Shown here: positions 1-64,000 of the stretch, piece by piece
How the letters are laid out: the number at the start of each line of letters is the position of its first letter
Numbering within the stretch: position 1 is the first letter of the stretch
NCBI RefSeq assembly: GCF_017357105.1
Contig: NZ_CP071596.1
Location: 1 to 64,000, forward strand
Reading direction: 5' to 3'
Origin: Natronosalvus caseinilyticus
Lineage (GTDB): Archaea > Halobacteriota > Halobacteria > Halobacteriales > Natrialbaceae
Length of the DNA: 64,000 nt
Notes under the pieces: model-generated
Told to the model about the DNA's origin: nothing
Databases searched by the model: none
What the model saw: only the letters and a program-made list of their open reading frames with translations
Translations under genes and position numbers: made by a program

Positions 1-38
1 CCGAAGTCTCTTATGATGGAATGCCCTACCAGTGCGTA

Positions 39-1256
39 ATGACCGATACTGTGGACGACGTCGAAGTCCCGTACGACGAGGACGAGGCGTCTCAACAGGA
101 GAAAATACGGGCTCTCGAGGAGCGTCTGGAACTCCTCGAATCCCAGAACGAGGAGATGCGGGACAAGCTCCTCGACGCGAACGCCGAGAACAACAAGTAC
201 CAGCAGAAACTCGAGCGTCTGACCCACGAGAACAAGAAGCTCAAGCAGTCGCCGCTGTTCGTCGCCACCGTCCAGGAGATGACCGACGAGGGCGTCATCA
301 TCAAACAGCACGGCAACAACCAGGAGGCGCTGACCGAGGTCACCGAGGAGATGCGTGGCGACTTAGAGCCCGACGCCCGCGTCGCCGTCAACAACTCGCT
401 GTCGATCGTCAAGTCCCTCTCGAACGAGACCGACGTCCGGGCCCGGGTGATGGAAGTCACCGAGAGCCCCGACGTGAGCTACGAGGACATCGGCGGCCTC
501 GACGAGCAGATGCAGGAAGTTCGCGAGACGGTCGAGATGCCCCTGAAGAGCCCCGAGATGTTCGACGAGGTTGGCATCGATCCGCCGAGTGGCGTCCTGC
601 TCTACGGACCGCCGGGGACGGGGAAGACGATGCTCGCCAAAGCGGTCGCCAACCAGACCGACGCGACGTTCATCAAGATGGCCGGCTCCGAACTCGTCCA
701 CAAGTTCATCGGGGAAGGGGCGAAGCTGGTCCGTGACCTCTTCGACGTCGCCCGCGAGCACGAACCCGCGGTCATCTTCATCGACGAAATCGATGCCATC
801 GCCGCCAAGCGTACCGAGTCGAAGACCTCCGGCGACGCCGAGGTCCAGCGGACGATGATGCAGCTGCTGAGCGAGATGGACGGCTTCGAGGAGCGCGGCG
901 ACATCCGCATCATCGCCGCAACGAACCGCTTCGACATGCTCGACCGGGCAATCCTCCGTCCCGGCCGGTTCGATCGCCTCATCGAGGTCCCGAAGCCGAC
1001 CGAGGAAGGACGGGAGCTGATCTTCCAGATCCACACCCGGAACATGAACGTCGCCGACGACGTCGACTTCGCCCAGCTGGCCGCCGAGACGCCCGAGGCC
1101 TCCGGGGCCGACGTCAAGGCTATCTGCACCGAGGCCGGGATGTTCGCCATCCGCGACGACCGCACGGAGATCCGGATGAAGGACTTCTACGACGCCTGGG
1201 AGAAAGTCCAGGCCGAGTCCACCGAGGACCCCGAGGTCTCGAAGACGTTCGCCTGA
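39..1256 (+). CDS. pan: Proteasome-activating nucleotidase (PAN), AAA+ ATPase
   Basis: Regulatory ATPase that unfolds substrates and feeds them to the 20S proteasome in the cytoplasm. Seen: an N-terminal coiled coil (about residues 15-70), an OB-like segment, then an AAA+ module with Walker A GPPGTGKT (about 190-197), Walker B VIFIDEID (about 245-252), and the second-region arginines in the stretch ILRPGRFDR. The ATG at 39 is preferred over the in-frame ATG at 21 because MTDTVDD fits the usual haloarchaeal N-terminus (from memory). Length (405 residues) is normal. The C-terminus is SKTFA, which is not a clear hydrophobic-Tyr-X docking tail. Most haloarchaea have more than one PAN paralogue; which one this is cannot be decided here. 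Confidence 0.95.
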   Translation: MTDTVDDVEVPYDEDEASQQEKIRALEERLELLESQNEEMRDKLLDANAENNKYQQKLERLTHENKKLKQSPLFVATVQEMTDEGVIIKQHGNNQEALTEVTEEMRGDLEPDARVAVNNSLSIVKSLSNETDVRARVMEVTESPDVSYEDIGGLDEQMQEVRETVEMPLKSPEMFDEVGIDPPSGVLLYGPPGTGKTMLAKAVANQTDATFIKMAGSELVHKFIGEGAKLVRDLFDVAREHEPAVIFIDEIDAIAAKRTESKTSGDAEVQRTMMQLLSEMDGFEERGDIRIIAATNRFDMLDRAILRPGRFDRLIEVPKPTEEGRELIFQIHTRNMNVADDVDFAQLAAETPEASGADVKAICTEAGMFAIRDDRTEIRMKDFYDAWEKVQAESTEDPEVSKTFA

Positions 1257-1473
1257 GCCTCGAGCGCCTGAATCCCGAGCGAGACTCTTTTCGCGTTCGC
1301 GTCTTCTTCGATTTCGATACCTGAATCTACGAGTAGCCGTCGAGTCACCACTCTCGATCGATTACCGCGTGACTCGAGTGATCGCTCCTCCTCGAGACTG
1401 TCGGTCGAATCTCGAGGTGATCTCGAAGGTGAATCTCAAGAGCAAACGTCGAGGGCAAAAACGAACGCAGGTG

Positions 1474-1611
1474 CTACAGCGTCGCGAAAAGGGCCCAGGG
1501 AACCAGGAACAGCGCGACGGTCATCAGCCCGAGAATCGCCAGGTAGCCTGCACCCGTGCCGAGGGCTGTGAGCCACGTTGGATGCTCGTACGCCGAGAGA
1601 TCGAGTGCCAT
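1474..1611 (-). CDS. Small one-helix membrane protein, unknown function
   Basis: A 45-residue reading frame starting at the ATG in MALDLSAYEHPTW. The first 15 residues are polar and aromatic; the rest is one long hydrophobic stretch (LGTGAGYLAILGLMTVALFL) with a short tail, so a single-pass membrane protein is likely. It faces away from the GMP synthase gene that starts 92 bases further on. The longer in-frame extension to 1713 would overlap that gene and has poor composition, so I reject it. No family is recognised. The very clean hydrophobic profile supports its being real. Confidence 0.6.
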   Translation of the reverse strand: MALDLSAYEHPTWLTALGTGAGYLAILGLMTVALFLVPWALFATL

Positions 1612-1703
1612 ACTCGATTCTCCGCCGAAGCGATCATAAACGTACCGGGAACGCCAGCCATCGTTCGGACCGTTTTTATCGCTCGAGTGGCTACTTCGCT
1701 GCA

Positions 1704-2273
1704 ATGACGACAATCGCCGTGGTGGACAATCACGGACAGTTCACCCACCTGGAACAGCGTGCGCTGCGCGACCTCGGCGTCGACTGCACGCTGGTCGACA
1801 ACGAGACGCCGCCCGAAGACGTCGAGGCCGACGGTATCATCCTCTCGGGTGGCCCCGACATGGACCGCATTGGCCAGAGTACCGCCTACCTCGAGGACGA
1901 CCGCCCCGTCCTGGGCATCTGTCTTGGCATGCAACTCATGGCCCTCGAACCCGGCGGCGAGGTCGGGAGCGGCGACTACGGCGGCTACGCCGACGTCACC
2001 GTCGAGGTGCTCGAGGAGGACGACCCGCTCATCGGATCGCTGGCCCCCGAGACGCGCGTCTGGGCGAGTCACGCCGACGAGGTCAAAACGCTACCCGAGG
2101 GGTTCACCTGCACGGCCTCGAGCGACGTCTGCGGCGTCGAGGCCATGAGCGACACGGACCGGGACCTCTACGGCGTCCAGTGGCACCCCGAGGTGGCCCA
2201 CACCGAAGAGGGCGAGGAAGTGTTCGAGAACTTCCTCGAAATCTGTCTGGCGTCGGCGGAAGCGACGCACTGA
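1704..2273 (+). CDS. guaA: GMP synthase (glutamine-hydrolysing) subunit A
   Basis: Class I glutamine amidotransferase that releases ammonia from glutamine for amination of XMP to GMP. In archaea this is often a separate subunit from the synthetase, as here (189 residues, no ATP-pyrophosphatase domain follows). Seen: the nucleophile motif GICLGMQ (Cys about 73) and the catalytic His-Glu in WHPEV (about 160-164). The ATG at 1704 gives the expected N-terminus MTTIAVVDNHGQF; the 42-codon upstream extension looks non-coding. The partner subunit B is not in this window. Confidence 0.93.
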   Translation: MTTIAVVDNHGQFTHLEQRALRDLGVDCTLVDNETPPEDVEADGIILSGGPDMDRIGQSTAYLEDDRPVLGICLGMQLMALEPGGEVGSGDYGGYADVTVEVLEEDDPLIGSLAPETRVWASHADEVKTLPEGFTCTASSDVCGVEAMSDTDRDLYGVQWHPEVAHTEEGEEVFENFLEICLASAEATH

Positions 2274-2318
2274 CGGCTACCGCATCGTGTCTGCCGTCCC
2301 CTGGCGGCTCGAGGCTAC

Positions 2319-3355
2319 TCACTCTCCGGCTGATTCACTCTCTGGCTCGGATCGATCGCCGACCACCCGATACGTCCGCCCCCGCTTGCTGCCGACGGCC
2401 TCGATCAGGTCGTAGTGAACCATCTTCGTCAGATAGTTCCGGAGCGTCCGCGACGTCTTGGGGTCGTCCACCCGTCGCTCGTACTCGGCGTAGAGCGCGC
2501 TTGGTTCGATCTCGCCCGCCTCGTCGACGACGTCGTAGAGCACCCGCTGGTGTTCGATCAGGCCGTCGATGGTCTCCCGACGAATCGCTCCCTGGTGTCG
2601 GGAATCGCCTCCTCGAGCGCCTCGTCCGAGAGCGTCCCGTCGCCGCGGCGCATCTCGATCCGGGCTGCCGAACGCAGGATGCCGATGCCGACGCGGGCGT
2701 CGCCGCCCGCTGCCTGCGCGATCCGATGAAGCTGGTCGTCCTCGACGGCGCCCGGCTCGAGGCCCTGTTTCGCTCGTTCTCGAAGGATCGCGACCAGTTC
2801 CTCGGTCGAATAGCGGTCGAACTGCACGCGCGTCCCGGCGCGCAGGCGAGAGCGGACGCGGTCGTCGAACCCGGCGAAGAGTTCGGCCTCGCGGTTGGCG
2901 ATCAACACCAGCGAGACGTGCCCCAACCGGTGGAGGTCGTACAGGGCCGTCGTCTCCTCGAGCTGGTCGACCTCGTCGAGGATGGCAACGACGAGCTGGT
3001 CGTTCGCCGCTGCGAGGCGGTCGAACAGTTCGTCCTTCGGCGTCGAGCGATGGACCTCGAGCGCGAGTCCGAGCGCGTCGAGAATCGCGTACAGCACGCG
3101 ATATCGGGTGTGGTCCTGCCAGCAGTTGACGTAGGCGACCTGTACGTCGGGTCGCTTTTCCTGCAAGCGATCGAGCGTGTATCGCGCGATACAGGTCTTG
3201 CCGACGCCCGTCGGCCCCAGGAGAAAGGTCGTCTCCGGGCGGTCCCCGTGAAGGATCGGCTCGAGCGTCTCCGAGAGGTGGGAGACCTCGTCGTGACGGT
3301 GGACCACCTCGCTCGGAACGAAGTCCTCCTGGAGGACGCGCGGATCGACGATCAC
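2319..3355 (-). pseudogene. cdc6: Orc1/Cdc6-type replication initiator, broken by one frameshift
   Basis: Archaeal origin-recognition/helicase-loading AAA+ family. Frame 1 (from 3355) carries Walker A GPTGVGKT (about residues 47-54), Walker B ILDEVDQ (about 125-131) and the lid region, and stops near 2558. The C-terminal winged-helix part (ETIDGLIEHQ to the end at 2319) is in another frame. The two join if one G is added near 2587-2590 (minus strand reads AGGGAGCGATT where AGGGAGGCGATT would restore frame); the total length is also one base short of a multiple of three. About 345 residues if repaired, a normal size. Either a real loss of the DNA-binding domain or a one-base sequence error. 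No origin-like repeats were seen beside it. Confidence 0.82.
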
Positions 3356-3438
3356 GATACGACGAGTGTGCGCTCGAGGACCATAAACGGTCGTGGCTCG
3401 CCGCGTGCACTCTTTACGCCGGCGTCCGTACGCGGCGT

Positions 3439-4188
3439 ATGCACACCGCCGTTCAGCTGTACTCCTTGCGAAGGCTCGATCGATCGCTTCCCGAGAAACT
3501 CGAACTCGTGGCGCGAACTGGGCTCGAGGGCGTCGAGCTGGCGGGACTCGACGACGCGGATCCCGAGGCCGTCGCCGACGCGCTCGAGCGGACGGGGCTC
3601 GAGGCGATGGCCGCTCACGTCCCGATCGAGGACCTCGAGGCCGACCTCGAGGCCGCCGTCCGCCCCTACGAAACGGTCGGCTGCGAGCGGATCGTCGTTC
3701 CGTGGCTCGATGCCGATTCGTTTCGGTCTCGTCGTGCGATCGAGGAGACGGCCCAGCGGCTTGCGACGCTGGGCAAACGACTCACCGACAAGGGGTATTC
3801 GTGCTCCTATCACAATCATACGCAGGAGTTCTCTGCGATCGAATCAGACGTGGACGACCAGCGCGACGCCTTCGACGTTCTGGCCGGCGCCCTCGCAGGG
3901 ACTCCCGTGACGCTCGAGCTAGACGTGGGATGGGCTCACGCCGCGGGTCGCGACCCCGTGTCCCTCCTCGAGCGCTACGGCAAGCAGATCCCGCTGGTTC
4001 ACCTGAAAGACGTCGACGGCGACGAGCCGTGCGCCCTCGGGACGAGCTCGGTCCCGCTCGAGGCCTGCGTCGACGCCGCCCAGGAAGCAGGCGCGACGTG
4101 GCTCGTCTACGAACACGACGATCCGTCGGACCCGGAACGGACTCTCGAGCGCGACGCCGAGACCATGGTGGACTTGCTCGGCCGATAG
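3439..4188 (+). CDS. Sugar phosphate isomerase/epimerase (xylose-isomerase-like TIM barrel)
   Basis: AP endonuclease 2 / xylose-isomerase-like superfamily. Seen over 249 residues: N-terminal MHTAVQLYSLR, the central YHNHTQEF, then LELDVGWAHAAG and VHLKDVDG, and a late Glu in YEHDD. These are the usual metal-binding His/Asp/Glu positions of the family at successive barrel strands. The substrate cannot be named; relatives act on keto-sugars and inositols. It stands alone between orc1/cdc6 (divergent) and a long gene-free stretch. Confidence 0.85.
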   Translation: MHTAVQLYSLRRLDRSLPEKLELVARTGLEGVELAGLDDADPEAVADALERTGLEAMAAHVPIEDLEADLEAAVRPYETVGCERIVVPWLDADSFRSRRAIEETAQRLATLGKRLTDKGYSCSYHNHTQEFSAIESDVDDQRDAFDVLAGALAGTPVTLELDVGWAHAAGRDPVSLLERYGKQIPLVHLKDVDGDEPCALGTSSVPLEACVDAAQEAGATWLVYEHDDPSDPERTLERDAETMVDLLGR

Positions 4189-5095
4189 TTCGGGACCCGT
4201 CCTCTCGGGCCGACCAGGACGAATTTGTATATCGAAATGCGGTATATCGTGGCGGTGAGTACCCGAGAAGCCGAGGAGAGGACAGGCAATCGCTGTCGAG
4301 CGCAGGTAGCGAAGAACGTTCGTGGACGGCGTCCGATGGACTCCACGATTGCGGGCTGACGCGATACTGGCGAGTGGGCGTACCTTGTCGGCGTACACGA
4401 ACGGGAGAATATCAATCATATGCTCATAGCTGCGAACGTCGTACCCGGTTTCGCGACCGCGACCCCCTGGGTCTCGAGTTCGAACTCACCCTCGCTCGAG
4501 GCCCTGTTTCGTCGACCGTGAGAGAGGGCAGTAGCATCTTCGAATCCGAAATACGGAGAATCGACAGTTGGCCGTCGGATAGCACTCGAGAGGCACCGTC
4601 GGCCGGGGCGTGCGAATATGACATCACTAGCCGACGACGGGACACCCTCTCCTGGAGACCTTTCCAGCCTTCGGTCGCCGTTCGTACCGTCGGGCCGCTA
4701 CCGACGCCGATTCGGCGTCACGGTCTCAGGAAGCTCCCGGTCCGGATTCCCTCTCGAGTCTGGTAATTCAACTGGAACGTAACCGGCCGAAGGCGCACTA
4801 TCGATCCCGGATGGGGGAGTCGGCGAATCGATCCCGGGCTGAGAGCCGCCGCTGAAACGCGGCGCCGATTCGACGGACCGTAGATTCACTCTCGAGAGCT
4901 GGTCGAGGAAGATCGCCGATCGACAGGTTCCGGACCGGCCGTGAGCACGTTTTCGGAGATTTTGCGTTCGATTTCGACGAATAGAGCAGGTCGACGAGAG
5001 CCTAATAAACCCCATTATGATATATTAAATTGGAGTCCGTGGACGCAGCTCGGGCCTTGAGCACGACCGGAAAAATAGCCGACTGCGTAGGGAAG
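4189..5095. other. Gene-free stretch of about 0.9 kb
   Basis: Lies between the convergent ends of the isomerase and amylase genes. I see no convincing gene. Open frames here are shadows or have composition unlike real haloarchaeal proteins. A short near-repeat (TATATCG 10-16 bases apart, about 4227-4249) precedes a 40-codon frame starting at about 4238; it has no ribosome-binding or family support. The last 60 bases are AT-rich (around 5010-5030). Confidence 0.5.
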
Positions 5096-6415
5096 TCAGT
5101 ACGGCGCGTAGAACACCCATCCCTCCGGCGGGACCCAGACTTCGACCCAGCCGTCACCGTTGACCTCGACGTCGCCGGCGTTCCCGCTGTAGTCGTTGAG
5201 CGTCTCGTTGCGCCAGGTCGTGTACACCCACTGGCCCTTCCAGTCGTTCGTGTTGTTGTTCAACCCGACGAGCAGATTGTTGTCCCGCTCGTAAATCGCG
5301 AGATCGGAGTCGGCGTGGCGCCAGTAGGTCGCTCCGCCCGCGAGATTCTTCTTGACCCAGACCATGTTGTTGATCGCGTCGTCGTCGAGGATGCTATCGG
5401 GGTAGAGGTTGTACACCATCGGCGTCCCCTCGATCGTGAGGACGTGCGCGTGGGCGAGGTGGTACTGCGGCGGTGCACCCTCGTCGTGGTTCTGGACGAA
5501 GGGCCACGCGTGCCACGGGTCCTGTGCCTTCAGTCCAGCTCCCTCGAGCTGGCTCATGTCGCCGTAGTCGAAGACCGACTCAAGGACGAAGTACAGCGGG
5601 TAATCGAAGGCGTCCATTCCCGTATCCACGTAGTTCTGGACGTAGTCGACGCTGCCGTCGAACACCTCACCGACGCGGTTCATGCCGAACTCGTCGGCCC
5701 AGGGATTCGCGTACTGGTCCCAGAACTCGGCCTCGACGTGTTTGACCGCGTCGTACCGGTAGCCGTCCGCCCCGAAACTCGCGATTTTCTGCATGTAGTT
5801 GTACAGCTGCTCGCGGACGTACGGCGCCGTGTCCTCGTGGCCGTGGGCCTCGAGCTGGGCGAGGTCCTTGAGCCCGAGCAGGTCGCCGTGTTCGACCTGG
5901 TGCTCGTCGTTCCAGTCGTCGATGGAGCCGACGTGCGTATGGAAGTGCTCCTCGTCGAACTGCGGGAAGTCGTACCCCCGGTCGGCGGCCATGTGGTTCA
6001 TCACGCAGTCGACGTACACTTCGAGGCCGTTGTCGTGGGCGGTGTCGATGAGCCGTTGCAAGTCGGCTTCGGTGCCGAACTCGCTATCGAAGGAACGGAA
6101 GTCGACGGGCTGGTAGCCGAGCGGTGGGTCATTGCGTCCGTCCTGGTCCGCCCAGGTCAGTTCGCTCTCCTGGGGCGCCTGGATCCAGATGCCGTCGTAC
6201 CCGCGGTCGGCGACCTTCCAGAGGTTGTCGGTGATGGTCGGCCACGTTTCGTGGAAGTACTGAAAGAACGCTCGTTCCCCGGCAGCCGACACCGTCGAGG
6301 CCGATCCGAGGCCGGCGAGCGCCAGCCCGGTCGTCGCTGCTCCACGAACGACGTTCCGCCTGCTGATCGTCGGTGACTCCTGTGCACGTTCGCCGTGAGT
6401 GTCTTTCTCAGACAT
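5096..6415 (-). CDS. Tat-exported alpha-amylase (GH13)
   Basis: Secreted endo-acting glucan hydrolase. Seen: twin-arginine signal SRRNVVRG (Arg about 19-20) with a hydrophobic stretch ending near residue 43, then a GH13 barrel. Region I is VDCVMNH (about 135-141). The nucleophile Asp is in GYRYDAVKH (about 222), the acid/base Glu in VGEVFDG (about 250), and the third carboxylate in QNHDEG (about 311). The C-terminal domain is small. The ATG at 6415 is chosen over the TTG/GTG-like start ten codons earlier because the upstream part lies in the AT-rich promoter. The 439-residue length fits archaeal and bacterial alpha-amylases. Upstream sites suggest sugar-responsive control. Folding before Tat export is usual for haloarchaeal secreted enzymes. 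Confidence 0.93.
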   Translation of the reverse strand: MSEKDTHGERAQESPTISRRNVVRGAATTGLALAGLGSASTVSAAGERAFFQYFHETWPTITDNLWKVADRGYDGIWIQAPQESELTWADQDGRNDPPLGYQPVDFRSFDSEFGTEADLQRLIDTAHDNGLEVYVDCVMNHMAADRGYDFPQFDEEHFHTHVGSIDDWNDEHQVEHGDLLGLKDLAQLEAHGHEDTAPYVREQLYNYMQKIASFGADGYRYDAVKHVEAEFWDQYANPWADEFGMNRVGEVFDGSVDYVQNYVDTGMDAFDYPLYFVLESVFDYGDMSQLEGAGLKAQDPWHAWPFVQNHDEGAPPQYHLAHAHVLTIEGTPMVYNLYPDSILDDDAINNMVWVKKNLAGGATYWRHADSDLAIYERDNNLLVGLNNNTNDWKGQWVYTTWRNETLNDYSGNAGDVEVNGDGWVEVWVPPEGWVFYAPY

Positions 6416-6453
6416 ACAAGTACGAGGTACTATTACATCCAACATATGTATTT

Positions 6454-6470
6454 TGTAATTTTAAATTACA
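6454..6470 (-). promoter_or_regulatory. AT-rich palindrome over the likely amylase TATA box
   Basis: TGTAATTT and AAATTACA form a perfect 8-base inverted repeat around one base, 39-55 bases upstream of the amylase start. It contains the most TATA-like sequence in an otherwise GC-rich region, so it is probably the core promoter, and its symmetry could also bind a dimeric regulator. Whether it is operator as well as TATA box is inference. Confidence 0.55.
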
Positions 6471-6479
6471 ATTAACAGC

Positions 6480-6496
6480 TACTCGAAGAAGGAGTA
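6480..6496 (-). promoter_or_regulatory. Candidate TrmB-type operator upstream of the amylase promoter
   Basis: Reads TACT, eight bases, then GAGTA on the plus strand. This is the form I recall for the haloarchaeal sugar regulator TrmB (TACT-N7/8-GAGTA). It lies about 10 bases upstream of the AT-rich promoter palindrome. For TrmB, a site upstream of the TATA box goes with activation when sugar is scarce. The function here is inferred from the motif and the target gene only. Confidence 0.45.
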
Positions 6497-6638
6497 TCGG
6501 CGACCTCACCATGTGAATTCGAGGAGAGCGTGAAAGCCGTGAGCGAGCAGGATAGAAACCGGAATCTGTCGTCCTAGCGCTGATGAAATCGGCGTGTATC
6601 CACCGTGGTTTCTTTACCACTCACCGACACCCTCCGGT

Positions 6639-7025
6639 ATGGACGAGATTTCACTCGGCGTTCCGGAACCGGTACTCGAGCGACTTCCCGACGACAGCGG
6701 TGACACGGCGATGGACATGCAACATGCCGTCGCTGATTGGGAGAGCCGATTGAATCGCATCATCGAAGACGCTGACGACGACGCAGAAGCCGCCGGCCAC
6801 GTCCTCGACGCGATCGAGCACTTCGAGGATCGACTCGAGACCTACGATACGTTCGTTCCCGAACTCCGGGCGTGGGGGCAGTCGCCGATTTACGCCATCG
6901 CGTGGCGAACGCTCTACGCGGACGTCATTGCCCAACTGTACGAACACGAGGACCTCGCGACGTACCTCGACCGGGAGCGAAACTCCCGACTGGTCCAAGA
7001 CGGGATTCGTCTCCGGGACCGGTGA
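6639..7025 (+). CDS. Conserved-looking acidic protein, unknown function
   Basis: A 128-residue acidic, mostly helical protein beginning MDEISLGVPEPVLERL. No motif or family is recognised. The middle (HVLDAIEHFEDRLETY) looks like an amphipathic helix. The ATG at 6639 is taken rather than the in-frame ATG at 6594, because the extra 15 residues lie in promoter-like sequence shared with the divergent amylase. The next gene begins near its stop on the same strand, so the two may form an operon. Confidence 0.7.
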   Translation: MDEISLGVPEPVLERLPDDSGDTAMDMQHAVADWESRLNRIIEDADDDAEAAGHVLDAIEHFEDRLETYDTFVPELRAWGQSPIYAIAWRTLYADVIAQLYEHEDLATYLDRERNSRLVQDGIRLRDR

Positions 7026-7118
7026 GTGCTGACAGCCGGTCAGATAGTCTTCCGTTCGAAACAGTCGGTTGCGAATGCAGACGCAACGATTTTCTTCGCA
7101 TCTACGGTAGAAAGGGGC

Positions 7119-7589
7119 GTGAACGCGAGGGACGAGGACGGCGCTGACCTGGACGCGACGACGCGACTTCGCCGGCGTGTGCTCCCGACACTGCACCGAA
7201 TCAAAGAGCCGCTGGGCGGGTTCGCCACGTGTACCCAGCACCCGTCTGAGTACGTCGGAACCATCGAACGAGACCTGCGAGCGTTTCGGCCGGACCTCGA
7301 GGCGATGGCGTTTTCCCCGGAACCGATCGCCTCGCTGAAGGTCCACGAGGACGGCCGTTTCTCGGCTGGAAGCTGGGTGCGACGGCGGTCGCCGCTGGCC
7401 GACTGGCAGCTACACGTGACGCTGTTTCAGGACGGGCGAGACGCCGTCGACGTGTTCGCCCACCGGGAGTACTCCTGGCTTCGCCACCCGTACAAGCACT
7501 ACGTCGGCGACGGCTGGGATACGTCGGGCGGCGTCGATCGGATGCGGTCATTGTTGCGAGGTCACGGAATCGAGTTCGTCGTGGACTAG
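7119..7589 (+). CDS. Haloarchaeal protein of unknown function
   Basis: About 156 residues from the GTG at 7119; an in-frame GTG at 7026 overlaps the previous stop and would add 31 residues of untypical composition. Seen: KVHEDGRFSAGSW and VFAHREYSWLRHPYKHY, rich in aromatic and His residues and suggesting a compact alpha/beta fold. There is no signal or membrane segment. Family not recognised. It sits directly behind another unknown gene and may share its function. Confidence 0.65.
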   Translation: MNARDEDGADLDATTRLRRRVLPTLHRIKEPLGGFATCTQHPSEYVGTIERDLRAFRPDLEAMAFSPEPIASLKVHEDGRFSAGSWVRRRSPLADWQLHVTLFQDGRDAVDVFAHREYSWLRHPYKHYVGDGWDTSGGVDRMRSLLRGHGIEFVVD

Positions 7590-7801
7590 ACGAGTGCAGT
7601 GCTTCGGCGTGCCGTCGACCTCGAGACGGTCCGTGGTGCATCTCCTGGCCGTCCGTACCGTTCCTCGAGGCCTTTCGCACCGTGCCTCGAGAGGTCTCGG
7701 TTCGCATCTCGAGACGAACGTAAGGCGACCTCGAGACGAACTCGAGGTGAGAACGTATCGACAACGCAACCTATTCGACCCCCGCGTTCGAACCACGACC
7801 C

Positions 7802-8911
7802 ATGACCCGGACGGAGACGGTCGCCGCCTTCACGGACCTCTACCTCCCCACGGTCAACGGCGTCACCTACACGATCCAGCTCTGGCGCAAGCGCTGGCGC
7901 CAGCAACGGACGGCGATGCCCATCGTCTACCCGGAGATGGACGGCTACGAGGCTGGCCCCGGCGAGTACCCGATTCGAAGCGTTCGCGCGCCGCTTTACC
8001 CCCAGTACCGCCTCGGGCTTCCCTCGATTCCAGACGACCTCGAGACGCCGGACGTCGTCCACGTCCACACGCCCTTCACCATCGGTTTCGCCGGGATTCG
8101 CTTCGCCCGCAAGCGCGACGTGCCCGTCGTCGCCTCCTATCACACCCTCCTGGACGACCGGGCCAGCCAGCACGTCTCCGGTAACGTCCTCGACGGCGTC
8201 AAGCGGACCTGCCGGCTCTACGAGCGCACGTTCTTCGAGCGCGTCGACCACGTCACCGCGCCGACCTCCTTCGCCCGCGATCACTTGCTCGAGACCGTCG
8301 AGGCCGACGTCGACGTGACGGTGGTCTCGAACGGCATCGACACCGACTTCTTCCGGCCAGTCGATCCGACCTCATTTCGCAATCGATACGATCTCCCCGA
8401 CGACCGCCCGCTGCTCGGCTACACGGGTCGCCACGGCGAAGAGAAGAACCTCGAGGAGGCGATCGACGCCGTGGACGGAACGCGGATGACGCTCGTCCTC
8501 GGCGGCGACGGACCCGCTCGCGAGGCCCTCGAGGAGCACGCGGCCAAGGTGGACGCCGACGTCAGATTCCTCGGCTTCCTCGAGCGCGAGGAGTTGCCGG
8601 CGTTTTATGCCGCCCTCGACGTGTTCATCTTCCCGAGCCCGGTCGAGACCCAGGGGCTCGTGGCCCTCGAGGCGACTGCCTGCGGGACGCCCGTCGTCGC
8701 TGTCGACGAAGGGGCACTGACCGATTCGGTGATCCAGGGCGAAACCGGCTACCGCTACCGGCGCGGATCGATCGGAGACCTTCAGTGGGCGATCACGCGC
8801 TGTCTCGATGAACACGACCGTCTGGCCGACCTCTGTCGCCGGCGACGAGCGATGCTCTCGGTAGACCACTCCATCGAGCAACTGTCCGAGATATACGATC
8901 GACTCGTCTGA
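7802..8911 (+). CDS. Glycosyltransferase family 4 (GT-B fold)
   Basis: Transfers a sugar from an activated donor to a lipid, glycan or small-molecule acceptor at the cytoplasmic face; the acceptor is unknown. Seen: N-terminal acceptor domain with FTDLYLPTVNGV and the DVVHVHTPF strand. The linker has VVSNGIDTDFF (about 174-184). The donor domain has GYTGRHGEEKNLE and the E-x7-E signature (Glu about 282 and 290) in the stretch VETQGLVALEATACG. The 369-residue length is normal. It resembles the diacylglycerol or mannosyl transferase branch, but the sugar cannot be assigned. It has no obvious operon partner. Confidence 0.9.
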   Translation: MTRTETVAAFTDLYLPTVNGVTYTIQLWRKRWRQQRTAMPIVYPEMDGYEAGPGEYPIRSVRAPLYPQYRLGLPSIPDDLETPDVVHVHTPFTIGFAGIRFARKRDVPVVASYHTLLDDRASQHVSGNVLDGVKRTCRLYERTFFERVDHVTAPTSFARDHLLETVEADVDVTVVSNGIDTDFFRPVDPTSFRNRYDLPDDRPLLGYTGRHGEEKNLEEAIDAVDGTRMTLVLGGDGPAREALEEHAAKVDADVRFLGFLEREELPAFYAALDVFIFPSPVETQGLVALEATACGTPVVAVDEGALTDSVIQGETGYRYRRGSIGDLQWAITRCLDEHDRLADLCRRRRAMLSVDHSIEQLSEIYDRLV

Positions 8912-9064
8912 GCGGTCTCGAGAAGCGGTTTCAGGAGCGGTTCGGGAAGGGTCTCGGAAACGGTTTCAGGAGCAGTCATGGGACGCACCGAACGTTCGAC
9001 TCGAGACTGATTCCCAACAGGCCCGACCGCGGGCACTTAAGTCTCGTCGCGTCAATTCGAGCGC

Positions 9065-9343
9065 ATGGAACTCGATCTTCGATTTTTCGCCACGTTTCGC
9101 GAAGCCGTCGGCCAGAAGGACCTCTCGAGAACGGTCGAGGACGGCGCGACCGTCGGCGACGTGCTCGCGGGACTCGAGGAAGAGTACCAGGGCCTCGAGG
9201 GAGAACTGCTCGAGGACGGCGCGATTCGGCCGCAACTGAGCGTGCTAAAGAACGGCCGGGACGTGGTCCACATGGCCGGCGTCGACACCGACCTCGAGGA
9301 AGGCGACCGACTGTCGGTGTTTCCACCCGTCGCTGGCGGCTGA
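9065..9343 (+). CDS. samp1: SAMP1-type ubiquitin-like small archaeal modifier (MoaD/ThiS family)
   Basis: Beta-grasp protein of 92 residues ending in VAGG. The C-terminal Gly-Gly is adenylated by an E1-like enzyme and either joined to lysines (sampylation) or used as sulfur carrier for molybdopterin. Seen: N-terminal LDLRFFATFREAVGQK, characteristic of MoaD and SAMP1, and C-terminal LSVFPPVAGG. A TATA-like CTTAAGT lies about 25 bases upstream. Two small genes follow on the same strand and the first of them also ends in Gly-Gly. Confidence 0.9.
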   Translation: MELDLRFFATFREAVGQKDLSRTVEDGATVGDVLAGLEEEYQGLEGELLEDGAIRPQLSVLKNGRDVVHMAGVDTDLEEGDRLSVFPPVAGG

Positions 9344-9426
9344 TTCGCTCGAAAGGGTAAGTCGAGCGCGGGCGGACAACTGCCGCCGAACGCACGTTTA
9401 TGGGCACTCTCCACGAAACTGATCCA

Positions 9427-9687
9427 ATGACCACGCGCGTCGAACGCTCCTTCCGGGGGATTTCCGAGCGACTCGCCGTCCGCTACCTCGAGAATTTGGG
9501 CGGCGAGCGAGTGGCAGACGACGTCGTCAAGGGAGACGGCTGGCGAGCCCAGTTCGACGCCGAGACGGTCGGGATCGGGCCGACGTTGACGCTGACCGAG
9601 GTGACCGTCGTCTTCGACGGCGAGGAGGACGTGCTCGAGGAACTCGTTCCCGCGTTCGCCCAGAAGGCGATGCGGGCTGGAGGGTGA
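9427..9687 (+). CDS. Small protein next to SAMP1, possibly the MoaD-related C-terminal domain family
   Basis: 86 residues from the ATG at 9427. It starts MTTRVERSFRGISERLAVRY, has GDGWRAQFDAETVGIGPTL in the middle, and ends RAGG. Some archaeal MoaD proteins carry an extra C-terminal domain (DUF1952-type) that this resembles from memory, so it may be a split-off partner of SAMP1. The terminal Gly-Gly is notable beside a modifier gene but could be chance. The next gene starts over or just after its stop, implying one operon. Confidence 0.7.
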   Translation: MTTRVERSFRGISERLAVRYLENLGGERVADDVVKGDGWRAQFDAETVGIGPTLTLTEVTVVFDGEEDVLEELVPAFAQKAMRAGG

Positions 9688-9695
9688 GATTGGCG

Positions 9696-10088
9696 ATGAC
9701 GGTCGCCGACGAGCCGATCGAGGGTCAGATCCTCCTGCTCGCGGCGGCGAAAGCGAGCGTCCCGCCGTCACGGCTTCCGGATCTCGTGGAACGGGTTCAA
9801 CACTACCTCGCGGCCGATCTCGACCGATATCGTCGATCGGCGGAGTGCCCCTACGAGGACGACGACCGGATCGTATTACTGTTCGAAACCGGGTTCTGGG
9901 AGCAGATCGGGTCGACGCTCGCACTCGAGGAGCGCGAGTGGGACGCCGTCTCGCGCGCACACGCCGAACAGTTTCGTCGGATCGGGCGCCGCCGCGACCG
10001 CGAGGACGAGTTCGAGACGGCACTGGAGATTCGCGAGCCGGTCTGTATCGGCCGTCCCGCCGCTGACGAGCGAGGTATGACTGGTTGA
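9696..10088 (+). CDS. Conserved haloarchaeal protein of unknown function
   Basis: 130 residues starting MTVADEPIEGQILLL at the ATG 9696; a GTG four codons earlier at 9684 overlaps the stop of the preceding gene and is also possible. Mostly helical, with no zinc, membrane or nucleotide motif. The tight coupling to the SAMP1-adjacent gene suggests a shared transcript. Family not recognised beyond a general haloarchaeal look. Confidence 0.7.
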   Translation: MTVADEPIEGQILLLAAAKASVPPSRLPDLVERVQHYLAADLDRYRRSAECPYEDDDRIVLLFETGFWEQIGSTLALEEREWDAVSRAHAEQFRRIGRRRDREDEFETALEIREPVCIGRPAADERGMTG

Positions 10089-10168
10089 CGGCAGGTCGAA
10101 CGAGCGTCAAGCGAGCACCGAATACGCTCGGATACGCGCCCGGAAATGCGCGAGAAGGATTGGAAGGG

Positions 10169-10633
10169 TTAGCTCGAGCCCGGATTCTTCCGGGCGAGTT
10201 CGGCCCCACAGATCGGGCATCGGTCTTTCTGTTCGTCGTACTCCCGTCCACAGCCCTGGCACTGGAAAGTCCACTCGCGCTCTTCCTCGATGCCCTCGCG
10301 CGCGATCGGTTCGACGGTGACGGTCAGGCGCTCGGCGACGTTTTGCATCGCGTAGTCGTCGGTCACGAGCACGGCGTCGAGTTCGAACGCGGCGGCCACG
10401 AGGCGAACGTCGGTGTCCGAGAGCACGTCGAGGTCGCCCGACTCCTTCGCGGCCCGGCGAACCTTCTCGGTGGTGTCGCCGTTGGGAATGTGCACGTGCA
10501 TGCCCGACCCCTCCATGGCGTCGTAGCGGTAGACGCTCTCCCCCTCGAGTTCCTCGCGGACGAGCGGAATCGTGGCTGTCTGTTCGGTGGTGTGAAAGTC
10601 GTGAATAAAGGCCGACGAATCGAGAATGTACAT
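10169..10633 (-). CDS. nob1: rRNA maturation endonuclease Nob1
   Basis: PIN-domain nuclease that trims the 3' end of pre-16S rRNA. Seen: the first catalytic Asp in MYILDSSAFIH (Asp 5), further acidic residues in LSDTDVRLVAAA and VTDDYAMQ (about 72-93), then a zinc ribbon CQGC...CPIC (Cys about 125, 128, 139, 142). The 154-residue length is normal. The PRC-barrel gene lies four bases upstream on the same strand, and the pair diverges from the aIF5B gene: ribosome assembly beside translation initiation. Confidence 0.93.
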   Translation of the reverse strand: MYILDSSAFIHDFHTTEQTATIPLVREELEGESVYRYDAMEGSGMHVHIPNGDTTEKVRRAAKESGDLDVLSDTDVRLVAAAFELDAVLVTDDYAMQNVAERLTVTVEPIAREGIEEEREWTFQCQGCGREYDEQKDRCPICGAELARKNPGSS

Positions 10634-10637
10634 ACCG

Positions 10638-10883
10638 TTAGCGTTGGACGACGATGTAGTCTTTCACCGCCTGCACGCGGCTGACGGGGATGAGAAAGCG
10701 GCCGGCGTCGTTTCGGTCGAAGTCGACCGAACGGGAGGGGAGTTGTTCGTCGGGGTCGACCACAAGGTCGTGGAGTTTGCCCGAGTTGATGTCCATCGTG
10801 ATGTTGTAGAGCAGCCCCAGTTCAGTCCCGTCAGAACCCATGACGGACTTCCCCGAGAGGTTCTCGGCGAGTATCTCGCTCAT
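10638..10883 (-). CDS. PRC-barrel domain protein
   Basis: 81-residue single PRC barrel (MSEILAENLSGKSVMGSDGTELG to VQAVKDYIVVQ), a small beta fold related to the RimM and photosynthetic reaction-centre H domains. RimM-type barrels act in 30S maturation; the coupling to nob1 with a 4-base gap supports a role in 16S rRNA processing, as inference. The start at 10883 is clear, with nothing sensible upstream. Confidence 0.9.
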   Translation of the reverse strand: MSEILAENLSGKSVMGSDGTELGLLYNITMDINSGKLHDLVVDPDEQLPSRSVDFDRNDAGRFLIPVSRVQAVKDYIVVQR

Positions 10884-11168
10884 ACCCCCTCGTACTGACT
10901 AGTGACTATTAAAGACATGGGAGCCGTCAGACGGACGTCGCCCCTCGAGCAGACGGAGCCTCGAAACTGAGTAGCGGAGTACGTGCGTATCCCCTCGAAG
11001 ACTATAGCCGTCGCTCGAGGACTCACTCGTCGAGGGCGCGAGCACCACTACGGTTCGGGGACGACCACCTCGACCGCCCGACCAGCTGACGCGCGGAGAA
11101 TCCGGTGACGATGGGTTTAACTACCGGGCAACGGACGATACGGATAAGACCTTCTCGGGTGGTTCACT

Positions 11169-12974
11169 ATGTCGGACACTGACTCGGATACACACGATCC
11201 AGCGGCCCTCAGGACCCCGATCGTCGCGGTCCTGGGACACGTCGACCACGGTAAGACCAGTCTCCTCGACAAGATCCGCGGCTCCGCGGTCATCGAGGGC
11301 GAAGCAGGGGCGATCACCCAGCACATCGGCGCGACCGCCGTTCCGCTCGAGGTCGTCTCCTCGATCGCCGGCGAACTCGTCGATCCGGACGACTTCGACC
11401 TCCCCGGACTCCTCTTCATCGACACGCCCGGTCACCACTCGTTCACCACGCTTCGCTCGCGCGGGGGCGCGCTCGCGGACATCGCCATCCTCGTCGTCGA
11501 CGTCAACGACGGCTTCCAGCCCCAGACGCTCGAGGCGCTGGACATTCTCAAGCGCTCCCAGACGCCGTTCATCGTCGCCGCGAACAAGATCGACACCGTC
11601 CCCGGCTGGAACGTCCACGAGGACGCCCCAATTACCCAGACCTACGAGTCCCAGTCCGATCGAACCCGCCAGCGACTGGACGAGAGCCTCTACACGATCA
11701 TCGGTAACCTCTCCGACCACGACTTCTCCGCCGACCTCTACTGGCGCGTCCAGAACTTCCAGCGCAACGTCGGCGTCGTCCCCGTCTCCGCGCTCACCGG
11801 CGAGGGCGTCCCCGACTTACTCGCCGTGATGATGGGGCTCTCCCAGCGCTACATGAAAGAGGAGATGGAGATCGACGTCGCCGGTCCCGGCGTCGGCACC
11901 GTGCTGGAAGTCAAAGAAGAGAAAGGATTCGGTACCACGATCGACACCGTCCTCTACGACGGAACGATTCGCAGCGACGACACTATCGTCGTCGGCGGAC
12001 TGAACGATCCCATCGTGACCGAGGTCCGCGCCCTGCTCCAGCCCCGGCCGCTCGCCGAAATTCGGACCGAGAGCCGCTTCGACAACGTCGAAGAAGTCGG
12101 CGCAGCCGCCGGGATCAAGGTCGCCGCGCCGGACCTCGAGGACGCGATGGCGGGCGCCCCGGTCCGCGTGATCCGGGACCGCCCCCTCGAGGACGTCGTC
12201 GCCGAAGTCGAGTCCGAACTCGCGGACATCGCCGTCGACACCGAGGAGGAGGGCGTCGTCGTCAAAGCCGACACCCTGGGCAGCCTCGAGGCGATGGCCG
12301 ACGCCCTCGGCGAAGCCGAGATTCCGATCGTCAGAGCCGAAGTCGGCGACGTCGCGCCGCGGGACATCTCGGTCGCCTCGACCGCGGACGACGCGAAACA
12401 GCGCGCCGTCCTCGGGTTCAGCGTCGACGTCCTCGCCGACGCCAAGCGCCGGGCCGAAATCGACGACGTGGAGCTGTTCACCGACGACGTGATCTATCAA
12501 CTCGTCGAGGGCTACACCGAGCACGTCGAGGAGATCGAGCGCGCCCAGCAGGATACCATCCTCGACAACATCACCCGCCCGTCCCGGTTCCGCGTGCTCG
12601 AGGACCACGTCTTCCGCCAGAACGATCCCGCCGTCGTCGGCGTCGAGATCTACTCCGGGACGCTCCAGAACAACTCCTTCGTCGCGAAGTGGGAGGACAA
12701 CGAACCGACGCGCGTTGGACAGGTCAAGGGCATTCAGGAGCAGGGCGAAGACGTCGACGAGGCCCGCGCAGGCGAGCGCGTCTCGGTGGCCATCGACGGG
12801 CCGACCATCGGGCGGCAGGTCAAGGAGGGCGACCTCCTGTGGACGGAAGTCCCCGAGAAGCACGCCAAGATTCTCGAGCAGGAACTCACCAGTGAGATCC
12901 CCGCCGACGAACTCGAAGCGCTGAACATGTACCTCGAGAAACACCGCAAGCGGGATCCGTTCTGGGGTAAGTAG
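11169..12974 (+). CDS. infB: Translation initiation factor aIF5B (IF-2 homologue)
   Basis: GTPase for ribosomal subunit joining and initiator tRNA checking. Seen: G1 GHVDHGKTS (about 23-31), G2 region with the AITQHIGAT sequence, G3 DTPGHHSF (about 82-89), G4 NKID (about 139-142), then the EF-Tu-like domain II, domain III and a C-terminal helix-rich domain IV ([19 protein letters not shown]). 601 residues, the usual archaeal length without intein. It diverges from PRC-barrel/nob1. Confidence 0.96.
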
Positions 12975-13064
12975 CGACGCCGATTGGCGGCTCGAGGTGG
13001 CCTGGTCCACCCCGTCGCTGGACGTAATATCAACTCCTCGAGATCGGAGTGAAATCGAGATCCT

Positions 13065-13104
13065 GTAGCCGGGCGTGAAAACGCTGCCCCGTAGCCGGGC
13101 GTGA
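13065..13104. repeat. Two direct copies of a 14-base sequence, 26 bases apart
   Basis: GTAGCCGGGCGTGA occurs at 13065-13078 and again at 13091-13104, between the aIF5B stop and the next gene. Each copy is followed by a different sequence. It could be a duplicated regulator site for the next gene (64-103 bases upstream of its start) or a simple slippage duplication. Confidence 0.7.
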
Positions 13105-13167
13105 CATCGACTGTCACGAAGGGAACGTTTTTTAGGCGCCATCCCCAATCGGAAGTAGCGAGTTCTC

Positions 13168-13560
13168 ATGAACGGAAATACGCCGTACGCGGGGTTGCCG
13201 GGAGTTACACAGGCCGGACAGCGGGCCGCGGCGGACGTTCCCGAACTGTCACTCGAGCAAAAGCGAACACTCCAGCGGACCGTCAGCCAGATCGCCGCCC
13301 GGACGCGGGAGTTCCTCCCCGACGAGTACATCGTCGACGCGGACGTCGCCGACGGCGTCTCCGGGCCGCAGGCGCTCGTAGCCGTCCAGCCGCCGATTGG
13401 CCATCCAGTCAGCGCCGGATTCACGCCCGACCTCGAAAATACTCCGGAGGACCTCATCAGTGCCGACGACCGCGACGAGGTCGCCCGGGGGCTGGCCGCA
13501 AGTGCCGCCTTGCAGGTAAAACACGCCGTCAGCGACGACGTGACGCCGACAGCCCGGTAG
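13168..13560 (+). CDS. Haloarchaeal conserved protein (probably DUF5811)
   Basis: 130 residues starting MNGNTPYAGLPGVTQAGQRA. Seen: a helix-rich N-terminus, a beta segment with EYIVDADVADGVSGPQALVAV, and a C-terminal helix RGLAASAALQVKHAV. The family name is from memory of the N-terminal sequence; no function is known to me. It follows aIF5B on the same strand after 193 bases and has its own upstream region, so it is probably a separate unit. Confidence 0.8.
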   Translation: MNGNTPYAGLPGVTQAGQRAAADVPELSLEQKRTLQRTVSQIAARTREFLPDEYIVDADVADGVSGPQALVAVQPPIGHPVSAGFTPDLENTPEDLISADDRDEVARGLAASAALQVKHAVSDDVTPTAR

Positions 13561-13652
13561 TCGTCTAATCCACTTTCTGCCGTCCACCCGTCTTTCCGCC
13601 CATCGATTACTCTGAACGCAGCGAATCGAACGCCTCGAGCGCAGCGATTCGA

Positions 13653-14276
13653 TCACTCGACGTCGCGAACCAGCCCCGCCCGCAGGTCGCGACCGAAGTA
13701 GTAGCCGATCACGCTCGCGAGGAGGCCGGCGCCCGCACCGATGGGGAGCAGGTACTGACCCGAGTCCGTCGGCAGGAAGATAGCAAAGTCTAGGAGGACG
13801 GCCAGCGCACCGACACCGGCGCCGCCGAGGCTGACCTCGAGGTAGCGACGTCTCGAGGCCGCGACGCCGATCACGAACGCCATCGCGAGCAGGCCGAGCA
13901 GGCGACCGATGCCGGAAAACGGCAGGACGATACCGCCAGCCATCATGCCGAACCCGAGTGTGAGGACGATGGCGAGGAGACTTCGTAGGGAGAAGTACCG
14001 CGACGGCGAGAGGCGGGCGCGGATCGAGCCGCCGCGTCGGAACCGCGAGAACGGGTTCGACGTCCAGTTCCGACTCGAGTCCGTCGATTCGCTCGATTGC
14101 GTCGACTGCGTTTCAGCGTCGGCGCTCACACCAACGTCGGCACTCGCACCGGATCCGCCCTTCAGGAGCCGTTCAGTTTCGGCCAGCAGGTCGTCGGTGT
14201 CGGCGCCCGGCTCGCGCTGGCCGGACGATCGCGTCTCGCCGTCGTCCACCGATACCTCGTCGGAACGCTCGCTCAT
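13653..14276 (-). CDS. Integral membrane protein, unknown function
   Basis: 207 residues. The first 100 are acidic, Ser/Thr-rich and disordered-looking, then a basic stretch (RFRRGGSIRARLSPSRYF), then four hydrophobic segments (LLAIVLTLGFGMMAGGIVL, LLGLLAMAFVIGVAA, GGAGVGALAVLLDFAIF, LLPIGAGAGLLASVIGYYF). The ATG at 14276 (MSERSDEVSVDD) is preferred over a start 22 codons upstream, because that extension overlaps the promoter shared with the divergent ferritin-like gene. Confidence 0.8.
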   Translation of the reverse strand: MSERSDEVSVDDGETRSSGQREPGADTDDLLAETERLLKGGSGASADVGVSADAETQSTQSSESTDSSRNWTSNPFSRFRRGGSIRARLSPSRYFSLRSLLAIVLTLGFGMMAGGIVLPFSGIGRLLGLLAMAFVIGVAASRRRYLEVSLGGAGVGALAVLLDFAIFLPTDSGQYLLPIGAGAGLLASVIGYYFGRDLRAGLVRDVE

Positions 14277-14404
14277 ACCGTCCCCGAGGGGCGACGGAGG
14301 GATAGTTCCTTCGCTGACACGAGACCGAGGGGCGAGTGGCACATGTAGAACGCGGAAAAACGAAAAAGCGGGAGACTAAGTATGATCCGCCCCGAATCGG
14401 GGGT

Positions 14405-14899
14405 ATGAGCCTGGGACAGCGGGTCTCGAGCGACCACCAGCTCACCCGACTGCTACAGATCGGGATCGTCCTGGAAGAGGTCGTCGAGTCGCGTGCCGCC
14501 CACCACCTCGAGTCGTTGCCCGAGGCCGAACGCGAGGCCATCGACGACGAGGTGCGAGCGTTACTCGCCGAGGCGGCCGAGGAGTCAGCCGAGCACCGCC
14601 AGCGCCTCGAGGCGCTCGTCGACGAACTCGAGGCCGAGACGGTCTCCTACGAGGAGATCAACACGCTGGTCGACGCCCGCTACGGGCCGCCCGAGGACAC
14701 CGACGGCGTCCTCTACGACCAGCTGTGTAACGAGGAGACGGCCTACAAGTTCTACGACGACCTCATCGCGGCGATCGAGGCCTCCGAGACGGACTTCAGC
14801 GTCGACCGCGAGCGCGTCCTCGACACCCTCGAGGCGATCCGCGCGGAGGAGACCGAGGGCGTCGAAGCGGTCACGGATATCATGGAGCGACGAGCATGA
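14405..14899 (+). CDS. Ferritin-like / rubrerythrin-type protein
   Basis: 164-residue four-helix protein. Seen: repeated Glu/His-bearing helices (VVESRAAHHLES, EESAEHRQRLEAL, NEETAYKFYDDLIAAIE) as in diiron ferritin-like folds, though not every ligand can be placed. It lies 103 bases before a DtxR-type regulator on the same strand, so iron or manganese handling is likely. The start at 14405 (MSLGQRVSSDHQL) follows a promoter-like AT-rich patch; the 23-codon extension to 14336 overlaps the divergent promoter region. Confidence 0.75.
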   Translation: MSLGQRVSSDHQLTRLLQIGIVLEEVVESRAAHHLESLPEAEREAIDDEVRALLAEAAEESAEHRQRLEALVDELEAETVSYEEINTLVDARYGPPEDTDGVLYDQLCNEETAYKFYDDLIAAIEASETDFSVDRERVLDTLEAIRAEETEGVEAVTDIMERRA

Positions 14900-15002
14900 G
14901 CAGGGAGCCGAACGGAACGCGCACGTTATACACATCGCGCAGTTCGTGCGGATCGCGTACGTCGCGGACGTCACACACGATGCGGACGCGAGGTGGCAAT
15001 CG

Positions 15003-15431
15003 ATGAACACGGCAGATCAATACCTGAAGGCGGTCTACCTGGCACAGCGTCTCGAAGACGGCCCGGCCTCCACCGGCACCCTCGCGGAGTTGCTCGAGGT
15101 CAGTCCGGCGAGCGTCAACGAGATGATCGGGAAACTCGAGGAGCGGGAACTCGTCGAACACGAGAAGTACAAGGGGGCGACGCTCACCGACGAGGGACTC
15201 GAGCGCGCACACAACGCCCTCCAGACGTACTGTATCATCGAGCGATTTCTCACGAACGTCCTCGAGGTCGAGGAGTTCCGCGAGGAGGCCCGCGCCCTCG
15301 AGAGCGTGATCGACGAGACGGTCGCGGATCGACTGGACACAATCATCGACCGCCGAGAGGAATGCCCGGACTGTTTCGACGCCGAAGAGGACTGCTGTGC
15401 CTACCTCGAGGCGGGGTCGCTCGCGGAGTGA
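15003..15431 (+). CDS. DtxR/MntR/SirR-type metal-dependent transcription regulator
   Basis: 142 residues: N-terminal winged helix (MNTADQYLKAVYLAQRLEDG, then GTLAELLEVSPASVNEMIGKL as recognition helix), then the metal-binding dimerisation region with HNALQTYCIIERFL. The C-terminus has a Cys cluster, CPDC followed by CC (about 121-131), as in archaeal SirR-like proteins, and the SH3-like third domain is absent. It likely represses metal uptake when the metal is plentiful. The gene stands behind a ferritin-like gene that may be its target or operon partner. Confidence 0.9.
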   Translation: MNTADQYLKAVYLAQRLEDGPASTGTLAELLEVSPASVNEMIGKLEERELVEHEKYKGATLTDEGLERAHNALQTYCIIERFLTNVLEVEEFREEARALESVIDETVADRLDTIIDRREECPDCFDAEEDCCAYLEAGSLAE

Positions 15432-15496
15432 CGGCGTGTCGGTGTCGGTCGCGGACGGGACGGGAGTTTATATAGGATCGGGCGGCCAGACCCGGC

Positions 15497-16246
15497 GTGC
15501 GCTGTCCGACCTGTGAGAAATCCCTGCAGACGAAACGGGGAATGCGACAACACCACACGAAAGTCCACGGAGAGCCACTGCCGAACCGGACGTGCGAGGG
15601 GTGTGGCCTCGAGTTCTACGATCCGAAGTCGAGGCGAAATTACTGCAACGACTGCAATCCGAACGGCGGGTCGAACAATGGCAACTGGAAAGACGCCAAA
15701 GAAGAAGCCTCGTGCGTCCGCTGCGGGGAGACGTTCGAGTACTACCCCTCGAACAAGGAAGGCGTGTACTGTCCGTCGTGCGTCGCCGACGCCGACGGCC
15801 TGCTCCCGGACAATCCGTCGACGCCCGGTGAACGGGTGTCGACCACGTGTGCGTTCTGCGAGAGCGAACTCGAGGTCTATCCCTCTCGCGTAAAGGCGAA
15901 CGAGCGCGGCGTGTTCTGTGGTCGAACGTGTTACGGAAACTGGCTCTCGGAGACGGTCGTCGGCGAGAATCACCACCAGTGGGAAGGCGGCCCGATACCG
16001 TACGGACGAACGTGGTGGAAAATACGCCGACGGGCACTCGAACGAGACGACTATCGCTGTCAGGCATGTGGCCGCGACAACGAGGCGATTGGGCGAAATC
16101 CCGACGTCCATCACGTCATCCCGGTCCGAACGTTCGATGACCCCGAAGACGCCTACACGCTGGACAACGTCGTTTCGCTCTGTCGTCGCTGTCATCGACT
16201 GGCAGAGGAGGGGTCGATCGCCGTTTCAGCTGGCGGAAAAAGGTAA
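15497..16246 (+). CDS. HNH endonuclease with several zinc-binding modules
   Basis: 249 residues from the GTG at 15497. Seen: an N-terminal C2H2-like finger (CPTCEKSLQTKRGMRQHHTKVH), then CEGC...CNDC, CVRC...CPSC and CAFC...C pairs, and a C-terminal HNH domain (YRCQACGRDNE, then HHVIPVRTF and DNVVSLCRRCHRLAE). Such proteins are common in haloarchaea and may be mobile or act in defence; no partner gene is seen. It ends about 70 bases before the tRNA-Gln gene. Confidence 0.88.
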   Translation: MRCPTCEKSLQTKRGMRQHHTKVHGEPLPNRTCEGCGLEFYDPKSRRNYCNDCNPNGGSNNGNWKDAKEEASCVRCGETFEYYPSNKEGVYCPSCVADADGLLPDNPSTPGERVSTTCAFCESELEVYPSRVKANERGVFCGRTCYGNWLSETVVGENHHQWEGGPIPYGRTWWKIRRRALERDDYRCQACGRDNEAIGRNPDVHHVIPVRTFDDPEDAYTLDNVVSLCRRCHRLAEEGSIAVSAGGKR

Positions 16247-16318
16247 CACTATTACTTTTCCACCGACTACGACCGGATACCCACTGTCAAGCCGACGACT
16301 GGCCGTGGAGACGCGTAC

Positions 16319-16422
16319 AGTCCCGTGGTGTAGTGGCCAATCATAATGGCCTTTGGACGCAATCGGAACCCACCTATTGCGGGAGACAGCCATTGACGGC
16401 GGTTCGAATCCGCCCGGGACTA
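16319..16422 (+). tRNA. tRNA-Gln (TTG) with a 31-nt intron
   Basis: Acceptor arms AGTCCCG and CGGGACT pair over 7 bp, the anticodon stem is ATGGC/GCCAT with loop CTTTGGA once the intron is removed, and the T arm contains GGTTCGAATCC. The anticodon TTG is at about 16353-16355. The intron follows position 37, the standard archaeal site. Haloferax tRNA-Gln also carries a 31-nt intron as I recall. CCA is not encoded. A T-rich stretch follows directly. Confidence 0.93.
16357..16387 (+). other. tRNA-Gln intron
   Basis: 31 bases between tRNA positions 37 and 38, removed by the archaeal splicing endonuclease at a bulge-helix-bulge. Its ends (ACGCAAT and GGGAGAC) flank a self-pairing centre (GCAAT/ATTGC) that would form the central helix. 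Confidence 0.85.
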
Positions 16423-16424
16423 CT

Positions 16425-16448
16425 ATCAAATATTTTATTTAAATTTTT
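16425..16448 (+). terminator. T-rich terminator after tRNA-Gln
   Basis: Runs of T (ATTTTATTTAAATTTTT) begin a few bases after the tRNA 3' end, matching the oligo-T termination of archaeal RNA polymerase. Confidence 0.6.
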
Positions 16449-16512
16449 GGTTAGTCAATCACGCTCGAGAACGAACCGTAACGACTGTAGCCTCGTCCAC
16501 ACCACATCCGGT

Positions 16513-16821
16513 ATGGCGAGATGGCTTCAGAGCGGGCGGCGACGCGATATCTGTTTTCTCCTCGCAGCGATGGAGGCGGTGCGCGGCCAGGAACTCAAGT
16601 CGGCCCTCGAGTCCCACTACGACGAGCGCCTCGAGCCGAAGGCGTTCTACGGCTCCCTGTCGGCGCTCGTCGACGCGGGGTTCGTCGAGAAGGACGTCGA
16701 GGGGCTCCACGACGTCTATCGCCTGACCGACGCCGGCGAGGCTCGCGTTCGCGAACACGGGTCGTGGGTGCGGGCGTGTCTCGAGGGCGAAAACGAGAGC
16801 GAGAGTACGTCGTTGGAGTGA
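16513..16821 (+). CDS. Small winged-helix protein, PadR-like
   Basis: 102 residues: MARWLQSGRRRDICFLLAAM, then LKSALESHYDERLEPKAFYGSLSALVDAGFVEKDVEGLHDVYRLTDAGE, which is the PadR-type arrangement of recognition helix and beta wing. The short C-terminal helix is truncated compared with full PadR proteins, as in many haloarchaeal members. A DNA-binding regulator is likely; targets are unknown. The ATG at 16513 is taken; the in-frame extension to 16333 runs through the tRNA gene. Confidence 0.8.
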   Translation: MARWLQSGRRRDICFLLAAMEAVRGQELKSALESHYDERLEPKAFYGSLSALVDAGFVEKDVEGLHDVYRLTDAGEARVREHGSWVRACLEGENESESTSLE

Positions 16822-16852
16822 CGGCGCCACTCGCGCCTTCGAGCGCGTCAGC

Positions 16853-17995
16853 CTACTCGAGCAACCGATCCCCGATCGTGTTCCGCAGAATCTCGCTCGT
16901 GCCCTCGTAGATCTCGTTGAGTTTGGCGTCGCGGTAGAAGCGCTCGGCGGGGAAGTCCTTGGTGTAGCCGTAGCCGCCGTGGATCTGGATGCCCTCGTTG
17001 GCGACCTCGCGGGAGACCTCGCTGGCGTAGAGTTTCGCCTGAGCGGCCTCGGTGATGTAGTCCTCGCCGCGGATCTTGTTGTCGGCAGCTCTGTGCATCA
17101 GCAGTTTCGCAGCCTGGATCTTCGTGTCCATGTCCGCGAGTTTGTGCTTGATCGCCTGGAACTCGCCGATGGGCTGGCCGAACTGCTCGCGCTCGCCGGC
17201 GTACGACCGGGCTTCCTCGAAGGCGGCGCGGGCGATACCGACGCCGCGGGCCGCAATGGTGATGCGGCCGCCGTTGAGCGTCTTGAGCGCCTGGACGAAG
17301 CCGTCGCCCTCCTCGCCGAGTCGGCGGTCGGCGGGGATCCGGAGGTCGTCGAACCGGAGTTCGGCAGTGGGACAGCCCTTGTCGCCGAGTTTCTCCTCCG
17401 TGCCCTCGACGTAGAAGCCGTCGTCCTCCTCGGGACGCACGACGAACGAGGAGATGCCGCGGTTGCCGGCGTCGGGGTCGGTCTTCGCGAAGACGGTGAC
17501 GGTGTCGGCGACGGATCCGTTCGAAATCCAGAGTTTGCCGCCGTTGATGACGTACTCGTCGCCGTCACGTTCGGCCGTCGTCGTCATCGAGGGGACGTCG
17601 CTGCCGGCTCCGGCTTCGGAGAGGGCGAACGCGCCGACGTCTTTTCCCTCGGCGAGCGGCGTCAGGTACGTCTCCTTCTGAGACTCGTCGCCGAACTCGT
17701 AGAGCATGTTCCCCGCCAGCGAGATGTGCGCGGCGACGACGGTTCCCAGTCCGCCCGAGCCCCGGGAAATCTCCTCGATGCCGATCGCGTAGGAGTGGTA
17801 GTCGAGGCCGGCGCCGCCGTACTCCTCGGGGAACGGCATGCCCATCAGGCCCAGGTCGGCCATCTGGTCGACGAGATCCCGCGGGAACTCGTCCTCGCGG
17901 TCGATCTCGCTCGCGACGGGAGCGATCTCCTCGTCGACGAACTCCGCGACCATGTCCCGAATCTGTGCCTGCTCCGGCGAGAGGCTGAAGTCCAT
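16853..17995 (-). CDS. Acyl-CoA dehydrogenase
   Basis: FAD enzyme that introduces the 2,3 double bond in acyl-CoA (fatty acid or branched-chain amino acid breakdown). Over 380 residues: N-terminal helical domain (MDFSLSPEQAQIRDMVAEF), the FAD-contact motif GAFALSEAGAGSD, the signature region QFGQPIGEFQAIKHKLADM, and the C-terminal catalytic Glu region NEIYEGTSEI. Chain-length or branch preference cannot be read. No ETF or thiolase gene is adjacent. Confidence 0.95.
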   Translation of the reverse strand: MDFSLSPEQAQIRDMVAEFVDEEIAPVASEIDREDEFPRDLVDQMADLGLMGMPFPEEYGGAGLDYHSYAIGIEEISRGSGGLGTVVAAHISLAGNMLYEFGDESQKETYLTPLAEGKDVGAFALSEAGAGSDVPSMTTTAERDGDEYVINGGKLWISNGSVADTVTVFAKTDPDAGNRGISSFVVRPEEDDGFYVEGTEEKLGDKGCPTAELRFDDLRIPADRRLGEEGDGFVQALKTLNGGRITIAARGVGIARAAFEEARSYAGEREQFGQPIGEFQAIKHKLADMDTKIQAAKLLMHRAADNKIRGEDYITEAAQAKLYASEVSREVANEGIQIHGGYGYTKDFPAERFYRDAKLNEIYEGTSEILRNTIGDRLLE

Positions 17996-18188
17996 GATCG
18001 ATCCATCGAGCGGCCGCCGCTTTATTGTTGTTGTACGCTCGTCCCGTTGACTCGCGTGTATTCGACCGTCGATCGAGACCCATTGCGTCGCGCTCGACGA
18101 GACTGAACGGGCCGGTTCGGTTCGCCTATCCTCAGAATCGTCCGCGACCGGGGTGTTTTTCCGGAACGACGACCAATAATGGGCCTAG

Positions 18189-19235
18189 ATGACTACGGGC
18201 CACTCCCCTCCAGCCGCCGAATCCGACATCGAGTGGTGCTACGACGCCGTCCACGGCGTTTCGCGCACCTTCTCGATTACCATCGACCGACTCGAGGAGC
18301 CGATGGCACGTCACATCTGCCTGGGGTACCTCCTGTGTCGAATCGCGGATACGATCGAGGACGCCGGCCACATCCCACCGGCCGAACAGACCGCCCTGCT
18401 CGAGACGTTCGATCGGGTACTCGATCCGGACGCCGACACGACGGCCGAAGACTTCCGCGAGGCCGCCGAACCCTGGATCCCGGAGGACCGGTCGAACGAC
18501 TGGGACGTCGTCGCGCACGCCCCGCGAATCGTCCGAACGTTCGAATCATTCGAGGACGAACCTCGCGAGATCATGCGTGAACCCGTCAGGGAACTCGTCG
18601 ACGGGATGGCGATGTTCACCAGCCGGTACGCCGACGAGGGCGGTCTCCGCCTCCAGACGCTCGAGGAACTCGAGGAGTACTGCTGGTACGCCGCCGGGAC
18701 CGTCGGGACGCTCATCACGGGGCTCGTCGCCCGCGGCACCTCGCCCGAGCGCGCCGAGGTGCTGCGCGACAACGCCCGGTCGTTCGCCCTGCTCTTGCAG
18801 CTGGTCAACATCGCGAAGGACGTCGAAACCGACTACCACGAGGAGAACAACGTCTACCTGCCGGCCGAGTGGCTCGCAGAAGAGGACGTCGCCGTCGAAC
18901 GCGTCACCGACGAGGCCCACCACAGCGGCGTCACGAACGTCATTCGTCGGGTGACCGGGCGGGCGGAGGGATACCTCGACGGCGCCCAGCGCTACCTCGA
19001 GGTGGTGCCCGAACGCCACGGGAACACGCTGTCGGCGTGGGCGATTCCGTACCTCCTGGCCGTGGGCACCCTGCGGGAACTCCGCGAACGGCCCGAGGAC
19101 GTCATTCGTGAGGGGAACGTCAAGATTACGCGCGCGGAGGTCTTCGCCGTGATGCAACGGTTCGAACAGGACCTCTCGAGGTCGGCACTCGAGGAGTTGC
19201 GACGCGAGATGTCCGAGAAGCCGCTGCACCAGTAG
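18189..19235 (+). CDS. Squalene/phytoene synthase family, probably squalene synthase
   Basis: Condenses two prenyl diphosphates head to head. Both Mg-binding acidic motifs are present: DTIED (about 54-58) and DVETD (about 217-221), plus the conserved YCWYAAGTVG stretch. 348 residues, with C-terminal helices rich in charged residues. Haloarchaea make both squalene and C40/C50 carotenoids; this branch resembles squalene synthases more than CrtB, but that is inference. It has no carotenoid neighbours here. Confidence 0.85.
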   Translation: MTTGHSPPAAESDIEWCYDAVHGVSRTFSITIDRLEEPMARHICLGYLLCRIADTIEDAGHIPPAEQTALLETFDRVLDPDADTTAEDFREAAEPWIPEDRSNDWDVVAHAPRIVRTFESFEDEPREIMREPVRELVDGMAMFTSRYADEGGLRLQTLEELEEYCWYAAGTVGTLITGLVARGTSPERAEVLRDNARSFALLLQLVNIAKDVETDYHEENNVYLPAEWLAEEDVAVERVTDEAHHSGVTNVIRRVTGRAEGYLDGAQRYLEVVPERHGNTLSAWAIPYLLAVGTLRELRERPEDVIREGNVKITRAEVFAVMQRFEQDLSRSALEELRREMSEKPLHQ

Positions 19236-19306
19236 CGGATTCGCGTCTATCGGCAGTGGGGTCGTGTCTGCCTGTAGCGGATTCGCGTTTACCGGTAACG
19301 GATTCG
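19232..19306. repeat. Imperfect direct repeat downstream of the synthase
   Basis: GTAGCGGATTCGCGT occurs at 19232 and 19274 (42 apart), with a shorter third copy GTAACGGATTCG at 19295. The first copy overlaps the stop codon of the synthase gene, so the copies appear to derive from its 3' end. Confidence 0.7.
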
Positions 19307-19487
19307 AAGAAAGTCGAGAAAGGGGATCTGCTCGACGGATTGCGAATTGATGCAGAAACTATAGTATATTGCTATCGATTGTATAGCATTGGGCCGGCGC
19401 GAGCACCTCGAGCGACTGGAACTCGTCGGCGATGAGTCGAGGTGCCTCGAACGCCGGGGAAACGCAGGTGAAAATGCAGCGCAGCCG

Positions 19488-19940
19488 TTACGCGAGCGCG
19501 AAGACGTCGGCCTCGAGCCGACGGTCGGGAGTCACGGTGATCGTCACGTGGGCCTCCGTGACGCCCCAGCCGTCCTCGAGCTGGTCGGCGATCGCCTCGC
19601 TCGAGAGGCGGAGCGACTCCTCGCCCAGCTGGGCGCGAAGGCCGTAGGGACGGGCGGTCTCGTGCCACGGGCCCCGAACGGCTTGGCGGTCGCGGCCGCT
19701 CTCGTGGCCGGCGGGGTCGAGCCAGCGGGTGGTCTCACGGGCGGTCTCGAGATCGGTGCCGACGGCGATCTCGACCGGGGCGCGCTCGCTCGAGTCGTTC
19801 GCGACGTGGAGGGAGGCGATCCGAAAGGTGCCGGGGTCGGACCGCTGGCCCCAGGCGACGGCGGCGGTCAGGGTCGTACCGAGACCGCCGAGTCCGAGAC
19901 CGAGGACTGTTCGGCGGGAGTACGTTGGAGTGGAGGGCAT
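19488..19940 (-). CDS. Tat-signal secreted or anchored protein, unknown function
   Basis: 150 residues from the ATG at 19940. Seen: twin-arginine signal TYSRRTVLGLGLGGLGTTL near the N-terminus, then a soluble domain of mostly beta character (ASLHVANDSSERAPVEIAVG, EAHVTITVTPDRRLEADVF). There is no lipobox Cys. The predicted fold and function are unknown. It sits downstream of, and convergent with, the synthase gene. Confidence 0.75.
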   Translation of the reverse strand: MPSTPTYSRRTVLGLGLGGLGTTLTAAVAWGQRSDPGTFRIASLHVANDSSERAPVEIAVGTDLETARETTRWLDPAGHESGRDRQAVRGPWHETARPYGLRAQLGEESLRLSSEAIADQLEDGWGVTEAHVTITVTPDRRLEADVFALA

Positions 19941-20004
19941 CGCTATCCAACACTTCAACGGCGCTACTGATATACCTGTTGACTCGCTAATAGGTGTGCG
20001 AGTG

Positions 20005-20859
20005 CTAGTCGTACTCGTAGAAGCCCCGTCCGGTCTTTTTGCCGAGGTCGCCTGCTTCGACCTTGCGCTTGAGGAGGTAGGCCGGTTTGTATCGATCCCC
20101 GAGTTCCTCGTACATGGTCTCGGAGGCGTGCAGGCAGACGTCGAGGCCGATGTGATCGGCCAGTTTTAATGGTCCCATCGGGACGTTCGTCCCGAGTTCC
20201 ATCCCCGCGTCGATGTCTTCCTTGCTCGCGACGCCCTCGTCGTAGGCCCTGATCCCCTCGTTGAGCCAGGGCATCAGGATACGGTTCGTGACGAAGCCAG
20301 GCTTGTCGTCCGATTCCCAGGTCGTCTTTCCGAGGTCCTCGGCGATTTCGTGCGCCAGGTCGGTGACGGCGGCGGTCGTCTTCTCCCCGACGACGATTTC
20401 GACGCCTTCCATGATCGGCACGGGGTTCATGAAGTGCAGGCCGACGACGCGCTCGGGGTGCTCGAGCGGCGCCGCAATCGAGGTGATCGAGAGCGTGCTC
20501 GTGTTGGTCGCGAGCACGACGTCCTCGTCGCAGGTGTCCTCGAGATCCTGGAAGATGTCCCGCTTGACCTCCATGTTCTCGACGGCGGCCTCGACGACCA
20601 GGTCGCAGTCGGCGAGGTCCGCGAGGTTGGTCGTCCCGGCGATTCGCGCCCGGATTGTTTCGGGGTCGTCGGGCAGGGCGTCCTTCCCGTCGAGGCGCTC
20701 GAGGCTGTCGGCAATCGCGTCGAATCCGCTCTCGACGTACTCGGATTCGATGTCGCGCATGACCACGTCGTAGCCGGTCGTGGCGGCGACCTGGGCGATG
20801 CCGCTCCCCATCGTCCCCGCACCGACGACGCCGATTCGCTCGATGTCCTGGCGTACCAT
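20005..20859 (-). CDS. 3-hydroxyacyl-CoA dehydrogenase
   Basis: NAD-dependent oxidation of 3-hydroxyacyl-CoA in beta-oxidation or the polyhydroxyalkanoate/butyrate route. Seen over 284 residues: Rossmann loop GAGTMGSGIAQ (about 13-23), NTSTLSITSIA, the catalytic His in GLHFMNPVP, and the C-terminal dimer domain with DHIGLDVCLHASE. The start MVRQDIERIGVVGAG at 20859 is preferred over MPAMV three codons earlier. Stand-alone enzyme without a fused enoyl-CoA hydratase. Confidence 0.95.
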   Translation of the reverse strand: MVRQDIERIGVVGAGTMGSGIAQVAATTGYDVVMRDIESEYVESGFDAIADSLERLDGKDALPDDPETIRARIAGTTNLADLADCDLVVEAAVENMEVKRDIFQDLEDTCDEDVVLATNTSTLSITSIAAPLEHPERVVGLHFMNPVPIMEGVEIVVGEKTTAAVTDLAHEIAEDLGKTTWESDDKPGFVTNRILMPWLNEGIRAYDEGVASKEDIDAGMELGTNVPMGPLKLADHIGLDVCLHASETMYEELGDRYKPAYLLKRKVEAGDLGKKTGRGFYEYD

Positions 20860-21038
20860 GGCGGGCAATACTTGCGATTCGCTGGTAAGTGTAGCGATAC
20901 GTCGGGACGAGTGGCCGCTCGACCGTCGTTAGTGCCCGCAATTTCGACCGACGAAGGCGGCGTCAGACGTCACCACTGCTGGCGATTTTCTCGAGGGGAA
21001 GGTTCAAGTTACGGGCGTGTGAGGTACGGATAGTTCCG

Positions 21039-21617
21039 GTGAATCGCGTGAGCAAGGAAAACGTGGCCGAAACGAGAGACGGCGCTGCACGAGTCCTCGA
21101 GCCGGGCCACCGAGAAGCCCTCGAGGACGCGGGTATCGAACCAGCAGTCGTCTCGAGACAGCGTTGCTCCTATCGGATGCTGCTCGACGCCGGCCTCGAC
21201 GAAGCCGTCGCCGACGCGCTCCGTCGACAGTTCTCCCTGCCGTGGTCGTTCGAGACCGACGGCGATCTCGACCGGCGCTCTAGCGAGGTTCGCGGCCTGG
21301 GAGAGGCCGAACGCGCCTGGGTCGCCGCGAGCGCCGACGAGGGGTGGCAGGCGTTCGAGCCCGTCTCCTCGAGCGGGACCGAAGCCGAAGCCGAAACCGG
21401 GGCCGAGGACCCGTCCGACCGTCCCTGGCCCCGACCGACGCCGGTGACAGCGGTGACCGGTGTCAGTCCCGAAAACGCCACGAGGCTGGCCGAGGCGGGG
21501 ATCAACTCCGCGGAACGGCTGGCGACGATTCACGCGACCGAAGTCGCGAAGATTCTCGAGTTGAGCGTCCTCCACGTCCGGACGTGGCGTCACAACGCTC
21601 GCGAGTTAGTCGATTGA
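21039..21617 (+). CDS. Helix-hairpin-helix protein of unknown function
   Basis: 192 residues from the GTG at 21039 (a second GTG at 21048 is possible). Two helix-hairpin-helix-like parts are seen: a degenerate one near the N-terminus (HREALEDAGIEPAVVSRQ) and a clear one at the C-terminus (TAVTGVSPENATRLAEAGINSAERL). They are separated by an acidic linker (about 105-130). The fold suggests non-specific DNA or nucleoprotein binding. No catalytic domain is seen. Confidence 0.72.
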   Translation: MNRVSKENVAETRDGAARVLEPGHREALEDAGIEPAVVSRQRCSYRMLLDAGLDEAVADALRRQFSLPWSFETDGDLDRRSSEVRGLGEAERAWVAASADEGWQAFEPVSSSGTEAEAETGAEDPSDRPWPRPTPVTAVTGVSPENATRLAEAGINSAERLATIHATEVAKILELSVLHVRTWRHNARELVD

Positions 21618-21817
21618 GCGAGTCACCCAAAGTTGAAATTGAGCGAGGCATTCGAGCCTTGGACCTCGAGGCCAGCGAGCACGTCCCGAATACGTATCAC
21701 CCATTGGATAAATACTCGAGCGTGACGTTCGGACCGAGACGACGACCAGCGAGTGTGGCTCGAGGAAGCTCGAATTTACTACTCGAGAAAGTATTTTTCA
21801 GTTGAGAGGACCGCCAA

Positions 21818-21826
21818 CGATATATG
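21818..21826 (+). promoter_or_regulatory. TATA box of the aldolase gene
   Basis: CGATATATG lies 25-33 bases before the aldolase ATG, the spacing expected for a leaderless or very short-leader haloarchaeal transcript. Confidence 0.55.
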
Positions 21827-21850
21827 GGTCGATGGTGGAGTTGCAGGCAG

Positions 21851-22639
21851 ATGCGACCCATCGACGACTCACCGATCGTTCGCGACGGAAACGCCTGCAT
21901 TCTCGCGATGGACCACGGCCTCGAGCACGGTCCGGTCGACTTCGAGGAGGTGCCCGAGAAGCTCGACCCCGCGACCGTGTTCGAGACGGCGACCCACGAC
22001 GCGGTGACGTGCATCGCCGTCCAGAAGGGAATCGCCGAGGGCTACTACCCGAGCTACGAGGACGACGTCAACCTCCTGGTCAAACTCAACGGGACGTCGA
22101 ACCTCTGGATGGGCGAGCCGGACTCCTCGCTCAACTGTTCGGTGGAGTACGCTGCCGAAATCGGGGCCGACGCGGTCGGGTTCACCCTCTACGGCGGGTC
22201 GAACAACGAAGTCGAGATGGCCGAGGAGTTCCGCGAGATCCACGAGGCCGCCCGCGAGTACGACCTCCCGGTCGTCATGTGGTCGTACCCGCGCGGCCAG
22301 GGGCTGAAAAACGACACGAAACCGGGGACGATCTCCTATGCGACCCGACTGGCTCTCGAGCTGGGCGCCGACATCGCGAAGGTCAAATATCCCGGTAGCG
22401 CCGACGCCATGGAACACGCAGTCCAGTGTGCCGGCGACATGAAGGTCGTCATGAGTGGGGGCTCGAAGACCGACGACCTCGACTTCCTCTCGACGGTCGA
22501 GGCCGTGATCGCCGCCGGCGGCAACGGCCTCGCCGTGGGCCGAAACGTCTGGCAGCGCGAGAACCCCGAACGGCTGCTCGACGCCCTCGAGAAGGTCATC
22601 TACGAGGGGGAGACCGCCGACGCCGCGCTCGAGGCGTGA
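21851..22639 (+). CDS. Class I fructose-bisphosphate aldolase (DhnA/archaeal type)
   Basis: Schiff-base aldolase of glycolysis/gluconeogenesis. Seen over 262 residues: AMDHGLEHGP near the N-terminus, MWSYPRGQG, the Schiff-base Lys in IAKVKYPGS, and the phosphate-binding end (MSGGSKT, AVGRNVWQ). ATG at 21851 (MRPIDDSPIVRDG); the nine-codon extension covers the TATA region. The FBPase gene begins two bases after its stop, so the two make a gluconeogenic operon. Confidence 0.93.
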   Translation: MRPIDDSPIVRDGNACILAMDHGLEHGPVDFEEVPEKLDPATVFETATHDAVTCIAVQKGIAEGYYPSYEDDVNLLVKLNGTSNLWMGEPDSSLNCSVEYAAEIGADAVGFTLYGGSNNEVEMAEEFREIHEAAREYDLPVVMWSYPRGQGLKNDTKPGTISYATRLALELGADIAKVKYPGSADAMEHAVQCAGDMKVVMSGGSKTDDLDFLSTVEAVIAAGGNGLAVGRNVWQRENPERLLDALEKVIYEGETADAALEA

Positions 22640-22641
22640 CG

Positions 22642-23529
22642 ATGGCGACGGCGCTCGACGACGCGGTCGAGCCGGTGAATTCGATCGTGCGGACGGTCGC
22701 CCGGTCGGCGACCGAGATCCGCCAGGGCCTCATCGGCCGCCGGAGCAGCGCCGCCGAGGAGAACCCCAGCGGCGAGACCCAGCTCGAGGCGGACGTCTGG
22801 GCCGACGACCTCCTCTACAATCGCCTCTCGCGACTCGAGGGGGTCGCCCAGTACGCGAGCGAGGAGCGCGAGGAGGTTCTCGACTGTGGTGAGGATGTCG
22901 ACGTGGACGACGGCGTCGCCGTCGCCCTCGACCCGCTCGACGGCTCCTCGAACCTGAAGTCGAACAACACGATGGGGACCATCGTCGGGATCTACGACGA
23001 GCCGCTCCCGGCCCCAGGCGAGGCTCTCGTGGGCGCGTGTTACGTCCTCTACGGACCGATCACCACGATGGTCGTCGCCACCGAGGACGGCGTCTCTGAG
23101 TACGAACTGGGCGGGGGCGAGGCGACGGTCGTCCAGGCCGACGTGACCCTCCCCGACGACCCGGTCGTCTACGGCGTCGGCGGGCGCGTCCCCGACTGGC
23201 CGCCCGCGATCGAAGCCTACGTGAGCCGCCTCGAGAGCGAACTCAAACTCCGGTACGGCGGGGCGATGATCGGCGACGTCAACCAGGTGCTGACCTACGG
23301 CGGGCTCTTCGCGTACCCGACCCTCGAGTCGAGCCCCGAGGGAAAACTGCGCGTCCAGTTCGAGGGCAACCCCATCGGGTACATCCTCGAGCGGGCCGGC
23401 GGTCGTTCGAGCGACGGCCACGGCTCCCTGCTCGCCGTCGAACCGACCAAGCTCCACCAGCGGACGCCGCTGTACGTCGGGAACGAGGCGTACGTCGATC
23501 TGATCGAGGACGTCCTCGCCGACGCGTAA
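22642..23529 (+). CDS. fbp: Fructose-1,6-bisphosphatase, class I
   Basis: 295 residues. The metal site is in EADVWADDLL, SEEREE and LDPLDGSSNLKSNNTMG (Asp/Asp/Ser-Asn-Leu signature of class I FBPase and inositol phosphatases). Further along are GGAMIGDVNQVL and the C-terminal substrate loop GNPIGYILERAGG. Dephosphorylates FBP in gluconeogenesis. The two-base gap from the aldolase stop implies translational coupling. Confidence 0.93.
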   Translation: MATALDDAVEPVNSIVRTVARSATEIRQGLIGRRSSAAEENPSGETQLEADVWADDLLYNRLSRLEGVAQYASEEREEVLDCGEDVDVDDGVAVALDPLDGSSNLKSNNTMGTIVGIYDEPLPAPGEALVGACYVLYGPITTMVVATEDGVSEYELGGGEATVVQADVTLPDDPVVYGVGGRVPDWPPAIEAYVSRLESELKLRYGGAMIGDVNQVLTYGGLFAYPTLESSPEGKLRVQFEGNPIGYILERAGGRSSDGHGSLLAVEPTKLHQRTPLYVGNEAYVDLIEDVLADA

Positions 23530-23613
23530 CACGTTAGCGGCGAGTGGCTCAGGCTCCGTCGGCACTCGGAGAAACCCGACACCCCTTTACTCGCGCCCCG
23601 AAAACGGGGTGGT

Positions 23614-25386
23614 ATGTTCCGTTCACTCCGTGCGGAGGTCGAGACCGCCCTCGAGGGGGCGCTCTCTACGCTCGACCTCCCGACCGACGACCTCGGCATC
23701 GAAGAGCCGCCAGAAGACGTCCCGGCCGTCCTGGCCTCGAGTGTCGCCTTCCGGCTGGCCGGCGAAATGGGGGCCGCCCCGCCCCAGGTCGCGGCCCAGC
23801 TAGCCGAGGAAATCGACGTCGACGACCTCGAGTACGTCGGCCGGATCGACACCCAGGGGCCGTACCTCAATTTCCTGCCGAGCGACGCCTACTTCGCCGA
23901 CACCCTCGCGGCGGGGACCGACGAGACCTACGGCCACCTCCCCGACCGCGACACCTCGGTCGTCGTCGAACACACCAGTGCCAACCCCACCGGCCCGGTT
24001 CACGTCGGCCGCGCCCGCAACCCGATCGTCGGCGACGCCGTGGCGAACGTCCTCGACGCCGCCGGCTACGACGTCGAACGCCACTACTACGTCAACGACG
24101 CCGGCCGACAGATGGCGGTCTTCACCTGGGCCTACGAGACCTTCGACGAGAGCGACCTGGAGTCCGAACCCGAGCGTGACCGTATCGAGTACGACCTCGT
24201 GCGCTACTACCAGAAGGGCAACGCCTACCTCGAGGATGCCGACGATGCGGCCGTCGAGGAAGCCGAAGCCGAAATTCAGGCCATCCTGCAGGGTCTCGAG
24301 GAAGGCAACGAGGCGACTTTCGAGCGCGTCCAAACTGTCGTCGATCAAGTTCTGGGCGGCATGCGCGAGTGTCTGTCCCGCCTCCCTGCCGAATTCGACG
24401 AATTCGTCAAGGAGACCCGGTTCATGCTCGACGGAAGCACGCAGGAGGTCGCCGACCGCCTCCGTGACACCGAGTACGCCGTCCTCGAGGAGGGAGCCTG
24501 GCAGCTCGACCTCGAGGAGAGGGGGATCGAGAAGAACCTCGTCTTCCTGCGCTCGGATGGCACCTCGCTGTACACCACGCGCGACCTGGCCCACCACGAG
24601 TGGAAGTTCGAGCACTACGACCGCGCGGTGACCGTCCTCGGCGAGGATCACAAGCTCCAGGCCACTCAGCTCGAGGCAACCCTGGATCTGCTCGGCAACG
24701 ATACCGACGCCCTGGATTCGATCCACTTCTCGTGGGTCAACCTCCCCGGCGGCGAGGGAATGTCGACCCGTCGCGGGACGGGGATCATGCTCGACGACCT
24801 GCTGGACGAGGCGATCGACCGCGCCCGCGACGAAGTCGAGAGCCGCATGGACGACCGCATCCGAGACGACGACCTCGACGAGGCGGACGTCGAGCGCATC
24901 GCCCACCAGGTCGGCATCGGCGCCGTCCGTTACGACATCGTCTCGAAGCAACCCACGAAGGGGATCACCTTCGAGTGGGACCAGGCACTCGATTTCGAGG
25001 CGCAGTCAGCCCCCTACGTGCAGTACGTTCACGCGCGCTGTTGTGGGATCCTGGACGAGGCCGGTGTCGGCGTCGGCGGCGATATCGAAACTGACGTGGA
25101 CGCCGACCTGCTCACCACGGAGGCCGAACGCGACCTCCTCGAGACTATCGCCCGTTTTCCAGCCGTCATCGAGGAAGCCGCCGACGACCTCGAGCCCCAC
25201 CAGGTGGCGACTTTCACCCGCGAGTTCGCGGAGGCGTTCAACGCCTTCTACCGCGAGTGTCCGGTGCTCGCCGACGACGTCGAACCCGACGTGCGCGAGG
25301 CGCGCCTGGCGCTGGTCGCCGCCTCGAGGCACACGATGGCCAACGCGCTGGCTGTGCTCGGGGTCGAGGCACCGGAGTCGATGTGA
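23614..25386 (+). CDS. argS: Arginyl-tRNA synthetase
   Basis: Class I synthetase, 590 residues. Seen: N-terminal ArgRS additional domain (about 1-110), HIGH-type signature written HVGR in [18 protein letters not shown] (about 125-145), the KMSKS-loop region as [16 protein letters not shown], then the anticodon-binding domain ending [16 protein letters not shown]. The variant HVGR is, to my knowledge, usual in haloarchaea. The gene is alone, with 77 bases to the FBPase gene before it. Confidence 0.96.
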
Positions 25387-25520
25387 GTTGGGCACGTGCT
25401 CGCCGACTCGAGGCGGCGTAATCTCGGCCGTTCGAGCGGCGTAATCTCGGCGGCACGGATTTGTGCGAGCGCGTGTCACACGACGGCGACGTTGAAGTAC
25501 CTAGTCCGTGAGTGATGCGT

Positions 25521-26054
25521 ATGCCCGGCCCAGTATTCCTCGAGGGAGACCGCGTCGAGTTACGAACCGTCGAACAGGAGGATGCCGCGTTCTTACAGGA
25601 ACTGATCAACGACCCCTCCGTCCGGACGAGCCTGTTTTCCTACCGCCCCATCGCCGGTCACCAGGAGCGCGAGTGGATCGAATCGATCGGCGAGGACGAC
25701 GCCGTCAAACTCCTGATCTGCGTCGACGGCGAGGCCGTCGGCATCGTCACCCTCGAGCCCCCGAACGACGTCTGGGGCTGTGCCGAGATTGCGTACATGG
25801 TCGCGCCGGCTGAGTGGGGCAACGGCTACGCCACCGACGCGGTCGAGGCCCTCTGCGGCTATGCGTTCACCGAACGACGGCTCAACAAGGTGTACGCGAG
25901 CGTCTACGCGACGAACGGGGCCTCGGCGCGCGTGCTCGAGAAGGCGGGGTTCCAGAAGGAAGGCGAGTTTCGCCGGGAGGCGTTCGTCGAGGGCGAGTAC
26001 GTGGACCTCCTTCGGTACGGGTTGCTGGCTGAGGAGTGGATGGACGGCAGTTGA
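25521..26054 (+). CDS. GNAT family N-acetyltransferase (RimJ/RimL-like)
   Basis: 177 residues from the ATG at 25521 (ATG 25515 and GTG 25512 are alternatives). Seen: FLEGDRVELRTVEQED, the acetyl-CoA loop region VAPAEWGNGYATDAVEAL, and the late ARVLEKAGFQKEGEFRREAFVEGEYVD typical of RimJ/L-type enzymes. The acceptor may be a protein N-terminus or small molecule. The stop codon coincides with the outer end of a TnpB-element relic, so the C-terminus may have been altered by that insertion. Confidence 0.88.
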   Translation: MPGPVFLEGDRVELRTVEQEDAAFLQELINDPSVRTSLFSYRPIAGHQEREWIESIGEDDAVKLLICVDGEAVGIVTLEPPNDVWGCAEIAYMVAPAEWGNGYATDAVEALCGYAFTERRLNKVYASVYATNGASARVLEKAGFQKEGEFRREAFVEGEYVDLLRYGLLAEEWMDGS

Positions 26055-26435
26055 CATTCTCCGCACGACCGAAGTCGTGGGATTCCCCGTGCTCGGGGTC
26101 GAGTCGGTCTCGACGCCGACAGGGGCAACTTCCCGCCCTCGATGGACGGTCTCGGTTTGCAGGTTATGCGTCAGGGCGGTGGGCGCGTGGTGACGCCAGT
26201 CCGCGTGGACTACCCTGCTAACACCCCACGGTCCGTGCCATCGGCCCGACTCGGAGTCGCGCCCGAGCCTCACTTGGGCAGGGTTGCTTTTTGATGGTGG
26301 AGACCCCAATCCAACTCCAGTTTTCCCGAGCGAGTTATGTTGATATCTGACCCCAGTCATCCTAAAAATTGCGTTTTTATCATAACTGGTCGGATTCATC
26401 CCAGGACTGAAGTCGGGGGCTTCTCCTCGATTCCG
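26051..26435 (-). mobile_element. Relic of an IS200/IS605 (IS1341-type) TnpB element, no transposase left
   Basis: Read on the minus strand, a left-end-like sequence (GAGAAGCCCCCGACTTCAGTCC, about 26407-26428) resembles the left end of the intact element at 43.6 kb. A right-end hairpin (CCACGACTTCGGTCGTG) is followed by CGGAGAATGTCAA at about 26051-26089. Between them is an open fragment containing VAPVGVETDSTP, which I take to be the tail of a TnpB protein. Total about 385 bases, MITE-like. Boundaries are approximate. Confidence 0.6.
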
Positions 26436-26455
26436 TGTAAGGTCGGGAAAACGAA

Positions 26456-27664
26456 TCAGGCTTGAGCCAGGTCCTCGAACGCCGCCGCCGATGTCCTGGT
26501 CCCCTTCGCGATCAGCACGTCGCCCGCCTGGAGGCTCGCGTCGGCGTCCCCGACCAGCAACCAGCCGTCCTCGGGCCGACGGATGGCGATGATCGACATG
26601 GTCGACTCGGTGTCGGGCATCCCGTCGACGATCGACTGGCCGTCCAGCTGGCTCCCCGGCTCGACCTCAAGGCGGGCGATGATCTCGTCGCTCTCCTCGA
26701 CGGCCATCTGCACGACCGGGTGGACGTCGATTTCGCGAAAGACGCCCTCGGTAATGTCGACGGCGGCGTCGCTGATGACCTCCGTCGCCTTGCTCAGGTG
26801 GATCAGGCCGCGCAGTCGAACCGGGTCCGACGCGTCGGCGGCCGCCCGCAGCGCCCACGCCTCGAACCGCGACTCGAGGGCGTCGACCTCGACCTCGAGG
26901 TTCTGGACCTCCTCGGCCAGGCCGTCGCTGTCGAAGAGGACGCTGCTGTAGGCCAGGTCGACGGCCAGTTCCGAGAGGTTCTTCATGTGGACGATGGCGT
27001 CGACGGCCCGTTCGAGGTCGGGCAAGTCCGGAGATTCGACGACTGGGGGTTCGTGGGGCGTGCCGGTCATGGCCTCACAGACCTCCTCGATTCCGGCGTC
27101 GGGTCCGCGCATGAACGCCACGTCCGCGGCTTCGACCGTCGTCTGTGGGCCGGGGTTGAGGATCCACTTGTCGCCGCGCCGAAGCGCGATGACCCGGACG
27201 CCCGTCTCGGACTCCATGTTGATGTCCTCGAGGGTTCGCCCGGCGTAGGCCGAGTCGTCGGCGACGACCTCGCGGACGAGCGTCTCGACGGCCTCGGGCA
27301 GGGCCGCGCGCATCGCCTCCGGAAGCCCGATGTCCTCCAGCACGACCTTCGCGATGTCGCCGGCGGCGTCGCTGATCTGGTCGGCCGCGGCCACGATGCC
27401 CAGCACCGGCGCGAGCTGTTCGGCGTCGTCCGGGTTTCGGGCCGCCATCATGAGGCTCATCCGCCCGCGCATCTCGAGGCGGTCCATGCGCGACTCGAGG
27501 CGAAGTACCTCGCGCGCGAGGTCCTCGTTCCGGTGGAGCACGGCGGAGTACGCGAGGTCGATCAGCAGTTCGGCCGTGTCTTTCATCTCGATCAACACGT
27601 CCTTGACGCTGATCGGCTCGTACTCGATGGGCGTCGACGGCGCCTCGTCCGCGAGCGGGTCCAT
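26456..27664 (-). CDS. TrkA-C / PhoU-like protein (potassium transport-associated)
   Basis: 402 residues with an internally duplicated plan: PhoU-like helices (VKDVLIEMKDTAELLIDLAYSA), a TrkA-C-type ligand-binding domain (GRTLEDINMESETGVRVIAL), then PhoU-like helices again (LERAVDAIVHMKNLSELAVD) and a second TrkA-C domain (QSIVDGMPDTESTMSIIAIRR). No membrane segment is seen, so it is probably the cytoplasmic regulatory subunit of a K+ or other cation channel. ATG at 27664 (MDPLADEAPSTP). No channel gene is adjacent. Confidence 0.85.
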   Translation of the reverse strand: MDPLADEAPSTPIEYEPISVKDVLIEMKDTAELLIDLAYSAVLHRNEDLAREVLRLESRMDRLEMRGRMSLMMAARNPDDAEQLAPVLGIVAAADQISDAAGDIAKVVLEDIGLPEAMRAALPEAVETLVREVVADDSAYAGRTLEDINMESETGVRVIALRRGDKWILNPGPQTTVEAADVAFMRGPDAGIEEVCEAMTGTPHEPPVVESPDLPDLERAVDAIVHMKNLSELAVDLAYSSVLFDSDGLAEEVQNLEVEVDALESRFEAWALRAAADASDPVRLRGLIHLSKATEVISDAAVDITEGVFREIDVHPVVQMAVEESDEIIARLEVEPGSQLDGQSIVDGMPDTESTMSIIAIRRPEDGWLLVGDADASLQAGDVLIAKGTRTSAAAFEDLAQA

Positions 27665-27896
27665 ACCCGAACTCAGCCACCGCGTGGAAAAAAGCGTTTC
27701 CCGCCCGCAGTCGCGGCGGTCGGCCATGACTGAGACGCGATCGATGACTCGAGCGGCTGAGTGGGCGATCCCGCTCGGCGAGGGATTCGATCGACCGCCA
27801 CTCGGTGTTCGTTCGCGTCCTGTCTATCAGAGTGATTTTCAATGACTGGCAATCGTAGGCGAATCGCTATTCGGCCACGATGTGCGAGTACAGCAC

Positions 27897-28268
27897 ATGC
27901 GAGGAAGACAAACGTCAGTCCGTGCCGAAGACGAATCGCGAACCTGGCTCGATCGAGTACGGCGGCGGTCGGCGACGGAGCCACCGGAAGACTCGAGCGG
28001 CAAATCCGGCTGGCGGCGGTGGAACTCCATGCGGCCAGGGCAGGACGAGCGAGGGAGCTGGTTCGGTCGCCGGAGTGCGGACTCGGAGACGGTCGACGAC
28101 GAGTCGGGCAGCTGGCTGAGCCGGGCGCGGGCGAAGTACGGTCTCGGCACGCTGCTCGTCGCCGCCGGGGTCGTCCTCGTTCTCTTCCCGGAGCCCATCA
28201 CCTCGACGGTCGGCATGGTAATGGTCGGGGCCGGAGTCCTCCTCTGGCTCGCCGGCCTGGTCCGGTGA
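27897..28268 (+). CDS. Small two-helix membrane protein, unknown function
   Basis: About 123 residues. The C-terminal 45 are two hydrophobic segments (YGLGTLLVAAGVVLVLFPEP and TVGMVMVGAGVLLWLAGL). The N-terminal part is polar and repeats a pattern of SRTWLDRVRRR, SGWRRWN, GSWFGRRS and GSWLSRARAKYG, which argues that it is translated. Starts at 27882 (GTG), 27897 (ATG) and 28029 (ATG) are all possible. No family is recognised. Confidence 0.62.
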   Translation: MRGRQTSVRAEDESRTWLDRVRRRSATEPPEDSSGKSGWRRWNSMRPGQDERGSWFGRRSADSETVDDESGSWLSRARAKYGLGTLLVAAGVVLVLFPEPITSTVGMVMVGAGVLLWLAGLVR

Positions 28269-28577
28269 CAGATAGCTAACCCAAGACTCGCGGGGAACGG
28301 CCCTCGAGTAACGTCGCGATCATCAGTTCTTTTCGAACGACGAACGTTACCCGAGGGCTGTCGGTCGGAGAGCACCGAGCACGAGACAGTCTGTCTTCCG
28401 TGGGCTCCTCGGCCTCGAGGCAACTGGAGGCCCGAGGCGACAGACGCTGGAGACGTCTAAACCGCGAAACGGCCGAATACTCGAACCGGCTCGCACGTAC
28501 ACGAGACAGAAAGGCGACTGTCTCACCGTCACACACATCCGACACGGTTTTTGCCGGGGGGCGGGAATCGACGCCCA

Positions 28578-29957
28578 ATGCTCGACCGGACGATCCTGCG
28601 CGAGGACCCCGAGGCGGTCCGCACGGCCCTCGAGAACCGGGGGACCGACGTCGACCTCGAGGCAATCCTGGAGGCCGACGAGGAGTGGCGCGACCTGAAA
28701 GCCCGCGGCGATGACCTTCGCCACCAGCGAAACGAGGTGAGTTCGAAGATCGGCGAACTGAAACAGGCCGGCGAGGACGAAGCGGCCGAGGACGCCATCG
28801 AGCGCTCGCAGTCGCTCAAGGCCGAGATCGAGGAAGTCGAGAATCGGGCGACCGACCTCGAGGCCGACCTCGAGGAGCGTATGCTCGAGTTACCGCAGAT
28901 TCCCGACGAGAGCGTCCCCGTCGGCGCGGACGAGGACGAGAACGTCGAGCGCCGTCGGTGGGGCTTCGACGACCTGCGCGACCTGCCCGCAGACGTGACG
29001 CCCCACTACGACCTCGGCGAGGATCTAGACGTCATCGACGAAGCCCGGGCCGCCAAGACCACCGGCGCCGGCTTTTACTTCCTCAAGGGCGACGGCGCCC
29101 GCCTCGAGCACGCGCTGATCCAGTTCATGCTCGAGATTCACCGCGAGCAGGGGTACGTCGACCTCCTGCCCCCGGTCCCGGTCTCGAGCGAATCGATGCG
29201 CGGGACGGGCCAGTTCCCCAAGTTCGTCGACGACGCCTACCGACTCGGCGGCAGCAACGAGGACCCCTACGACGACGAGGATCTCTGGCTCTGTCCCACC
29301 GCGGAGGTCCCCGTCACCAACATGTACGCCGACGAGATCCTCCTGAGGGACGACCTCCCGTTGAAACATCAGGCGGTCACGCCGAACTTCCGACGGGAAG
29401 CCGGCGAACACGGGACCGAAACGCGGGGCATCGTTCGCGTCCACCAGTTCAACAAGGTCGAGCTGGTCAACTTCGTCGAACCCGAAAAGAGTGACGACCG
29501 CCTCGAGGACCTCGTGGGCGAGGCCGCGGCGGTGCTCGAGCGACTGGGGCTCCCCTACCGCATCCTCGAACTCTGTACCGGCGACCTGACGTTCGCGAGC
29601 GCGAAGACCTACGACATCGAGGTCTGGGCGCCCGGCGACGACATGGACGACGGTCCCGAGGAGGGTGGCCGGTGGCTCGAGGTCTCGAGCGCGTCGAACT
29701 TCGAGGATTTCCAGGCCCGCCGGGCCGGCCTTCGATACCGGCCCGAGCGCCACGAGTCGGCCGAATATCTCCACACGCTCAACGCCTCTGGGCTGGCGCT
29801 GCCGCGCGTGATGGTGGCGATCCTCGAGTATTATCAGAACGAAGACGGTACCGTCACCGTCCCCGAGGCGCTCCGGCCGTACATGGGCGGCCAGGAAGTC
29901 ATCGAGGGCCACGAGAAAGTCGGCGAGAGCGCGCTGGGCGCGGGCGAACGGGAGTAA
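28578..29957 (+). CDS. serS: Seryl-tRNA synthetase
   Basis: Class II synthetase, 459 residues. Seen: the N-terminal long antiparallel coiled coil that binds tRNA (about 30-105, rich in Glu/Lys/Arg), motif 1 region with LPPVPVSSESMRGTGQFPKF, motif 2 (NFRREAGEHGTETRGIVRVHQF) and motif 3 (LHTLNASGLALPRVMVAILE). Start MLDRTILREDPEAVR at 28578; the GTG-like upstream frame adds nine residues of leader. Ordinary bacterial-type SerRS. Confidence 0.96.
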   Translation: MLDRTILREDPEAVRTALENRGTDVDLEAILEADEEWRDLKARGDDLRHQRNEVSSKIGELKQAGEDEAAEDAIERSQSLKAEIEEVENRATDLEADLEERMLELPQIPDESVPVGADEDENVERRRWGFDDLRDLPADVTPHYDLGEDLDVIDEARAAKTTGAGFYFLKGDGARLEHALIQFMLEIHREQGYVDLLPPVPVSSESMRGTGQFPKFVDDAYRLGGSNEDPYDDEDLWLCPTAEVPVTNMYADEILLRDDLPLKHQAVTPNFRREAGEHGTETRGIVRVHQFNKVELVNFVEPEKSDDRLEDLVGEAAAVLERLGLPYRILELCTGDLTFASAKTYDIEVWAPGDDMDDGPEEGGRWLEVSSASNFEDFQARRAGLRYRPERHESAEYLHTLNASGLALPRVMVAILEYYQNEDGTVTVPEALRPYMGGQEVIEGHEKVGESALGAGERE

Positions 29958-29979
29958 AATCAGGATCGAGACTTCGTTT

Positions 29980-30885
29980 TCAACAGGACCGCGAGTCGAC
30001 GCTCGTCTCGAGCACGTCCAGGTCGTCGTCCAGCCGGACGGTCATCACGTCCTCGCCGGCGGGCATCCGGACCTCGAGTCGGTACGGGTCGCGAGCCACG
30101 ACGCGGGTGAACTCGTCGCTGACACACCACGGGAGCGTCCAGTAGGGGCGCTCGTCGAGGTTGATCCCGCGTTCGCGATGGAAGGTCACGACTGCCGAGT
30201 GATCGAGCAGGCGGAGGCCGGCCGCCGAACAGAGGGTGTGCCCGCACTGGACACACTCGTGGTCGACGCGGACGTCGACGCCGAGACAGCACGATCCTTC
30301 CTCGACGACGTGCGTTTCCATGCGGCCGCTGCACTCCGGGCAGACGCCGTCAGCGGCCAGACAGTGCAGGTGGCGCACCCGGTTGTCGAACGCCTCGGCG
30401 ACCTCCTCGTGGGTCCGATCGGCGAGGCCGCCCGGCGGGAAGGAGTACTCGCCGTGGCGCTGGCCGCAGTCGGCACACTCGATGGCCAGTCGTTCGTCCT
30501 CGTAGACGCCCTGAAGCGGGCCGCCGCAGGTGACGCAACCGCCCTGTACGGGGAAGGGCTCGAGGTCGGGGTGTTCGTTGAACGTGCCGGCGATCACAGA
30601 TCTAACGACCTTCTCGCCGGCGTGTTTGAAGTCGTAGCCGCCGTCTCGCTGGACCACGAACTGGCCCGAGAGTTTCTGGAGGTGGTAGTTGAACTGCGCC
30701 GAATCTCGCATGTCGACCGCTCGACGGAGGTCCGAAAACGACACCGGGCGTTCGTCGGCGGCCCACAGTGCCTCAAGGATCGAGAGGCGCGTCTCGTTGC
30801 CGATGAGGGCGAAGGCCTCAGCCGGGCCGAGACAGTCCGTGCACTCGAGGATCGTGGAGTCGCTCGAGACCTCGGGTTTGCTCAT
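29980..30885 (-). CDS. ArsR-like winged-helix regulator with zinc ribbons
   Basis: 301 residues from the ATG at 30885. Seen: an N-terminal winged helix (EAFALIGNETRLSILEALW, then VDMRDSAQFNYHLQKL as recognition helix), followed by Cys pairs CVTC...CADC, CPEC and CVQC, making at least two zinc ribbons, and a C-terminal beta domain. A haloarchaeal family of transcription regulators (DUF7351-like, from memory). Ligand and targets are unknown. It diverges from the aIF2-gamma gene across the 9-base repeat tract. Confidence 0.85.
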   Translation of the reverse strand: MSKPEVSSDSTILECTDCLGPAEAFALIGNETRLSILEALWAADERPVSFSDLRRAVDMRDSAQFNYHLQKLSGQFVVQRDGGYDFKHAGEKVVRSVIAGTFNEHPDLEPFPVQGGCVTCGGPLQGVYEDERLAIECADCGQRHGEYSFPPGGLADRTHEEVAEAFDNRVRHLHCLAADGVCPECSGRMETHVVEEGSCCLGVDVRVDHECVQCGHTLCSAAGLRLLDHSAVVTFHRERGINLDERPYWTLPWCVSDEFTRVVARDPYRLEVRMPAGEDVMTVRLDDDLDVLETSVDSRSC

Positions 30886-30961
30886 ATCGGATGATCGACC
30901 AGGAACGACTAAAACGTTCGCTGAATTCGGTTTTTGTAAGGAATCGGATAGTTGTCGCCAT

Positions 30962-31069
30962 CGTGCTCGCCAAACCTGCTGTGCCTGCCGTGCTCGTCGT
31001 GCCCGTCGCTCCGGCCATACCCACCGCATCTACCGCGCCCACCACACCTAGCGCACTCGTCGCTCCCGA
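30962..31069. repeat. Degenerate 9-base tandem repeat, 12 units
   Basis: Twelve consecutive 9-base units of the kind CGTGCTCGC, TGTGCCTGC, CGTGCCCGT, CGCGCCCAC, CGCACTCGT, with no indels, fill the region between the divergent zinc-ribbon regulator and aIF2-gamma genes. Read as codons on the plus strand it gives a three-residue rhythm with Pro/Ala (KPA VPA VLV VPV APA); on the minus strand a Gly/Ala rhythm. Neither frame has a credible gene. Its age or function is unknown. Confidence 0.8.
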
Positions 31070-31244
31070 ACGCACCTCGAGCAATCGAACCGAACGCGAG
31101 CCGCTCGAACCGTGTCGAGGGATCGGGTCGCACACTCGCCATCGCCCGACGAGGCGAGGCTGGCAGGGACTGGCGCACGCACCTGCAGAACAGTAGGTTT
31201 ATCAATCGCAGGGCGGAAGCCCTAGTAGAATTACTTACCGTCTT

Positions 31245-32477
31245 ATGGCAGGAAATGGACAACCGGAGGTGAACATCGGACTCGTCGGCCACGTCGATCA
31301 CGGCAAGACGACGCTGGTGCAGGCCCTGAGCGGCTCGTGGACCGACCAGCACTCAGAGGAGATGAAACGCGGCATCTCTATCAGGCTGGGATACGCGGAC
31401 GCGACGTTCCGTCGCTGTCCCGGGGTCGACGAACCCGAATGTTTCACCGTCGAAGAGGAGTGTCCGGACGGCTCCGAAAGCGAGCCCGTCCGGACCGTGT
31501 CGTTCGTCGACGCCCCGGGGCACGAGACCCTGATGGCGACGATGTTGTCGGGAGCCTCGCTGATGGACGGTGCCGTGCTCGTCGTCTCGGCCTCCGAGCC
31601 CGTGCCACAGCCCCAGACCGAGGAGCACCTGATGGCACTCGACATCATCGGCATCGAGAACATCGTCATCGCCCAGAACAAGGTCGACCTGGTCGACGCC
31701 GAAACCGCCCGCGACAACTACCAGCAGATCAAAGAGTTCGTCGCGGGAACGGTCGCTGAGGACGCTCCCATCGTCCCCCTCTCCGCGGGCCAGGAGGTCA
31801 ACATCGACTACCTCATCGGCGCGATCGAGGAGGAGATCCCGACACCCGAGCGCGACCCCGACGTCGACCCCCGGATGCACGTCGCCCGGAGCTTCGACAT
31901 CAACAAACCCGGGACGACCTACGAGAACATCACCGGCGGCGTCCTCGGCGGCAGTCTCGTCGCCGGGCAACTCGACGTCGGCGACGAACTCGAGGTCCGT
32001 CCCGGCCGACAGGTCGAGGAGGGCGGCCAGTCCGAGTACGTCCCGATCGAGACGACGGTCCGCTCGCTGCAGGCGGCCGGACAGTCCGTCGACACGGCGA
32101 CGCCGGGCGGTCTGCTCGGCGTCGGCACCGGACTGGACCCGGCGCTGACGAAGGGCGACGCCCTCGCGGGCCGCATTGCCGGTCCGCCGGGATCGCTCCC
32201 GCCGACCTGGGAACAGTTCACCATGAGCGTCGACCTGCTTGAGCGCGTCGTTGGCGCCGAGGGGAGCGAGACCATCGACCCGATCAGCACGGGCGAACCG
32301 CTGATGATGACCGTCGGCACCTCGACGACCGTCGGCGCCGTCACCAGCGCCCGCGAGGGCGAGTGCGAGGTTAACCTCCAGCGGCCCGTCTGTGCCGAAC
32401 CCGGTGCGAAAATCGCCATCAATCGCCGGATCGGCGCCCGCTGGCGCCTGATCGGCCTCGGCACGCTCCAGGAATAG
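31245..32477 (+). CDS. eif2g: Translation initiation factor aIF2 subunit gamma
   Basis: GTPase that carries Met-tRNAi to the ribosome. Seen over 410 residues: G1 GHVDHGKTT, the zinc-knuckle insertion with Cys in [12 protein letters not shown] and EEECPDG, G3 DAPGHE, G4 NKVD, and the EF-Tu-like domains II and III. First gene of a conserved archaeal cluster (PIN, rpoE1, spt4, DUF359 kinase follow within a few bases of one another). Confidence 0.96.
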
Positions 32478-32486
32478 TCCGGAGAG

Positions 32487-32873
32487 ATGACCACGACGGT
32501 AGTCCTCGACACGAGCGCGCTCATGATGCCGGTCGAACTCGACGTGCGCCTGTTCGACGAACTCGACCGCGTCGTCGGTTCGTACGAGCCGACGACGCCC
32601 CAGCCGGTTCTCGAGGAACTCAGGCGCCTGTCCGAGCGGGGCGGCGAGGAAGGCACCGCGGCGACGGTCGGTCACGACCTCGCGACCGAGCGCTGTCTCG
32701 TGGTCGACACCGAGGAATCGTACGCCGACGACGCGCTGGTCGAACTCGCTCGCGAAGGTGTCGCCGACTACGTCGTCACGAACGACCTCGCGCTTCGCGA
32801 CCGGGTCCTCGAGACAGGGATACCGGTAATTGCATTACGCGGGAGAAACAAGTTAGCAACCACTCAACCATAG
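32487..32873 (+). CDS. PIN-domain nuclease (Fcf1/UTP23-like)
   Basis: 128-residue PIN domain: first Asp in VVLDTSALMM, then LEELRRLSERG, and the acidic pair in the stretch VVTNDLALRDRVL. Archaeal members encoded between aIF2-gamma and rpoE1 are thought to act in rRNA processing; the location here is that conserved place. Nine bases after the aIF2-gamma stop, and the next start follows at once. Confidence 0.9.
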   Translation: MTTTVVLDTSALMMPVELDVRLFDELDRVVGSYEPTTPQPVLEELRRLSERGGEEGTAATVGHDLATERCLVVDTEESYADDALVELAREGVADYVVTNDLALRDRVLETGIPVIALRGRNKLATTQP

Positions 32874-33446
32874 ATGTACAAACGGGTCAAACTAAAGGAT
32901 ACAGTAGAAGTGCCCCCGGAAGCCCTCGGCGACGTCTCGCCGGGGCTCGTGAAGCAACTGCTCCAAGACAAACTCGAGGGACGGATGGACGAGGAAGTCG
33001 GCAGCGTCGTCTCCATCACCGAGGTCCACGACATCGGTGAAGGGACGGTCCTGCCCAACCGACCCGGCGTCTACTACGAGGCGGAGTTCGACGCGGTCAC
33101 CTTCGACCCGCAGATGCAGGAGGTCGTCGACGGGACCATCGTCGAGGTCGTCGAGTTCGGTGCCTTCGTCGGCATCGGCCCCGTGGACGGACTGCTCCAC
33201 GTCTCCCAGATCTCCGACGAGTACCTCGCGTTCGACCGGGAGAACCAGCGACTGGCCTCGAGCGAGTCCGACCGAGCCATCGGCGTCGACGACGCCGTCC
33301 GGGCACGCATCGTGACGAAGAGCATCGACGAACGAAACCCGCGCGACTCGAAGATCGGTCTCACGGCCAAACAGCCCGGCCTGGGCAAACACGGCTGGCT
33401 GACCGAGGAGTTCGAGCAGCGCGAAGAAGTCACGGCGGGTGAATAA
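32874..33446 (+). CDS. rpoE1: DNA-directed RNA polymerase subunit E' (Rpo7/RpoE1)
   Basis: 190 residues: N-terminal RNP-like tip domain (MYKRVKLKDTVEVPPEALG) and an S1/OB domain (GTIVEVVEFGAFVGIGPVDGLLHVSQISDEY). Forms the polymerase stalk with Rpo4. Starts directly after the PIN gene stop and precedes spt4 by two bases. Length and layout normal. Confidence 0.95.
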   Translation: MYKRVKLKDTVEVPPEALGDVSPGLVKQLLQDKLEGRMDEEVGSVVSITEVHDIGEGTVLPNRPGVYYEAEFDAVTFDPQMQEVVDGTIVEVVEFGAFVGIGPVDGLLHVSQISDEYLAFDRENQRLASSESDRAIGVDDAVRARIVTKSIDERNPRDSKIGLTAKQPGLGKHGWLTEEFEQREEVTAGE

Positions 33447-33448
33447 TC

Positions 33449-33646
33449 GTGGCATCGAACCGCCTCGTCTGTCGCGAGTGCCACCTCGTCAATCCGGCCG
33501 ACGCCACCACCTGCGAGTCCTGTGCCTCCTCCTCGCTCACCGAGGACTGGGCCGGTTACGTCGTCATCGCCCACCCCGAACAGAGCGAGATTGCGACGGA
33601 GATGCAGGTCACCGAACCGGGCTCGTACGCCCTCAAGGTTCGGTAG
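33449..33646 (+). CDS. spt4: Transcription elongation factor Spt4 (RpoE'')
   Basis: 65-residue zinc protein from the GTG at 33449: CREC (about 9-12) and CESC (about 23-26), then the Spt5-NGN-binding sheet (DWAGYVVIAHPEQSEIA). Partner of Spt5 in processive elongation. Coupled to rpoE1. Confidence 0.94.
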   Translation: MASNRLVCRECHLVNPADATTCESCASSSLTEDWAGYVVIAHPEQSEIATEMQVTEPGSYALKVR

Positions 33647-33674
33647 ACGATTTCGTGAACGTAACTCGACAGCC

Positions 33675-34295
33675 GTGACTCGAGACGATGCGGACACGGA
33701 CGTGGACGGAGACGCAGATGGCATCGACCCCAGCGACGATGACGATCAGCCCCTGCTCTCGCTCCCCGAATCGCTTCGCCACGAACTCAAGGACCCGATG
33801 GGGCCCATCGAGACCGACGCCGGAATCTTGCTCGAGGCCGTCGACGGCCCGTTGATCGCCGTCGGCGACGTCGTGACCTACCACCTCCTGCAGGCTGGAC
33901 GCACGCCGGACGTCGCCCTAATCGACGGCTACACCAAGCGAGAGACCGTCGACGCGGAGATCGAGCGCGTCGTCAGCGACGAACGAGCCGAGGACGACCA
34001 CACCATCCTCGAGGTCGCGAACCCGCCTGCCGTGTTGACCCGATCGCTGCTCGAGGCGCTGGTCGAGGGCCTCGAGCGACCGGACCCGGTGACCATCGTC
34101 GTCGACGGCGAGGAGGACCTGGCCGTCCTCCCCGCCCTGCTCGCGGCACCCGAGGGTGCAAGCATCGTCTACGGCCAGCCCGACGTGGGGATGGTTCACG
34201 TCACCGTCGACGCGGAAACGCGAGCGAGTGCGCGAGACCTGCTCGAGCGATTCGACGGCGACGTCGAGCGAGCGCTGGCATTACTCGAGGCGTGA
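33675..34295 (+). CDS. GTP-dependent dephospho-CoA kinase (DUF359 family)
   Basis: 206 residues from the GTG at 33675 (MTRDDADTDVDGDADG). An acidic, haloarchaeal-type N-terminal tail is followed by the DUF359 domain: VGDVVTYHLL, IDGYTKRE, VDGEEDLAVLP and YGQPDVGMV. Archaeal members phosphorylate dephospho-CoA with GTP as the last step of CoA synthesis (established for Thermococcus). Usual last member of the spt4 cluster before ribosomal protein S24e, which is not next here. Confidence 0.92.
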   Translation: MTRDDADTDVDGDADGIDPSDDDDQPLLSLPESLRHELKDPMGPIETDAGILLEAVDGPLIAVGDVVTYHLLQAGRTPDVALIDGYTKRETVDAEIERVVSDERAEDDHTILEVANPPAVLTRSLLEALVEGLERPDPVTIVVDGEEDLAVLPALLAAPEGASIVYGQPDVGMVHVTVDAETRASARDLLERFDGDVERALALLEA

Positions 34296-34364
34296 GCGGC
34301 GCCAGTTCTCGCCACGAGACGGCCTTCGTGAAGCTATTTACCGTCGGCTGAGTACGTCCCGGGT

Positions 34365-35474
34365 ATGTACGACTTCGCCGTCGTCGGCGTCGGCCCGGCT
34401 GGGGCGCGCTTCGCCCGGCGTGCCGCCGAATCGGGGTACGACGTCGTCGCCTTCGAGCAGGGTCGGATCGGCGAGCCACTCGCGTGTTCCGGGCACGTCA
34501 GCACCGACGTCTGGTCGTTCACCGGCGACGGCGCACGCGAGGAACTCCTTCAGAACGAGGTATACGGCGCCAGATTTCACGTCGGGGGTCCCCACGAGGT
34601 CGACGGTACCGGACGCGACAGCTACCAGTTCTACAAGCGCGAGGTCGTCTCGAACGTGATCGACCGGGTCGGCCTCGATCGCCACCTCGCCGATCTCGCT
34701 CGCGAGGCCGGCGCCAACGTTCGAGACGGGCACACCGTGACGGCCGTCGACGAGCGCGAGGAGTCCGTCGAGCTGACGGTCAAAGGTCCCGACGGCACCG
34801 AGACCGTCGAGGCGAAGATGGTCGCCGGCTGCGACGGTCCTCGCTCGCGAGTCCGGGAGGCACTCTCGCTTCCCGAACCCGACGAGTTGCTCCACGGCGT
34901 GCTCGCCTTCTCCGCGGAGGACGACCCCGGCGACTTCGTCGACGTCCACCTCACGGCGCCGACGTTCTTCGCGTGGCGCATTCCACGCGCCGACGCTGGC
35001 GTCGAGTACGGCCTGGCCGCGTCGCCGGGCGTCCACGTCAACCGTCACTTCGAGGAGCTGATCGACGGCTACGACGTCGAGGTCTCACACCGTTGCTCGG
35101 GACTGATCCCCATCGGGCCGCCGGATCGAGTCACGAGTCGCCGGGGCTTTCTCGTCGGCGACGCGGCGGCCCAGACCAAACCCTTCACCGGCGGCGGCAT
35201 CCTCTACGGAATGACCTGCGCGGACCACGCCGCCGACCGGATCGATCCCGACCGCCCGGCGAGCCTCGCTGCCTACGAACACGCCTGGCGAGGCGACCTC
35301 GAGCGCGAGATCGAACTCGGTCACTGGCTCCGGCGAGCGTACTCGCTCCCCGAACCGGTACAGCGCCTCGGCCTGGCGGCGACGGCTGGCGAGATCGGCG
35401 TCCACATGGATCGACCGACGTCGGTCGCCAGCCTCGAGCATCTGAAGGCGATGCTCTCTGGAGGGAGTCAGTAG
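34365..35474 (+). CDS. Geranylgeranyl reductase family FAD oxidoreductase
   Basis: 369 residues. Seen: FAD-binding MYDFAVVGVGPAGARFARRAA, the PYWF-like substrate end, a GCDGPRSRVRE motif and VGDAAAQTKPFTGGGILYGM. Archaeal relatives saturate the geranylgeranyl chains of membrane lipids; others act on menaquinone or carotenoids. Which substrate this one uses is not decided. It takes the place behind DUF359 where ribosomal genes often stand. Confidence 0.85.
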   Translation: MYDFAVVGVGPAGARFARRAAESGYDVVAFEQGRIGEPLACSGHVSTDVWSFTGDGAREELLQNEVYGARFHVGGPHEVDGTGRDSYQFYKREVVSNVIDRVGLDRHLADLAREAGANVRDGHTVTAVDEREESVELTVKGPDGTETVEAKMVAGCDGPRSRVREALSLPEPDELLHGVLAFSAEDDPGDFVDVHLTAPTFFAWRIPRADAGVEYGLAASPGVHVNRHFEELIDGYDVEVSHRCSGLIPIGPPDRVTSRRGFLVGDAAAQTKPFTGGGILYGMTCADHAADRIDPDRPASLAAYEHAWRGDLEREIELGHWLRRAYSLPEPVQRLGLAATAGEIGVHMDRPTSVASLEHLKAMLSGGSQ

Positions 35475-35539
35475 CGCACGCGGATCGTCGGCGACAGGCA
35501 AAGTGGAGGAAGCGAAAAAACGGGGACGTATACGAGGCC

Positions 35540-36034
35540 TTACTCGACGACGACGGCGCCTTTCATGCCCATGCTGACGTGAGGCGAGCAGTGGTAGGTG
35601 TAGGTTCCCGTCTCGTCGAAGGTGTGTTCGAAGGTTTCGCCCTCGTCGCCGTACATCTCGCTCTCGAAGCTGCCGTCCTCGGCGACCACGTCGTGGCTGC
35701 CGCCAGCGCCGGTCCACTCCCAGACGACGGTCGTTCCCGAGTCGACGACGATCGCCGCGGGGCCGTACGCGAAGCCGTCCGAGCCGGCACCGACGTCGAC
35801 GGTGACCTCGGACTCGCCGGTGTGGTCCTCGACGCCGTCGTAGTTGTTGGCGTCGTCGAGGTAGCCGTCGAAGTCGTAGTCGCCGCCACCGTTGCCGTCG
35901 CCGTTTCCGTTTCCGTTCCCGCTGTTGTCGCTACTCGACTCGTCTTCCTCGACGCAACCGGCCACGAGAGCCAGCGCCAGTGTTCCGCCCGATACCTGCA
36001 AGAACGTCCGTCGACTGCTAGTGTGTGAAGTCAT
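35540..36034 (-). CDS. Halocyanin (blue copper lipoprotein)
   Basis: 164 residues. N-terminal Tat signal with RR at about 8-9 and lipobox LVAGC (Cys about 27), then a Gly/Asn-rich linker and a cupredoxin domain. Copper ligands are seen: His 114 (GGSHDVV), Cys 149 and His 152 (YHCSPH), and Met 157 (MGMKG). Exported and lipid-anchored electron carrier of the respiratory chain. Single gene. Confidence 0.94.
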
Positions 36035-36235
36035 TGTTCGTCGCTATCAGAGCGTATGTCCGGGTAATGGGTCAGTTGCTCGGTCATTACCAATCGCCGG
36101 GAATATAGTCGAACATATTCGCCACATATACCCCGCGGCCTTCCATCGACGGCTGATGGGCCAGCGATCGAACGAGCAACGGACCGGACTGACCGAGAGT
36201 AAAGGGTTTTCACCCTCGAGCGGCTATCTCGAGTA

Positions 36236-36901
36236 ATGCTTCGGTGGATCCTCGCGCTGTTGCTCATTCCGTTTCTCGACGCCGTGTTGCTCGCCGTCGT
36301 CGTGAGTCAGACGACGTACATCGGCTGGATCGGAATGGTCGCCCTCGTCGTCCTCACCGGTCTGGTCGGCATGTTACTCGTGCGCGCCGAAGGCCGCAGA
36401 ACCCTCCGGAAGACCCAGCGGTCGCTCGCGGAGGGCAAGCCGCCGACCAACCAGCTCCTCGACGGGGCCCTGTTGATCGCCGCCGGCGCGTTCTTGCTCA
36501 CCCCTGGACTGGTGACCGACCTCATCGGCTTCCTGTTCGTGATTCCGCTCACGCGGGTGCCGATTCGCGCCGCGCTCAAGCGGTTCGTCATCGTCCCGTA
36601 CCTCGACAAGAAGAGCGACGGGTTCGCCAGCGGCGTTGCCTGGACGGGCGGGTTCCCTAGAGAGGGATCGACTGGCATCTCGTGGTCCAGCGGCTCTGGG
36701 GTGGACGTGGGGGCCGGGACTGGAACTGGAACTGGAACCGAAACTCGCAGCGACGACGCCACGACGGTCGACCTCGACGAGGACGACTACTCGGTCGATA
36801 CCCGCTCGAGCAGTCGCCAAACCGACTCGAGCGGTCGCCACGTGGGGTTCGACGACGAGGGAGATGACCGGGGCGATCGCGACGACCCCTCCGCTCGCTA
36901 G
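36236..36901 (+). CDS. fxsA: FxsA family membrane protein
   Basis: 221 residues. Seen: three to four hydrophobic segments (LRWILALLLIPFLDAVLLAV, IGMVALVVLTGLVGMLL, LLDGALLIAAGAFLLTPGLV, LIGFLFVIPLTRVPI) with the FxsA-typical LLDGALLIAAGAFLLTPGLVTD region. A long Gly/Thr/Ser and acidic tail follows (from about 145) with a TGTGTGTE tract. In bacteria FxsA interferes with phage exclusion; in archaea the role is unknown. Confidence 0.88.
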   Translation: MLRWILALLLIPFLDAVLLAVVVSQTTYIGWIGMVALVVLTGLVGMLLVRAEGRRTLRKTQRSLAEGKPPTNQLLDGALLIAAGAFLLTPGLVTDLIGFLFVIPLTRVPIRAALKRFVIVPYLDKKSDGFASGVAWTGGFPREGSTGISWSSGSGVDVGAGTGTGTGTETRSDDATTVDLDEDDYSVDTRSSSRQTDSSGRHVGFDDEGDDRGDRDDPSAR

Positions 36902-36931
36902 CGGTTCTCACGGCCCACAGAGAAAGAAACG

Positions 36932-36937
36932 TTTAAA
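36932..36937 (+). promoter_or_regulatory. Box A of the tRNA-Ile gene
   Basis: TTTAAA centred in the palindrome ACGTTTAAACGT, 32-37 bases before the tRNA 5' end; the usual place for an archaeal TATA box. Confidence 0.65.
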
Positions 36938-36968
36938 CGTCCCTCCGCGCAACTCACTGATGCGACGC

Positions 36969-37042
36969 GGGCCAATAGCTCAATCAGGTTGAGCGCCACT
37001 CTGATAAGGTGGAGGCTCTCGGTTCAAATCCGAGTTGGCCCA
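36969..37042 (+). tRNA. tRNA-Ile (GAT)
   Basis: 74 bases. Acceptor GGGCCAA pairs with TTGGCCC, discriminator A. Anticodon arm CCACT-CTGATAA-GGTGG with GAT at 37003-37005. T arm GGTTCAAATCC. No intron and no encoded CCA. A copy of its last 22 bases occurs 118 bases further on. Confidence 0.95.
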
Positions 37043-37159
37043 TGTTCTCGCCGCGAGCAAATTCGCGAGCGGCGGGTACTGGATCCTGCTCGGATTTGAA
37101 TGACGCGAGTCGCAGGCCCGGGAAACGAGCGAAGCGAGCGACCCGGAACGTCTCGAGGG

Positions 37160-37181
37160 GGTTCAAATCCGAGTTGGCCCA
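37160..37181 (+). repeat. Copy of the tRNA-Ile 3' end (attachment-site-like)
   Basis: Identical to the last 22 bases of the tRNA-Ile gene (37021-37042). The flanks right after both copies are also related (TTCTC..GCGA..AAATTCG/CAATTTCG..GAGC..GTAC), so more than the tRNA end was once duplicated. This is the pattern left when elements integrate into tRNA 3' ends. Confidence 0.75.
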
Positions 37182-37606
37182 CTCTTCTCAGCGACCAATT
37201 TCGTGAGCCGAGAGTACGTGCTGCCGTGAGGGTCTTTCGTACGCACCAGCGACCGGGTGATAGCCCAGCGAGTGGTTTCCGTCGTTCGCAACTGGGCATT
37301 ACTCGAGGAGAAGTTTCAGAATTCGTGGCGGAGTCGAAGAATTTTACTCTCCCTTCTTCGGTCCCACCGTGCGGGCTGAAGCGGTCGCAGTCGGCTCCTC
37401 GAGGCGCAGGTATAACGGAACGCACGGTTACCGGTTCGAGCCGTCGAGGAACGATGGTCCCCGTTTTTATCGCGCAACGGTCTGGATAGGAAGATGATTC
37501 CGAACCTCCACGCCTGGTGCACGGTACCACGTGAAAGCTCCACAAATCGCGCTTCACCGTCTATCGAGGCAGCGTTCGATTCACGGCACGGGGGTCGCTT
37601 CGAGCG
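37182..37606. other. Gene-free stretch before the large repeat protein
   Basis: No credible gene seen. Contains a T-rich TATA-like sequence (GTTTTTATCGC, about 37464-37474) and an AT-rich patch (AAGAATTTTACTC). Much of this is probably the long 5' region of the repeat-protein gene plus decayed tRNA-flanking sequence. Confidence 0.45.
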
Positions 37607-40600
37607 ATGAAGCGACTTGTGGCGGCGCTTTTCGTCGGTATGGTCGTGACCGGGCTGATCGTCGGTGCCTCCGGACTGACGCTCGGGAGCGTTCCGCTCG
37701 CCGGTCCAGGAGACGGCGAGACGCGACCCGAATTCCCCGCTGGTGGCGATACAATCGACGTCTCGGAGGACGGTGTCGAACTCGTCGAGTTCGACGAGAC
37801 GCACTCGGGCGCACGACAGGACAGGGAGACCGCCCAGTCCGAGCGAGAGGCGGCCGAGGAGGGTGCCGAGCGAGGGATCGAACTCGCCCAGGCACAGGGT
37901 GTGAACGTCACTCAGGAGCAGCGAGAGGCTACGACATCTGCGGCCGTCAAAGCCGCCGAACAGTACCAGGACGCGACCGTCGAGCAGATTCAGCGCGCCG
38001 CAACGGGGGCGGTTCACGGCGCGTTGCTCCAGCATCAGGCGGTCAACGTTACGCAGTTACAGTCGGCCGTGACCGGCAGCGCGGACGGTGCGCTGAGCCA
38101 GCACCAGTCGGCCAACGTGACGCAGATGCAGAACGCGGCGTGGGGTGGGGCCCACGGCGCGCTCGACCAGTACCAGTCGGTGACGGTCGAGCAGATCCAG
38201 TACGCGGCCCGCGGCGCCGCGGCAGGCGCCGCACGCGAGGCCGGCGAGAAGGAGGTCGGTCACGTCGGCGTGATACAGGAGGCGGCCCAGGGTGCGGCCC
38301 ACGGGGCGCTCGAGGCCACGAAGAAGCAGAAGCACCCCTCCCGACAGCACGTCGTCCAGCGCCAAGAGATAACCGTCGAGCAAATTCAACACGCGGCGGC
38401 GGGGGCGGCGGCAGGTGTCGTCGACGGGCATCAGGAACAGCGCGTCAGGGTCGAGCAGCGACAGCACGCGACGATCAAGCAGGTCCAGACGGCCGCATTG
38501 GGCGCCGCGAAGGGCGCGCTCGTCCAGAAACAACGGGTCAGCGTCGAGCAGACGCAGGTCGCCGCACGCGGCGCTGCGAAGGGTGCGCTGTCGATTACAC
38601 AAATCCAGCGGGTAGAGATCACGCAGATCCAGGCGGCCGCGACCGGTGCCGCGACGGGCGCGATCTACCAGAGCCAGGAGGCGACGATCGAACAGATCCA
38701 GGCGGCGGCGATCGGCGCAGCGAGGGGAACGATCGTCCAGAAACAGGCAGTCCACGTGACGCAGATCCAGTACGCCGCTCGCGGCGCCGCGATGGGTGCC
38801 GTCGAATCCGCGATCCAGTACCAGAGCGTCACCGTGGCGCAGATCCAGGCCGCGGCGATGGGGGCCGGGAAAGGCGCCGTCGAACAGACCCAGTCGGTGC
38901 GCGTACAGCAGGTACAGTCGATCGCCCGCGGCGCGACGAAGGGCGTCCTGTCGGTCGCCCAGGAACAGCGCGTGACGATCCTTCAGATACAGAAGGCGGC
39001 CGAAGTAACGTGTCAGTCGGTCTCGAAGGAGGTCCAGACCCAGCGGGTCACCGTCGAGCAGGTTCAGCGGATCAGCGAACGTACTGCCATGGACACGACC
39101 CAGCAGACGGTCGATGATGACCTCAACCGCGAGGTCGACATCCGCGAGCGCGCGGAGGCGAGCGCGGTCGATAGAACCGCCGAAGAAGAGCCTGCGGAGG
39201 GGGAGGCGACAGTGAGCACCATCGGTCAGACGATCGACGGGGAGACGGTCACGATCGACGATGTGACGCTCTCGGAGGGCGGGTTCGTCGCCGTTCACGA
39301 CGCAAGGTGGTTGGAAGGCGAACGCGCCGACAGCGTGATCGGCGTCTCCGAGTACCTCGAGCCCGGCGAGCACGAATCGGTGACCGTTACCCTGTTCGAG
39401 GACGCTCCAGGGGCCGAGTACGAAGTCGACGCGCTCGAGGCAGGCGAGCACTCGCTCTTCGTCGTCCCGTATCGCGACGGCGACGACGACCAGGAGTTCG
39501 ATTGGATCGACACCGACGACGGGGCAGATCCGCCGTACGTCCGGCAGGGCGGCGAACCGGTGGTGGCATCGATCGAGGCGACGGTCGCCGAGGAACGGTC
39601 CGCCGACCTCGAGGTCACTGACCAGGCCGGGGACGGGGAAACGGTGACCGTCGAGCGCGCGACGGCAAACGTCGAGTTCTACGTCGAGGCGAGCAACGGC
39701 GACCGGGTCGTTCAGAGCGAGGGCTTCGGGGCGAACGAGACCGCCGCCAATCTGACGCTCGACCTGGACCCGCCGCTCGGGGAGGCTACCGACCTCGAGG
39801 TGACGATCCGTGCCGTCGAGGACGGTGAGGGACTCGAGTCGGCGGAACTCGAATACGAAGTCGACGCCGCCGTCGCCGATGAACCGGCGGAGGCGACGGC
39901 GAGCCTGAACGTTTCAGACCAGACCGGCGACGGGGGGACCCTCGTCGTCGAAAACGTCACGGCAACCGTCGACTTCTTCGTCGAGGGTCGTTACGACGAT
40001 GAGGTAGTGCAAAGCGAATCGTTCGACGCCGACGAGGTCGTCGAGAACCTGACGCTCGAACTCGAACCGCCCCTCGAGGAGACCAGCGACGTCGAGGTCG
40101 CCGTCAGAGCCGATGACGACGATTCGGAACTGACGGTTCAGACGATCGAGTACGTTCTCGAGGTCCCGGTGGCATTCCTCGATTGTACCACGCTCGAGGT
40201 CCGGGACGCGGCCGCGTTTGATGGGGCCTCGCTACGCGTTTCGTATCTGGAGGGCCCCTTCACAGGCGACGAGATCGATCTCGAGAGCGACGACCTCGCG
40301 GAGACGGTCGACGGCTCGATCGAAGACGGGGCCGTCCTCTCGACGGCCGATCTGTACCCCTTCAGCGAGTTCACCCACTACGTCGAGTTCGCGTCCTTCG
40401 CCGAAGCCGACGACGAGAACGTCGTCGAGAATCCGAACCCGGCGACCGTCGAGGACTGTCAGGAGCTCGGCTTCGGCGAGCGTCCGACCGCCGACGTCGC
40501 GTTCGCCGACCAGGAGACCGACGGAACGAGCGCGACCGTCGACGCCGTGTCCCTCTCGGAAGGCGGCTTCGTCGCCCTCTACGAGGCGGGAGCGCCGGTC

Positions 40601-41569
40601 GAGAACGAGACCGTTCTCGGCGTCTCCGAGTACCTCGAGCCCGGCGAGCACGAGAACGTCACCGTCGACATCGAGGAATCGATCGACGAGGACCGGACGC
40701 TCGTCACGGTCGTCCACCGCGACCTGACCGGCGACGGCCAGTTTACGTTCGAGAGCGTCGAGACGATCGGCGTCCACGACGGCCCCTACCTCGACGAGGA
40801 CGGCGATCCCGTCGCCGACGAGGCCGAGCTCCTCCTCTCGGCCGAGTTCGCCGTCTCGATCGCCGACGCGCCCGAAACCGTCGAGTCCGACCAGCCGATC
40901 GAACTATCCGTCGAGGTGGAGAATCGCGGCGCCGGCCCCGGCGAGGCGCCCGTGGTGATCGACGTCGGCGCGCAGGAGGCGGTCGTCGGCGAGTCCGTCG
41001 CTCTCTCGCCCGGCGAGACGACGACGCTCACGGTGGCCGTCGACCCACCGGCAGACGCCGTCGGCGAACTCGAGCTGACAGTTCGCGTCGACGACCCAGA
41101 CGTGGCCGCGCCCGAGGAGGGAAGCGATTCGGTGACCGTCACCGTCGAGGAGGCCGGCGAACCGGCGTTCGAGGTGACGGCCCTCGACGCGCCCGAAACC
41201 GTCGAGGCGGGCGAGTTCATCGAGGTCGCTGCGGAGGTAACGAACGTCGGCGAGGCCCCCGGTGAAGCCGAAGTGGTGTTCGACATCGGCGGCTTCGACG
41301 CCGCTACCGATTTCGTCTCGCTCTCTCCCGACGAAACGGCGACGCTCGTCGTCACCGTCGAGACCGGCCCGGGCGACGTCGGCGACCTCGAGATCGGGGT
41401 TCGCACGGCCGACGACCGGACGTCGACGACCGTCGAGGTGATCGGGTCTTCGAACGAGGACGACCAGCAGGGCGCTCGAGCGGGACCGACGGCTGGGACG
41501 AATCCGGCAGTCTCGGCGTCCGCGTACGTACCGAGCTATCTGATCTCGGTCGATCGAGTGGACTCGTAG
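37607..41569 (+). CDS. 1320-residue secreted protein with Gln/Ala/Gly 23-25 residue repeats, DUF7282-like and CARDB-like modules
   Basis: N-terminal signal (KRLVAALFVGMVVTGLIVGA), an acidic linker, then about 16 tandem units (residues about 99-500) with consensus V-x-V-E/T-Q-I-Q-x-A-A-x-G-A-A-x-G-A-L-x-Q-x-Q; units 6, 8 and 9 carry insertions. Next are a DUF7282-like domain (SEGGFVAVHD to the SEYLEPGEHESVTV region, about 535-660), two related beta modules (about 665-850), a two-Cys module (LDCTTLEV and VEDCQELGF), a second DUF7282-like domain (about 965-1080) and two CARDB-like Ig modules (about 1085-1270). No C-terminal PGF motif or membrane anchor is visible. Several N-x-T sequons lie in the repeats, so N-glycosylation is possible. 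Probably a released or cell-surface fibrous protein; function unknown. Confidence 0.85.
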   Translation: MKRLVAALFVGMVVTGLIVGASGLTLGSVPLAGPGDGETRPEFPAGGDTIDVSEDGVELVEFDETHSGARQDRETAQSEREAAEEGAERGIELAQAQGVNVTQEQREATTSAAVKAAEQYQDATVEQIQRAATGAVHGALLQHQAVNVTQLQSAVTGSADGALSQHQSANVTQMQNAAWGGAHGALDQYQSVTVEQIQYAARGAAAGAAREAGEKEVGHVGVIQEAAQGAAHGALEATKKQKHPSRQHVVQRQEITVEQIQHAAAGAAAGVVDGHQEQRVRVEQRQHATIKQVQTAALGAAKGALVQKQRVSVEQTQVAARGAAKGALSITQIQRVEITQIQAAATGAATGAIYQSQEATIEQIQAAAIGAARGTIVQKQAVHVTQIQYAARGAAMGAVESAIQYQSVTVAQIQAAAMGAGKGAVEQTQSVRVQQVQSIARGATKGVLSVAQEQRVTILQIQKAAEVTCQSVSKEVQTQRVTVEQVQRISERTAMDTTQQTVDDDLNREVDIRERAEASAVDRTAEEEPAEGEATVSTIGQTIDGETVTIDDVTLSEGGFVAVHDARWLEGERADSVIGVSEYLEPGEHESVTVTLFEDAPGAEYEVDALEAGEHSLFVVPYRDGDDDQEFDWIDTDDGADPPYVRQGGEPVVASIEATVAEERSADLEVTDQAGDGETVTVERATANVEFYVEASNGDRVVQSEGFGANETAANLTLDLDPPLGEATDLEVTIRAVEDGEGLESAELEYEVDAAVADEPAEATASLNVSDQTGDGGTLVVENVTATVDFFVEGRYDDEVVQSESFDADEVVENLTLELEPPLEETSDVEVAVRADDDDSELTVQTIEYVLEVPVAFLDCTTLEVRDAAAFDGASLRVSYLEGPFTGDEIDLESDDLAETVDGSIEDGAVLSTADLYPFSEFTHYVEFASFAEADDENVVENPNPATVEDCQELGFGERPTADVAFADQETDGTSATVDAVSLSEGGFVALYEAGAPVENETVLGVSEYLEPGEHENVTVDIEESIDEDRTLVTVVHRDLTGDGQFTFESVETIGVHDGPYLDEDGDPVADEAELLLSAEFAVSIADAPETVESDQPIELSVEVENRGAGPGEAPVVIDVGAQEAVVGESVALSPGETTTLTVAVDPPADAVGELELTVRVDDPDVAAPEEGSDSVTVTVEEAGEPAFEVTALDAPETVEAGEFIEVAAEVTNVGEAPGEAEVVFDIGGFDAATDFVSLSPDETATLVVTVETGPGDVGDLEIGVRTADDRTSTTVEVIGSSNEDDQQGARAGPTAGTNPAVSASAYVPSYLISVDRVDS
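37901..39110 (+). repeat. Coding tandem repeat, about 16 units of 69-75 bases
   Basis: Units are degenerate at DNA level and conserved at protein level, with spacing kept in frame. The conserved residues are the alternating V/Q strand (VTVEQIQ) and the small-residue helix (AARGAAKGAL). Confidence 0.85.
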
Positions 41570-41668
41570 CCGCCCGAAACCACCGGTCGTAGCGCTCGAG
41601 GGACGTCAATGCTCGATCGATCTTATGATTTTACCGAATTGTGCAGAGACAGCGACCGTCGTGTCCGC

Positions 41669-42025
41669 TTACGGTGCGCCTGTAACAACCATCAGCGAAT
41701 CGTCCGCGGTAAACTCGAGTTCGCGCGTCGTCTCTGGATCGACGCGAACGGCGTCACCGGACGCGAGGTCCACCTGGTTGCCGTCGATCTGGATGGTCGC
41801 CGCGCCCTCGAGCAACAGGTACACTTCCTCCTGGCCGTCGTCCTCGTGATCGTGTTCCAGGCCGTCCCAGCCCTCGTCGGCTTCGATGACGGTTAGCCCG
41901 TGGGTCTCGCAGTCGAGGGCGTCCCGAAGGAAGGACATACCCGGCACGCGCGGTTCGACATCCTCGTACGAGATTGCGTCGTACCCCGTGACATCCTCCT
42001 CGCCGTTGACGGCGAGGCTTCCCAC
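41669..42025 (-). CDS. Cupin-domain protein with an N-terminus derived from a TnpB-element end
   Basis: Single-domain cupin of 118 residues: HDHEDDGQEEVYLLLEG (motif 1) and DAVRVDPETTRELEF (motif 2), so a small metal-binding beta barrel of unknown substrate. The native part seems to begin near TGYDAISYEDVEPRVPG. The codons before it (GTG start at 42025, giving MGSLAVNGEEDV) lie inside the right-end hairpin of the neighbouring TnpB element. A start at the in-frame ATG of MSFLRDALD is the alternative if the native start was lost. Confidence 0.78.
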   Translation of the reverse strand: MGSLAVNGEEDVTGYDAISYEDVEPRVPGMSFLRDALDCETHGLTVIEADEGWDGLEHDHEDDGQEEVYLLLEGAATIQIDGNQVDLASGDAVRVDPETTRELEFTADDSLMVVTGAP

Positions 42026-42150
42026 GCATGGGGAATACCAGTTAGTCGTCGTCTCCAGAACCTTCGATTCTGGTGGGCTGCACGAGACTCTTAGTCTCGT
42101 GAACGCTGGCAGAGGGTTTCGACTCTTCGTAGGCCGTGAGCGTCATCTGC
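41989..42150 (-). ncRNA. Candidate omega (guide) RNA of the TnpB element
   Basis: IS200/IS605 TnpB proteins use an RNA from the 3' end of tnpB and the right end of the element. Here the minus strand holds the tnpB 3' end followed by a hairpin of 8 bp with a 4-base loop (41998-42017) that ends at about 41989. The guide would continue into the cupin gene. Extent is an estimate. Confidence 0.4.
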
Positions 42151-43353
42151 GCTGGTATGCTCTGCTCACAGTGAGTCGTGGCGGTGTCACAACCGCGCCC
42201 GTCCCGAGGCGAGTCATCGCGCTCCGCCTTGTCAAGCGGGACGCTCTCTCCCCACGGGTCAACCCGCCGTGCGATATTCGCGGAAGCGTTGATGTCGGCC
42301 TGAAACGTCGAAACGTGGCAGTCGTCGTGCGGACACCGGAACTCGGCCTGGGAGTCCCGCCGACCGATACGGTGGCACGAGTGGCACGTCTTCGAGGTGT
42401 ACGCCGGATTCACGTACTCGACTGGGATGCCTGCTTCCGTCGCCTTGTCCTCGATACGCCCTTGCAGTCGGGCGAACGCCCACGAGTGAAGCCGACGGTT
42501 CATGTACTTCCCGTAGTCGAGCCGTTCGCGGATGTACGTCAAGTCCTCCATCACCAACACCGGGCTCTCGAACTGTTTGGCGTACTCGACGGCCTGTCGA
42601 GACGCCTTTTCCACGATGTCGGTGAGCGCGTTCTGGTAATGTGAGGAGCGGTCGTCGGTACGCCACTCGGATGTGTCACGCTCTTGGAGGCGTTTCAGGG
42701 TGGTGTGCATCGCTTTGCGGAGATGCTTTGCTCTGCTTCCGCTACGCACGAACGGGTCAGTTGGAGAACCGTCCTTGAGGGCACAGCCCGTGATGAGGGC
42801 AGTCTCTCCGATGTCTAAGCCGATGTGCGTGGCGTCACCGTCCGTCGCTGGTTCTTTGACCAGGTACTCGACGGTGACGTGCAGTACCCAGCTCTTCCGA
42901 TGCTTCTGAAGCCGTATCTCGCCCGCCCTTCGCGTCCTCCGATACGAGGGCGTGCCAGAGGTCCTCCTGTTCAGGGTTGATGCGAAGCGGAATCCAAAAG
43001 TACGTTCCCCGACCGGGACGGGGAACCCACCACGTGAACTCGTAGTGACGTTCTTCGGAGTGGTCGAACGTCGCGGCTTGGTTCGTGAGGCGTATCGGGT
43101 GTTCGTCGTCCAATTCCTTCGCGTTGTACGTCTTGTGGAGTTTCGGGACGTAGTTGCAGAGGGCGGCTTTGGCCTGATACGGCAGGTCGTAGGGCGTCAC
43201 GATGTCACTCACCGCCGACATGGTACTCGCCCCAGCGTCGAACGCCTCTTGCAGACCGTCACGATACGTGTTGAGCAGGTCGTTGAGTTTCGACTGCTTG
43301 TGCGTGGTCGGTGGGGAAAACGTCGCTTGAAGCGTCTTAGTTATCGTCGTCAC
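42042..43353 (-). pseudogene. tnpB: TnpB RNA-guided nuclease, one-base frameshift
   Basis: Starts GTG at 43353. The N-terminal part (142 codons to DLWHALVSEDAK) and the rest (AGEIRLQKHRKSWVLHVTV onward) are joined by removing one G from GGG near 42920-42929. Repaired length is about 436 residues. RuvC residues: Asp in GLDIGET (about 180), Glu in VMEDLTY (about 269), Asp in QADINASANIA (about 353); zinc finger Cys at about 323, 326, 340 and 345. All catalytic parts are intact apart from the shift. Either a recent mutation or a homopolymer read error. Confidence 0.88.
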
Positions 43354-43480
43354 TGGCGTCTAACCCTTTCTCGATTAGTTCGGCGTAGGCACGAGGATGT
43401 CGGATGCCATTGTCGCGGGCGTACTCTTTCACCCGCTCGTGGAGGTCGTTCCCTCGCTCCATATCGATTTCAGTTCGCAC
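43337..43480 (-). CDS. Small ribbon-helix-helix protein in front of tnpB
   Basis: 47 residues from the GTG at 43480 (MRTEIDMERGNDLHERVKEY...); ATG at 43462 is possible. Pattern: beta strand RTEIDM, helix LHERVKEYARDNG, helix PRAYAELIEKGLDA, the RHH fold of small DNA-binding repressors. Its stop lies inside the tnpB start region: the two frames overlap by 17 bases, so they are transcribed together. A role in limiting expression of the element is inference. Too short for usual ORF cut-offs. Confidence 0.7.
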   Translation of the reverse strand: MRTEIDMERGNDLHERVKEYARDNGIRHPRAYAELIEKGLDASDDDN

Positions 43481-43677
43481 AACTCTTTGAACGTTTTCTT
43501 GGTGCTAATAACTTCTGTTTGGAATTCAGGCTGCTGTAAACGGTGGGTTGCGTAGTCAAGTGACGCGATTCACGCCCGCTGTGAACGGCGGGATTCTCTC
43601 GCTGTTCAAAGATAGGAGAATTCTCGCACTCGTCGCCTATGAAACCACGCGAAGCGGAACGTGACTGCCGACACCCG

Positions 43678-45000
43678 TTATTCTGGGGACGGAGCGACGA
43701 ACTGCCCGTCGTCGAACTCGAGTGGCGCCGGTTCCGAAACGACGCGAAGATCCGCCCGGTCCCGCGCGGCGTCGACGAGCGGACTCGAGGCGTAACACCG
43801 CTTCAGGCGCATCGTGTCCGTCACCCTGAGAACGCGAGCGTCTTCACCTGGAACGGGGCCGATGGTGCCGAGGGCGGCCACGAGTCCCGCGCGATCGGTT
43901 TCGACCACCGGCGGGAGGCGAACTCCGCGCACCGTGCTCGCGGTGATGGCGTTGATGAGGGACTTCGACCAGTCGAGTTCGGCGAGTACGTCGCGATGGG
44001 CGACGTCCGCCTGGCCCATCCCCATCGCGTTCCCCTTCGTCTTCTCGGTGAGGCCGCGAGCGAAGACGCGCTTGATCTCGGGCGAGTCCGGTTCGGGTTC
44101 GTTGATCGTGAAGTGGCGCCGACCCGTGACGTTGGGATCCATCCCCTGGCCGCTGACGTCCTTGCCGAGTCGATCGACGACGAGGACGTCCAGTTCGTCG
44201 AACGGCAGCGTCGGCATGCGCTCCCGGGCGAGGTCGAGGAGGTCGGCCTCTCGAGTCAGAAATCCTTCCGGCGGGACGCCCTCGACGAGCGTGGTGTCGT
44301 CGTGCTGGTCTTCGACGACTGCAACACCGCCGGCGACCGGCAGCGTCCGGAGCAACTGGTCGGCGATCTCGGGAATCATGTTGCTGAGACTCCACTCGAC
44401 CGCCCAGTCGTGGGCGAGTTTCGCGCCGCGCTGTTTCCCCATCCCGATGACGAGCATCTTCGAGAGGCCGCTCTCGACGTCACCGCTGAAGCCGGTGTGG
44501 GGCTTGATCCGGTTTATCGGCACGATGGCGTCCGCCTCGACCGCATACGCGTCGGCGTACACTGGCACCCCGCGATCCGGCGTCTCGCCGACCTGCACGA
44601 CGTCCATGGTCGCCCGGATCGCACAGCCGATCGACGCCTCGGTGACGCCGAGGGTCTCGAGTTTGTCGCGCTGACCCGCAGCGGTCGCCCCGCCGTGGCT
44701 CCCCATCGCGGGAACGACGAAGGGGTCGTACCCGCGGTCCTCGAGCGCGTCGACGACGCCGCGAACGATCTCGGGGAGGTTGTCGATGCCGCGGCTGCCG
44801 ACGCCGACGGCCACCTCGCCGCCCGCGGGGACGTCCCTGAACTCGAGGGCGGCCACCGCCTCGGCTGCCTCGGCCGCGACGTCTTCGGGCGGGATGGGGT
44901 CGGTCTCCCACCGCTGTTCGATGACGCCCATCCGCGGAAGCACGACGTCTCCGCAGGCGTCCTGGACGGTCGACTCGCCAATCGCGAGTTCGTCGATCAT
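43678..45000 (-). CDS. LarA-like protein (lactate racemase N-terminal domain, DUF2088)
   Basis: 440 residues from the ATG at 45000. Seen: VGVGSRGIDNLPEIV, VPAMGSHGGATAAGQRD and NRIKPHTGFSGDVESGLSK, typical of the LarA/DUF2088 family whose lactate racemase uses a nickel-pincer cofactor. No larB/C/E maturation genes are adjacent, so substrate and cofactor are uncertain. A TTG nine codons upstream is rejected in favour of the ATG. Confidence 0.85.
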   Translation of the reverse strand: MIDELAIGESTVQDACGDVVLPRMGVIEQRWETDPIPPEDVAAEAAEAVAALEFRDVPAGGEVAVGVGSRGIDNLPEIVRGVVDALEDRGYDPFVVPAMGSHGGATAAGQRDKLETLGVTEASIGCAIRATMDVVQVGETPDRGVPVYADAYAVEADAIVPINRIKPHTGFSGDVESGLSKMLVIGMGKQRGAKLAHDWAVEWSLSNMIPEIADQLLRTLPVAGGVAVVEDQHDDTTLVEGVPPEGFLTREADLLDLARERMPTLPFDELDVLVVDRLGKDVSGQGMDPNVTGRRHFTINEPEPDSPEIKRVFARGLTEKTKGNAMGMGQADVAHRDVLAELDWSKSLINAITASTVRGVRLPPVVETDRAGLVAALGTIGPVPGEDARVLRVTDTMRLKRCYASSPLVDAARDRADLRVVSEPAPLEFDDGQFVAPSPE

Positions 45001-45094
45001 GGGCGCGTAGACGGTGGTGACCGTCAAAAGCGTGTGGGCGAGGTGATCGCCGCTTCCTCAGGGCTTTTTTCTCCTGGCCGCGAACGATCGGTGC

Positions 45095-46108
45095 ATGACC
45101 GACTCGTTCGACGACGTCGACCTCGAGTTCGTTCCGCTCGGTCGAACCGGCATCCAGACCAGCGAGCTCCAGTTCGGGACCTGGCGTTTCGGCCGGACCA
45201 CGGAGGAGGGGAACCTCGAGATCACCGAAGAACGCGCCCACGAATTGCTCGACGCCTACGCCGAGGCCGGCGGTCGGTACATCGACACGGCCGACGTCTA
45301 CGGCGGCGGCGACAGCGAGCGCTGGATCGGCGACTGGCTCGCCGACCGCGACCGCGAGCGCTACACCATCGCCTCGAAGATCTACTGGCAGATCCGCGAC
45401 GGCGATCCGAACAGCAAGGGGACGAACCGGAAGACCGTCCGGAACCGTATCGACGCGCTCCTGGATCGCCTCGACACCGACTACGTCGACGTCCTCTACA
45501 TTCACCGCTGGGACGACGCGACCTCGACCCGCGAACTGATGAAGACGCTGAACGGACTCGTCGAGGACGGCAAGGTCCACTACCTCGGCGCGTCGACTCT
45601 GCGACCGAACGCCTGGAAGGTCGCTCGGGCGAACGCCATCGCCGACGCCCACGGCTGGGAGCCCTTCACCGTGCTCCAGCCACGGTACAACCTCGTCGAT
45701 CGGGAGATCGAGGGCGACTACCTCGAGTTCGCCCGACAGCGCGACCTCGCGGTCTGTCCGTGGAGCCCGCTCGGACAGGGCTTCCTGACCGGGAAGTACT
45801 CCCGAGAGGAGGACGTCCCGGAGGACTCGAAGTCCGCCGAATCGAGTCGGTTCAGGGACAATTACCTCACCGAGGAGAACTTCGACCTGCACGACGAACT
45901 CGACGCGGTCGCCGAGGAGGTCGACGCGTCGCCGGCCCAGGTTGCCCTCGCGTGGCTCTCCCACCGCGACGGCGTCAGCGCACCCATCGTCGGCGCCCGG
46001 ACGGTCGAGCAACTCGAGGAGAACCTCGCGGCCGCGGCAGTCGACCTCTCCGACGAACAGGTCGAGCGCCTGACGACCGCGAAGGCGGGCCCCTACGAGG
46101 GACTGTAA
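45095..46108 (+). CDS. Aldo/keto reductase
   Basis: NAD(P)H-dependent carbonyl reductase, TIM barrel, 337 residues. Catalytic tetrad members: Asp and Tyr in YIDTADVYGGG, Lys in ASKIYWQ and His in YIHRWDD. Cofactor end: GARTVEQLEENLAA. Belongs to the bacterial-like AKR11/12-type (potassium-channel-beta-like) group. Divergent from the LarA-like gene. Substrate unknown. Confidence 0.93.
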   Translation: MTDSFDDVDLEFVPLGRTGIQTSELQFGTWRFGRTTEEGNLEITEERAHELLDAYAEAGGRYIDTADVYGGGDSERWIGDWLADRDRERYTIASKIYWQIRDGDPNSKGTNRKTVRNRIDALLDRLDTDYVDVLYIHRWDDATSTRELMKTLNGLVEDGKVHYLGASTLRPNAWKVARANAIADAHGWEPFTVLQPRYNLVDREIEGDYLEFARQRDLAVCPWSPLGQGFLTGKYSREEDVPEDSKSAESSRFRDNYLTEENFDLHDELDAVAEEVDASPAQVALAWLSHRDGVSAPIVGARTVEQLEENLAAAAVDLSDEQVERLTTAKAGPYEGL

Positions 46109-46303
46109 CGACCTCGAAGACGCTCACCGACTCGAGTACCGGGCCCTCACGGGCGACCAGTACGGATATTCGACACTGCTGGGATGGCGAGGGCTGACCG
46201 TTCGCGATGACAGCGACCGTGACCACGGCGGAAAAGTGGACGTATCCGCAATCTCGAGACGGGCGACGGATTCATACTGTCGTGTCTCCTCACAGACGAC
46301 AAA

Positions 46304-46954
46304 ATGATGCTGCCGACCCACGCGTTCGCGGGGATGGTGATCGCCCTCCCGTACGCACTCGTGTTCCCCGAATTCGCCCCTGTGGCTCTGCTCGCCGGGT
46401 TTCTCGGCGGGGTCGTTCCGGACCTGGATCTGTACACAGGCCACCGGAAGACGCTCCACTACCCGGTGTACTACCCGGGAGCCGCCGCCGTCGCCGTTTC
46501 GGTCGCCGCCCTGTGGCCGACGCCTGCCACGACCGCCGTCGCGTGGTTCCTGCTCGGCGCCGCCACCCACAGCGTCGCCGACGTCTTCGGTGGCGGCCTG
46601 GAGCTTCGACCGTGGGAAGCCACCTCGAGTCGAGCCGTCTACGACCACCACAACCGCCGGTGGATCGCCCCACGTCGCTGGGTCCGCTACGACGGGTCGC
46701 CGGAGGATCTGGCGCTGTCGGTCGCCCTTGCCGTTCCGCTCGTGGTCGCCCTCGAGGGTGCGATCGAGTGGCTCGTGATCGCGTTCCTGGGTATCGCGGT
46801 CGCGTACGCGGCCGTTCGACGGATCCTGCCCGCAGTCGCCAGCCGACTGATCGGCGACCTCGTGGTCCCGAACGCCTCGAGTCGCGTCCTGGCGTACGTT
46901 CCAGCCCGCTATCTGGATCTCAACGCGGAACGCGGTTCGACGCAGTCTCGGTAG
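46304..46954 (+). CDS. Membrane metal-dependent hydrolase (YdjM/DUF457-like)
   Basis: 216 residues with four or more membrane segments and the family's metal-ligand pattern: HAFAGM, GVVPDLDLYTGHRKTLHYP and THSVADVFGGGLELRPWE. Bacterial relatives (YdjM) are LexA-controlled membrane proteins; the archaeal reaction is unknown. Start at 46304 (ATG ATG). Same strand as the next gene but separated by 112 bases. Confidence 0.85.
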   Translation: MMLPTHAFAGMVIALPYALVFPEFAPVALLAGFLGGVVPDLDLYTGHRKTLHYPVYYPGAAAVAVSVAALWPTPATTAVAWFLLGAATHSVADVFGGGLELRPWEATSSRAVYDHHNRRWIAPRRWVRYDGSPEDLALSVALAVPLVVALEGAIEWLVIAFLGIAVAYAAVRRILPAVASRLIGDLVVPNASSRVLAYVPARYLDLNAERGSTQSR

Positions 46955-47066
46955 CCTCGAGTAGGGAGCCTCGTTTTCGCTAGAGAAAATATAGCAAGGG
47001 CGCGAGATCTCGTAGAAACGACCAAAGAATCATGCCAACTCGGCGTCAGTCTTCAGCGAGGCGTTC

Positions 47067-47753
47067 GTGATGACCGGGTGGATGACCGTTGCGCTCGTTT
47101 CGTTCCAGGTCGGGATCCTCGTCATCTTACTGGAAGCGCTGCGTCGCCAGGACGTCGCCGCCGCCACGAACGCGCTCGTGTCGTTCGCCGTCACACTGGT
47201 TCCGGCGGCCGTCGAGTACGTCGCGGAAGCCGGCTTCGACGGATCCATCGCGTTCGGAACGGACCTGCCCCTCTGGGTCGCCGTCGCGGGATTCTTACAC
47301 GCCGTCGGGATGCTGGGTCCGTACGATTCGGTCTGGTGGTGGGATCACCTCACTCACCTGGTGTCCGCCGCCCTCGTCGCGGCGCTGGTCTACGCCGGAT
47401 TCCTGGTACTGACCCCTGCGCTCGGGTGGTGGCGAATCGGGCTCCTGACCATCGGCGTCACGTTCATCGTTGGCGTGTTGTGGGAACTGTTCGAACTCCT
47501 CGCACGTCGGGTGGGAAATCAGTACGACGTCGAACCCGTCCTCGTCCACTACGGCTGGCGTGATACGGCGTTCGACCTGGTCTTCGACGTGCTCGGGGCG
47601 CTACTGGTCGTACTCTTCGATCTGCGAGTGTTCGTATCGGTCGCCGACCGGTCGCTCGAGTCCCAGGGCGTGACGGTGTTAGGAGCCAGCGTACTGGTGT
47701 TCGCCGTCGCACTCGTCGTTCTCGGCCTCGACGCACGGAGCGGAGAGTCGTGA
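47067..47753 (+). CDS. Membrane protein, YjdF/DUF2238-like
   Basis: 228 residues with about six hydrophobic segments. Seen: GPYDSVWWWDHLTHLVSAALVA, GVLWELFELLARRVG and DLVFDVLGALLVVLF, the His/Asp/Glu pattern of the DUF2238 family. Function unknown. A TATA-like patch (AAAATATAGC) lies about 80 bases upstream. Confidence 0.82.
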   Translation: MMTGWMTVALVSFQVGILVILLEALRRQDVAAATNALVSFAVTLVPAAVEYVAEAGFDGSIAFGTDLPLWVAVAGFLHAVGMLGPYDSVWWWDHLTHLVSAALVAALVYAGFLVLTPALGWWRIGLLTIGVTFIVGVLWELFELLARRVGNQYDVEPVLVHYGWRDTAFDLVFDVLGALLVVLFDLRVFVSVADRSLESQGVTVLGASVLVFAVALVVLGLDARSGES

Positions 47754-48011
47754 TCGAGCGCCTAAATTCTGTCCACAGTGACCGAAACGGTCGGACCTCC
47801 TACCCCTACCCTTGGCTATGAGTGGCCGGAATCGGCCGGAGACGTGTCGACTACCCGTCTGCCAGCGTGACGGGTCGTGGTGTCGAACGTCGTTCGTCGC
47901 TCCTCGGGACCGCGTCCGTCCGATCACCGGACGTCCCACCTCGCTGCTCGGAGACGACGAACTGGACCTCGACGATATTCGTCAACGGCCTCGCGTCACT
48001 CGGCAGGTTGA

Positions 48012-48033
48012 CGGGCGAGACGGGATTCGAACC
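48012..48033 (-). repeat. Copy of the tRNA-Arg 3' end (attachment-site-like)
   Basis: Identical to the last 22 bases of the tRNA-Arg gene (48127-48148 on the window), 93 bases beyond the tRNA end. Pattern is the same as beside tRNA-Ile. Confidence 0.78.
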
Positions 48034-48126
48034 ACGTCTGAGAACTTGCTCACTCCGCTCGCAGAACCTCAGTCTGATTCGAATCCGCTGTGCCGTTTCC
48101 ACTGCTCGCTGACGCTCACAGGAAAA

Positions 48127-48199
48127 CGGGCGAGACGGGATTCGAACCCGCGATCAGAAGGTTAGGAACCTCCTGCCCTCTCCGCTAGGCCACTCGCCC
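48127..48199 (-). tRNA. tRNA-Arg (CCT)
   Basis: 73 bases, minus strand. Acceptor GGGCGAG with CTCGCCC, discriminator G. Anticodon arm GGAGG-TTCCTAA-CCTTC, anticodon CCT. T arm GGGTTCGAATCCC. The 5' end is 11 bases from the tatA stop. No intron. Confidence 0.93.
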
Positions 48200-48210
48200 C
48201 GAGAAAAATA

Positions 48211-48519
48211 TTAGTTGGCTTCCGTTTCGGTTTCCGTTTCCGTCTCGGTTTCCGTCTCCTCGTCTTCAGCCGTGACGGGCTCCGTGTCGACGAACTCCTC
48301 TTCCTCGTCGTCGTAGTTCCCCGTCTCGCGCATTTCCTCGAGTTCTTTCTCGACCTTTTCCTGACCCTTCTTGAACTCCCCCATGGCCTCTCCGGTCGAC
48401 CGTGCCAGTTTGGGGATCTTGTTCGCCCCAAAGAGCAAAATGGCGATGAAGAGGATGATCAGGAGTTCCGGACCCCCGGGGACGCCGGGGATGACAAGCG
48501 GTGCGATTTCGGCTACCAT
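48211..48519 (-). CDS. tatA: Sec-independent translocase TatA
   Basis: 102 residues from the ATG at 48519. N-terminal membrane helix PELLIILFIAILLFGANKIP with the FG hinge, an amphipathic helix (KLARSTGEAMGEFKKGQEKVEKELEEM), and an acidic tail ending in an (ET)n run. Forms the pore for folded Tat substrates, several of which are in this window (amylase, halocyanin, CapA-like protein). The tRNA-Arg gene follows 11 bases after the stop. Confidence 0.93.
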   Translation of the reverse strand: MVAEIAPLVIPGVPGGPELLIILFIAILLFGANKIPKLARSTGEAMGEFKKGQEKVEKELEEMRETGNYDDEEEEFVDTEPVTAEDEETETETETETETEAN

Positions 48520-48867
48520 CTCTGTCCGCAGATTACCCGCTGGCAATTATAACCTTTTTGGACCGGCAAGTGAAGCCACAGAAAGCCACAAAAGGACTCG
48601 AGAGGCGCTATACGGCCAGTTCAGTGGGCCCAAATGGGACATCTCCACCGTTGGCTTGCCCGTAGTTGGTATGACCGGTTAATTCCGTCACCTCGGCACC
48701 AGCGACGACCGTCGGCCCGGCCGAACGATTCTCACCATCGAGACCACCCCTGCGGGAGCGGCGTGACGCACCGACGTTCGGGACGTCCGCGAGTCAACGA
48801 CGACCACGAGTCGCCCGTACACGCTGCCAGCGGAGGGCTTTTTTGCCTCCCCGACGACGGCTAGGCT

Positions 48868-49689
48868 ATGACCGATAGCGAACACGTCGAGAGTCCCTCC
48901 AATGGCCGCGTCTACGATCCGGACGACGACCACCACTTTCCCGACGAAAAACTGAACGCAGTACTCGAGTTCGTCGAGGCCGACGAGGAAATCCAGACCT
49001 ACCTCGAGGCCCAGAACGTCAACGCGGTCGACCGCAAACGGTACAACGACCACGGGTCGAAACACATCGAGATCGTTCGAAACCGGGCACTTTGTCTCTA
49101 CGACCTGCTGAAAGCGGGCGACGTCGACTTCAACGGGGCCAGACAACAGGGCCTCGAGGAGGCCGACGAAGCCGTGATCATCGCGCTGGCGGCCACGCTC
49201 CACGACGTCGGTCACGTCGTCCACCGAGCCGACCACGTCTACTACTCGATCCCGCTAGCCGCCGACATTCTCGACCGGATCTTGCCGGAGTTCTACGACG
49301 TCGCCGAGCGCGTCCGCGTGAAGGGCGAGGTCCTGCACGCGATTCTCTGTCACCACACGGCCGAAAAGCCCCTGACGACCGAGGCTGGCGTCATCCGGGT
49401 TTCTGACGCCCTCGACATGGAACGGGGCCGCTCGCGGATTCCGTACGAACAGGGTGGCCGCGGGATCAACACGCTCTCGAGCCAGGCGATCAGCCGCGTG
49501 TCGCTTCACGAGGGCGAATCCAGCCCCGTGATGGTCGAGATCGCGATGACCAACGCCGCCGGCGTCTACCAGGTCGACAACCTGCTAAAGGCCAAGCTCA
49601 AGGGCTCGGGCCTCGAGGACGAGATCCGGATCGTCGCCGTGAACACGAACGAGAACCGCGAACAGCTGGTCGAACGCATCGAACTCTGA
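48868..49689 (+). CDS. HD-superfamily phosphohydrolase
   Basis: 273 residues. HD-type metal ligands: YNDHGSKHIEIV, LAATLHDVGHVVHRADH and LHAILCHHTAEKP, then VIRVSDALDMERGR. The first part is acidic. Likely a nucleotide or phosphate-ester hydrolase of unknown substrate. Start at 48868 (MTDSEHVESPSN). Alone on this strand. Confidence 0.9.
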   Translation: MTDSEHVESPSNGRVYDPDDDHHFPDEKLNAVLEFVEADEEIQTYLEAQNVNAVDRKRYNDHGSKHIEIVRNRALCLYDLLKAGDVDFNGARQQGLEEADEAVIIALAATLHDVGHVVHRADHVYYSIPLAADILDRILPEFYDVAERVRVKGEVLHAILCHHTAEKPLTTEAGVIRVSDALDMERGRSRIPYEQGGRGINTLSSQAISRVSLHEGESSPVMVEIAMTNAAGVYQVDNLLKAKLKGSGLEDEIRIVAVNTNENREQLVERIEL

Positions 49690-49936
49690 CCGCCAGACTG
49701 CCACGAACGAGGGGGGCAGCAACAGACTGATCATCCGGGGTGTCGTTTTCAGGGATCGCTCGCGACCTCGAGTGTTTTCGCCGCCGACAGTCCTCCGTCG
49801 GCCGACGATGCTCGATTTCCTGTACGTCGCCGGCGCTGGTCCTGTTTCTGCCGGGCGTAGTGGATCACCTCCACGCCCGATATCGACGGTCGTCGAGGCG
49901 GCACGACGGGACGCAGCTGCTCCAAAACGAGCGGGA

Positions 49937-50161
49937 TCAGCAGACGCGATATCGACCGTCGAGGCGTTCGACGTGGCCGCGCTCCCTGAGCGTTCCGAGG
50001 ATCGAGAGCGCGGCGCCTTTCTCAACGTCGAGTTCCGTACAGAGGTCATCGACGGACGTTCCCTCCCAGACGGCGAGCGAGAGGTAGATGAGTTTCGCCT
50101 GCGCCGATTCGATATCCGGTGGGACCGCCACCGGGGACTGCTGTCGAACGTCGGTTTGCAT
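49937..50161 (-). CDS. Small winged-helix DNA-binding protein
   Basis: 74 residues: PDIESAQAKLIYLSLAVW, then EGTSVDDLCTELDVEKGAALSILGTLRERGHVERLDGRYRV. One MarR/TrmB-type winged helix. Start at 50161. Target unknown; 247 bases of gene-free sequence follow its stop. Confidence 0.8.
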   Translation of the reverse strand: MQTDVRQQSPVAVPPDIESAQAKLIYLSLAVWEGTSVDDLCTELDVEKGAALSILGTLRERGHVERLDGRYRVC

Positions 50162-50269
50162 ACTACAGGCTCGAGTGTTCGACGATATTAAAACCTCGTA
50201 TCGACAATTGACGAAACTCGTCGGACCAGACTCAGAGCCCTTTTTGGTACCGCCGACCCGGTGTCCGGT

Positions 50270-50464
50270 ATGACAGTCAAGCTTATCGCGCTGGGGCTGC
50301 TGACGGGATTCCTGACCGGAGCGTTCTTCGCGCTGGTCGACGTGCCGATTCCGGCCCCGCCCGAGCTCCCCGGACTACTGGGCATCGTGGGCATCTACCT
50401 CGGCTACAAGTTCGTAGAGACGGCCGGACTCGGCGCGACCGTGATCGAAACACTCGGATTGTAG
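50270..50464 (+). CDS. XapX domain protein (DUF1427)
   Basis: 64 residues in two hydrophobic halves: LIALGLLTGFLTGAFFALVDVP and the PAPPELPGLLGIVGIYLGYK signature. The domain is named after XapX, which is associated with nucleoside transport in enterobacteria; its own function is unknown. Divergent from the small winged-helix gene. Confidence 0.85.
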   Translation: MTVKLIALGLLTGFLTGAFFALVDVPIPAPPELPGLLGIVGIYLGYKFVETAGLGATVIETLGL

Positions 50465-50594
50465 GCGTGCATGGCACAGATCGAGTCCGTGATCGAGACG
50501 ACGCGTAGGCTGTGGGTTCGATTGCTGTTGGCACCTCGTCACCGACCGCGAGCGGAGCGGACGCAGTTCTAGCGAGTGATTGACGTCCGGCCCG

Positions 50595-51899
50595 CTACGG
50601 CGCCGCCTCGAGTCCCGACGCGATTTCGGCCGCGCGGGCACGAAGCCGTTCGGCGTCGATACCGACCGCCTCCCCGTCTCGCAACCGGACCTCGCCGTCG
50701 ACCATCGTGAACGTTACGTCGTCGCCATGGGCGGCGAACACGAGGTGCGAGAGCACGTCGTGGATCGGTGTAGCCCGCGTCAGGTCCGTTCGCAGGCCGA
50801 TTACGTCCGCTTTCCACCCCTCGCGGAGTTTGCCGACGCGGTCGAATCCCGCAGCCCTCGCGCCGTTGACCGTCGCCATCTCGAAGACCGTCTCCGCGGG
50901 GAGTGCTCGGGGCTCGAGGGCCTCGACCTTCTGGAGCAGGGACGCCTGCCGCATCTCGGTGAACGGATCGAGCGTGTTGTTACACGGCGGCCCGTCGTTG
51001 CCCAGCGCGACGTTGATCCCGCGCTCGAGATAGTCGACGATGGGCGCGACGCCGCTCGCCAGCTTCATGTTCGACGACGGGCAGTAGGTGACGTTGGTTC
51101 CCGTCTCGGCCAGCACTTCGCGTTCGGAGTCGTCGGTCCAGACACAGTGGGCGAGAACAACGTCCTCGCCGGTGAGACCGACTTCGTCCAGCCAGTGGAC
51201 GTTTCGCAACCCGGTCCGCTCCTCGACCGCGGCGATTTCGCCACGGTTCTCGCTCGCGTGGGTGTGGATGCGAACGCCGTCGTAGCTGTCGGCCAGCCGT
51301 CTCGCCCCTCGCAGACACTCCTCGGTGCAGCTCACGGCGAATCGGGGGGTGACCGCGTACTGGATTCGGCCACCGTCGACCCCGTGGTAGCGCCGGATGA
51401 GGCGTTCGCTCTCGGCTAACGCCTCGTCGGTGTCCTCGAGTAGGCCGGACGGGGACTCGGTGTCCATCATGACTTTGCCGAGGCGCGCCCGGATGCCCAT
51501 GTCGCGTGCGGCCTCGAAAGCCTCCTCCGCGTGACGAACTGAGAGGTGGTCGATGCAGGTCGTCGTCCCGCTCTCGAGCAACTCGAGGTAACCGAGTTCG
51601 GCGGCGACGCGCATCGCCTCCGGGTCCAGTTCGGCTTCCATGGGGAGCACGTACTCGAAGAGCCACTCCAGCAGTTCCGTGTCGTCCGCGATGCCGCGGC
51701 CGAGGCTCTGGACGGAGTGGACGTGCGCACCGACGGTCCCCGGAGCCACGATGTCACAGGTGTGACGCTCGTGGTCAGGGTACAGTTCGAGACACTCGGT
51801 TCGAGGGCCGACGGCGACGATTCGATCGCCCTCGACGACGACGGCTCCGTCCTGGATGACCGTCTCGGCGTCGACGACGACCGTTCCGGCGATCAACAT
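50595..51899 (-). CDS. Amidohydrolase: 5'-deoxyadenosine/SAH/MTA deaminase-like
   Basis: 434 residues. Metal ligands of the deaminase branch: GAHVHSVQS near the N-terminus, HTHASENRGE, LAHCVW and GNDGPPCNNTLD. Archaeal relatives (DadD/MtaD) deaminate 5'-deoxyadenosine, SAH or methylthioadenosine to inosine forms, a salvage step after SAM use; guanine or chlorohydrolase-type activity is possible too. Start at 51899. Confidence 0.85.
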   Translation of the reverse strand: MLIAGTVVVDAETVIQDGAVVVEGDRIVAVGPRTECLELYPDHERHTCDIVAPGTVGAHVHSVQSLGRGIADDTELLEWLFEYVLPMEAELDPEAMRVAAELGYLELLESGTTTCIDHLSVRHAEEAFEAARDMGIRARLGKVMMDTESPSGLLEDTDEALAESERLIRRYHGVDGGRIQYAVTPRFAVSCTEECLRGARRLADSYDGVRIHTHASENRGEIAAVEERTGLRNVHWLDEVGLTGEDVVLAHCVWTDDSEREVLAETGTNVTYCPSSNMKLASGVAPIVDYLERGINVALGNDGPPCNNTLDPFTEMRQASLLQKVEALEPRALPAETVFEMATVNGARAAGFDRVGKLREGWKADVIGLRTDLTRATPIHDVLSHLVFAAHGDDVTFTMVDGEVRLRDGEAVGIDAERLRARAAEIASGLEAAP

Positions 51900-52301
51900 A
51901 CCGACACCGGGTAGCGTCGCCGCCGCCTTAGCTATGGCGTTCTCTCTCGAGGAGCGACGATAGCGCCTGGGGTGGGCGAAAGTGATGGCGGCGAGGAGTA
52001 CGCGAATTGCGACGAAAGGTCACCCGTCTCGAGGGACTCTCGAATTATTCGACCCGAAAACATTGGCACAGTCGGAAAAGCCCGACTGCTCGAGGGATTT
52101 CCGCGCCCCGAGTATCGTTGAATTCCTCGAATAGTGATAGGATTTAGCGACTGGGCTGAATACAGAGCGCGAATGTCGCACGAAATCTAGCTCAATATAC
52201 GATGGTCGTGATCACTCAGTAGAGGTGAACGACTTACCACGTTTCGATTGGCAGAAGGGGCCCGTAGAAACGGTTATTGGGTGGCCATCGCATTACTCCT
52301 T
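51900..52301. other. Gene-free stretch, GC falls from here
   Basis: No gene seen. The first part is the promoter side of the deaminase gene. From about 52100 the composition becomes more AT-rich and one arm of a palindromic repeat (GAATACAGAGCGCGAAT, 52158-52174) appears. Start of the accessory stretch. Confidence 0.5.
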
Positions 52302-52760
52302 TCAATCACCGACGCTGGGAAGCCTTGCGGTTGATAACCAGAACGCTTCAAACGCTCGAATGGTCTCTTCCAATTCGTCGGGCCCTGCCGGTTTTGAAAT
52401 ACAGGCGTTCGCATTCGATGCATACACTTCGCGGACTTCTTGTTCGGACAGCGTCCCGGTTATCACAATAATGGGGATATGGATGTGAGCCGGGTTATTG
52501 TTCAGTTGGTCTAATACTTTTTTACCATCCATACCCGGAAGATGCCAGTCGAGAGCGATGAGATCCGTTCGTGGAACGTCAGCGTATTCACCGCGCTGGT
52601 TCACAAAGTCAAGCGCATCCGACCCAGTTGAGACAATGTGGAGCAAGTCCCCGAAACCCAAGTCGCTACACACCTCCTCTACGAGGCGAGCATCCCCCAG
52701 ATTATCCTCTACAAGCAGAATAGTCCGGGATTGAGCCACATCCTCTTGTGATCGGGCCAT
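52302..52760 (-). CDS. Single-domain response regulator (Rcp1-like)
   Basis: 152 residues from the ATG at 52760. Receiver domain: TILLVEDNLGDARLVEE (acidic pocket), phosphoacceptor Asp in LIALDWHLPGMDG, Thr in IVITGTLSEQE and Lys in CISKPAGPDE. No output domain, as in the Rcp1 group which is read by partner kinases or acts as a relay. The kinase is not nearby. Lower GC than the core genes. Confidence 0.9.
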   Translation of the reverse strand: MARSQEDVAQSRTILLVEDNLGDARLVEEVCSDLGFGDLLHIVSTGSDALDFVNQRGEYADVPRTDLIALDWHLPGMDGKKVLDQLNNNPAHIHIPIIVITGTLSEQEVREVYASNANACISKPAGPDELEETIRAFEAFWLSTARLPSVGD

Positions 52761-52961
52761 TAAACTATGTCCGGATAGGGCGGACATAAATATTTGTATC
52801 GAGAGACCGTATCCCACGGTTCTCGTACCGCTCTTCTCGCTTCACAACCACCTCTATTCCATCTCGTTATTAAACATATCAATAAGTTTGTATCTGATAG
52901 AGTGGTTGGGTTTCTTCCTGAGATGGTGAAATAAATAAACGGGCCGTGCTGCATCCATCCT

Positions 52962-53024
52962 CTGTATCTTGCACGCCGCTTTTGGCAGCGGTTCGGTAGT
53001 TAGTCGAACCGCTGCAAGATACAG
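52962..53024. repeat. Interrupted palindromic repeat
   Basis: Left arm CTGTATCTTGCA (52962-52973) then 14 extra bases and GCGGTTCG; right arm CGAACCGC-TGCAAGATACAG (53005-53024). Removing the 14 bases makes the arms match perfectly over about 20 bp. The right arm is followed by GGCGCGAAT, which links it to repeats at 52158 and 55080. Confidence 0.75.
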
Positions 53025-53070
53025 GGCGCGAATAATGCACGTTCAGTACCCGGTTCCCATCAACGGCTGA

Positions 53071-53086
53071 GGGTTTCAACAGAGCC
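53071..53086. mobile_element. Solo terminus resembling an IS6-family inverted repeat
   Basis: GGGTTTCAACAGAGCC (minus strand GGCTCTGTTGAAACCC) resembles the GGCTCTGTTG start of IS6-family ends from memory. No transposase or second end is seen. It lies 13 bases from the stop of the HicB-like gene. Confidence 0.35.
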
Positions 53087-53098
53087 AGAAAAGTGAAA

Positions 53099-53284
53099 TC
53101 AGTCGATCCACGGCGCCGAAGACGGCTCCAGGTCCTCAGCATCCTCCGGCACTGAACGGCCGTGAAGCTCGAGCGCCTCGGCCAAGTTCTCGAGGGCCTT
53201 TGCTTTCGTCTCGCCCTGGCTGGCGATCCCGGTCGTCTCGTCAGTCGCAACGTACCAATCGCCCTTGTGGGTGAGCGTGGCCAT
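53099..53284 (-). CDS. HicB-family antitoxin, apparently without HicA
   Basis: 61 residues: MATLTHKGDWYVATDETTG IASQG with the typical HicB partial RNase-H-like strand order and helix AKALENLAEALELHG. HicB binds and blocks the mRNA-interferase HicA. I see no HicA (small dsRBD-like protein) on either side; the flank holds an IS-like end and a palindrome, so the toxin may have been lost. Start at 53284. Confidence 0.75.
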   Translation of the reverse strand: MATLTHKGDWYVATDETTGIASQGETKAKALENLAEALELHGRSVPEDAEDLEPSSAPWID

Positions 53285-53410
53285 CTCGTCGGCTGACTTC
53301 CGTCGTGATCGCGTCCCTATACCTGTGATGACTGTGGTCAACGGAAAGCTTCTGCGACGTGGGGGAGCCCGACTTCGAGCGCGTGGGGGCAGCTGGGTCG
53401 GTTCGCGGCG

Positions 53411-53578
53411 TTACTCGATCTGGCGGACGGCATCCTCGAGAGTGAGGCCGTGGCTGGCGGCCAGCTCGTCCGCGAGCGCCCAGGCCTGATCGGCCCGCCC
53501 GGGCTCGGCGTCCACATGATCGTGGGCGTACTCGACGAGGGTCTCGACGACCAGCAGGTCGTCCTGGGGGTGGCGCAT
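53411..53578 (-). CDS. Small acidic protein, unknown function
   Basis: 55 residues starting MRHPQDDLLVVETLVEYAHD; the rest is helical (QAWALADELAASHGLTLEDAVRQIE). The in-frame extension to 53824 looks non-coding. Located upstream of the HicB-like gene on the same strand. Family not recognised; the Ala/Glu/Asp composition supports translation. Confidence 0.55.
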   Translation of the reverse strand: MRHPQDDLLVVETLVEYAHDHVDAEPGRADQAWALADELAASHGLTLEDAVRQIE

Positions 53579-53937
53579 CAGCTGGGCTGGCCGCCCGATC
53601 CGATAAAAATAGTCGGATGAATATCTACCACCGTAGGGCGAACCTCTCGGGCGGGCCGACAAGTGGACGCTCGCGAGACTTCCCAGATAGCAGTTATTGG
53701 ATAAGGAACATGAACGACGGTGTCGGTGTCGGGGGCGCCGGTGGTAGTGCGATGAGGTCACGGCTCGAGATAACGGAGCAACTCTCGACTCGCATACTTC
53801 GCGATTGGTCGCTGAAATAATCACCCCGATCGACTGACGTCGATTCCATACCCTCCGCTTTTCTTGATTCCTAAGTGCCTTTAGCCAAAATATTTCGGCG
53901 ACTCCCTTTTCGTGGTAACGGCGGAAAAAAAGACTCG

Positions 53938-54216
53938 ATGGACCGACTCTTCACGGCATTGTCCGCTGCTCCACGTCGCCGAGTCCTGGCCGAATTGCAC
54001 AACCAGCCAGCGGGTGGCGTCCAGGTCCCCGAGGCCATTCTCAATGACGGGGAGGGACGGAGAGATCTCGAAATCGCGTTGCACCACAAGCACCTCCCCC
54101 TCCTGGATGATTACGGCTTCATCGACTGGGACCCAGAGACGAGCAGAGTAACAAAGGGGCGAAGATTTGACGACCTCCAACCGGTTCATGAATCCCCTCG
54201 ACGACCAGGCCGATGA
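53938..54216 (+). CDS. Haloarchaeal winged-helix protein (DUF7344-like)
   Basis: 92 residues from the ATG at 53938: MDRLFTALSAAPRRRVLAEL, then an insert, and IALHHKHLPLLDDYGFIDWDPETSRV, the pattern (LHHxHLPxLDDxG) of a large haloarchaeal HTH family. A TATA-like AAAATATTT lies about 45 bases upstream, which favours this start over the GTG at 53875. Probable DNA-binding regulator of the accessory region. Confidence 0.8.
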   Translation: MDRLFTALSAAPRRRVLAELHNQPAGGVQVPEAILNDGEGRRDLEIALHHKHLPLLDDYGFIDWDPETSRVTKGRRFDDLQPVHESPRRPGR

Positions 54217-54309
54217 GGTCGTCATTCCTTGCCCTAAAGAGGCCCAGTCGTAGGCGCACACCTAGGGGTCACGGGCTCCGTAAGGTGTCTTGAACGACGA
54301 ATCACCGGG

Positions 54310-54555
54310 TCAGGGTGTGACGTCGATGGCCTCGAGAAACTCGTCCAGCGTATCGGCCAGATCGACCGGGGTCGGACCCTCGACCACGTAATTCACGACG
54401 ACAGTGTCGTCTTCGGTGAGGTCACGGGTTCTGTTGATGCTCGAAACCCCTTTCCAGATCCCGGTTATGGTGACCTTGCCGTACTTGTCGTGGGTATAAA
54501 CCCCACCTCGCTCAATCATTACCTCGTCTTCTCTAAGTCTTCGAACCCCACTCAT
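54310..54555 (-). CDS. Small beta-rich protein, unknown function
   Basis: 81 residues: EDEVMIERGGVYTHDKYGKVTITGIWKG, then DDTVVVNYVVEGPTPVDLADTLDEFLEAI. It looks like a small SH3-like beta barrel followed by a helix. Start 54555 (ATG) or 54519 (ATG). No motif. Composition close to haloarchaeal proteins, in a lower-GC neighbourhood. Confidence 0.6.
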   Translation of the reverse strand: MSGVRRLREDEVMIERGGVYTHDKYGKVTITGIWKGVSSINRTRDLTEDDTVVVNYVVEGPTPVDLADTLDEFLEAIDVTP

Positions 54556-54721
54556 ATACTGCCATTCAACGCCACAGACAATTGATTATTTCGGCCACGG
54601 TCAAAAAGGGAGACCATCGGCCAGAACAGGCGAGGCGCCGTCGAAGTGGCGCGCCGGTGCGCCAAAAAGAGTGACTGAGCCGACCTCGTGGGCTCGTCGG
54701 CTCCAGTTAGGGCGGTACTGA

Positions 54722-54925
54722 TCACTCAGGTTCATCAGCCGAGACGCTCTCATCGTTCTCGGTCTTCGAATGTGCTAATTTTTTGAACGTCGCATCTTCA
54801 CATGAACAGCCGTTCCTCCCGATTGGGAGGACCGTTCCATCGGGTTCCTCTCGTGCGGCGTACATTGAGCCGCACGTCGTACAGAGCGCTATCGTCCGAG
54901 TATCTTCCTTACCAGTGTTACTCAT
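54722..54925 (-). CDS. Small zinc-binding protein, unknown function
   Basis: 67 residues from the ATG at 54925: CTTCGSMY and GRNGCSCEDATF give a CxxC...CxC zinc site, followed by a polar tail. Such one-knuckle proteins are common in haloarchaea. Start chosen because the extension to 54991 has no coding look. Confidence 0.65.
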   Translation of the reverse strand: MSNTGKEDTRTIALCTTCGSMYAAREEPDGTVLPIGRNGCSCEDATFKKLAHSKTENDESVSADEPE

Positions 54926-55225
54926 ATTGTTACACTTCCAGGCCGTAGTAGAGACCGTTTCGTGTGATAGGATAAAGTGTGAACCCGGCAATTTCAGGGC
55001 TTCATTACAGACGAATAGTGAGTGGGTGATTCACCATTTTCTGTGTGGAACAAAGAGTCGGCGTGATGAACTCATGCTCTGTATGCAGCAGCCCCGAACT
55101 GACAGTGTCACGATAGTCTGTTAGGCTGATGCTGCATACACAGCGCAAATAGCTCGTGGAGATACCTTCACCGGTTGGAAACACTAAATGGGCAGTGATG
55201 CTATCGTCGAACAAAAGGGGCAGAT
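54926..55225. other. Gene-free stretch with a spaced inverted repeat
   Basis: No gene seen. Contains TGTATGCAGCA (55080-55090) and its inverse TGCTGCATACA (55130-55140), the second followed by CAGCGCAAAT, related to the repeat at 52.96 kb. Confidence 0.5.
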
Positions 55226-55257
55226 GCACCCGTCTGTGGATTTACGCAGACGGGTGC
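55226..55257 (-). terminator. Hairpin over the stop codon of the next gene
   Basis: GCACCCGTCTG and CAGACGGGTGC form an 11-bp perfect stem with a 10-base loop that includes the stop codon (TAA, minus strand) of the monooxygenase-like gene. Probably ends or stabilises its transcript. Confidence 0.6.
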
Positions 55258-55541
55258 TGAGTTGACTTCTGATCGATAAACTTGAGCTCAGTCGTTTCAG
55301 GGCGGCCCTTCACGCCTGCCTCTGCCAATCGCTCACGCATCTCCTCGGAGGCAAAGAACGCACGGGGGTCTTTGTCGTCTTCCCATTCGAAGAGGACGAC
55401 GACTTCATTTGGATCGTCCACATCCTGATAGACTTGATATCCCTGTTGTCCATGGTCAGTCCGGAAGGACTCGAACCGGTCGAACGCCGATTTCCACGCA
55501 TCAAAGTCCTCCACAGAGGCTTTTCCAAGCAGGTACGTCAT
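55242..55541 (-). CDS. ABM/EthD-like dimeric alpha-beta barrel protein
   Basis: 99 residues: MTYLLGKASVEDFDAWKSAFDRFESFRTDHG (strand and helix), YQDVDDPNEVVVLFEWEDDKDPRAFF, and EEMRERLAEAGVKG. The sequence order matches the small ferredoxin-like folds of the antibiotic-biosynthesis-monooxygenase group. Substrate unknown. Start at 55541. Confidence 0.72.
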   Translation of the reverse strand: MTYLLGKASVEDFDAWKSAFDRFESFRTDHGQQGYQVYQDVDDPNEVVVLFEWEDDKDPRAFFASEEMRERLAEAGVKGRPETTELKFIDQKSTQHPSA

Positions 55542-56586
55542 TTTCTACACCAACTATAATGGAGGATTCGCAGGCGCATAAAGATAGCACGAACTACGGT
55601 AGAACAGGCTCCCCCGAGTTGGATTCATCCTCTCTATGCAGCAGGCAACTCTTGTAATCTACTAAGGAGTACAACAAAACGTACTAGTCGCGTTTCCGAT
55701 GGTTCATAATCGGGTTCTACGTCCGGAAGAGTAGGTTTGGTCTCTGTTTCGAGGGCCGATTATGAAGATCGTCTAGGAAAGGTTGCACGATGAGGATCTC
55801 CCTCGAGAGCAGAGTTTGTATCCCAATCGTCGAGTAGGAGGCTTCTCGAGGCAATTAGGGAGCATTCACGTATATTCCGGTGATTGCCGGGGCTGATGGG
55901 CGAGCGAGGTTTATTTGGTGATCGGTACTCGCTGAGCAGATGCAAAACTCGAGGCGTCAAACGTGCATAACTGGTTCGAGACGCGCTCTATGGTGTGTTT
56001 CCCTTCTCGAGAGAGGTCTCAACCTGTTCGGAAATTCGAGCGTCGTCTAGTACCCAAAACCGATAGCAGGGAACCGATTATGAACTTTTGAATTGGAGGC
56101 TGGACGGCCACACGCTCGACTCGAGTGGCTGAGTGAGATCCCTCCGTAGAAGGCTCTAAACCGCCGAATCCAATTTCGCGAAATCGGTTCGAGGCTATCT
56201 TCGTAGCGTTTCTCTTCCTGGTTACCGCCAACTCGGAAAACGCAAGAGGGAAACCGATTATGAACTTTTTGAGAGCGTGATTTGCCTCGCTTTTCGGGCC
56301 ACTCCCTTTCTCCTGCTCACGCCTCACTCTGTCCTGGACGCTATCTCGAGCGATAATCGCCCACTCCAAGATCTTTTCCTAGGTTCGTCCATAGACCACT
56401 TCTACACACATCTTCCGGACAGCTGTCGTGGTTATGACCACCAGCTGTTTTGGCCAATACGATCGCAGACAGATCTTCTCAAAAGCTGAGGATTCAGCGA
56501 TGTCGTCTCGCTCTGTTCACGTTGGGGAGGCGTCGTGCGCCGTCTACACGGCTGGCATGACTACCGACCTAGACCTGTAGCCGTCA
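55542..56586. other. Gene-free kilobase with short dispersed repeats
   Basis: No convincing gene. Four copies of TTCATAATCGG are present, one on the plus strand (55703) and three on the minus (55756, 56074, 56254). The last two share about 20 bases and lie 180 apart. The minus-strand frame at 56019-56369 encodes an obviously repeated peptide but has no coding character. It may be a decayed mobile segment. Confidence 0.55.
55703..56264. repeat. Four copies of TTCATAATCGG
   Basis: Positions 55703-55713 (+), 55756-55766 (-), 56074-56084 (-), 56254-56264 (-). The two last copies extend to (A)AAAAGTTCATAATCGGTT(T)CCC. An 11-base AT-rich motif four times within 562 bases of a GC-rich genome is not chance. 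Confidence 0.75.
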
Positions 56587-58806
<2,220 letters not shown>

Positions 58807-59055
58807 CTAAACCGATAAGGAACTCTTCGTTGCAGCCAAAGCAATATTTCGAATTTGCAAATCCGCCGTCAACGATGAATTTGCGCTGTGCGTCCACTCC
58901 GACCATCGCAGCCAGGGAATAATCGCGAGTTACCAGCCCCGGTCGGTCCTGGCTGACTTCGTAAGGAGGAATTGTGTCCCAACCCGTGCCCAGAAGCCGG
59001 CAACGCCGAACGAGACGGGAGTCCTTTTGATGCTCCTCCGAGGAGAATCACCGAC

Positions 59056-60672
59056 GTGGTATCTCCGGGGGCAGACGACGGCGACGGCGACGGCGACGAC
59101 GTGCCCGAGTCCGTCTCGTCGACGAGCGGCGACGAAGAGACCTCGCTCGAGGCCGGGTCCGGTTCCCGTTCCAGCGACGCCGAAGTCGAGGTCGAAGCCC
59201 GAAAAGGGATCGACATGACGACCGGGTCGATCCCACCGAAGCTCGCGCGACTGGCCTGGCCACTGGTCCTCGGCAACCTCCTGCAGACCGTCTACAACCT
59301 CGCGGACATGTTCTGGGTCGGGCGCGTCAGTTCGGAAGCGGTTGCGGCCGTCTCGCTGATGTTTCCACTGTCGTGGATGTTCGTCTCGACGGCGATGGGG
59401 CTGACGGCGGCGACTATCGCTCTCGTCTCCCAGCACGTCGGTGCCGGCGACCAGCGCGCGGCCGACCGGGTCGTCGGCCAGACTATCCTCCTCGCGGTGG
59501 TCGTCTCTGGCCTCCTGGCAACGGTTGGCCTGACGTTCCGGCGACCGTTACTCCAGCTCATCGGCGCACGCGATCAGGTTTTCGTCGAGGCGCTGGCGTA
59601 CATCGAGGTGATCTTCCTCGCACTCCCACTCACCTTCCTCTTCTTCGCGTTCCGGTCGTCCCTGCAGGGCGCCGGCGACACGAAGACGGCGATGTGGCTG
59701 GTCCTGATATCGGCCGGGCTGAACGTCGTCCTGGACCCGTTCCTCATCCTGGGCTGGGGTCCGTTCCCCGCGTGGGGTACCCGGGGCGCAGCCGTGGCGA
59801 CGTTCGTCGCTCGAGCGGTCGCCGGCGTCGCTGGAATCGCCATCCTCCTCGACGGCCGCTACGGAGTTCGACTCCGCCTTCGGGACCTCACACCGAACCT
59901 GACGATCCAGCGCCGATTGATCGACGTCGGCTACCCGGCCACGTTCGACGGCTGGGCGCGAAGCTTCGCGTCGGTCGCGATGGCCGCGTTCGTCGCCCGC
60001 TTCGGCGCGACGCCAACCGCCGCCTACGGAATCGTCGTCCGGCTCATGTCCGTGACGTGGTCCGTCGCGGGCGCCGTCGGCGACGCGACCGCGACCGGCG
60101 TCGGCCAGAACCTCGGCGCGCGGACGCCCGATCGGGCGGCGACCGTCGCGAAGACGGCGACGGCGGGAACGATCGGATTCATCTTCGTGGTCGCCGCGAT
60201 CGTCTTCGCCTTCCCTGCCCAGGCGATGGGCATCTTCGTCGACGACCCTGACGTGATCGCCGAGGGGATCATCTTCATCCGGATCAACGCTCCCTTCTGG
60301 GCGGTTTTCGCCGGCGTGATGGTCATTCAGGGCGCGTTCCGTGGCGCCGGGAACACGCGCGAGGCGATGGCGCTCTCGATGCTCTCGCGCTGGGTCTTTC
60401 GCGTCCCCGTCGCGCTCGTGCTCGCGTTCGCCTGGACGGTGACGGTCCCCGGCCTCGGCATCACGGTCTCGGGGCTCGAGTGGGGCGTCGACGGCATCTG
60501 GTGGGCGTTCTCCGTCGGCATGGGCGCCACGTTCGTCGTCGCCGTGGTCTGGTTCCGGCTCGGGACCTGGCGCGAGGCGATCGTCGAGGGCGACGCGGGT
60601 GGACCTCGAGCGCCGACGAGCGGAGCGGACGCGACGGACGTCGACCGGGATTCTGACGCGCCGGCCGAGTAG
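59056..60672 (+). CDS. MATE family efflux protein
   Basis: About 538 residues: an acidic N-terminal tail, then twelve membrane segments in two bundles (LARLAWPLVLGNLLQTVYNLADMFWVGR; MFPLSWMFVSTAMGLTAAT; and the second half from TIQRRLIDVGYPATFDGW). Na+ or H+ driven export of drugs or metabolites. The GTG at 59056 is chosen; the in-frame ATG at 59215 would drop the acidic tail, and the start at 58972 adds an untypical leader. Confidence 0.9.
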   Translation: MVSPGADDGDGDGDDVPESVSSTSGDEETSLEAGSGSRSSDAEVEVEARKGIDMTTGSIPPKLARLAWPLVLGNLLQTVYNLADMFWVGRVSSEAVAAVSLMFPLSWMFVSTAMGLTAATIALVSQHVGAGDQRAADRVVGQTILLAVVVSGLLATVGLTFRRPLLQLIGARDQVFVEALAYIEVIFLALPLTFLFFAFRSSLQGAGDTKTAMWLVLISAGLNVVLDPFLILGWGPFPAWGTRGAAVATFVARAVAGVAGIAILLDGRYGVRLRLRDLTPNLTIQRRLIDVGYPATFDGWARSFASVAMAAFVARFGATPTAAYGIVVRLMSVTWSVAGAVGDATATGVGQNLGARTPDRAATVAKTATAGTIGFIFVVAAIVFAFPAQAMGIFVDDPDVIAEGIIFIRINAPFWAVFAGVMVIQGAFRGAGNTREAMALSMLSRWVFRVPVALVLAFAWTVTVPGLGITVSGLEWGVDGIWWAFSVGMGATFVVAVVWFRLGTWREAIVEGDAGGPRAPTSGADATDVDRDSDAPAE

Positions 60673-60792
60673 CGCTCGAGGCGTTCGAGGCGTTCGTGTC
60701 GAACAGTAACCGCCGCACCGGCGACGCTCGAGCGCAGAACGCGTGCAAGCAAACCCGTTATCGACGGCGCTGTGGTGCGTCCGTCTATAGAT

Positions 60793-61917
60793 ATGGCTCT
60801 CGACGTTCGCCGCAGGATATCGACGGGAAAGGACGTCGTCGCTGGCATCCAGCAGAAGAACGTGACGTTCATGGCGGCGAGTATCGCCTACCAGGCGTTC
60901 ATTTCGCTGATCCCGCTGCTCGTCCTCGTGTTCTTCCTCGTCTCGATCGCCGGTGACGAACAGCTCGCCGAACAGGTCGCCGCGACGACCGAAGGCGTCC
61001 TCCCGGAGAGCGGCCAGATGCTGCTCGAGGAGGCGATCGCCGGCTCCGCAGAGAGCACGGGCGCGTCGATCATCGGCCTCGTGACGCTGGTGTGGGGGTC
61101 GCTGAAGATCTTCCGCGGCCTCGACACCGCGTTCTCGGAGATCTACGAGTCGGCCGCGGAGAACAGTTTTTTCGAGCAACTCCGCGACGCGTTCGTCGTC
61201 TTCGCCGCGATCGGGCTCGCACTGCTCGCCGCTGTGGTCGCGACGGCGGTCTTCGCGTACCTCCCCGACAGTCCGCTGCTCGGGATTGCAAACCCACTCA
61301 TGCTGGTCGTCGGGTTCACGCTCGCGTTCCTCCCGATGTACTACTTCTTCCCCGACGTCGACGTCGGCGTCCGCGAGATCCTCCCGGGGGTCGTCGTCGC
61401 TGCCGTCGGCTGGGCGGCGCTCCAGGCGCTGTTCCAGGTGTACGTCGCCCTCTCGAGCAGCACCGACTCCGCTGGGGCGATCGGTGCCATCCTCCTGCTT
61501 CTGACCTGGCTGTACTTCGGTGGCCTGGTGTTGCTCGTCGGCGCGGTCGTCAACGCGACGACGGCGGGACGACTCACCCTCGAGGACGACGGCGAAAACG
61601 ACCTCGATCGAGCACCCGCCAGGCAGGTCACCCGCGAGCGGGAGCTCGAGCAACTCGAACAGCAACGAGATCGACTCGCACGTGAGCGCGATCAGCTTCG
61701 GTCGACATTGCGCGCCCAGCGGTCACGCCGGAGCGACCTCGAGACCCGCGTCGATCGGCTCGCGGCGACGGTCGACCGGCTCGAGCGCGAGAACGAGGAA
61801 CTCCGGCGAGAACTCGAGCGCCGGGAGGAGCCGCCCTGGCGACAGGCGCTGATAGCGGCGCTGAGACGGGTCGAGACGTTGAAGGTGGGTACCGTCCGGC
61901 GGTCACGCGACTCCTGA
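60793..61917 (+). CDS. YihY/virulence factor BrkB family membrane protein with a coiled-coil tail
   Basis: 374 residues. Six hydrophobic segments follow the typical GIQQKNVTFMAASIAYQAFISLIPLLVLV opening; further ones are IGLVTLVWGSLKIFRGLDTAF and LLLLTWLYFGGLVLLVGA. From about residue 290 a long charged coiled coil (LEQLEQQRDRLARERDQLR) is added, which bacterial YihY proteins lack. Function unknown. ATG at 60793 preferred. Confidence 0.88.
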   Translation: MALDVRRRISTGKDVVAGIQQKNVTFMAASIAYQAFISLIPLLVLVFFLVSIAGDEQLAEQVAATTEGVLPESGQMLLEEAIAGSAESTGASIIGLVTLVWGSLKIFRGLDTAFSEIYESAAENSFFEQLRDAFVVFAAIGLALLAAVVATAVFAYLPDSPLLGIANPLMLVVGFTLAFLPMYYFFPDVDVGVREILPGVVVAAVGWAALQALFQVYVALSSSTDSAGAIGAILLLLTWLYFGGLVLLVGAVVNATTAGRLTLEDDGENDLDRAPARQVTRERELEQLEQQRDRLARERDQLRSTLRAQRSRRSDLETRVDRLAATVDRLERENEELRRELERREEPPWRQALIAALRRVETLKVGTVRRSRDS

Positions 61918-62345
61918 GTCCCTCCAGAGGACACTGGTACGGACTTCTCGAGAACACGGCCGATTGCGGCGCCGATCCGTCGACTCTCGAGGTCGAGCCG
62001 AGCGCGGGCGCAGTGGTCGCGGCAGATGTGATCGCGGTACGCTCGAGGCGGAACAGGGTCCTCGCGGTCGGGTCGACCGGCCCCAGGTCGGGCTGCTGTC
62101 GCCAACTGACCCTCGAACCGCGCCGAGACGCCTGCCCTTCCCCGGGTCACACGCGCTCGCGATCGCGAGCGCGTGCTTCCGGCCAATATGTGCTTCCGGA
62201 CTGCGTGCGTTTCCGACCGACGTGTTTCCGGCCAGCACGCGTTTCTGACCGTTGAAACCTGTCGAAGAACGCTCGAGCGAGAAATACTATAGAAAGTATA
62301 GTATTACTCGTCACACGCGATTTCGAGAGTGACACCGCGAGTCCG
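61918..62345. other. Gene-free stretch with a perfect palindrome and degenerate repeats
   Basis: No gene seen. Holds a 26-base perfect palindrome at 62150-62175 and a run of five related 12-15 base units (GTGCTTCCGGCC, GTGCTTCCGGAC, GTTTCCGACC, GTTTCCGGCC, GTTTCTGACC) from 62173 to 62250. Just before the CapA-like gene is an AT-rich patch (TATAGAAAGTATAG). Confidence 0.6.
62150..62175. repeat. 26-base perfect palindrome
   Basis: CACGCGCTCGCGA and its exact inverse meet at 62162/62163. It is rich in CGCG and GATC. Such length without mismatch is rare by chance; it could be a dimer-binding site, a hairpin end or a repeat core. Confidence 0.8.
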
Positions 62346-63503
62346 TCAGTCCTGCTCGAGCGTGACCATCAGCGCGTCGTCGTCGCGTTCGAAGTCGGTT
62401 TCGAACGGGTCGGAGCGCTCGCGCATAGTGTCTCGTGCCCAGTCGGCCGCGTCGTCGCTCGCGTGGTGGACTCGACAGTCGTCGATTTCGATGGGGACCA
62501 GTCGGACCGCCTCGAGTTCGCCCGCCTCGAGGACGAGTTCGAAGCAGTAACTGCGGTCGTTTCGCAGTTCCTCCTTGACCACGTAGTCGTCGACGAAGTC
62601 GCCCGTGTCGTGGAGGATGACGCCGCGGTTGTAGGTCTCGACACCCTGGAAGACGTGGGCGCTGTGACCGTGGACAACGTCGGCGCCCGAATCGATCAGG
62701 TAGCGAGCGAACTTTCGATACCTCGTTTCGGGGTACTCGACCCAGTTCGGCCCCCAGTGAACCGAGACGACGACGAGGTCCGGGCCGGAATCGAACGCTC
62801 TCGCCTGCGAGAGCGCCTCCCGCAGCCGGACCCGGGTCCGGGCCTCCGTCGGATCACACTCGAGGTAGGCCGTCCCTGGTCGGTCGTCGGTGACGCCGTA
62901 GGACTGGAAGTGGTCAGCGATGGAGACGACGGCGAGGTCGACCCCGTCGACGGAGACGTGCGTCGGCGCGTAGGCGTCTTCGGGCGCCTCGCCTGCGCCG
63001 GCGTGGGCGATTCCCTCGACGTCGAGCGCCTCGAGCGTGTCGAGCAGCGCCGTCGGACCGTAATCGAGCAGGTGGTTGTTCGCGAGCGAGAGCGCGTCGA
63101 ATCCGGCCCGCGAGAGCGCCGGCGCCGCCCACGACGGGTCCGCCCGGAAGTAGAACGCCCGGTCGGGAAACCGCTCGCCGCGAGTCGAGAGACAGCACTC
63201 GAGGTTCCCGACCAGGCCGTCGAGCGACTCGAGGTACGGGAGGACGGCTTCCCAGGGGTCGGACGGGTCGCCATCGGCGTGTTCGGCCTCGACGCCTCGT
63301 GCCAGCATGACGTCGCCCACGAAACCGATGTGGGTTCGTCCCTGGCCTGTCTTCGCCTGGCTACGTGATCCGTTCTCGTTCCCACCCCGCGCCCCCTCGT
63401 CGTCCGAACGGTCGCGATCGAGAACCGACACACACCCCGAGAACACCACCGCACCGCCACTCGCGAGGACCGCTCGTCGGCGCGTCACCCGTCGTTCCGC
63501 CAT
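62346..63503 (-). CDS. CapA/PgsA-type metallophosphatase-fold lipoprotein
   Basis: 385 residues. Tat signal RRVTRRRAVLASGGAVVFSGC with a lipobox Cys, an acidic linker, then the CapA domain: HIGFVGDVMLARGVE, LVGNLECCLS, LANNHLLDYG, VSVHWGPNW and VVHGHSAHVFQG. These are metal-binding motifs of the calcineurin-like fold. Bacterial CapA/PgsA acts in poly-gamma-glutamate capsule synthesis; the archaeal role is not known. The 3' side faces the palindrome region. Confidence 0.9.
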   Translation of the reverse strand: MAERRVTRRRAVLASGGAVVFSGCVSVLDRDRSDDEGARGGNENGSRSQAKTGQGRTHIGFVGDVMLARGVEAEHADGDPSDPWEAVLPYLESLDGLVGNLECCLSTRGERFPDRAFYFRADPSWAAPALSRAGFDALSLANNHLLDYGPTALLDTLEALDVEGIAHAGAGEAPEDAYAPTHVSVDGVDLAVVSIADHFQSYGVTDDRPGTAYLECDPTEARTRVRLREALSQARAFDSGPDLVVVSVHWGPNWVEYPETRYRKFARYLIDSGADVVHGHSAHVFQGVETYNRGVILHDTGDFVDDYVVKEELRNDRSYCFELVLEAGELEAVRLVPIEIDDCRVHHASDDAADWARDTMRERSDPFETDFERDDDALMVTLEQD

Positions 63504-63615
63504 TGCTCGACCAACCGAGCGGAGGGATAAAAGCGTTCAGCCTCGAGCACGGTTGCGTGCAGTGTGAACGCTCGTTCATAATATTGAAGATGGGTCGGTT
63601 GGAACGTTGCCTCGT

Positions 63616-64000
63616 ATGGGTTCCCCGATTTCTCGAGTGATCGAACGGTTCGGGACGGGAGTCGGGACCGGATCGCTGGTCCTCGCTGGCCTCTACCAGG
63701 GGGCGGACATTCAGACGGTCACCGTCGAGGTACTGCTAGTGACCGTCCAGGTCGTCTACCTCGAGGCCCTCCCTGCGGTCGCTCTCTTCACGGCGTTTCT
63801 CCTCGCAACGGGCTCGCTGCTCGTTCGTGAAGTATGGTCCTCGCGCGACGACGACCCACGAATCACCGACGGACCGCCGCTCGAGGCCATCGTGCCCGTC
63901 TACGGGGACGCGGAGACGCTCCCGATCAGCGTCGAGAGCCTGGTCGAGAGCGAGTACGAGAGCCTGACCGTGACGGTCGTCGTCGAGCCGAACGACGAGC
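63616..64000 (+). CDS. Glycosyltransferase family 2 (start of gene, runs off the window)
   Basis: Open from the ATG at 63616 to the window end (128 codons). Seen: MGSPISRVIERFGTGVG, two hydrophobic segments (VTVEVLLVTVQVVYLEALPAV and FTAFLLATGSLLV), then LEAIVPVYGDAETLPISVESL and VTVVVEPNDE, the beginning of a GT-A domain whose DXD motif would lie beyond the edge. Membrane-bound GT2 enzyme; sugar unknown. Confidence 0.82.
   Translation, partial: MGSPISRVIERFGTGVGTGSLVLAGLYQGADIQTVTVEVLLVTVQVVYLEALPAVALFTAFLLATGSLLVREVWSSRDDDPRITDGPPLEAIVPVYGDAETLPISVESLVESEYESLTVTVVVEPNDE

Follow-up and report, generated by a model that had tools for sequence, protein, structure and literature searches.

In a window of 64,000 nucleotides from Natronosalvus caseinilyticus (order Halobacteriales; contig NZ_CP071596.1, positions 1 to 64,000), a tRNA-Ile gene and a tRNA-Arg gene are each followed by a short insert that ends in a copy of the tRNA 3' end. 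Are these inserts remnants of something that once entered the tRNA genes, parts of a structured RNA, or elements in their own right?

Layout of the two inserts

The host of the first insert is tRNA-Ile(GAT) at 36969-37042 on the plus strand, which was identified by ARAGORN and by Rfam (RF00005, 69.6 bits). Behind it on the same strand are hairpin A (37047-37076), where sequence and fold indicate tandem GA/GA flanking a GC-AAATTC-GC tip, an inverted copy of the T-loop/T-stem (37088-37100) with 12 of 13 bases complementary to tRNA-Ile, hairpin B (37101-37159), and the final 22 bases of tRNA-Ile repeated directly (37160-37181), with all 22 identical. Comparison with another genome (G002) indicates that the following stretch, 37182-37216, is an older hairpin A remnant and the start of a decayed second Ile unit. 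The second host, tRNA-Arg(CCT) at 48127-48199, was also identified by ARAGORN and Rfam and is on the minus strand, as is its unit: hairpin A (48096-48126) adjoins the tRNA and is followed by an inverted T-loop copy (48078-48090; 10 of 13 bases complementary to tRNA-Arg), hairpin B (48034-48077) and, repeated directly, the final 22 bases of tRNA-Arg (48012-48033; 22 of 22 identical). The hairpin A of a former second Arg unit is at 47982-48011 on this strand, and the same hairpin is directly 3' of tRNA-Arg in genome G003.

Reading away from the tRNA, a unit consists of hairpin A, the inverted T-loop/T-stem copy, hairpin B and tRNA positions 53-73 copied in direct orientation; the units are gene-less, with lengths of about 70-205 bp. 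A sequence-only reading had proposed that the two inserts share one architecture, and both do have this order. The stems it named (CCGGG/CCCGG and CTGAG/CTCAG) were both found, and two of its motifs are where it placed them, GGATTTGAAT starting at 37092 and the Arg hairpin B tip GAGCGGAGTGAGC at 48048-48060 on the minus strand. Its other two motifs are present, but one base away from the positions it gave: the Ile hairpin B tip GAGCGAAGCGAGC is at 37127-37139 and not 37128-37140, and the Arg counterpart GGATTCGAAT is at 48077-48086 on the minus strand and not 48078-48087. That description left out hairpin A, which separates the tRNA from the inverted T-arm, as well as the complementarity of the inverted piece to the T-stem of its own tRNA.

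Size of the family and conservation of its parts

The two inserts are members of a large family. In the N. caseinilyticus genome, a copy of the last 22 tRNA bases is present within 320 bp downstream of 18 of the 42 tRNA genes and upstream of none of the 42. Of 53 genomes sampled from the order, 52 contain the palindrome of the unit (control, 0 of 53; order-level counts tallied by eye from the result table); outside the order it is present in 28 of 241 genomes, in one or two places each. Eighty of 83 matches are no more than about 355 bp behind a tRNA, all of the oriented units are behind tRNAs on the same strand, and the same hairpin B types are found at different tRNAs and in many genera. No unit containing a gene was found among 240 tRNA loci.

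Within the window, the hairpin B loop motif is not above chance, with three matches (one mismatch allowed) against a mean of 2.1 in shuffles. Genome-wide it occurs 17 times and a backward control pattern 35 times; six of the 17 follow a tRNA gene on the same strand at a distance of up to about 275 bp, and five tRNA genes are concerned. The sequence-only reading took the inserts for a defined small element or RNA, not random decay, and saw two things that would speak against this: that the motif is merely a common codon-driven word, or that no additional copies have compensatory changes in their stems. The motif is no such word, because it has only those 17 occurrences next to 35 for the control, and it is clustered behind tRNA genes. 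Further copies with compensatory changes are abundant, and so a defined element or RNA is supported.

In the covariation count, 94.2% of cells are paired, changes on both sides occur in 7 of 21 pairs, and 20 cells have a compensatory change compared with 5.5 in shuffles; if the stem partners are shifted by 1-3 columns, pairing falls to 16-37%. These figures do not come from the length-grouped pairing counts in symmetric register, in which a one-base shift distorts the inner stem. From a set of 15 sequences, one in the wrong orientation was left out (L024, where a tRNA had been called spuriously on the opposite strand).

The direct copy has a sharp edge. Among 202 copies, identity to the tRNA is no higher than background at positions 49-51 and is high across positions 53-73, positions 53-61 being conserved by construction because the search pattern fixes GATTYGA and GTTCRAATC; the 203 pattern-derived segments include the wrong one of L024, and some loci overlap. 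The inverted stem matches its own tRNA at 2.42 of 4 positions, compared with 1.58 (sd 0.055) in 1000 shuffles. Three non-functional tRNA copies (L284, L285 and L286) carry inserted hairpin pairs, precisely at G53|T54.

The hairpins are also strand-specific in part. On the tRNA-sense strand GA/GA outnumbers TC/TC by 30 to 0, and the hairpin tips (tandem GA/GA, triloop) are found 109 times on this strand against 8; G.T versus A.C wobble counts, used as a strand test, have no bias (14 to 13; 65 to 71). A 201-bp insert without an inverted T (L059) was excluded from the inverted-T complementarity, GA/GA and 14-to-13 wobble counts, and 6 of 90 units, with an inverted T under 8 of 13, from the latter two. 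Mini-hairpins of the d(GCGNAGC) type and sheared GA pairs are the general background to such tips.

Stacking, turnover and other explanations

The units stack in tandem, with hairpins A and B variously combined. The tRNA-proximal copy is closer to the tRNA sequence than the next copy in 26 arrays and less close in three, with 27 ties (one-sided sign test, 7.6e-6), a polar pattern that could result from gene conversion instead of recent insertion. Changes within a genus are also seen. For example, hairpin B at one tRNA-Arg has four forms within one genus, and the tRNA-Ile unit is absent from one genome of the genus (G002), in which a hairpin like the 37182-37216 remnant is directly 3' of tRNA-Ile; this empty site can also be explained as a deletion between two like hairpins. 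Because of the sharp 53-73 copy, the stacking and the turnover within a genus, "element" is better supported than "RNA".

One could suppose that integrative elements (proviruses, plasmids) entered the tRNAs by means of an integrase and lost their bodies, leaving attachment arms and tRNA copies as scars. Such elements do insert into these tRNAs, and integrases are known to target the T-loop region (PMC8371274). Our survey covered 30 integrase loci plus L067, where no integrase was found, and L108. At L275 and L138, a hairpin with a GA tip is directly 5' of the element's distal tRNA copy, and these are the only GA hairpins before a copy among the elements. However, in most of the examined elements with an integrase the core is a different one (the acceptor end or about 31 nt) and there is no inverted T/hairpin B, and many of the surveyed loci have no tRNA core at all within 450 bp. 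In the cases followed (L283, L301, G012 and L311), the unit is beyond the element's own distal copy, and the one match in viral contigs is, here too, behind a tRNA. Uniform size (about 100-160 bp) and intact hairpins at many tRNAs are also unlike random decay, and we regard the scar explanation as unlikely. With several surveyed loci having acceptor-end or about 31-nt cores and no inverted T/hairpin B on the element side, the case for the abundant P0001-type integrase (in 55 of 61 genomes) acting on the units is weak; no enzyme for the units was found, and at the ends of the elements with an integrase in these tRNAs the inverted T/hairpin B is mostly missing.

The compensatory changes in a fold of the tRNA-sense strand, and the same-strand position of all oriented units, would fit a structured RNA, in which transcription reads through past the tRNA, trailer hairpins A and B act as a small RNA or a 3' maturation guide, and the T-arm copies lie within the fold. 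We think this quite unlikely: an acceptor-strand copy to the exact tRNA end is superfluous for the fold, an intact unit is missing at more than half of the genome's tRNAs, and a tRNA maturation signal would not usually form tandem arrays or have its types replaced so fast at a single tRNA inside one genus. A registered Rfam family was rejected, as only the two tRNAs exceeded gathering scores at positions 35000-50000. T-runs behind the tRNA are uninformative as an early transcription stop: among 98 units, 21 have four T within their first 10 bases and 4 have five T within their first 12.

At tRNA genes, slippage of replication or a fold-back template switch might produce the inverted and direct copies in situ, with no mobile element, and would suit the inverted repeats flanking hairpin B, the inverted hairpin B in L071 and the hairpin interior at tRNA-Arg that is inverted between G000 and G007; however, hairpin B types that recur across tRNAs and genera require the spread of modules, which makes this origin very improbable. 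Finally, chance, i.e., a common word combined with tRNA duplications that have decayed, agrees with the motif count inside the window but is ruled out by the genomic motif counts, the downstream and upstream tRNA copies and the stem covariation.

Putative cassettes and known mobile systems

From the sequence comparisons, we give about an even chance to the explanation that each unit is a putative mobile DNA cassette that is gene-less and dedicated to a single tRNA gene. The unbiased wobble counts and the lack of any gene-bearing unit at the 240 tRNA loci speak against it. Such a cassette would insert at G53|T54, where the T-loop begins on its 5' side, and supply a fresh tRNA 3' end, and the old end and any older cassettes would shift downstream. 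The active form may be the folded tRNA-sense strand, with the inverted T copy paired to the direct copy, which would present a recombinase with a double-stranded target copy capped by hairpin B. Because a unit is too short to hold a gene, a putative tyrosine recombinase would work in trans; cassettes might be lost by recombination between the repeated cores. A cassette with the 3' end of one tRNA would restore only that tRNA, whatever species it entered, which would explain tRNA-specific lineages that span genera.

Like the units, MITEs and REP-like palindromes are short, gene-less, hairpin-forming and multicopy, but the units are almost only behind tRNA genes (the 80 of 83 noted above) and have a host-tRNA-specific core instead of fixed terminal repeats. 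The att core of SNJ2 is about 14 bp at the tRNA acceptor end; this core was not found in the units, where positions 53 to 73 are duplicated. PMC8371274 describes the SNJ2 target as the acceptor end only, the amino acid attachment site. By the same source, SNJ2-type haloarchaeal elements resemble the units in duplicating the tRNA 3' part and restoring a functional tRNA, but they carry an integrase, whereas the units have no gene in their about 70-205 bp and do have the inverted T copy and hairpins. Partial tRNAs adjoining full copies in Haloferax gibbonsii (PMC7921747) and a 22-bp tRNA copy in Haloquadratum (PMC3119063) are probably the same or an overlapping phenomenon, seen as tRNA remnants; in the portions of these papers at hand, neither hairpins nor an inverted T copy is mentioned, and nothing is said of a family or of stacking. 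A literature search found no description of such tRNA-linked hairpin units.

Integron cassettes with attC sites, ORF-less cassettes and CALINs are, as here, short tandem units behind a fixed entry site; attC is likewise an imperfect hairpin with structure kept more than sequence, and the G|TT junction is shared. Folding on one strand and growth at the entry-site end, both integron features, may be shared too. Of the integron traits, strand-specific folding is seen in the GA/GA pairs and tips and not in the wobble pairs, and addition at the entry end agrees with the 26 to 3 count, which gene conversion could also yield. The units differ from integrons in entering at the tRNA T-loop, at many tRNA genes, with a host-tRNA-specific T-core, no genes and folding of the tRNA-sense strand. 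The attC R and L boxes are RYYYAAC ... GTTRRRY; the core of the units is the tRNA GTTCRAATC (e.g., TTCAAATCC) and not GTTRRRY. Integron membership was rejected, the integron integrase model TIGR02249 being above its curated cut-off in 0 of 31 genomes. In the text of an archaeal integron paper (PMC9668308), neither "tRNA" nor any word starting with "halo" occurs.

A more specific proposal, which is tentative and on the doubtful side, is that tRNA genes are the entry sites of an integron-like system in haloarchaea. Its gene-less cassettes would display a double-stranded T-loop copy in a single-strand fold and insert at G53|T54, its polar arrays would record successive insertions, and it would be run by a recombinase so far not known to act on folded single strands.

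If the units are RNA instead, they would be a large unregistered RNA family tied to tRNA genes. If the cassette explanation is true, an unnamed mobile DNA is present in roughly ten or more copies, on essential tRNA genes, in almost every sampled genome of the order, which would account for the partial tRNAs in haloarchaeal annotations. The arrays may keep the order of insertion and be usable as a marker of strain history. Such a gene-less, structure-based mobile element would possibly be the second natural case, after integrons, of a recombinase that reads a folded single strand.

The inserts behind tRNA-Ile and tRNA-Arg and their family

The 4.2 Mb haloarchaeal genome to which the window belongs (two contigs, C1 and C2) has an insert of 139 bp behind tRNA-Ile (36969-37042, plus strand) and one of 115 bp behind tRNA-Arg (48127-48199, minus strand). 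Read from the tRNA 3' end, each insert starts with a hairpin (A), which is followed by the T-loop and T-stem copied in inverted orientation; next come a second hairpin (B) and, in direct orientation, a copy of the 22 bases that end the tRNA. The order claimed in the sequence-only reading is present at both loci, but that reading lacked hairpin A. The motif GAGCGnAGyGAGC caps hairpin B in these two inserts and hairpin A elsewhere; it reads as a two-base-pair stem closed by a GNA triloop, with tandem GA/GA mismatches on both flanks.

A copy of the last 22 bases (at least 17 matching, no more than 320 bp behind the tRNA) is present downstream of 18 of the 42 tRNA genes of this genome. The same search upstream found none in 42, and an inverted copy is downstream of only one of the 42. 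Twenty units were extracted. In all 20, the tRNA closest to the direct copy, out of all those in the genome, is the one that the unit stands behind. In the 19 units compared (locus L059 was left out), 8-13 of the 13 bases of the best inverted T piece agree with the tRNA, ungapped. Decayed remains of units are present behind several more tRNAs. The motif is rare elsewhere: the whole genome has 17 matches, fewer than the 35 of the backward control, and six of the 17 follow a same-strand tRNA at a distance of up to about 275 bp.

This genome and 30 relatives were searched for the palindrome GATTYGAA, 25-55 bases, TTCRAATC, and 29 of the 31 have it; its backward control is absent from all 31. Among 294 genomes sampled across the phylum (tallied by eye), it is present in 52 of the 53 genomes of the order, at 1-25 places each (control 0/53), and outside the order in 28 of 241, at one or two places each (control 9/241). 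A stricter pattern found at least 120 stretches on public genome contigs; among the 80 stretches listed, 79 have haloarchaeal titles, and the remaining one belongs to a euryarchaeal metagenome assembly that is unplaced. On viral contigs there is a single match, likewise behind a tRNA, and none for a second hairpin class. Taking the listed public loci and this viral contig together, 80 of 83 matches are within about 355 bp behind a same-strand tRNA; of the other three, one is 3.1 kb behind its tRNA, from which an element separates it, and two lie at the start of a contig. It is close to certain that the units are a defined, widespread and structured family.

Hairpin structure and the folded strand

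Across 14 equally long hairpin B sequences, pairing holds in 94.2% of the cells, as compared to 16-37% in controls with slid partners. Two-sided changes occur in 7 of the 21 pairs (20 such cells versus 5.5 in shuffles).

The fold appears to be that of the tRNA-sense strand. Among the 2x2 mismatches in 84 units, GA/GA occurs 30 times and TC/TC never. Capped hairpin tips number 109 on the top strand and 8 on the bottom strand (shuffles: mean 20, maximum 32), and 70 of the 109 are GNA triloops. The top strand is also the more stable one in 186 of 203 cases with RNA parameters and in 182 of 203 with DNA parameters. Wobble-pair counts show no strand bias, which counts against a sense-strand fold. 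GNA triloops and tandem sheared GA pairs are very stable in DNA and are also found in RNA, and therefore they do not discriminate between the two.

This genome also has another repeated long hairpin, GGCGCTAAG ... CAGCGCC, which has the same GAGCGNAGCGAGC tip and is without the T-core, the tRNA's GTTCRAATC. It is found around position 1501 of three extracted loci, L035, L043 and L046 (C1:853312, C2:33914 and C2:192612); in L043 a TnpB-like frame of 406 aa follows it at about 230 bp. This hairpin is perhaps the end of an insertion sequence, perhaps a guide RNA, and GA/GNA tips may cap haloarchaeal hairpins in general. Between the two tRNAs of the window is a TnpB-like remnant (42042-42749, minus strand; Pfam Cas12f1-like TNB domain, E 1.6e-17), and the adjoining frame (42835-43353) has no Pfam match. 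A 1320-aa frame (37607-41569, plus strand) has many QxxxVTVEQIQxAAxGAAxGA-like repeats and acidic domains, a composition that would perhaps fit a secreted or surface protein.

Boundaries, turnover and the question of a mover

Over 202 copies, identity to the tRNA is at background at positions 49-51, reaches 0.78 at 52, stays high over 53-73 and drops to 0.54 at 74. Because the search pattern largely fixes positions 53-61, it is the drop at 49-52 and the run at 62-73 that count as independent evidence. Beyond the common T-loop, complementarity between the inverted T-stem and its own tRNA amounts to 2.42 of 4 positions in 203 units, as compared to 1.58 in 1000 shuffles (sd 0.055), and it becomes faint by position 65. 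At integrase-bearing elements, three tRNA-Phe/Tyr copies that are non-functional (L284, L285 and L286) are each split exactly at G53|T54 by two GA-tipped hairpins that lack an inverted T piece, which points to G53|T54 as the entry junction.

Two or more copies occur in tandem at 56 of 240 tRNA loci. In 26 of them the first copy is closer to the tRNA than the second, in 3 it is less close, and in 27 the two are equal (one-sided sign test, 7.6e-6). This is expected if new units come in beside the tRNA; an alternative is that gene conversion from the tRNA has kept the first copy similar to it. In the tRNA-Asp array L096, one hairpin A occurs with two hairpin B types, and vice versa, and so the two hairpins act as modules.

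Within the genus, the units differ from genome to genome (the relatives compared have the labels G001 to G005 and G007). At tRNA-Arg one hairpin B type is shared by the window's genome and G002, a second is in G007, a third is in G003, where a decayed unit of the first type stands behind it, and a fourth is in G004; G001 and G005 have a G003-type hairpin B and the flank in common and differ in hairpin A. The tRNA-Ile unit is common to the window's genome and G007 (121 of 139 aligned columns identical; 181/201 over the 200 bases beyond it), and is missing in G002; G001 and G004 have a different type there. The G002 junction hairpin starts like the first hairpin A of the window's genome and ends like the second, so deletion is possible and this junction is not decisive. 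Near tRNA-Arg, the hairpin after the copy (47982-48011, minus strand) has its interior inverted relative to G007 (L264), with the stem ends TCAAC/GTTGA kept. In L071, at the tRNA-Phe of genome G021, hairpin B is inverted between inverted and direct T-cores, which is what recombination between inverted repeats should produce.

Gene-bearing elements with the tyrosine recombinase P0001 (Pfam PF00589, PF02899), relatives of which are in 55 of 61 genomes, enter the same tRNAs as the units. Two of them have a GA-tipped hairpin before the distal copy, L275 (1.9 kb, recombinase frame intact) and L138 (3 kb, frame broken). L275 (208-2140) is a very small integrative element in tRNA-Ile of G005, its only genes being the recombinase and a 150-aa frame. 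The other readable element ends lack the inverted T and hairpin B, and there the units lie beyond the element end as older neighbours; hence the P0001 recombinase is a weak candidate for the mover. No integron integrase exceeds the curated cut-off (TIGR02249) in 31 genomes.

A probable gene-less cassette

In a search of the open literature, we found no published description of such units. The nearest remarks are on partial tRNAs beside full copies in Haloferax gibbonsii (PMC7921747) and on repeat-mediated deletions in Haloquadratum, among them a 22-bp tRNA copy, which is attributed to prophage integration (PMC3119063). Archaeal tRNA fragments are treated elsewhere as integration or CRISPR products (PMC9897764).

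In conclusion, the best-supported reading is that the unit is a gene-less, tRNA-specific mobile cassette that enters at the T-loop. The cassette likely moves as a unit, the folded sense strand would be the likely substrate, and we propose a single-strand, integron-like mechanism.

What the first reader, a model, noticed from the sequence alone, without database searches (positions are those of the whole stretch)
37607..41569. 1320-residue secreted protein built from about 16 Gln/Ala/Gly repeats: possible new fibre or matrix protein
After a Sec-type signal, residues about 99-500 repeat a 23-25 residue unit, V-x-V-E/T-Q-I-Q-x-A-A-x-G-A-A-x-G-A-L-x-Q-x-Q. Each unit has an alternating strand-like half (VTVEQIQ) and a small-residue helix-like half, with Gln at fixed places, as in amyloid-like or stacked-solenoid fibres. 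Several N-x-T sequons sit at the same repeat position. I know of no described family with this consensus. Secretion and fibre formation are inference.
Basis: partly seen in the sequence, partly recalled or inferred. Interest (0 to 1): 0.75.

Follow-up and report, generated by a model that had tools for sequence, protein, structure and literature searches.

The report
Undescribed helical-repeat surface protein of haloarchaea
Salt-loving archaea carry a large exported protein whose front part is built from 10 to 24 near-identical 23-residue blocks that are confidently predicted to fold as a stack of short helices, a repeat family missing from the family and structure libraries searched; its job on the cell surface is unknown but is most likely that of a scaffold or adhesin.

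Summary
In detail: ORF 37607-41569 (+) encodes 1320 aa with a Sec-type signal and 16 units of 23-34 aa at residues 99-505, far above chance. It is not a one-off. The repeat domain is in 105/125 genomes of the host's family and scattered in other Halobacteria; no relative turned up outside that class. No Pfam, NCBIfam or PDB sequence match covers it. The window's own domain gives the same helices, at low confidence. Unit i matches unit i of other species better than its neighbours, so the array is old and fixed, not a length-variable fibre. The domain is neutral in charge; the C-terminal part (DUF7282, CARDB) is 26% acidic. C-termini differ among members: DUF7282/CARDB, beta-helix, acidic or Thr/Pro-rich tails, membrane anchors. 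Best reading: a secreted or surface alpha-solenoid scaffold/adhesin carrying exchangeable modules. Amyloid-like or strand-based fibre: not supported. Function, oligomeric state and glycosylation are untested. New variant of a known kind (alpha-solenoid), moderately interesting.

The parts
37607..41569 (+). complete gene, 1320 aa, monocistronic in appearance (tRNA-Ile upstream, opposite-strand cupin gene downstream)
37607..37699 (+). Sec-type signal segment (residues ~1-31; MKR n-region, hydrophobic core; no twin arginine, no lipobox cysteine)
   Evidence: sequence, hydropathy
37802..37900 (+). N-terminal helical cap of the solenoid (residues 66-98), conserved in relatives
37901..39121 (+). repeat domain, residues 99-505: 16 units of V-x-V-E/T-Q-I-Q-x-A-A-x-G-A-A-x-G-A-L-x-Q-x-Q-x, each predicted as one helix plus an extended linker
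37904..37912 (+). N-x-T sequon, residue 100, unit position 1
38045..38053 (+). N-x-T sequon, residue 147, unit position 1
38114..38122 (+). N-x-T sequon, residue 170, unit position 1
39194..40831 (+). five DUF7282 stretches (PF23951), approximate span residues 530-1075; best stretch residues 962-1074
   Evidence: E=8e-62; outer limits of the span estimated
40847..41446 (+). two CARDB (PF07705) Ig-like stretches, approximate span residues 1081-1280; best stretch 1081-1163
   Evidence: E=5.8e-5

Best explanation
This is a member of an undescribed haloarchaeal family of exported proteins whose N-terminal domain is an alpha-solenoid made of single-helix repeats. Each 23-residue unit is one short helix (unit positions 2 to about 18, N-capped at position 1) with a small-residue surface (A8, A9, G11, A12, A13, G15, A16) that lets neighbouring helices pack very closely, joined by an extended Q-x-Q-x-V-x linker whose invariant glutamines, with Q4 and Q6 at the helix start, form uncharged hydrogen-bonded rows along the stack. 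The domain is a rigid, salt-tolerant, charge-neutral rod or superhelix of fixed length that exposes one variable stripe (positions 3, 7, 10, 14, 18); it most likely acts on the cell surface or in the surrounding matrix as a scaffold/adhesin that holds partner molecules along that stripe, while the acidic C-terminal modules (DUF7282, CARDB, in relatives beta-helix or Pro/Thr-rich tails and a membrane anchor) project from or anchor to the cell. Shown: repeat, family, export signal, domain architecture, charge pattern. Strongly predicted: all-helical solenoid. Inferred: glutamine rows, surface location, scaffold/adhesin role.
For: AlphaFold2 of L124 (Haladaptatus halobius), 476 aa, 69-row alignment: mean pLDDT 90.3, pTM 0.90, five models 87-90, 20 helices, no strands. 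The window's own domain gives the same helix-per-unit pattern, at low confidence (pLDDT 62, pTM 0.43). Unit statistics over 1257 units of 110 proteins: near-invariant Q at -4, -2, 4, 6 (the -4/-2 positions were part of the search motif); G at 11 and 15; charge almost absent at 0, 2, 5, 8, 9, 11-13, 15-17; variable stripe at 3, 7, 10, 14, 18. Unit i is 56-78% identical between species but only 34-51% to other units of the same protein. Repeat domain acidic fraction 2-14% (window 8%) against 26% in the window's C-terminal part and up to 42% in relatives; several relatives end in a hydrophobic segment plus Arg. C-terminal modules DUF7282, CARDB, beta-helix. Present in 105/125 genomes of the host family and 112/394 of the class.
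Against: The model of the window's own repeat domain is weak, with the centre (domain residues 172-294, where insertions lie) unresolved; the fold is carried over from a relative about 48% identical. Octapeptide insertions QxQxVxVx between units (219 spacings of 8 among 137 ORFs) look extended and are not explained by the helical unit. Nothing tests surface location or binding; most members, including this one, have no recognisable anchor.
Confidence: 0.6

Rival explanations
1. The repeat forms an amyloid-like or beta/alpha stacked fibre, each unit having a strand (VTVEQIQ) and a helix, with glutamine ladders.
For: Positions -4 to 3 alternate conserved/variable with period 2 (moment 0.9 at 180 degrees), and octapeptide insertions keep that alternation; Gln at fixed places, as in curli repeats (resemblance from memory).
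Against: No strand in either AlphaFold2 model, one of them at pLDDT 90; position 5 is I/V/L, which fits a buried helix position and not the exposed side of a strand; no Pfam match to any amyloid repeat.
Confidence: 0.07
2. The helical solenoid domains associate end to end or side by side into long filaments or a sheet, so the protein is a matrix or fibre component although it is not beta.
For: Uncharged, Gln/Ala/Gly-rich, highly regular surface; weak glycine-zipper similarity in 3 of 69 members (best E 0.006, marginal); large acidic tails could keep filaments soluble.
Against: Fixed unit number, specific N-terminal cap and degenerate last units look like a capped domain. No experimental evidence.
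Confidence: 0.2
3. The solenoid is a peptide- or glycan-binding module of a nutrient-capture or exoenzyme-associated surface complex rather than structural.
For: Alpha-solenoids commonly bind peptides; exposed position 10 is rich in basic and aromatic residues (21% and 20%) and 14 in K/R/H (35%).
Against: No enzyme or transporter gene is consistently next to it; neighbours differ between clades and none looks like a partner.
Confidence: 0.2

Closest known systems
Leucine-rich repeat variant (LRV, Pfam PF01816; one alpha-helix and one 3-10 helix per 24-residue unit) - from memory
   Same: one main helix per unit of nearly the same length; solenoid of many units
   Different: no Pfam match to PF01816 at E<=1 in the window protein and PF01816 is not among the families listed for 69 members; here Gln/Ala/Gly, not Leu, are conserved; exported
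TAL effectors and designed helical repeat proteins (DHR)
   Same: best Foldseek hits of both models are tandem helical repeats
   Different: TM-scores only about 0.1-0.27 normalised on the query; those have two helices per repeat unit (general knowledge); sequence unrelated
Curli/CsgA repeats (Pfam Curlin_rpt) - from memory
   Same: 22-23 aa units with Gln at fixed places, secreted
   Different: CsgA is a beta-solenoid amyloid; no Pfam hit here and the model is helical
DUF7282/CARDB-containing haloarchaeal proteins
   Same: the C-terminal two thirds of this protein belongs here; other loci in the genome match that part
   Different: those loci lack the repeat domain

Membership tests
DUF7282 (PF23951) | profile match above the gathering score | tested here: met
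   206.8 bits against cut-off 27, five stretches, C-terminal to the repeats
CARDB (PF07705) | profile match above the gathering score | tested here: met
   23.7 bits against cut-off 22.7, two stretches
Any described repeat family (Pfam, NCBIfam) | profile match over residues 99-505 | tested here: not met
   no match over the repeats in the window protein at E<=1 and no consistent family among 69 members
Alpha-solenoid (structural class) | tandem helical units stacking into one elongated domain | tested here: met
Amyloid / curli-like beta-solenoid | beta-strands at each unit | tested here: not met
   no strands in either predicted model
LRV | profile match to PF01816 | tested here: not met
   not among matches at E<=1
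LRV | alternating alpha and 3-10 helices in a right-handed superhelix | not testable with these tools
   model coordinates not available; an LRV structure does not appear in the 50 best Foldseek rows shown
Fibre-forming matrix protein | polymerisation | not testable with these tools
   needs purified protein or imaging
N-glycosylated haloarchaeal surface protein | occupied N-x-S/T sites | not testable with these tools
   three sequons in the repeats, seven later; occupancy unknown

The most novel reading that the evidence does not exclude
A new type of extracellular alpha-solenoid, one close-packed Ala/Gly helix per 23-residue unit held by rows of invariant glutamines, that haloarchaea use as a charge-neutral structural or adhesive element of the cell surface, in contrast to their usual acidic solution to high salt.
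Probability: 0.4. Interest if true: 0.65.

Novelty: new variant of a known kind. Interest (0 to 1): 0.5.

Why it matters
A repeat domain present in 84% of the searched genomes of one archaeal family, confidently predicted, without a name in Pfam or NCBIfam and without a close structural relative in PDB, is a good target for structure work. It also offers a case where a halophile builds an exported domain with few acidic residues, relying on Gln, Ala and Gly instead.

Tried and rejected
Strand/amyloid reading: rejected on two AlphaFold2 models, N-cap signature and hydrophobic position 5. Recent tandem expansion: rejected, DNA-level tandem repeats are weak and orthologous units are closer than paralogous ones. 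Operon partner: none conserved; neighbours are housekeeping or differ by clade. Several apparent conserved neighbour ORFs overlapping the gene on the opposite strand were frame echoes of the repeat in GC-rich DNA and were ignored. Inter-unit covariation to decide parallel or antiparallel helices: inconclusive; even/odd unit similarity shows only a slight excess at distance 2. Viral contigs: no relative. Plasmids: two distant haloarchaeal records. Literature: no paper on DUF7282 or glutamine-rich repeats of haloarchaea found in the held library.

Full report
The observation. The ORF at 37607-41569 on the + strand encodes 1320 residues. Residues 1-31 contain the only membrane-like hydrophobic stretch, starting MKR, without twin arginine or lipobox. 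The core motif occurs 16 times against a shuffled mean of 0.05, and identity autocorrelation peaks at lag 23 with 0.30 (shuffles at most 0.18). At DNA level the repeats are diverged, so they are not a recent expansion.

Rest of the protein. Residues ~530-1075 hold five DUF7282 stretches (E=8e-62) and ~1081-1280 two CARDB stretches (E=5.8e-5). There is no Pfam, NCBIfam or PDB sequence match over the repeats, nor with a 69-sequence profile against PDB or for 69 members scanned one by one against Pfam (only scattered weak hits, and one DUF7282 match).

Distribution. The window's genome has no second copy of the repeat. The repeat is in 112 of 394 genomes of the class, 105 of 125 of the same family, 90 of 295 of the order and, in a phylum-wide sample, in 21 of 394, all of the same order. 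All 68 loci from a scan of 84,980 species genomes are haloarchaeal by title: Natrinema, Natrialba, Natronorubrum, Haloterrigena, Natronococcus, Halorussus, Haladaptatus, Halosimplex, Halorientalis, Halobaculum and others; that scan starts from short conserved peptides, so very distant relatives could be missed. One 11,034-base contig among the same-genus loci has the length of a Natronosalvus hydrolyticus contig, which suggests the window is from Natronosalvus (inference). Viral contigs gave nothing.

Evolution. In 34 full-length rows unit i is 56-78% identical between species, while units within a protein are only 34-51% identical. Unit number and order are thus inherited as a whole within the main clade. 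Across 137 ORFs the spacing is 23 in 979 cases, 24-26 in 405, and 8 in 219 where an extra octapeptide QxQxVxVx is inserted.

Structure. The first AlphaFold2 job (window residues 66-535, 41 rows) gave pLDDT 62 and pTM 0.43, with one helix of roughly 15-23 residues per unit where resolved and no strands. The second, on the most regular relative (L124, Haladaptatus halobius, 476 residues, 69 rows), gave pLDDT 90.3, pTM 0.90 and five concordant scores; 20 helices match the units, with linkers of mostly 6-8 residues. Sequence agrees: position 1 is T/S/N/D in 86% of 1257 units (helix N-cap), position 5 is I/V/L, G11 and G15 are nearly invariant, charge is almost absent on the buried positions, and the variable positions 3, 7, 10, 14, 18 lie on one helix face. 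Linker positions alternate conserved and variable (period 2), as an extended chain with one buried side would. From helix length (about 24 A) and linker length (about 23 A if extended) all helices could be parallel, but up-and-down packing is not excluded; covariation was inconclusive. Foldseek finds tandem-helix proteins (TAL effectors, designed helical repeats) with TM-scores of at most 0.27 on the query, and nothing convincing among viral models. No cellular AlphaFold library was available, so novelty of the fold is not proven.

Charge. The repeat domains have 2-14% acidic residues (window 8%, with 8% basic), whereas the rest of the window protein has 26% and relatives up to 42%. An exported haloarchaeal domain without the usual acidic bias is unusual (general knowledge of halophiles). 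Conserved uncharged Gln and small residues fit a tightly packed, salt-tolerant solenoid (inference).

Surroundings. Upstream is tRNA-Ile and an FxsA-like gene, downstream on the other strand a cupin and a TnpB-like fragment. Two same-genus genomes share this neighbourhood; other relatives do not. No partner gene is conserved. Relatives replace the C-terminal part by other modules: beta-helix, Pro/Thr/Glu-rich tails, or a hydrophobic tail ending in Arg.

Conclusion. The finding is a real, widespread and undescribed repeat family. The most likely role is a surface or matrix scaffold/adhesin with an alpha-solenoid head. The role is inference from architecture only.

Noticed in passing
37021-37042 and 37160-37181: The last 22 bases of the tRNA-Ile gene are repeated exactly 139 bases downstream, the only two copies in the genome; looks like the attachment-site scar of an integrated element, just upstream of this gene.
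   Followed up: partly
42042-42749 (-): TnpB-like C-terminal fragment (Cas12f1-like TNB domain) downstream of the gene.
   Followed up: no
43639-46197 and 46207-46983 (+): Two adjacent ORFs (852 and 258 aa) without any Pfam match.
   Followed up: no
homologue loci such as L119, L120, L113: Exact octapeptide insertions QxQxVxVx (spacing 8) between 23-aa units in many homologues; their structure is not explained by the helical model.
   Followed up: partly
L067 (same genus) compared with the window: One same-genus genome carries its only copy with the neighbours typical of the rest of the family, at 57% identity, whereas the window and two others have a diverged copy next to tRNA-Ile; possible replacement by gene transfer.
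   Followed up: partly
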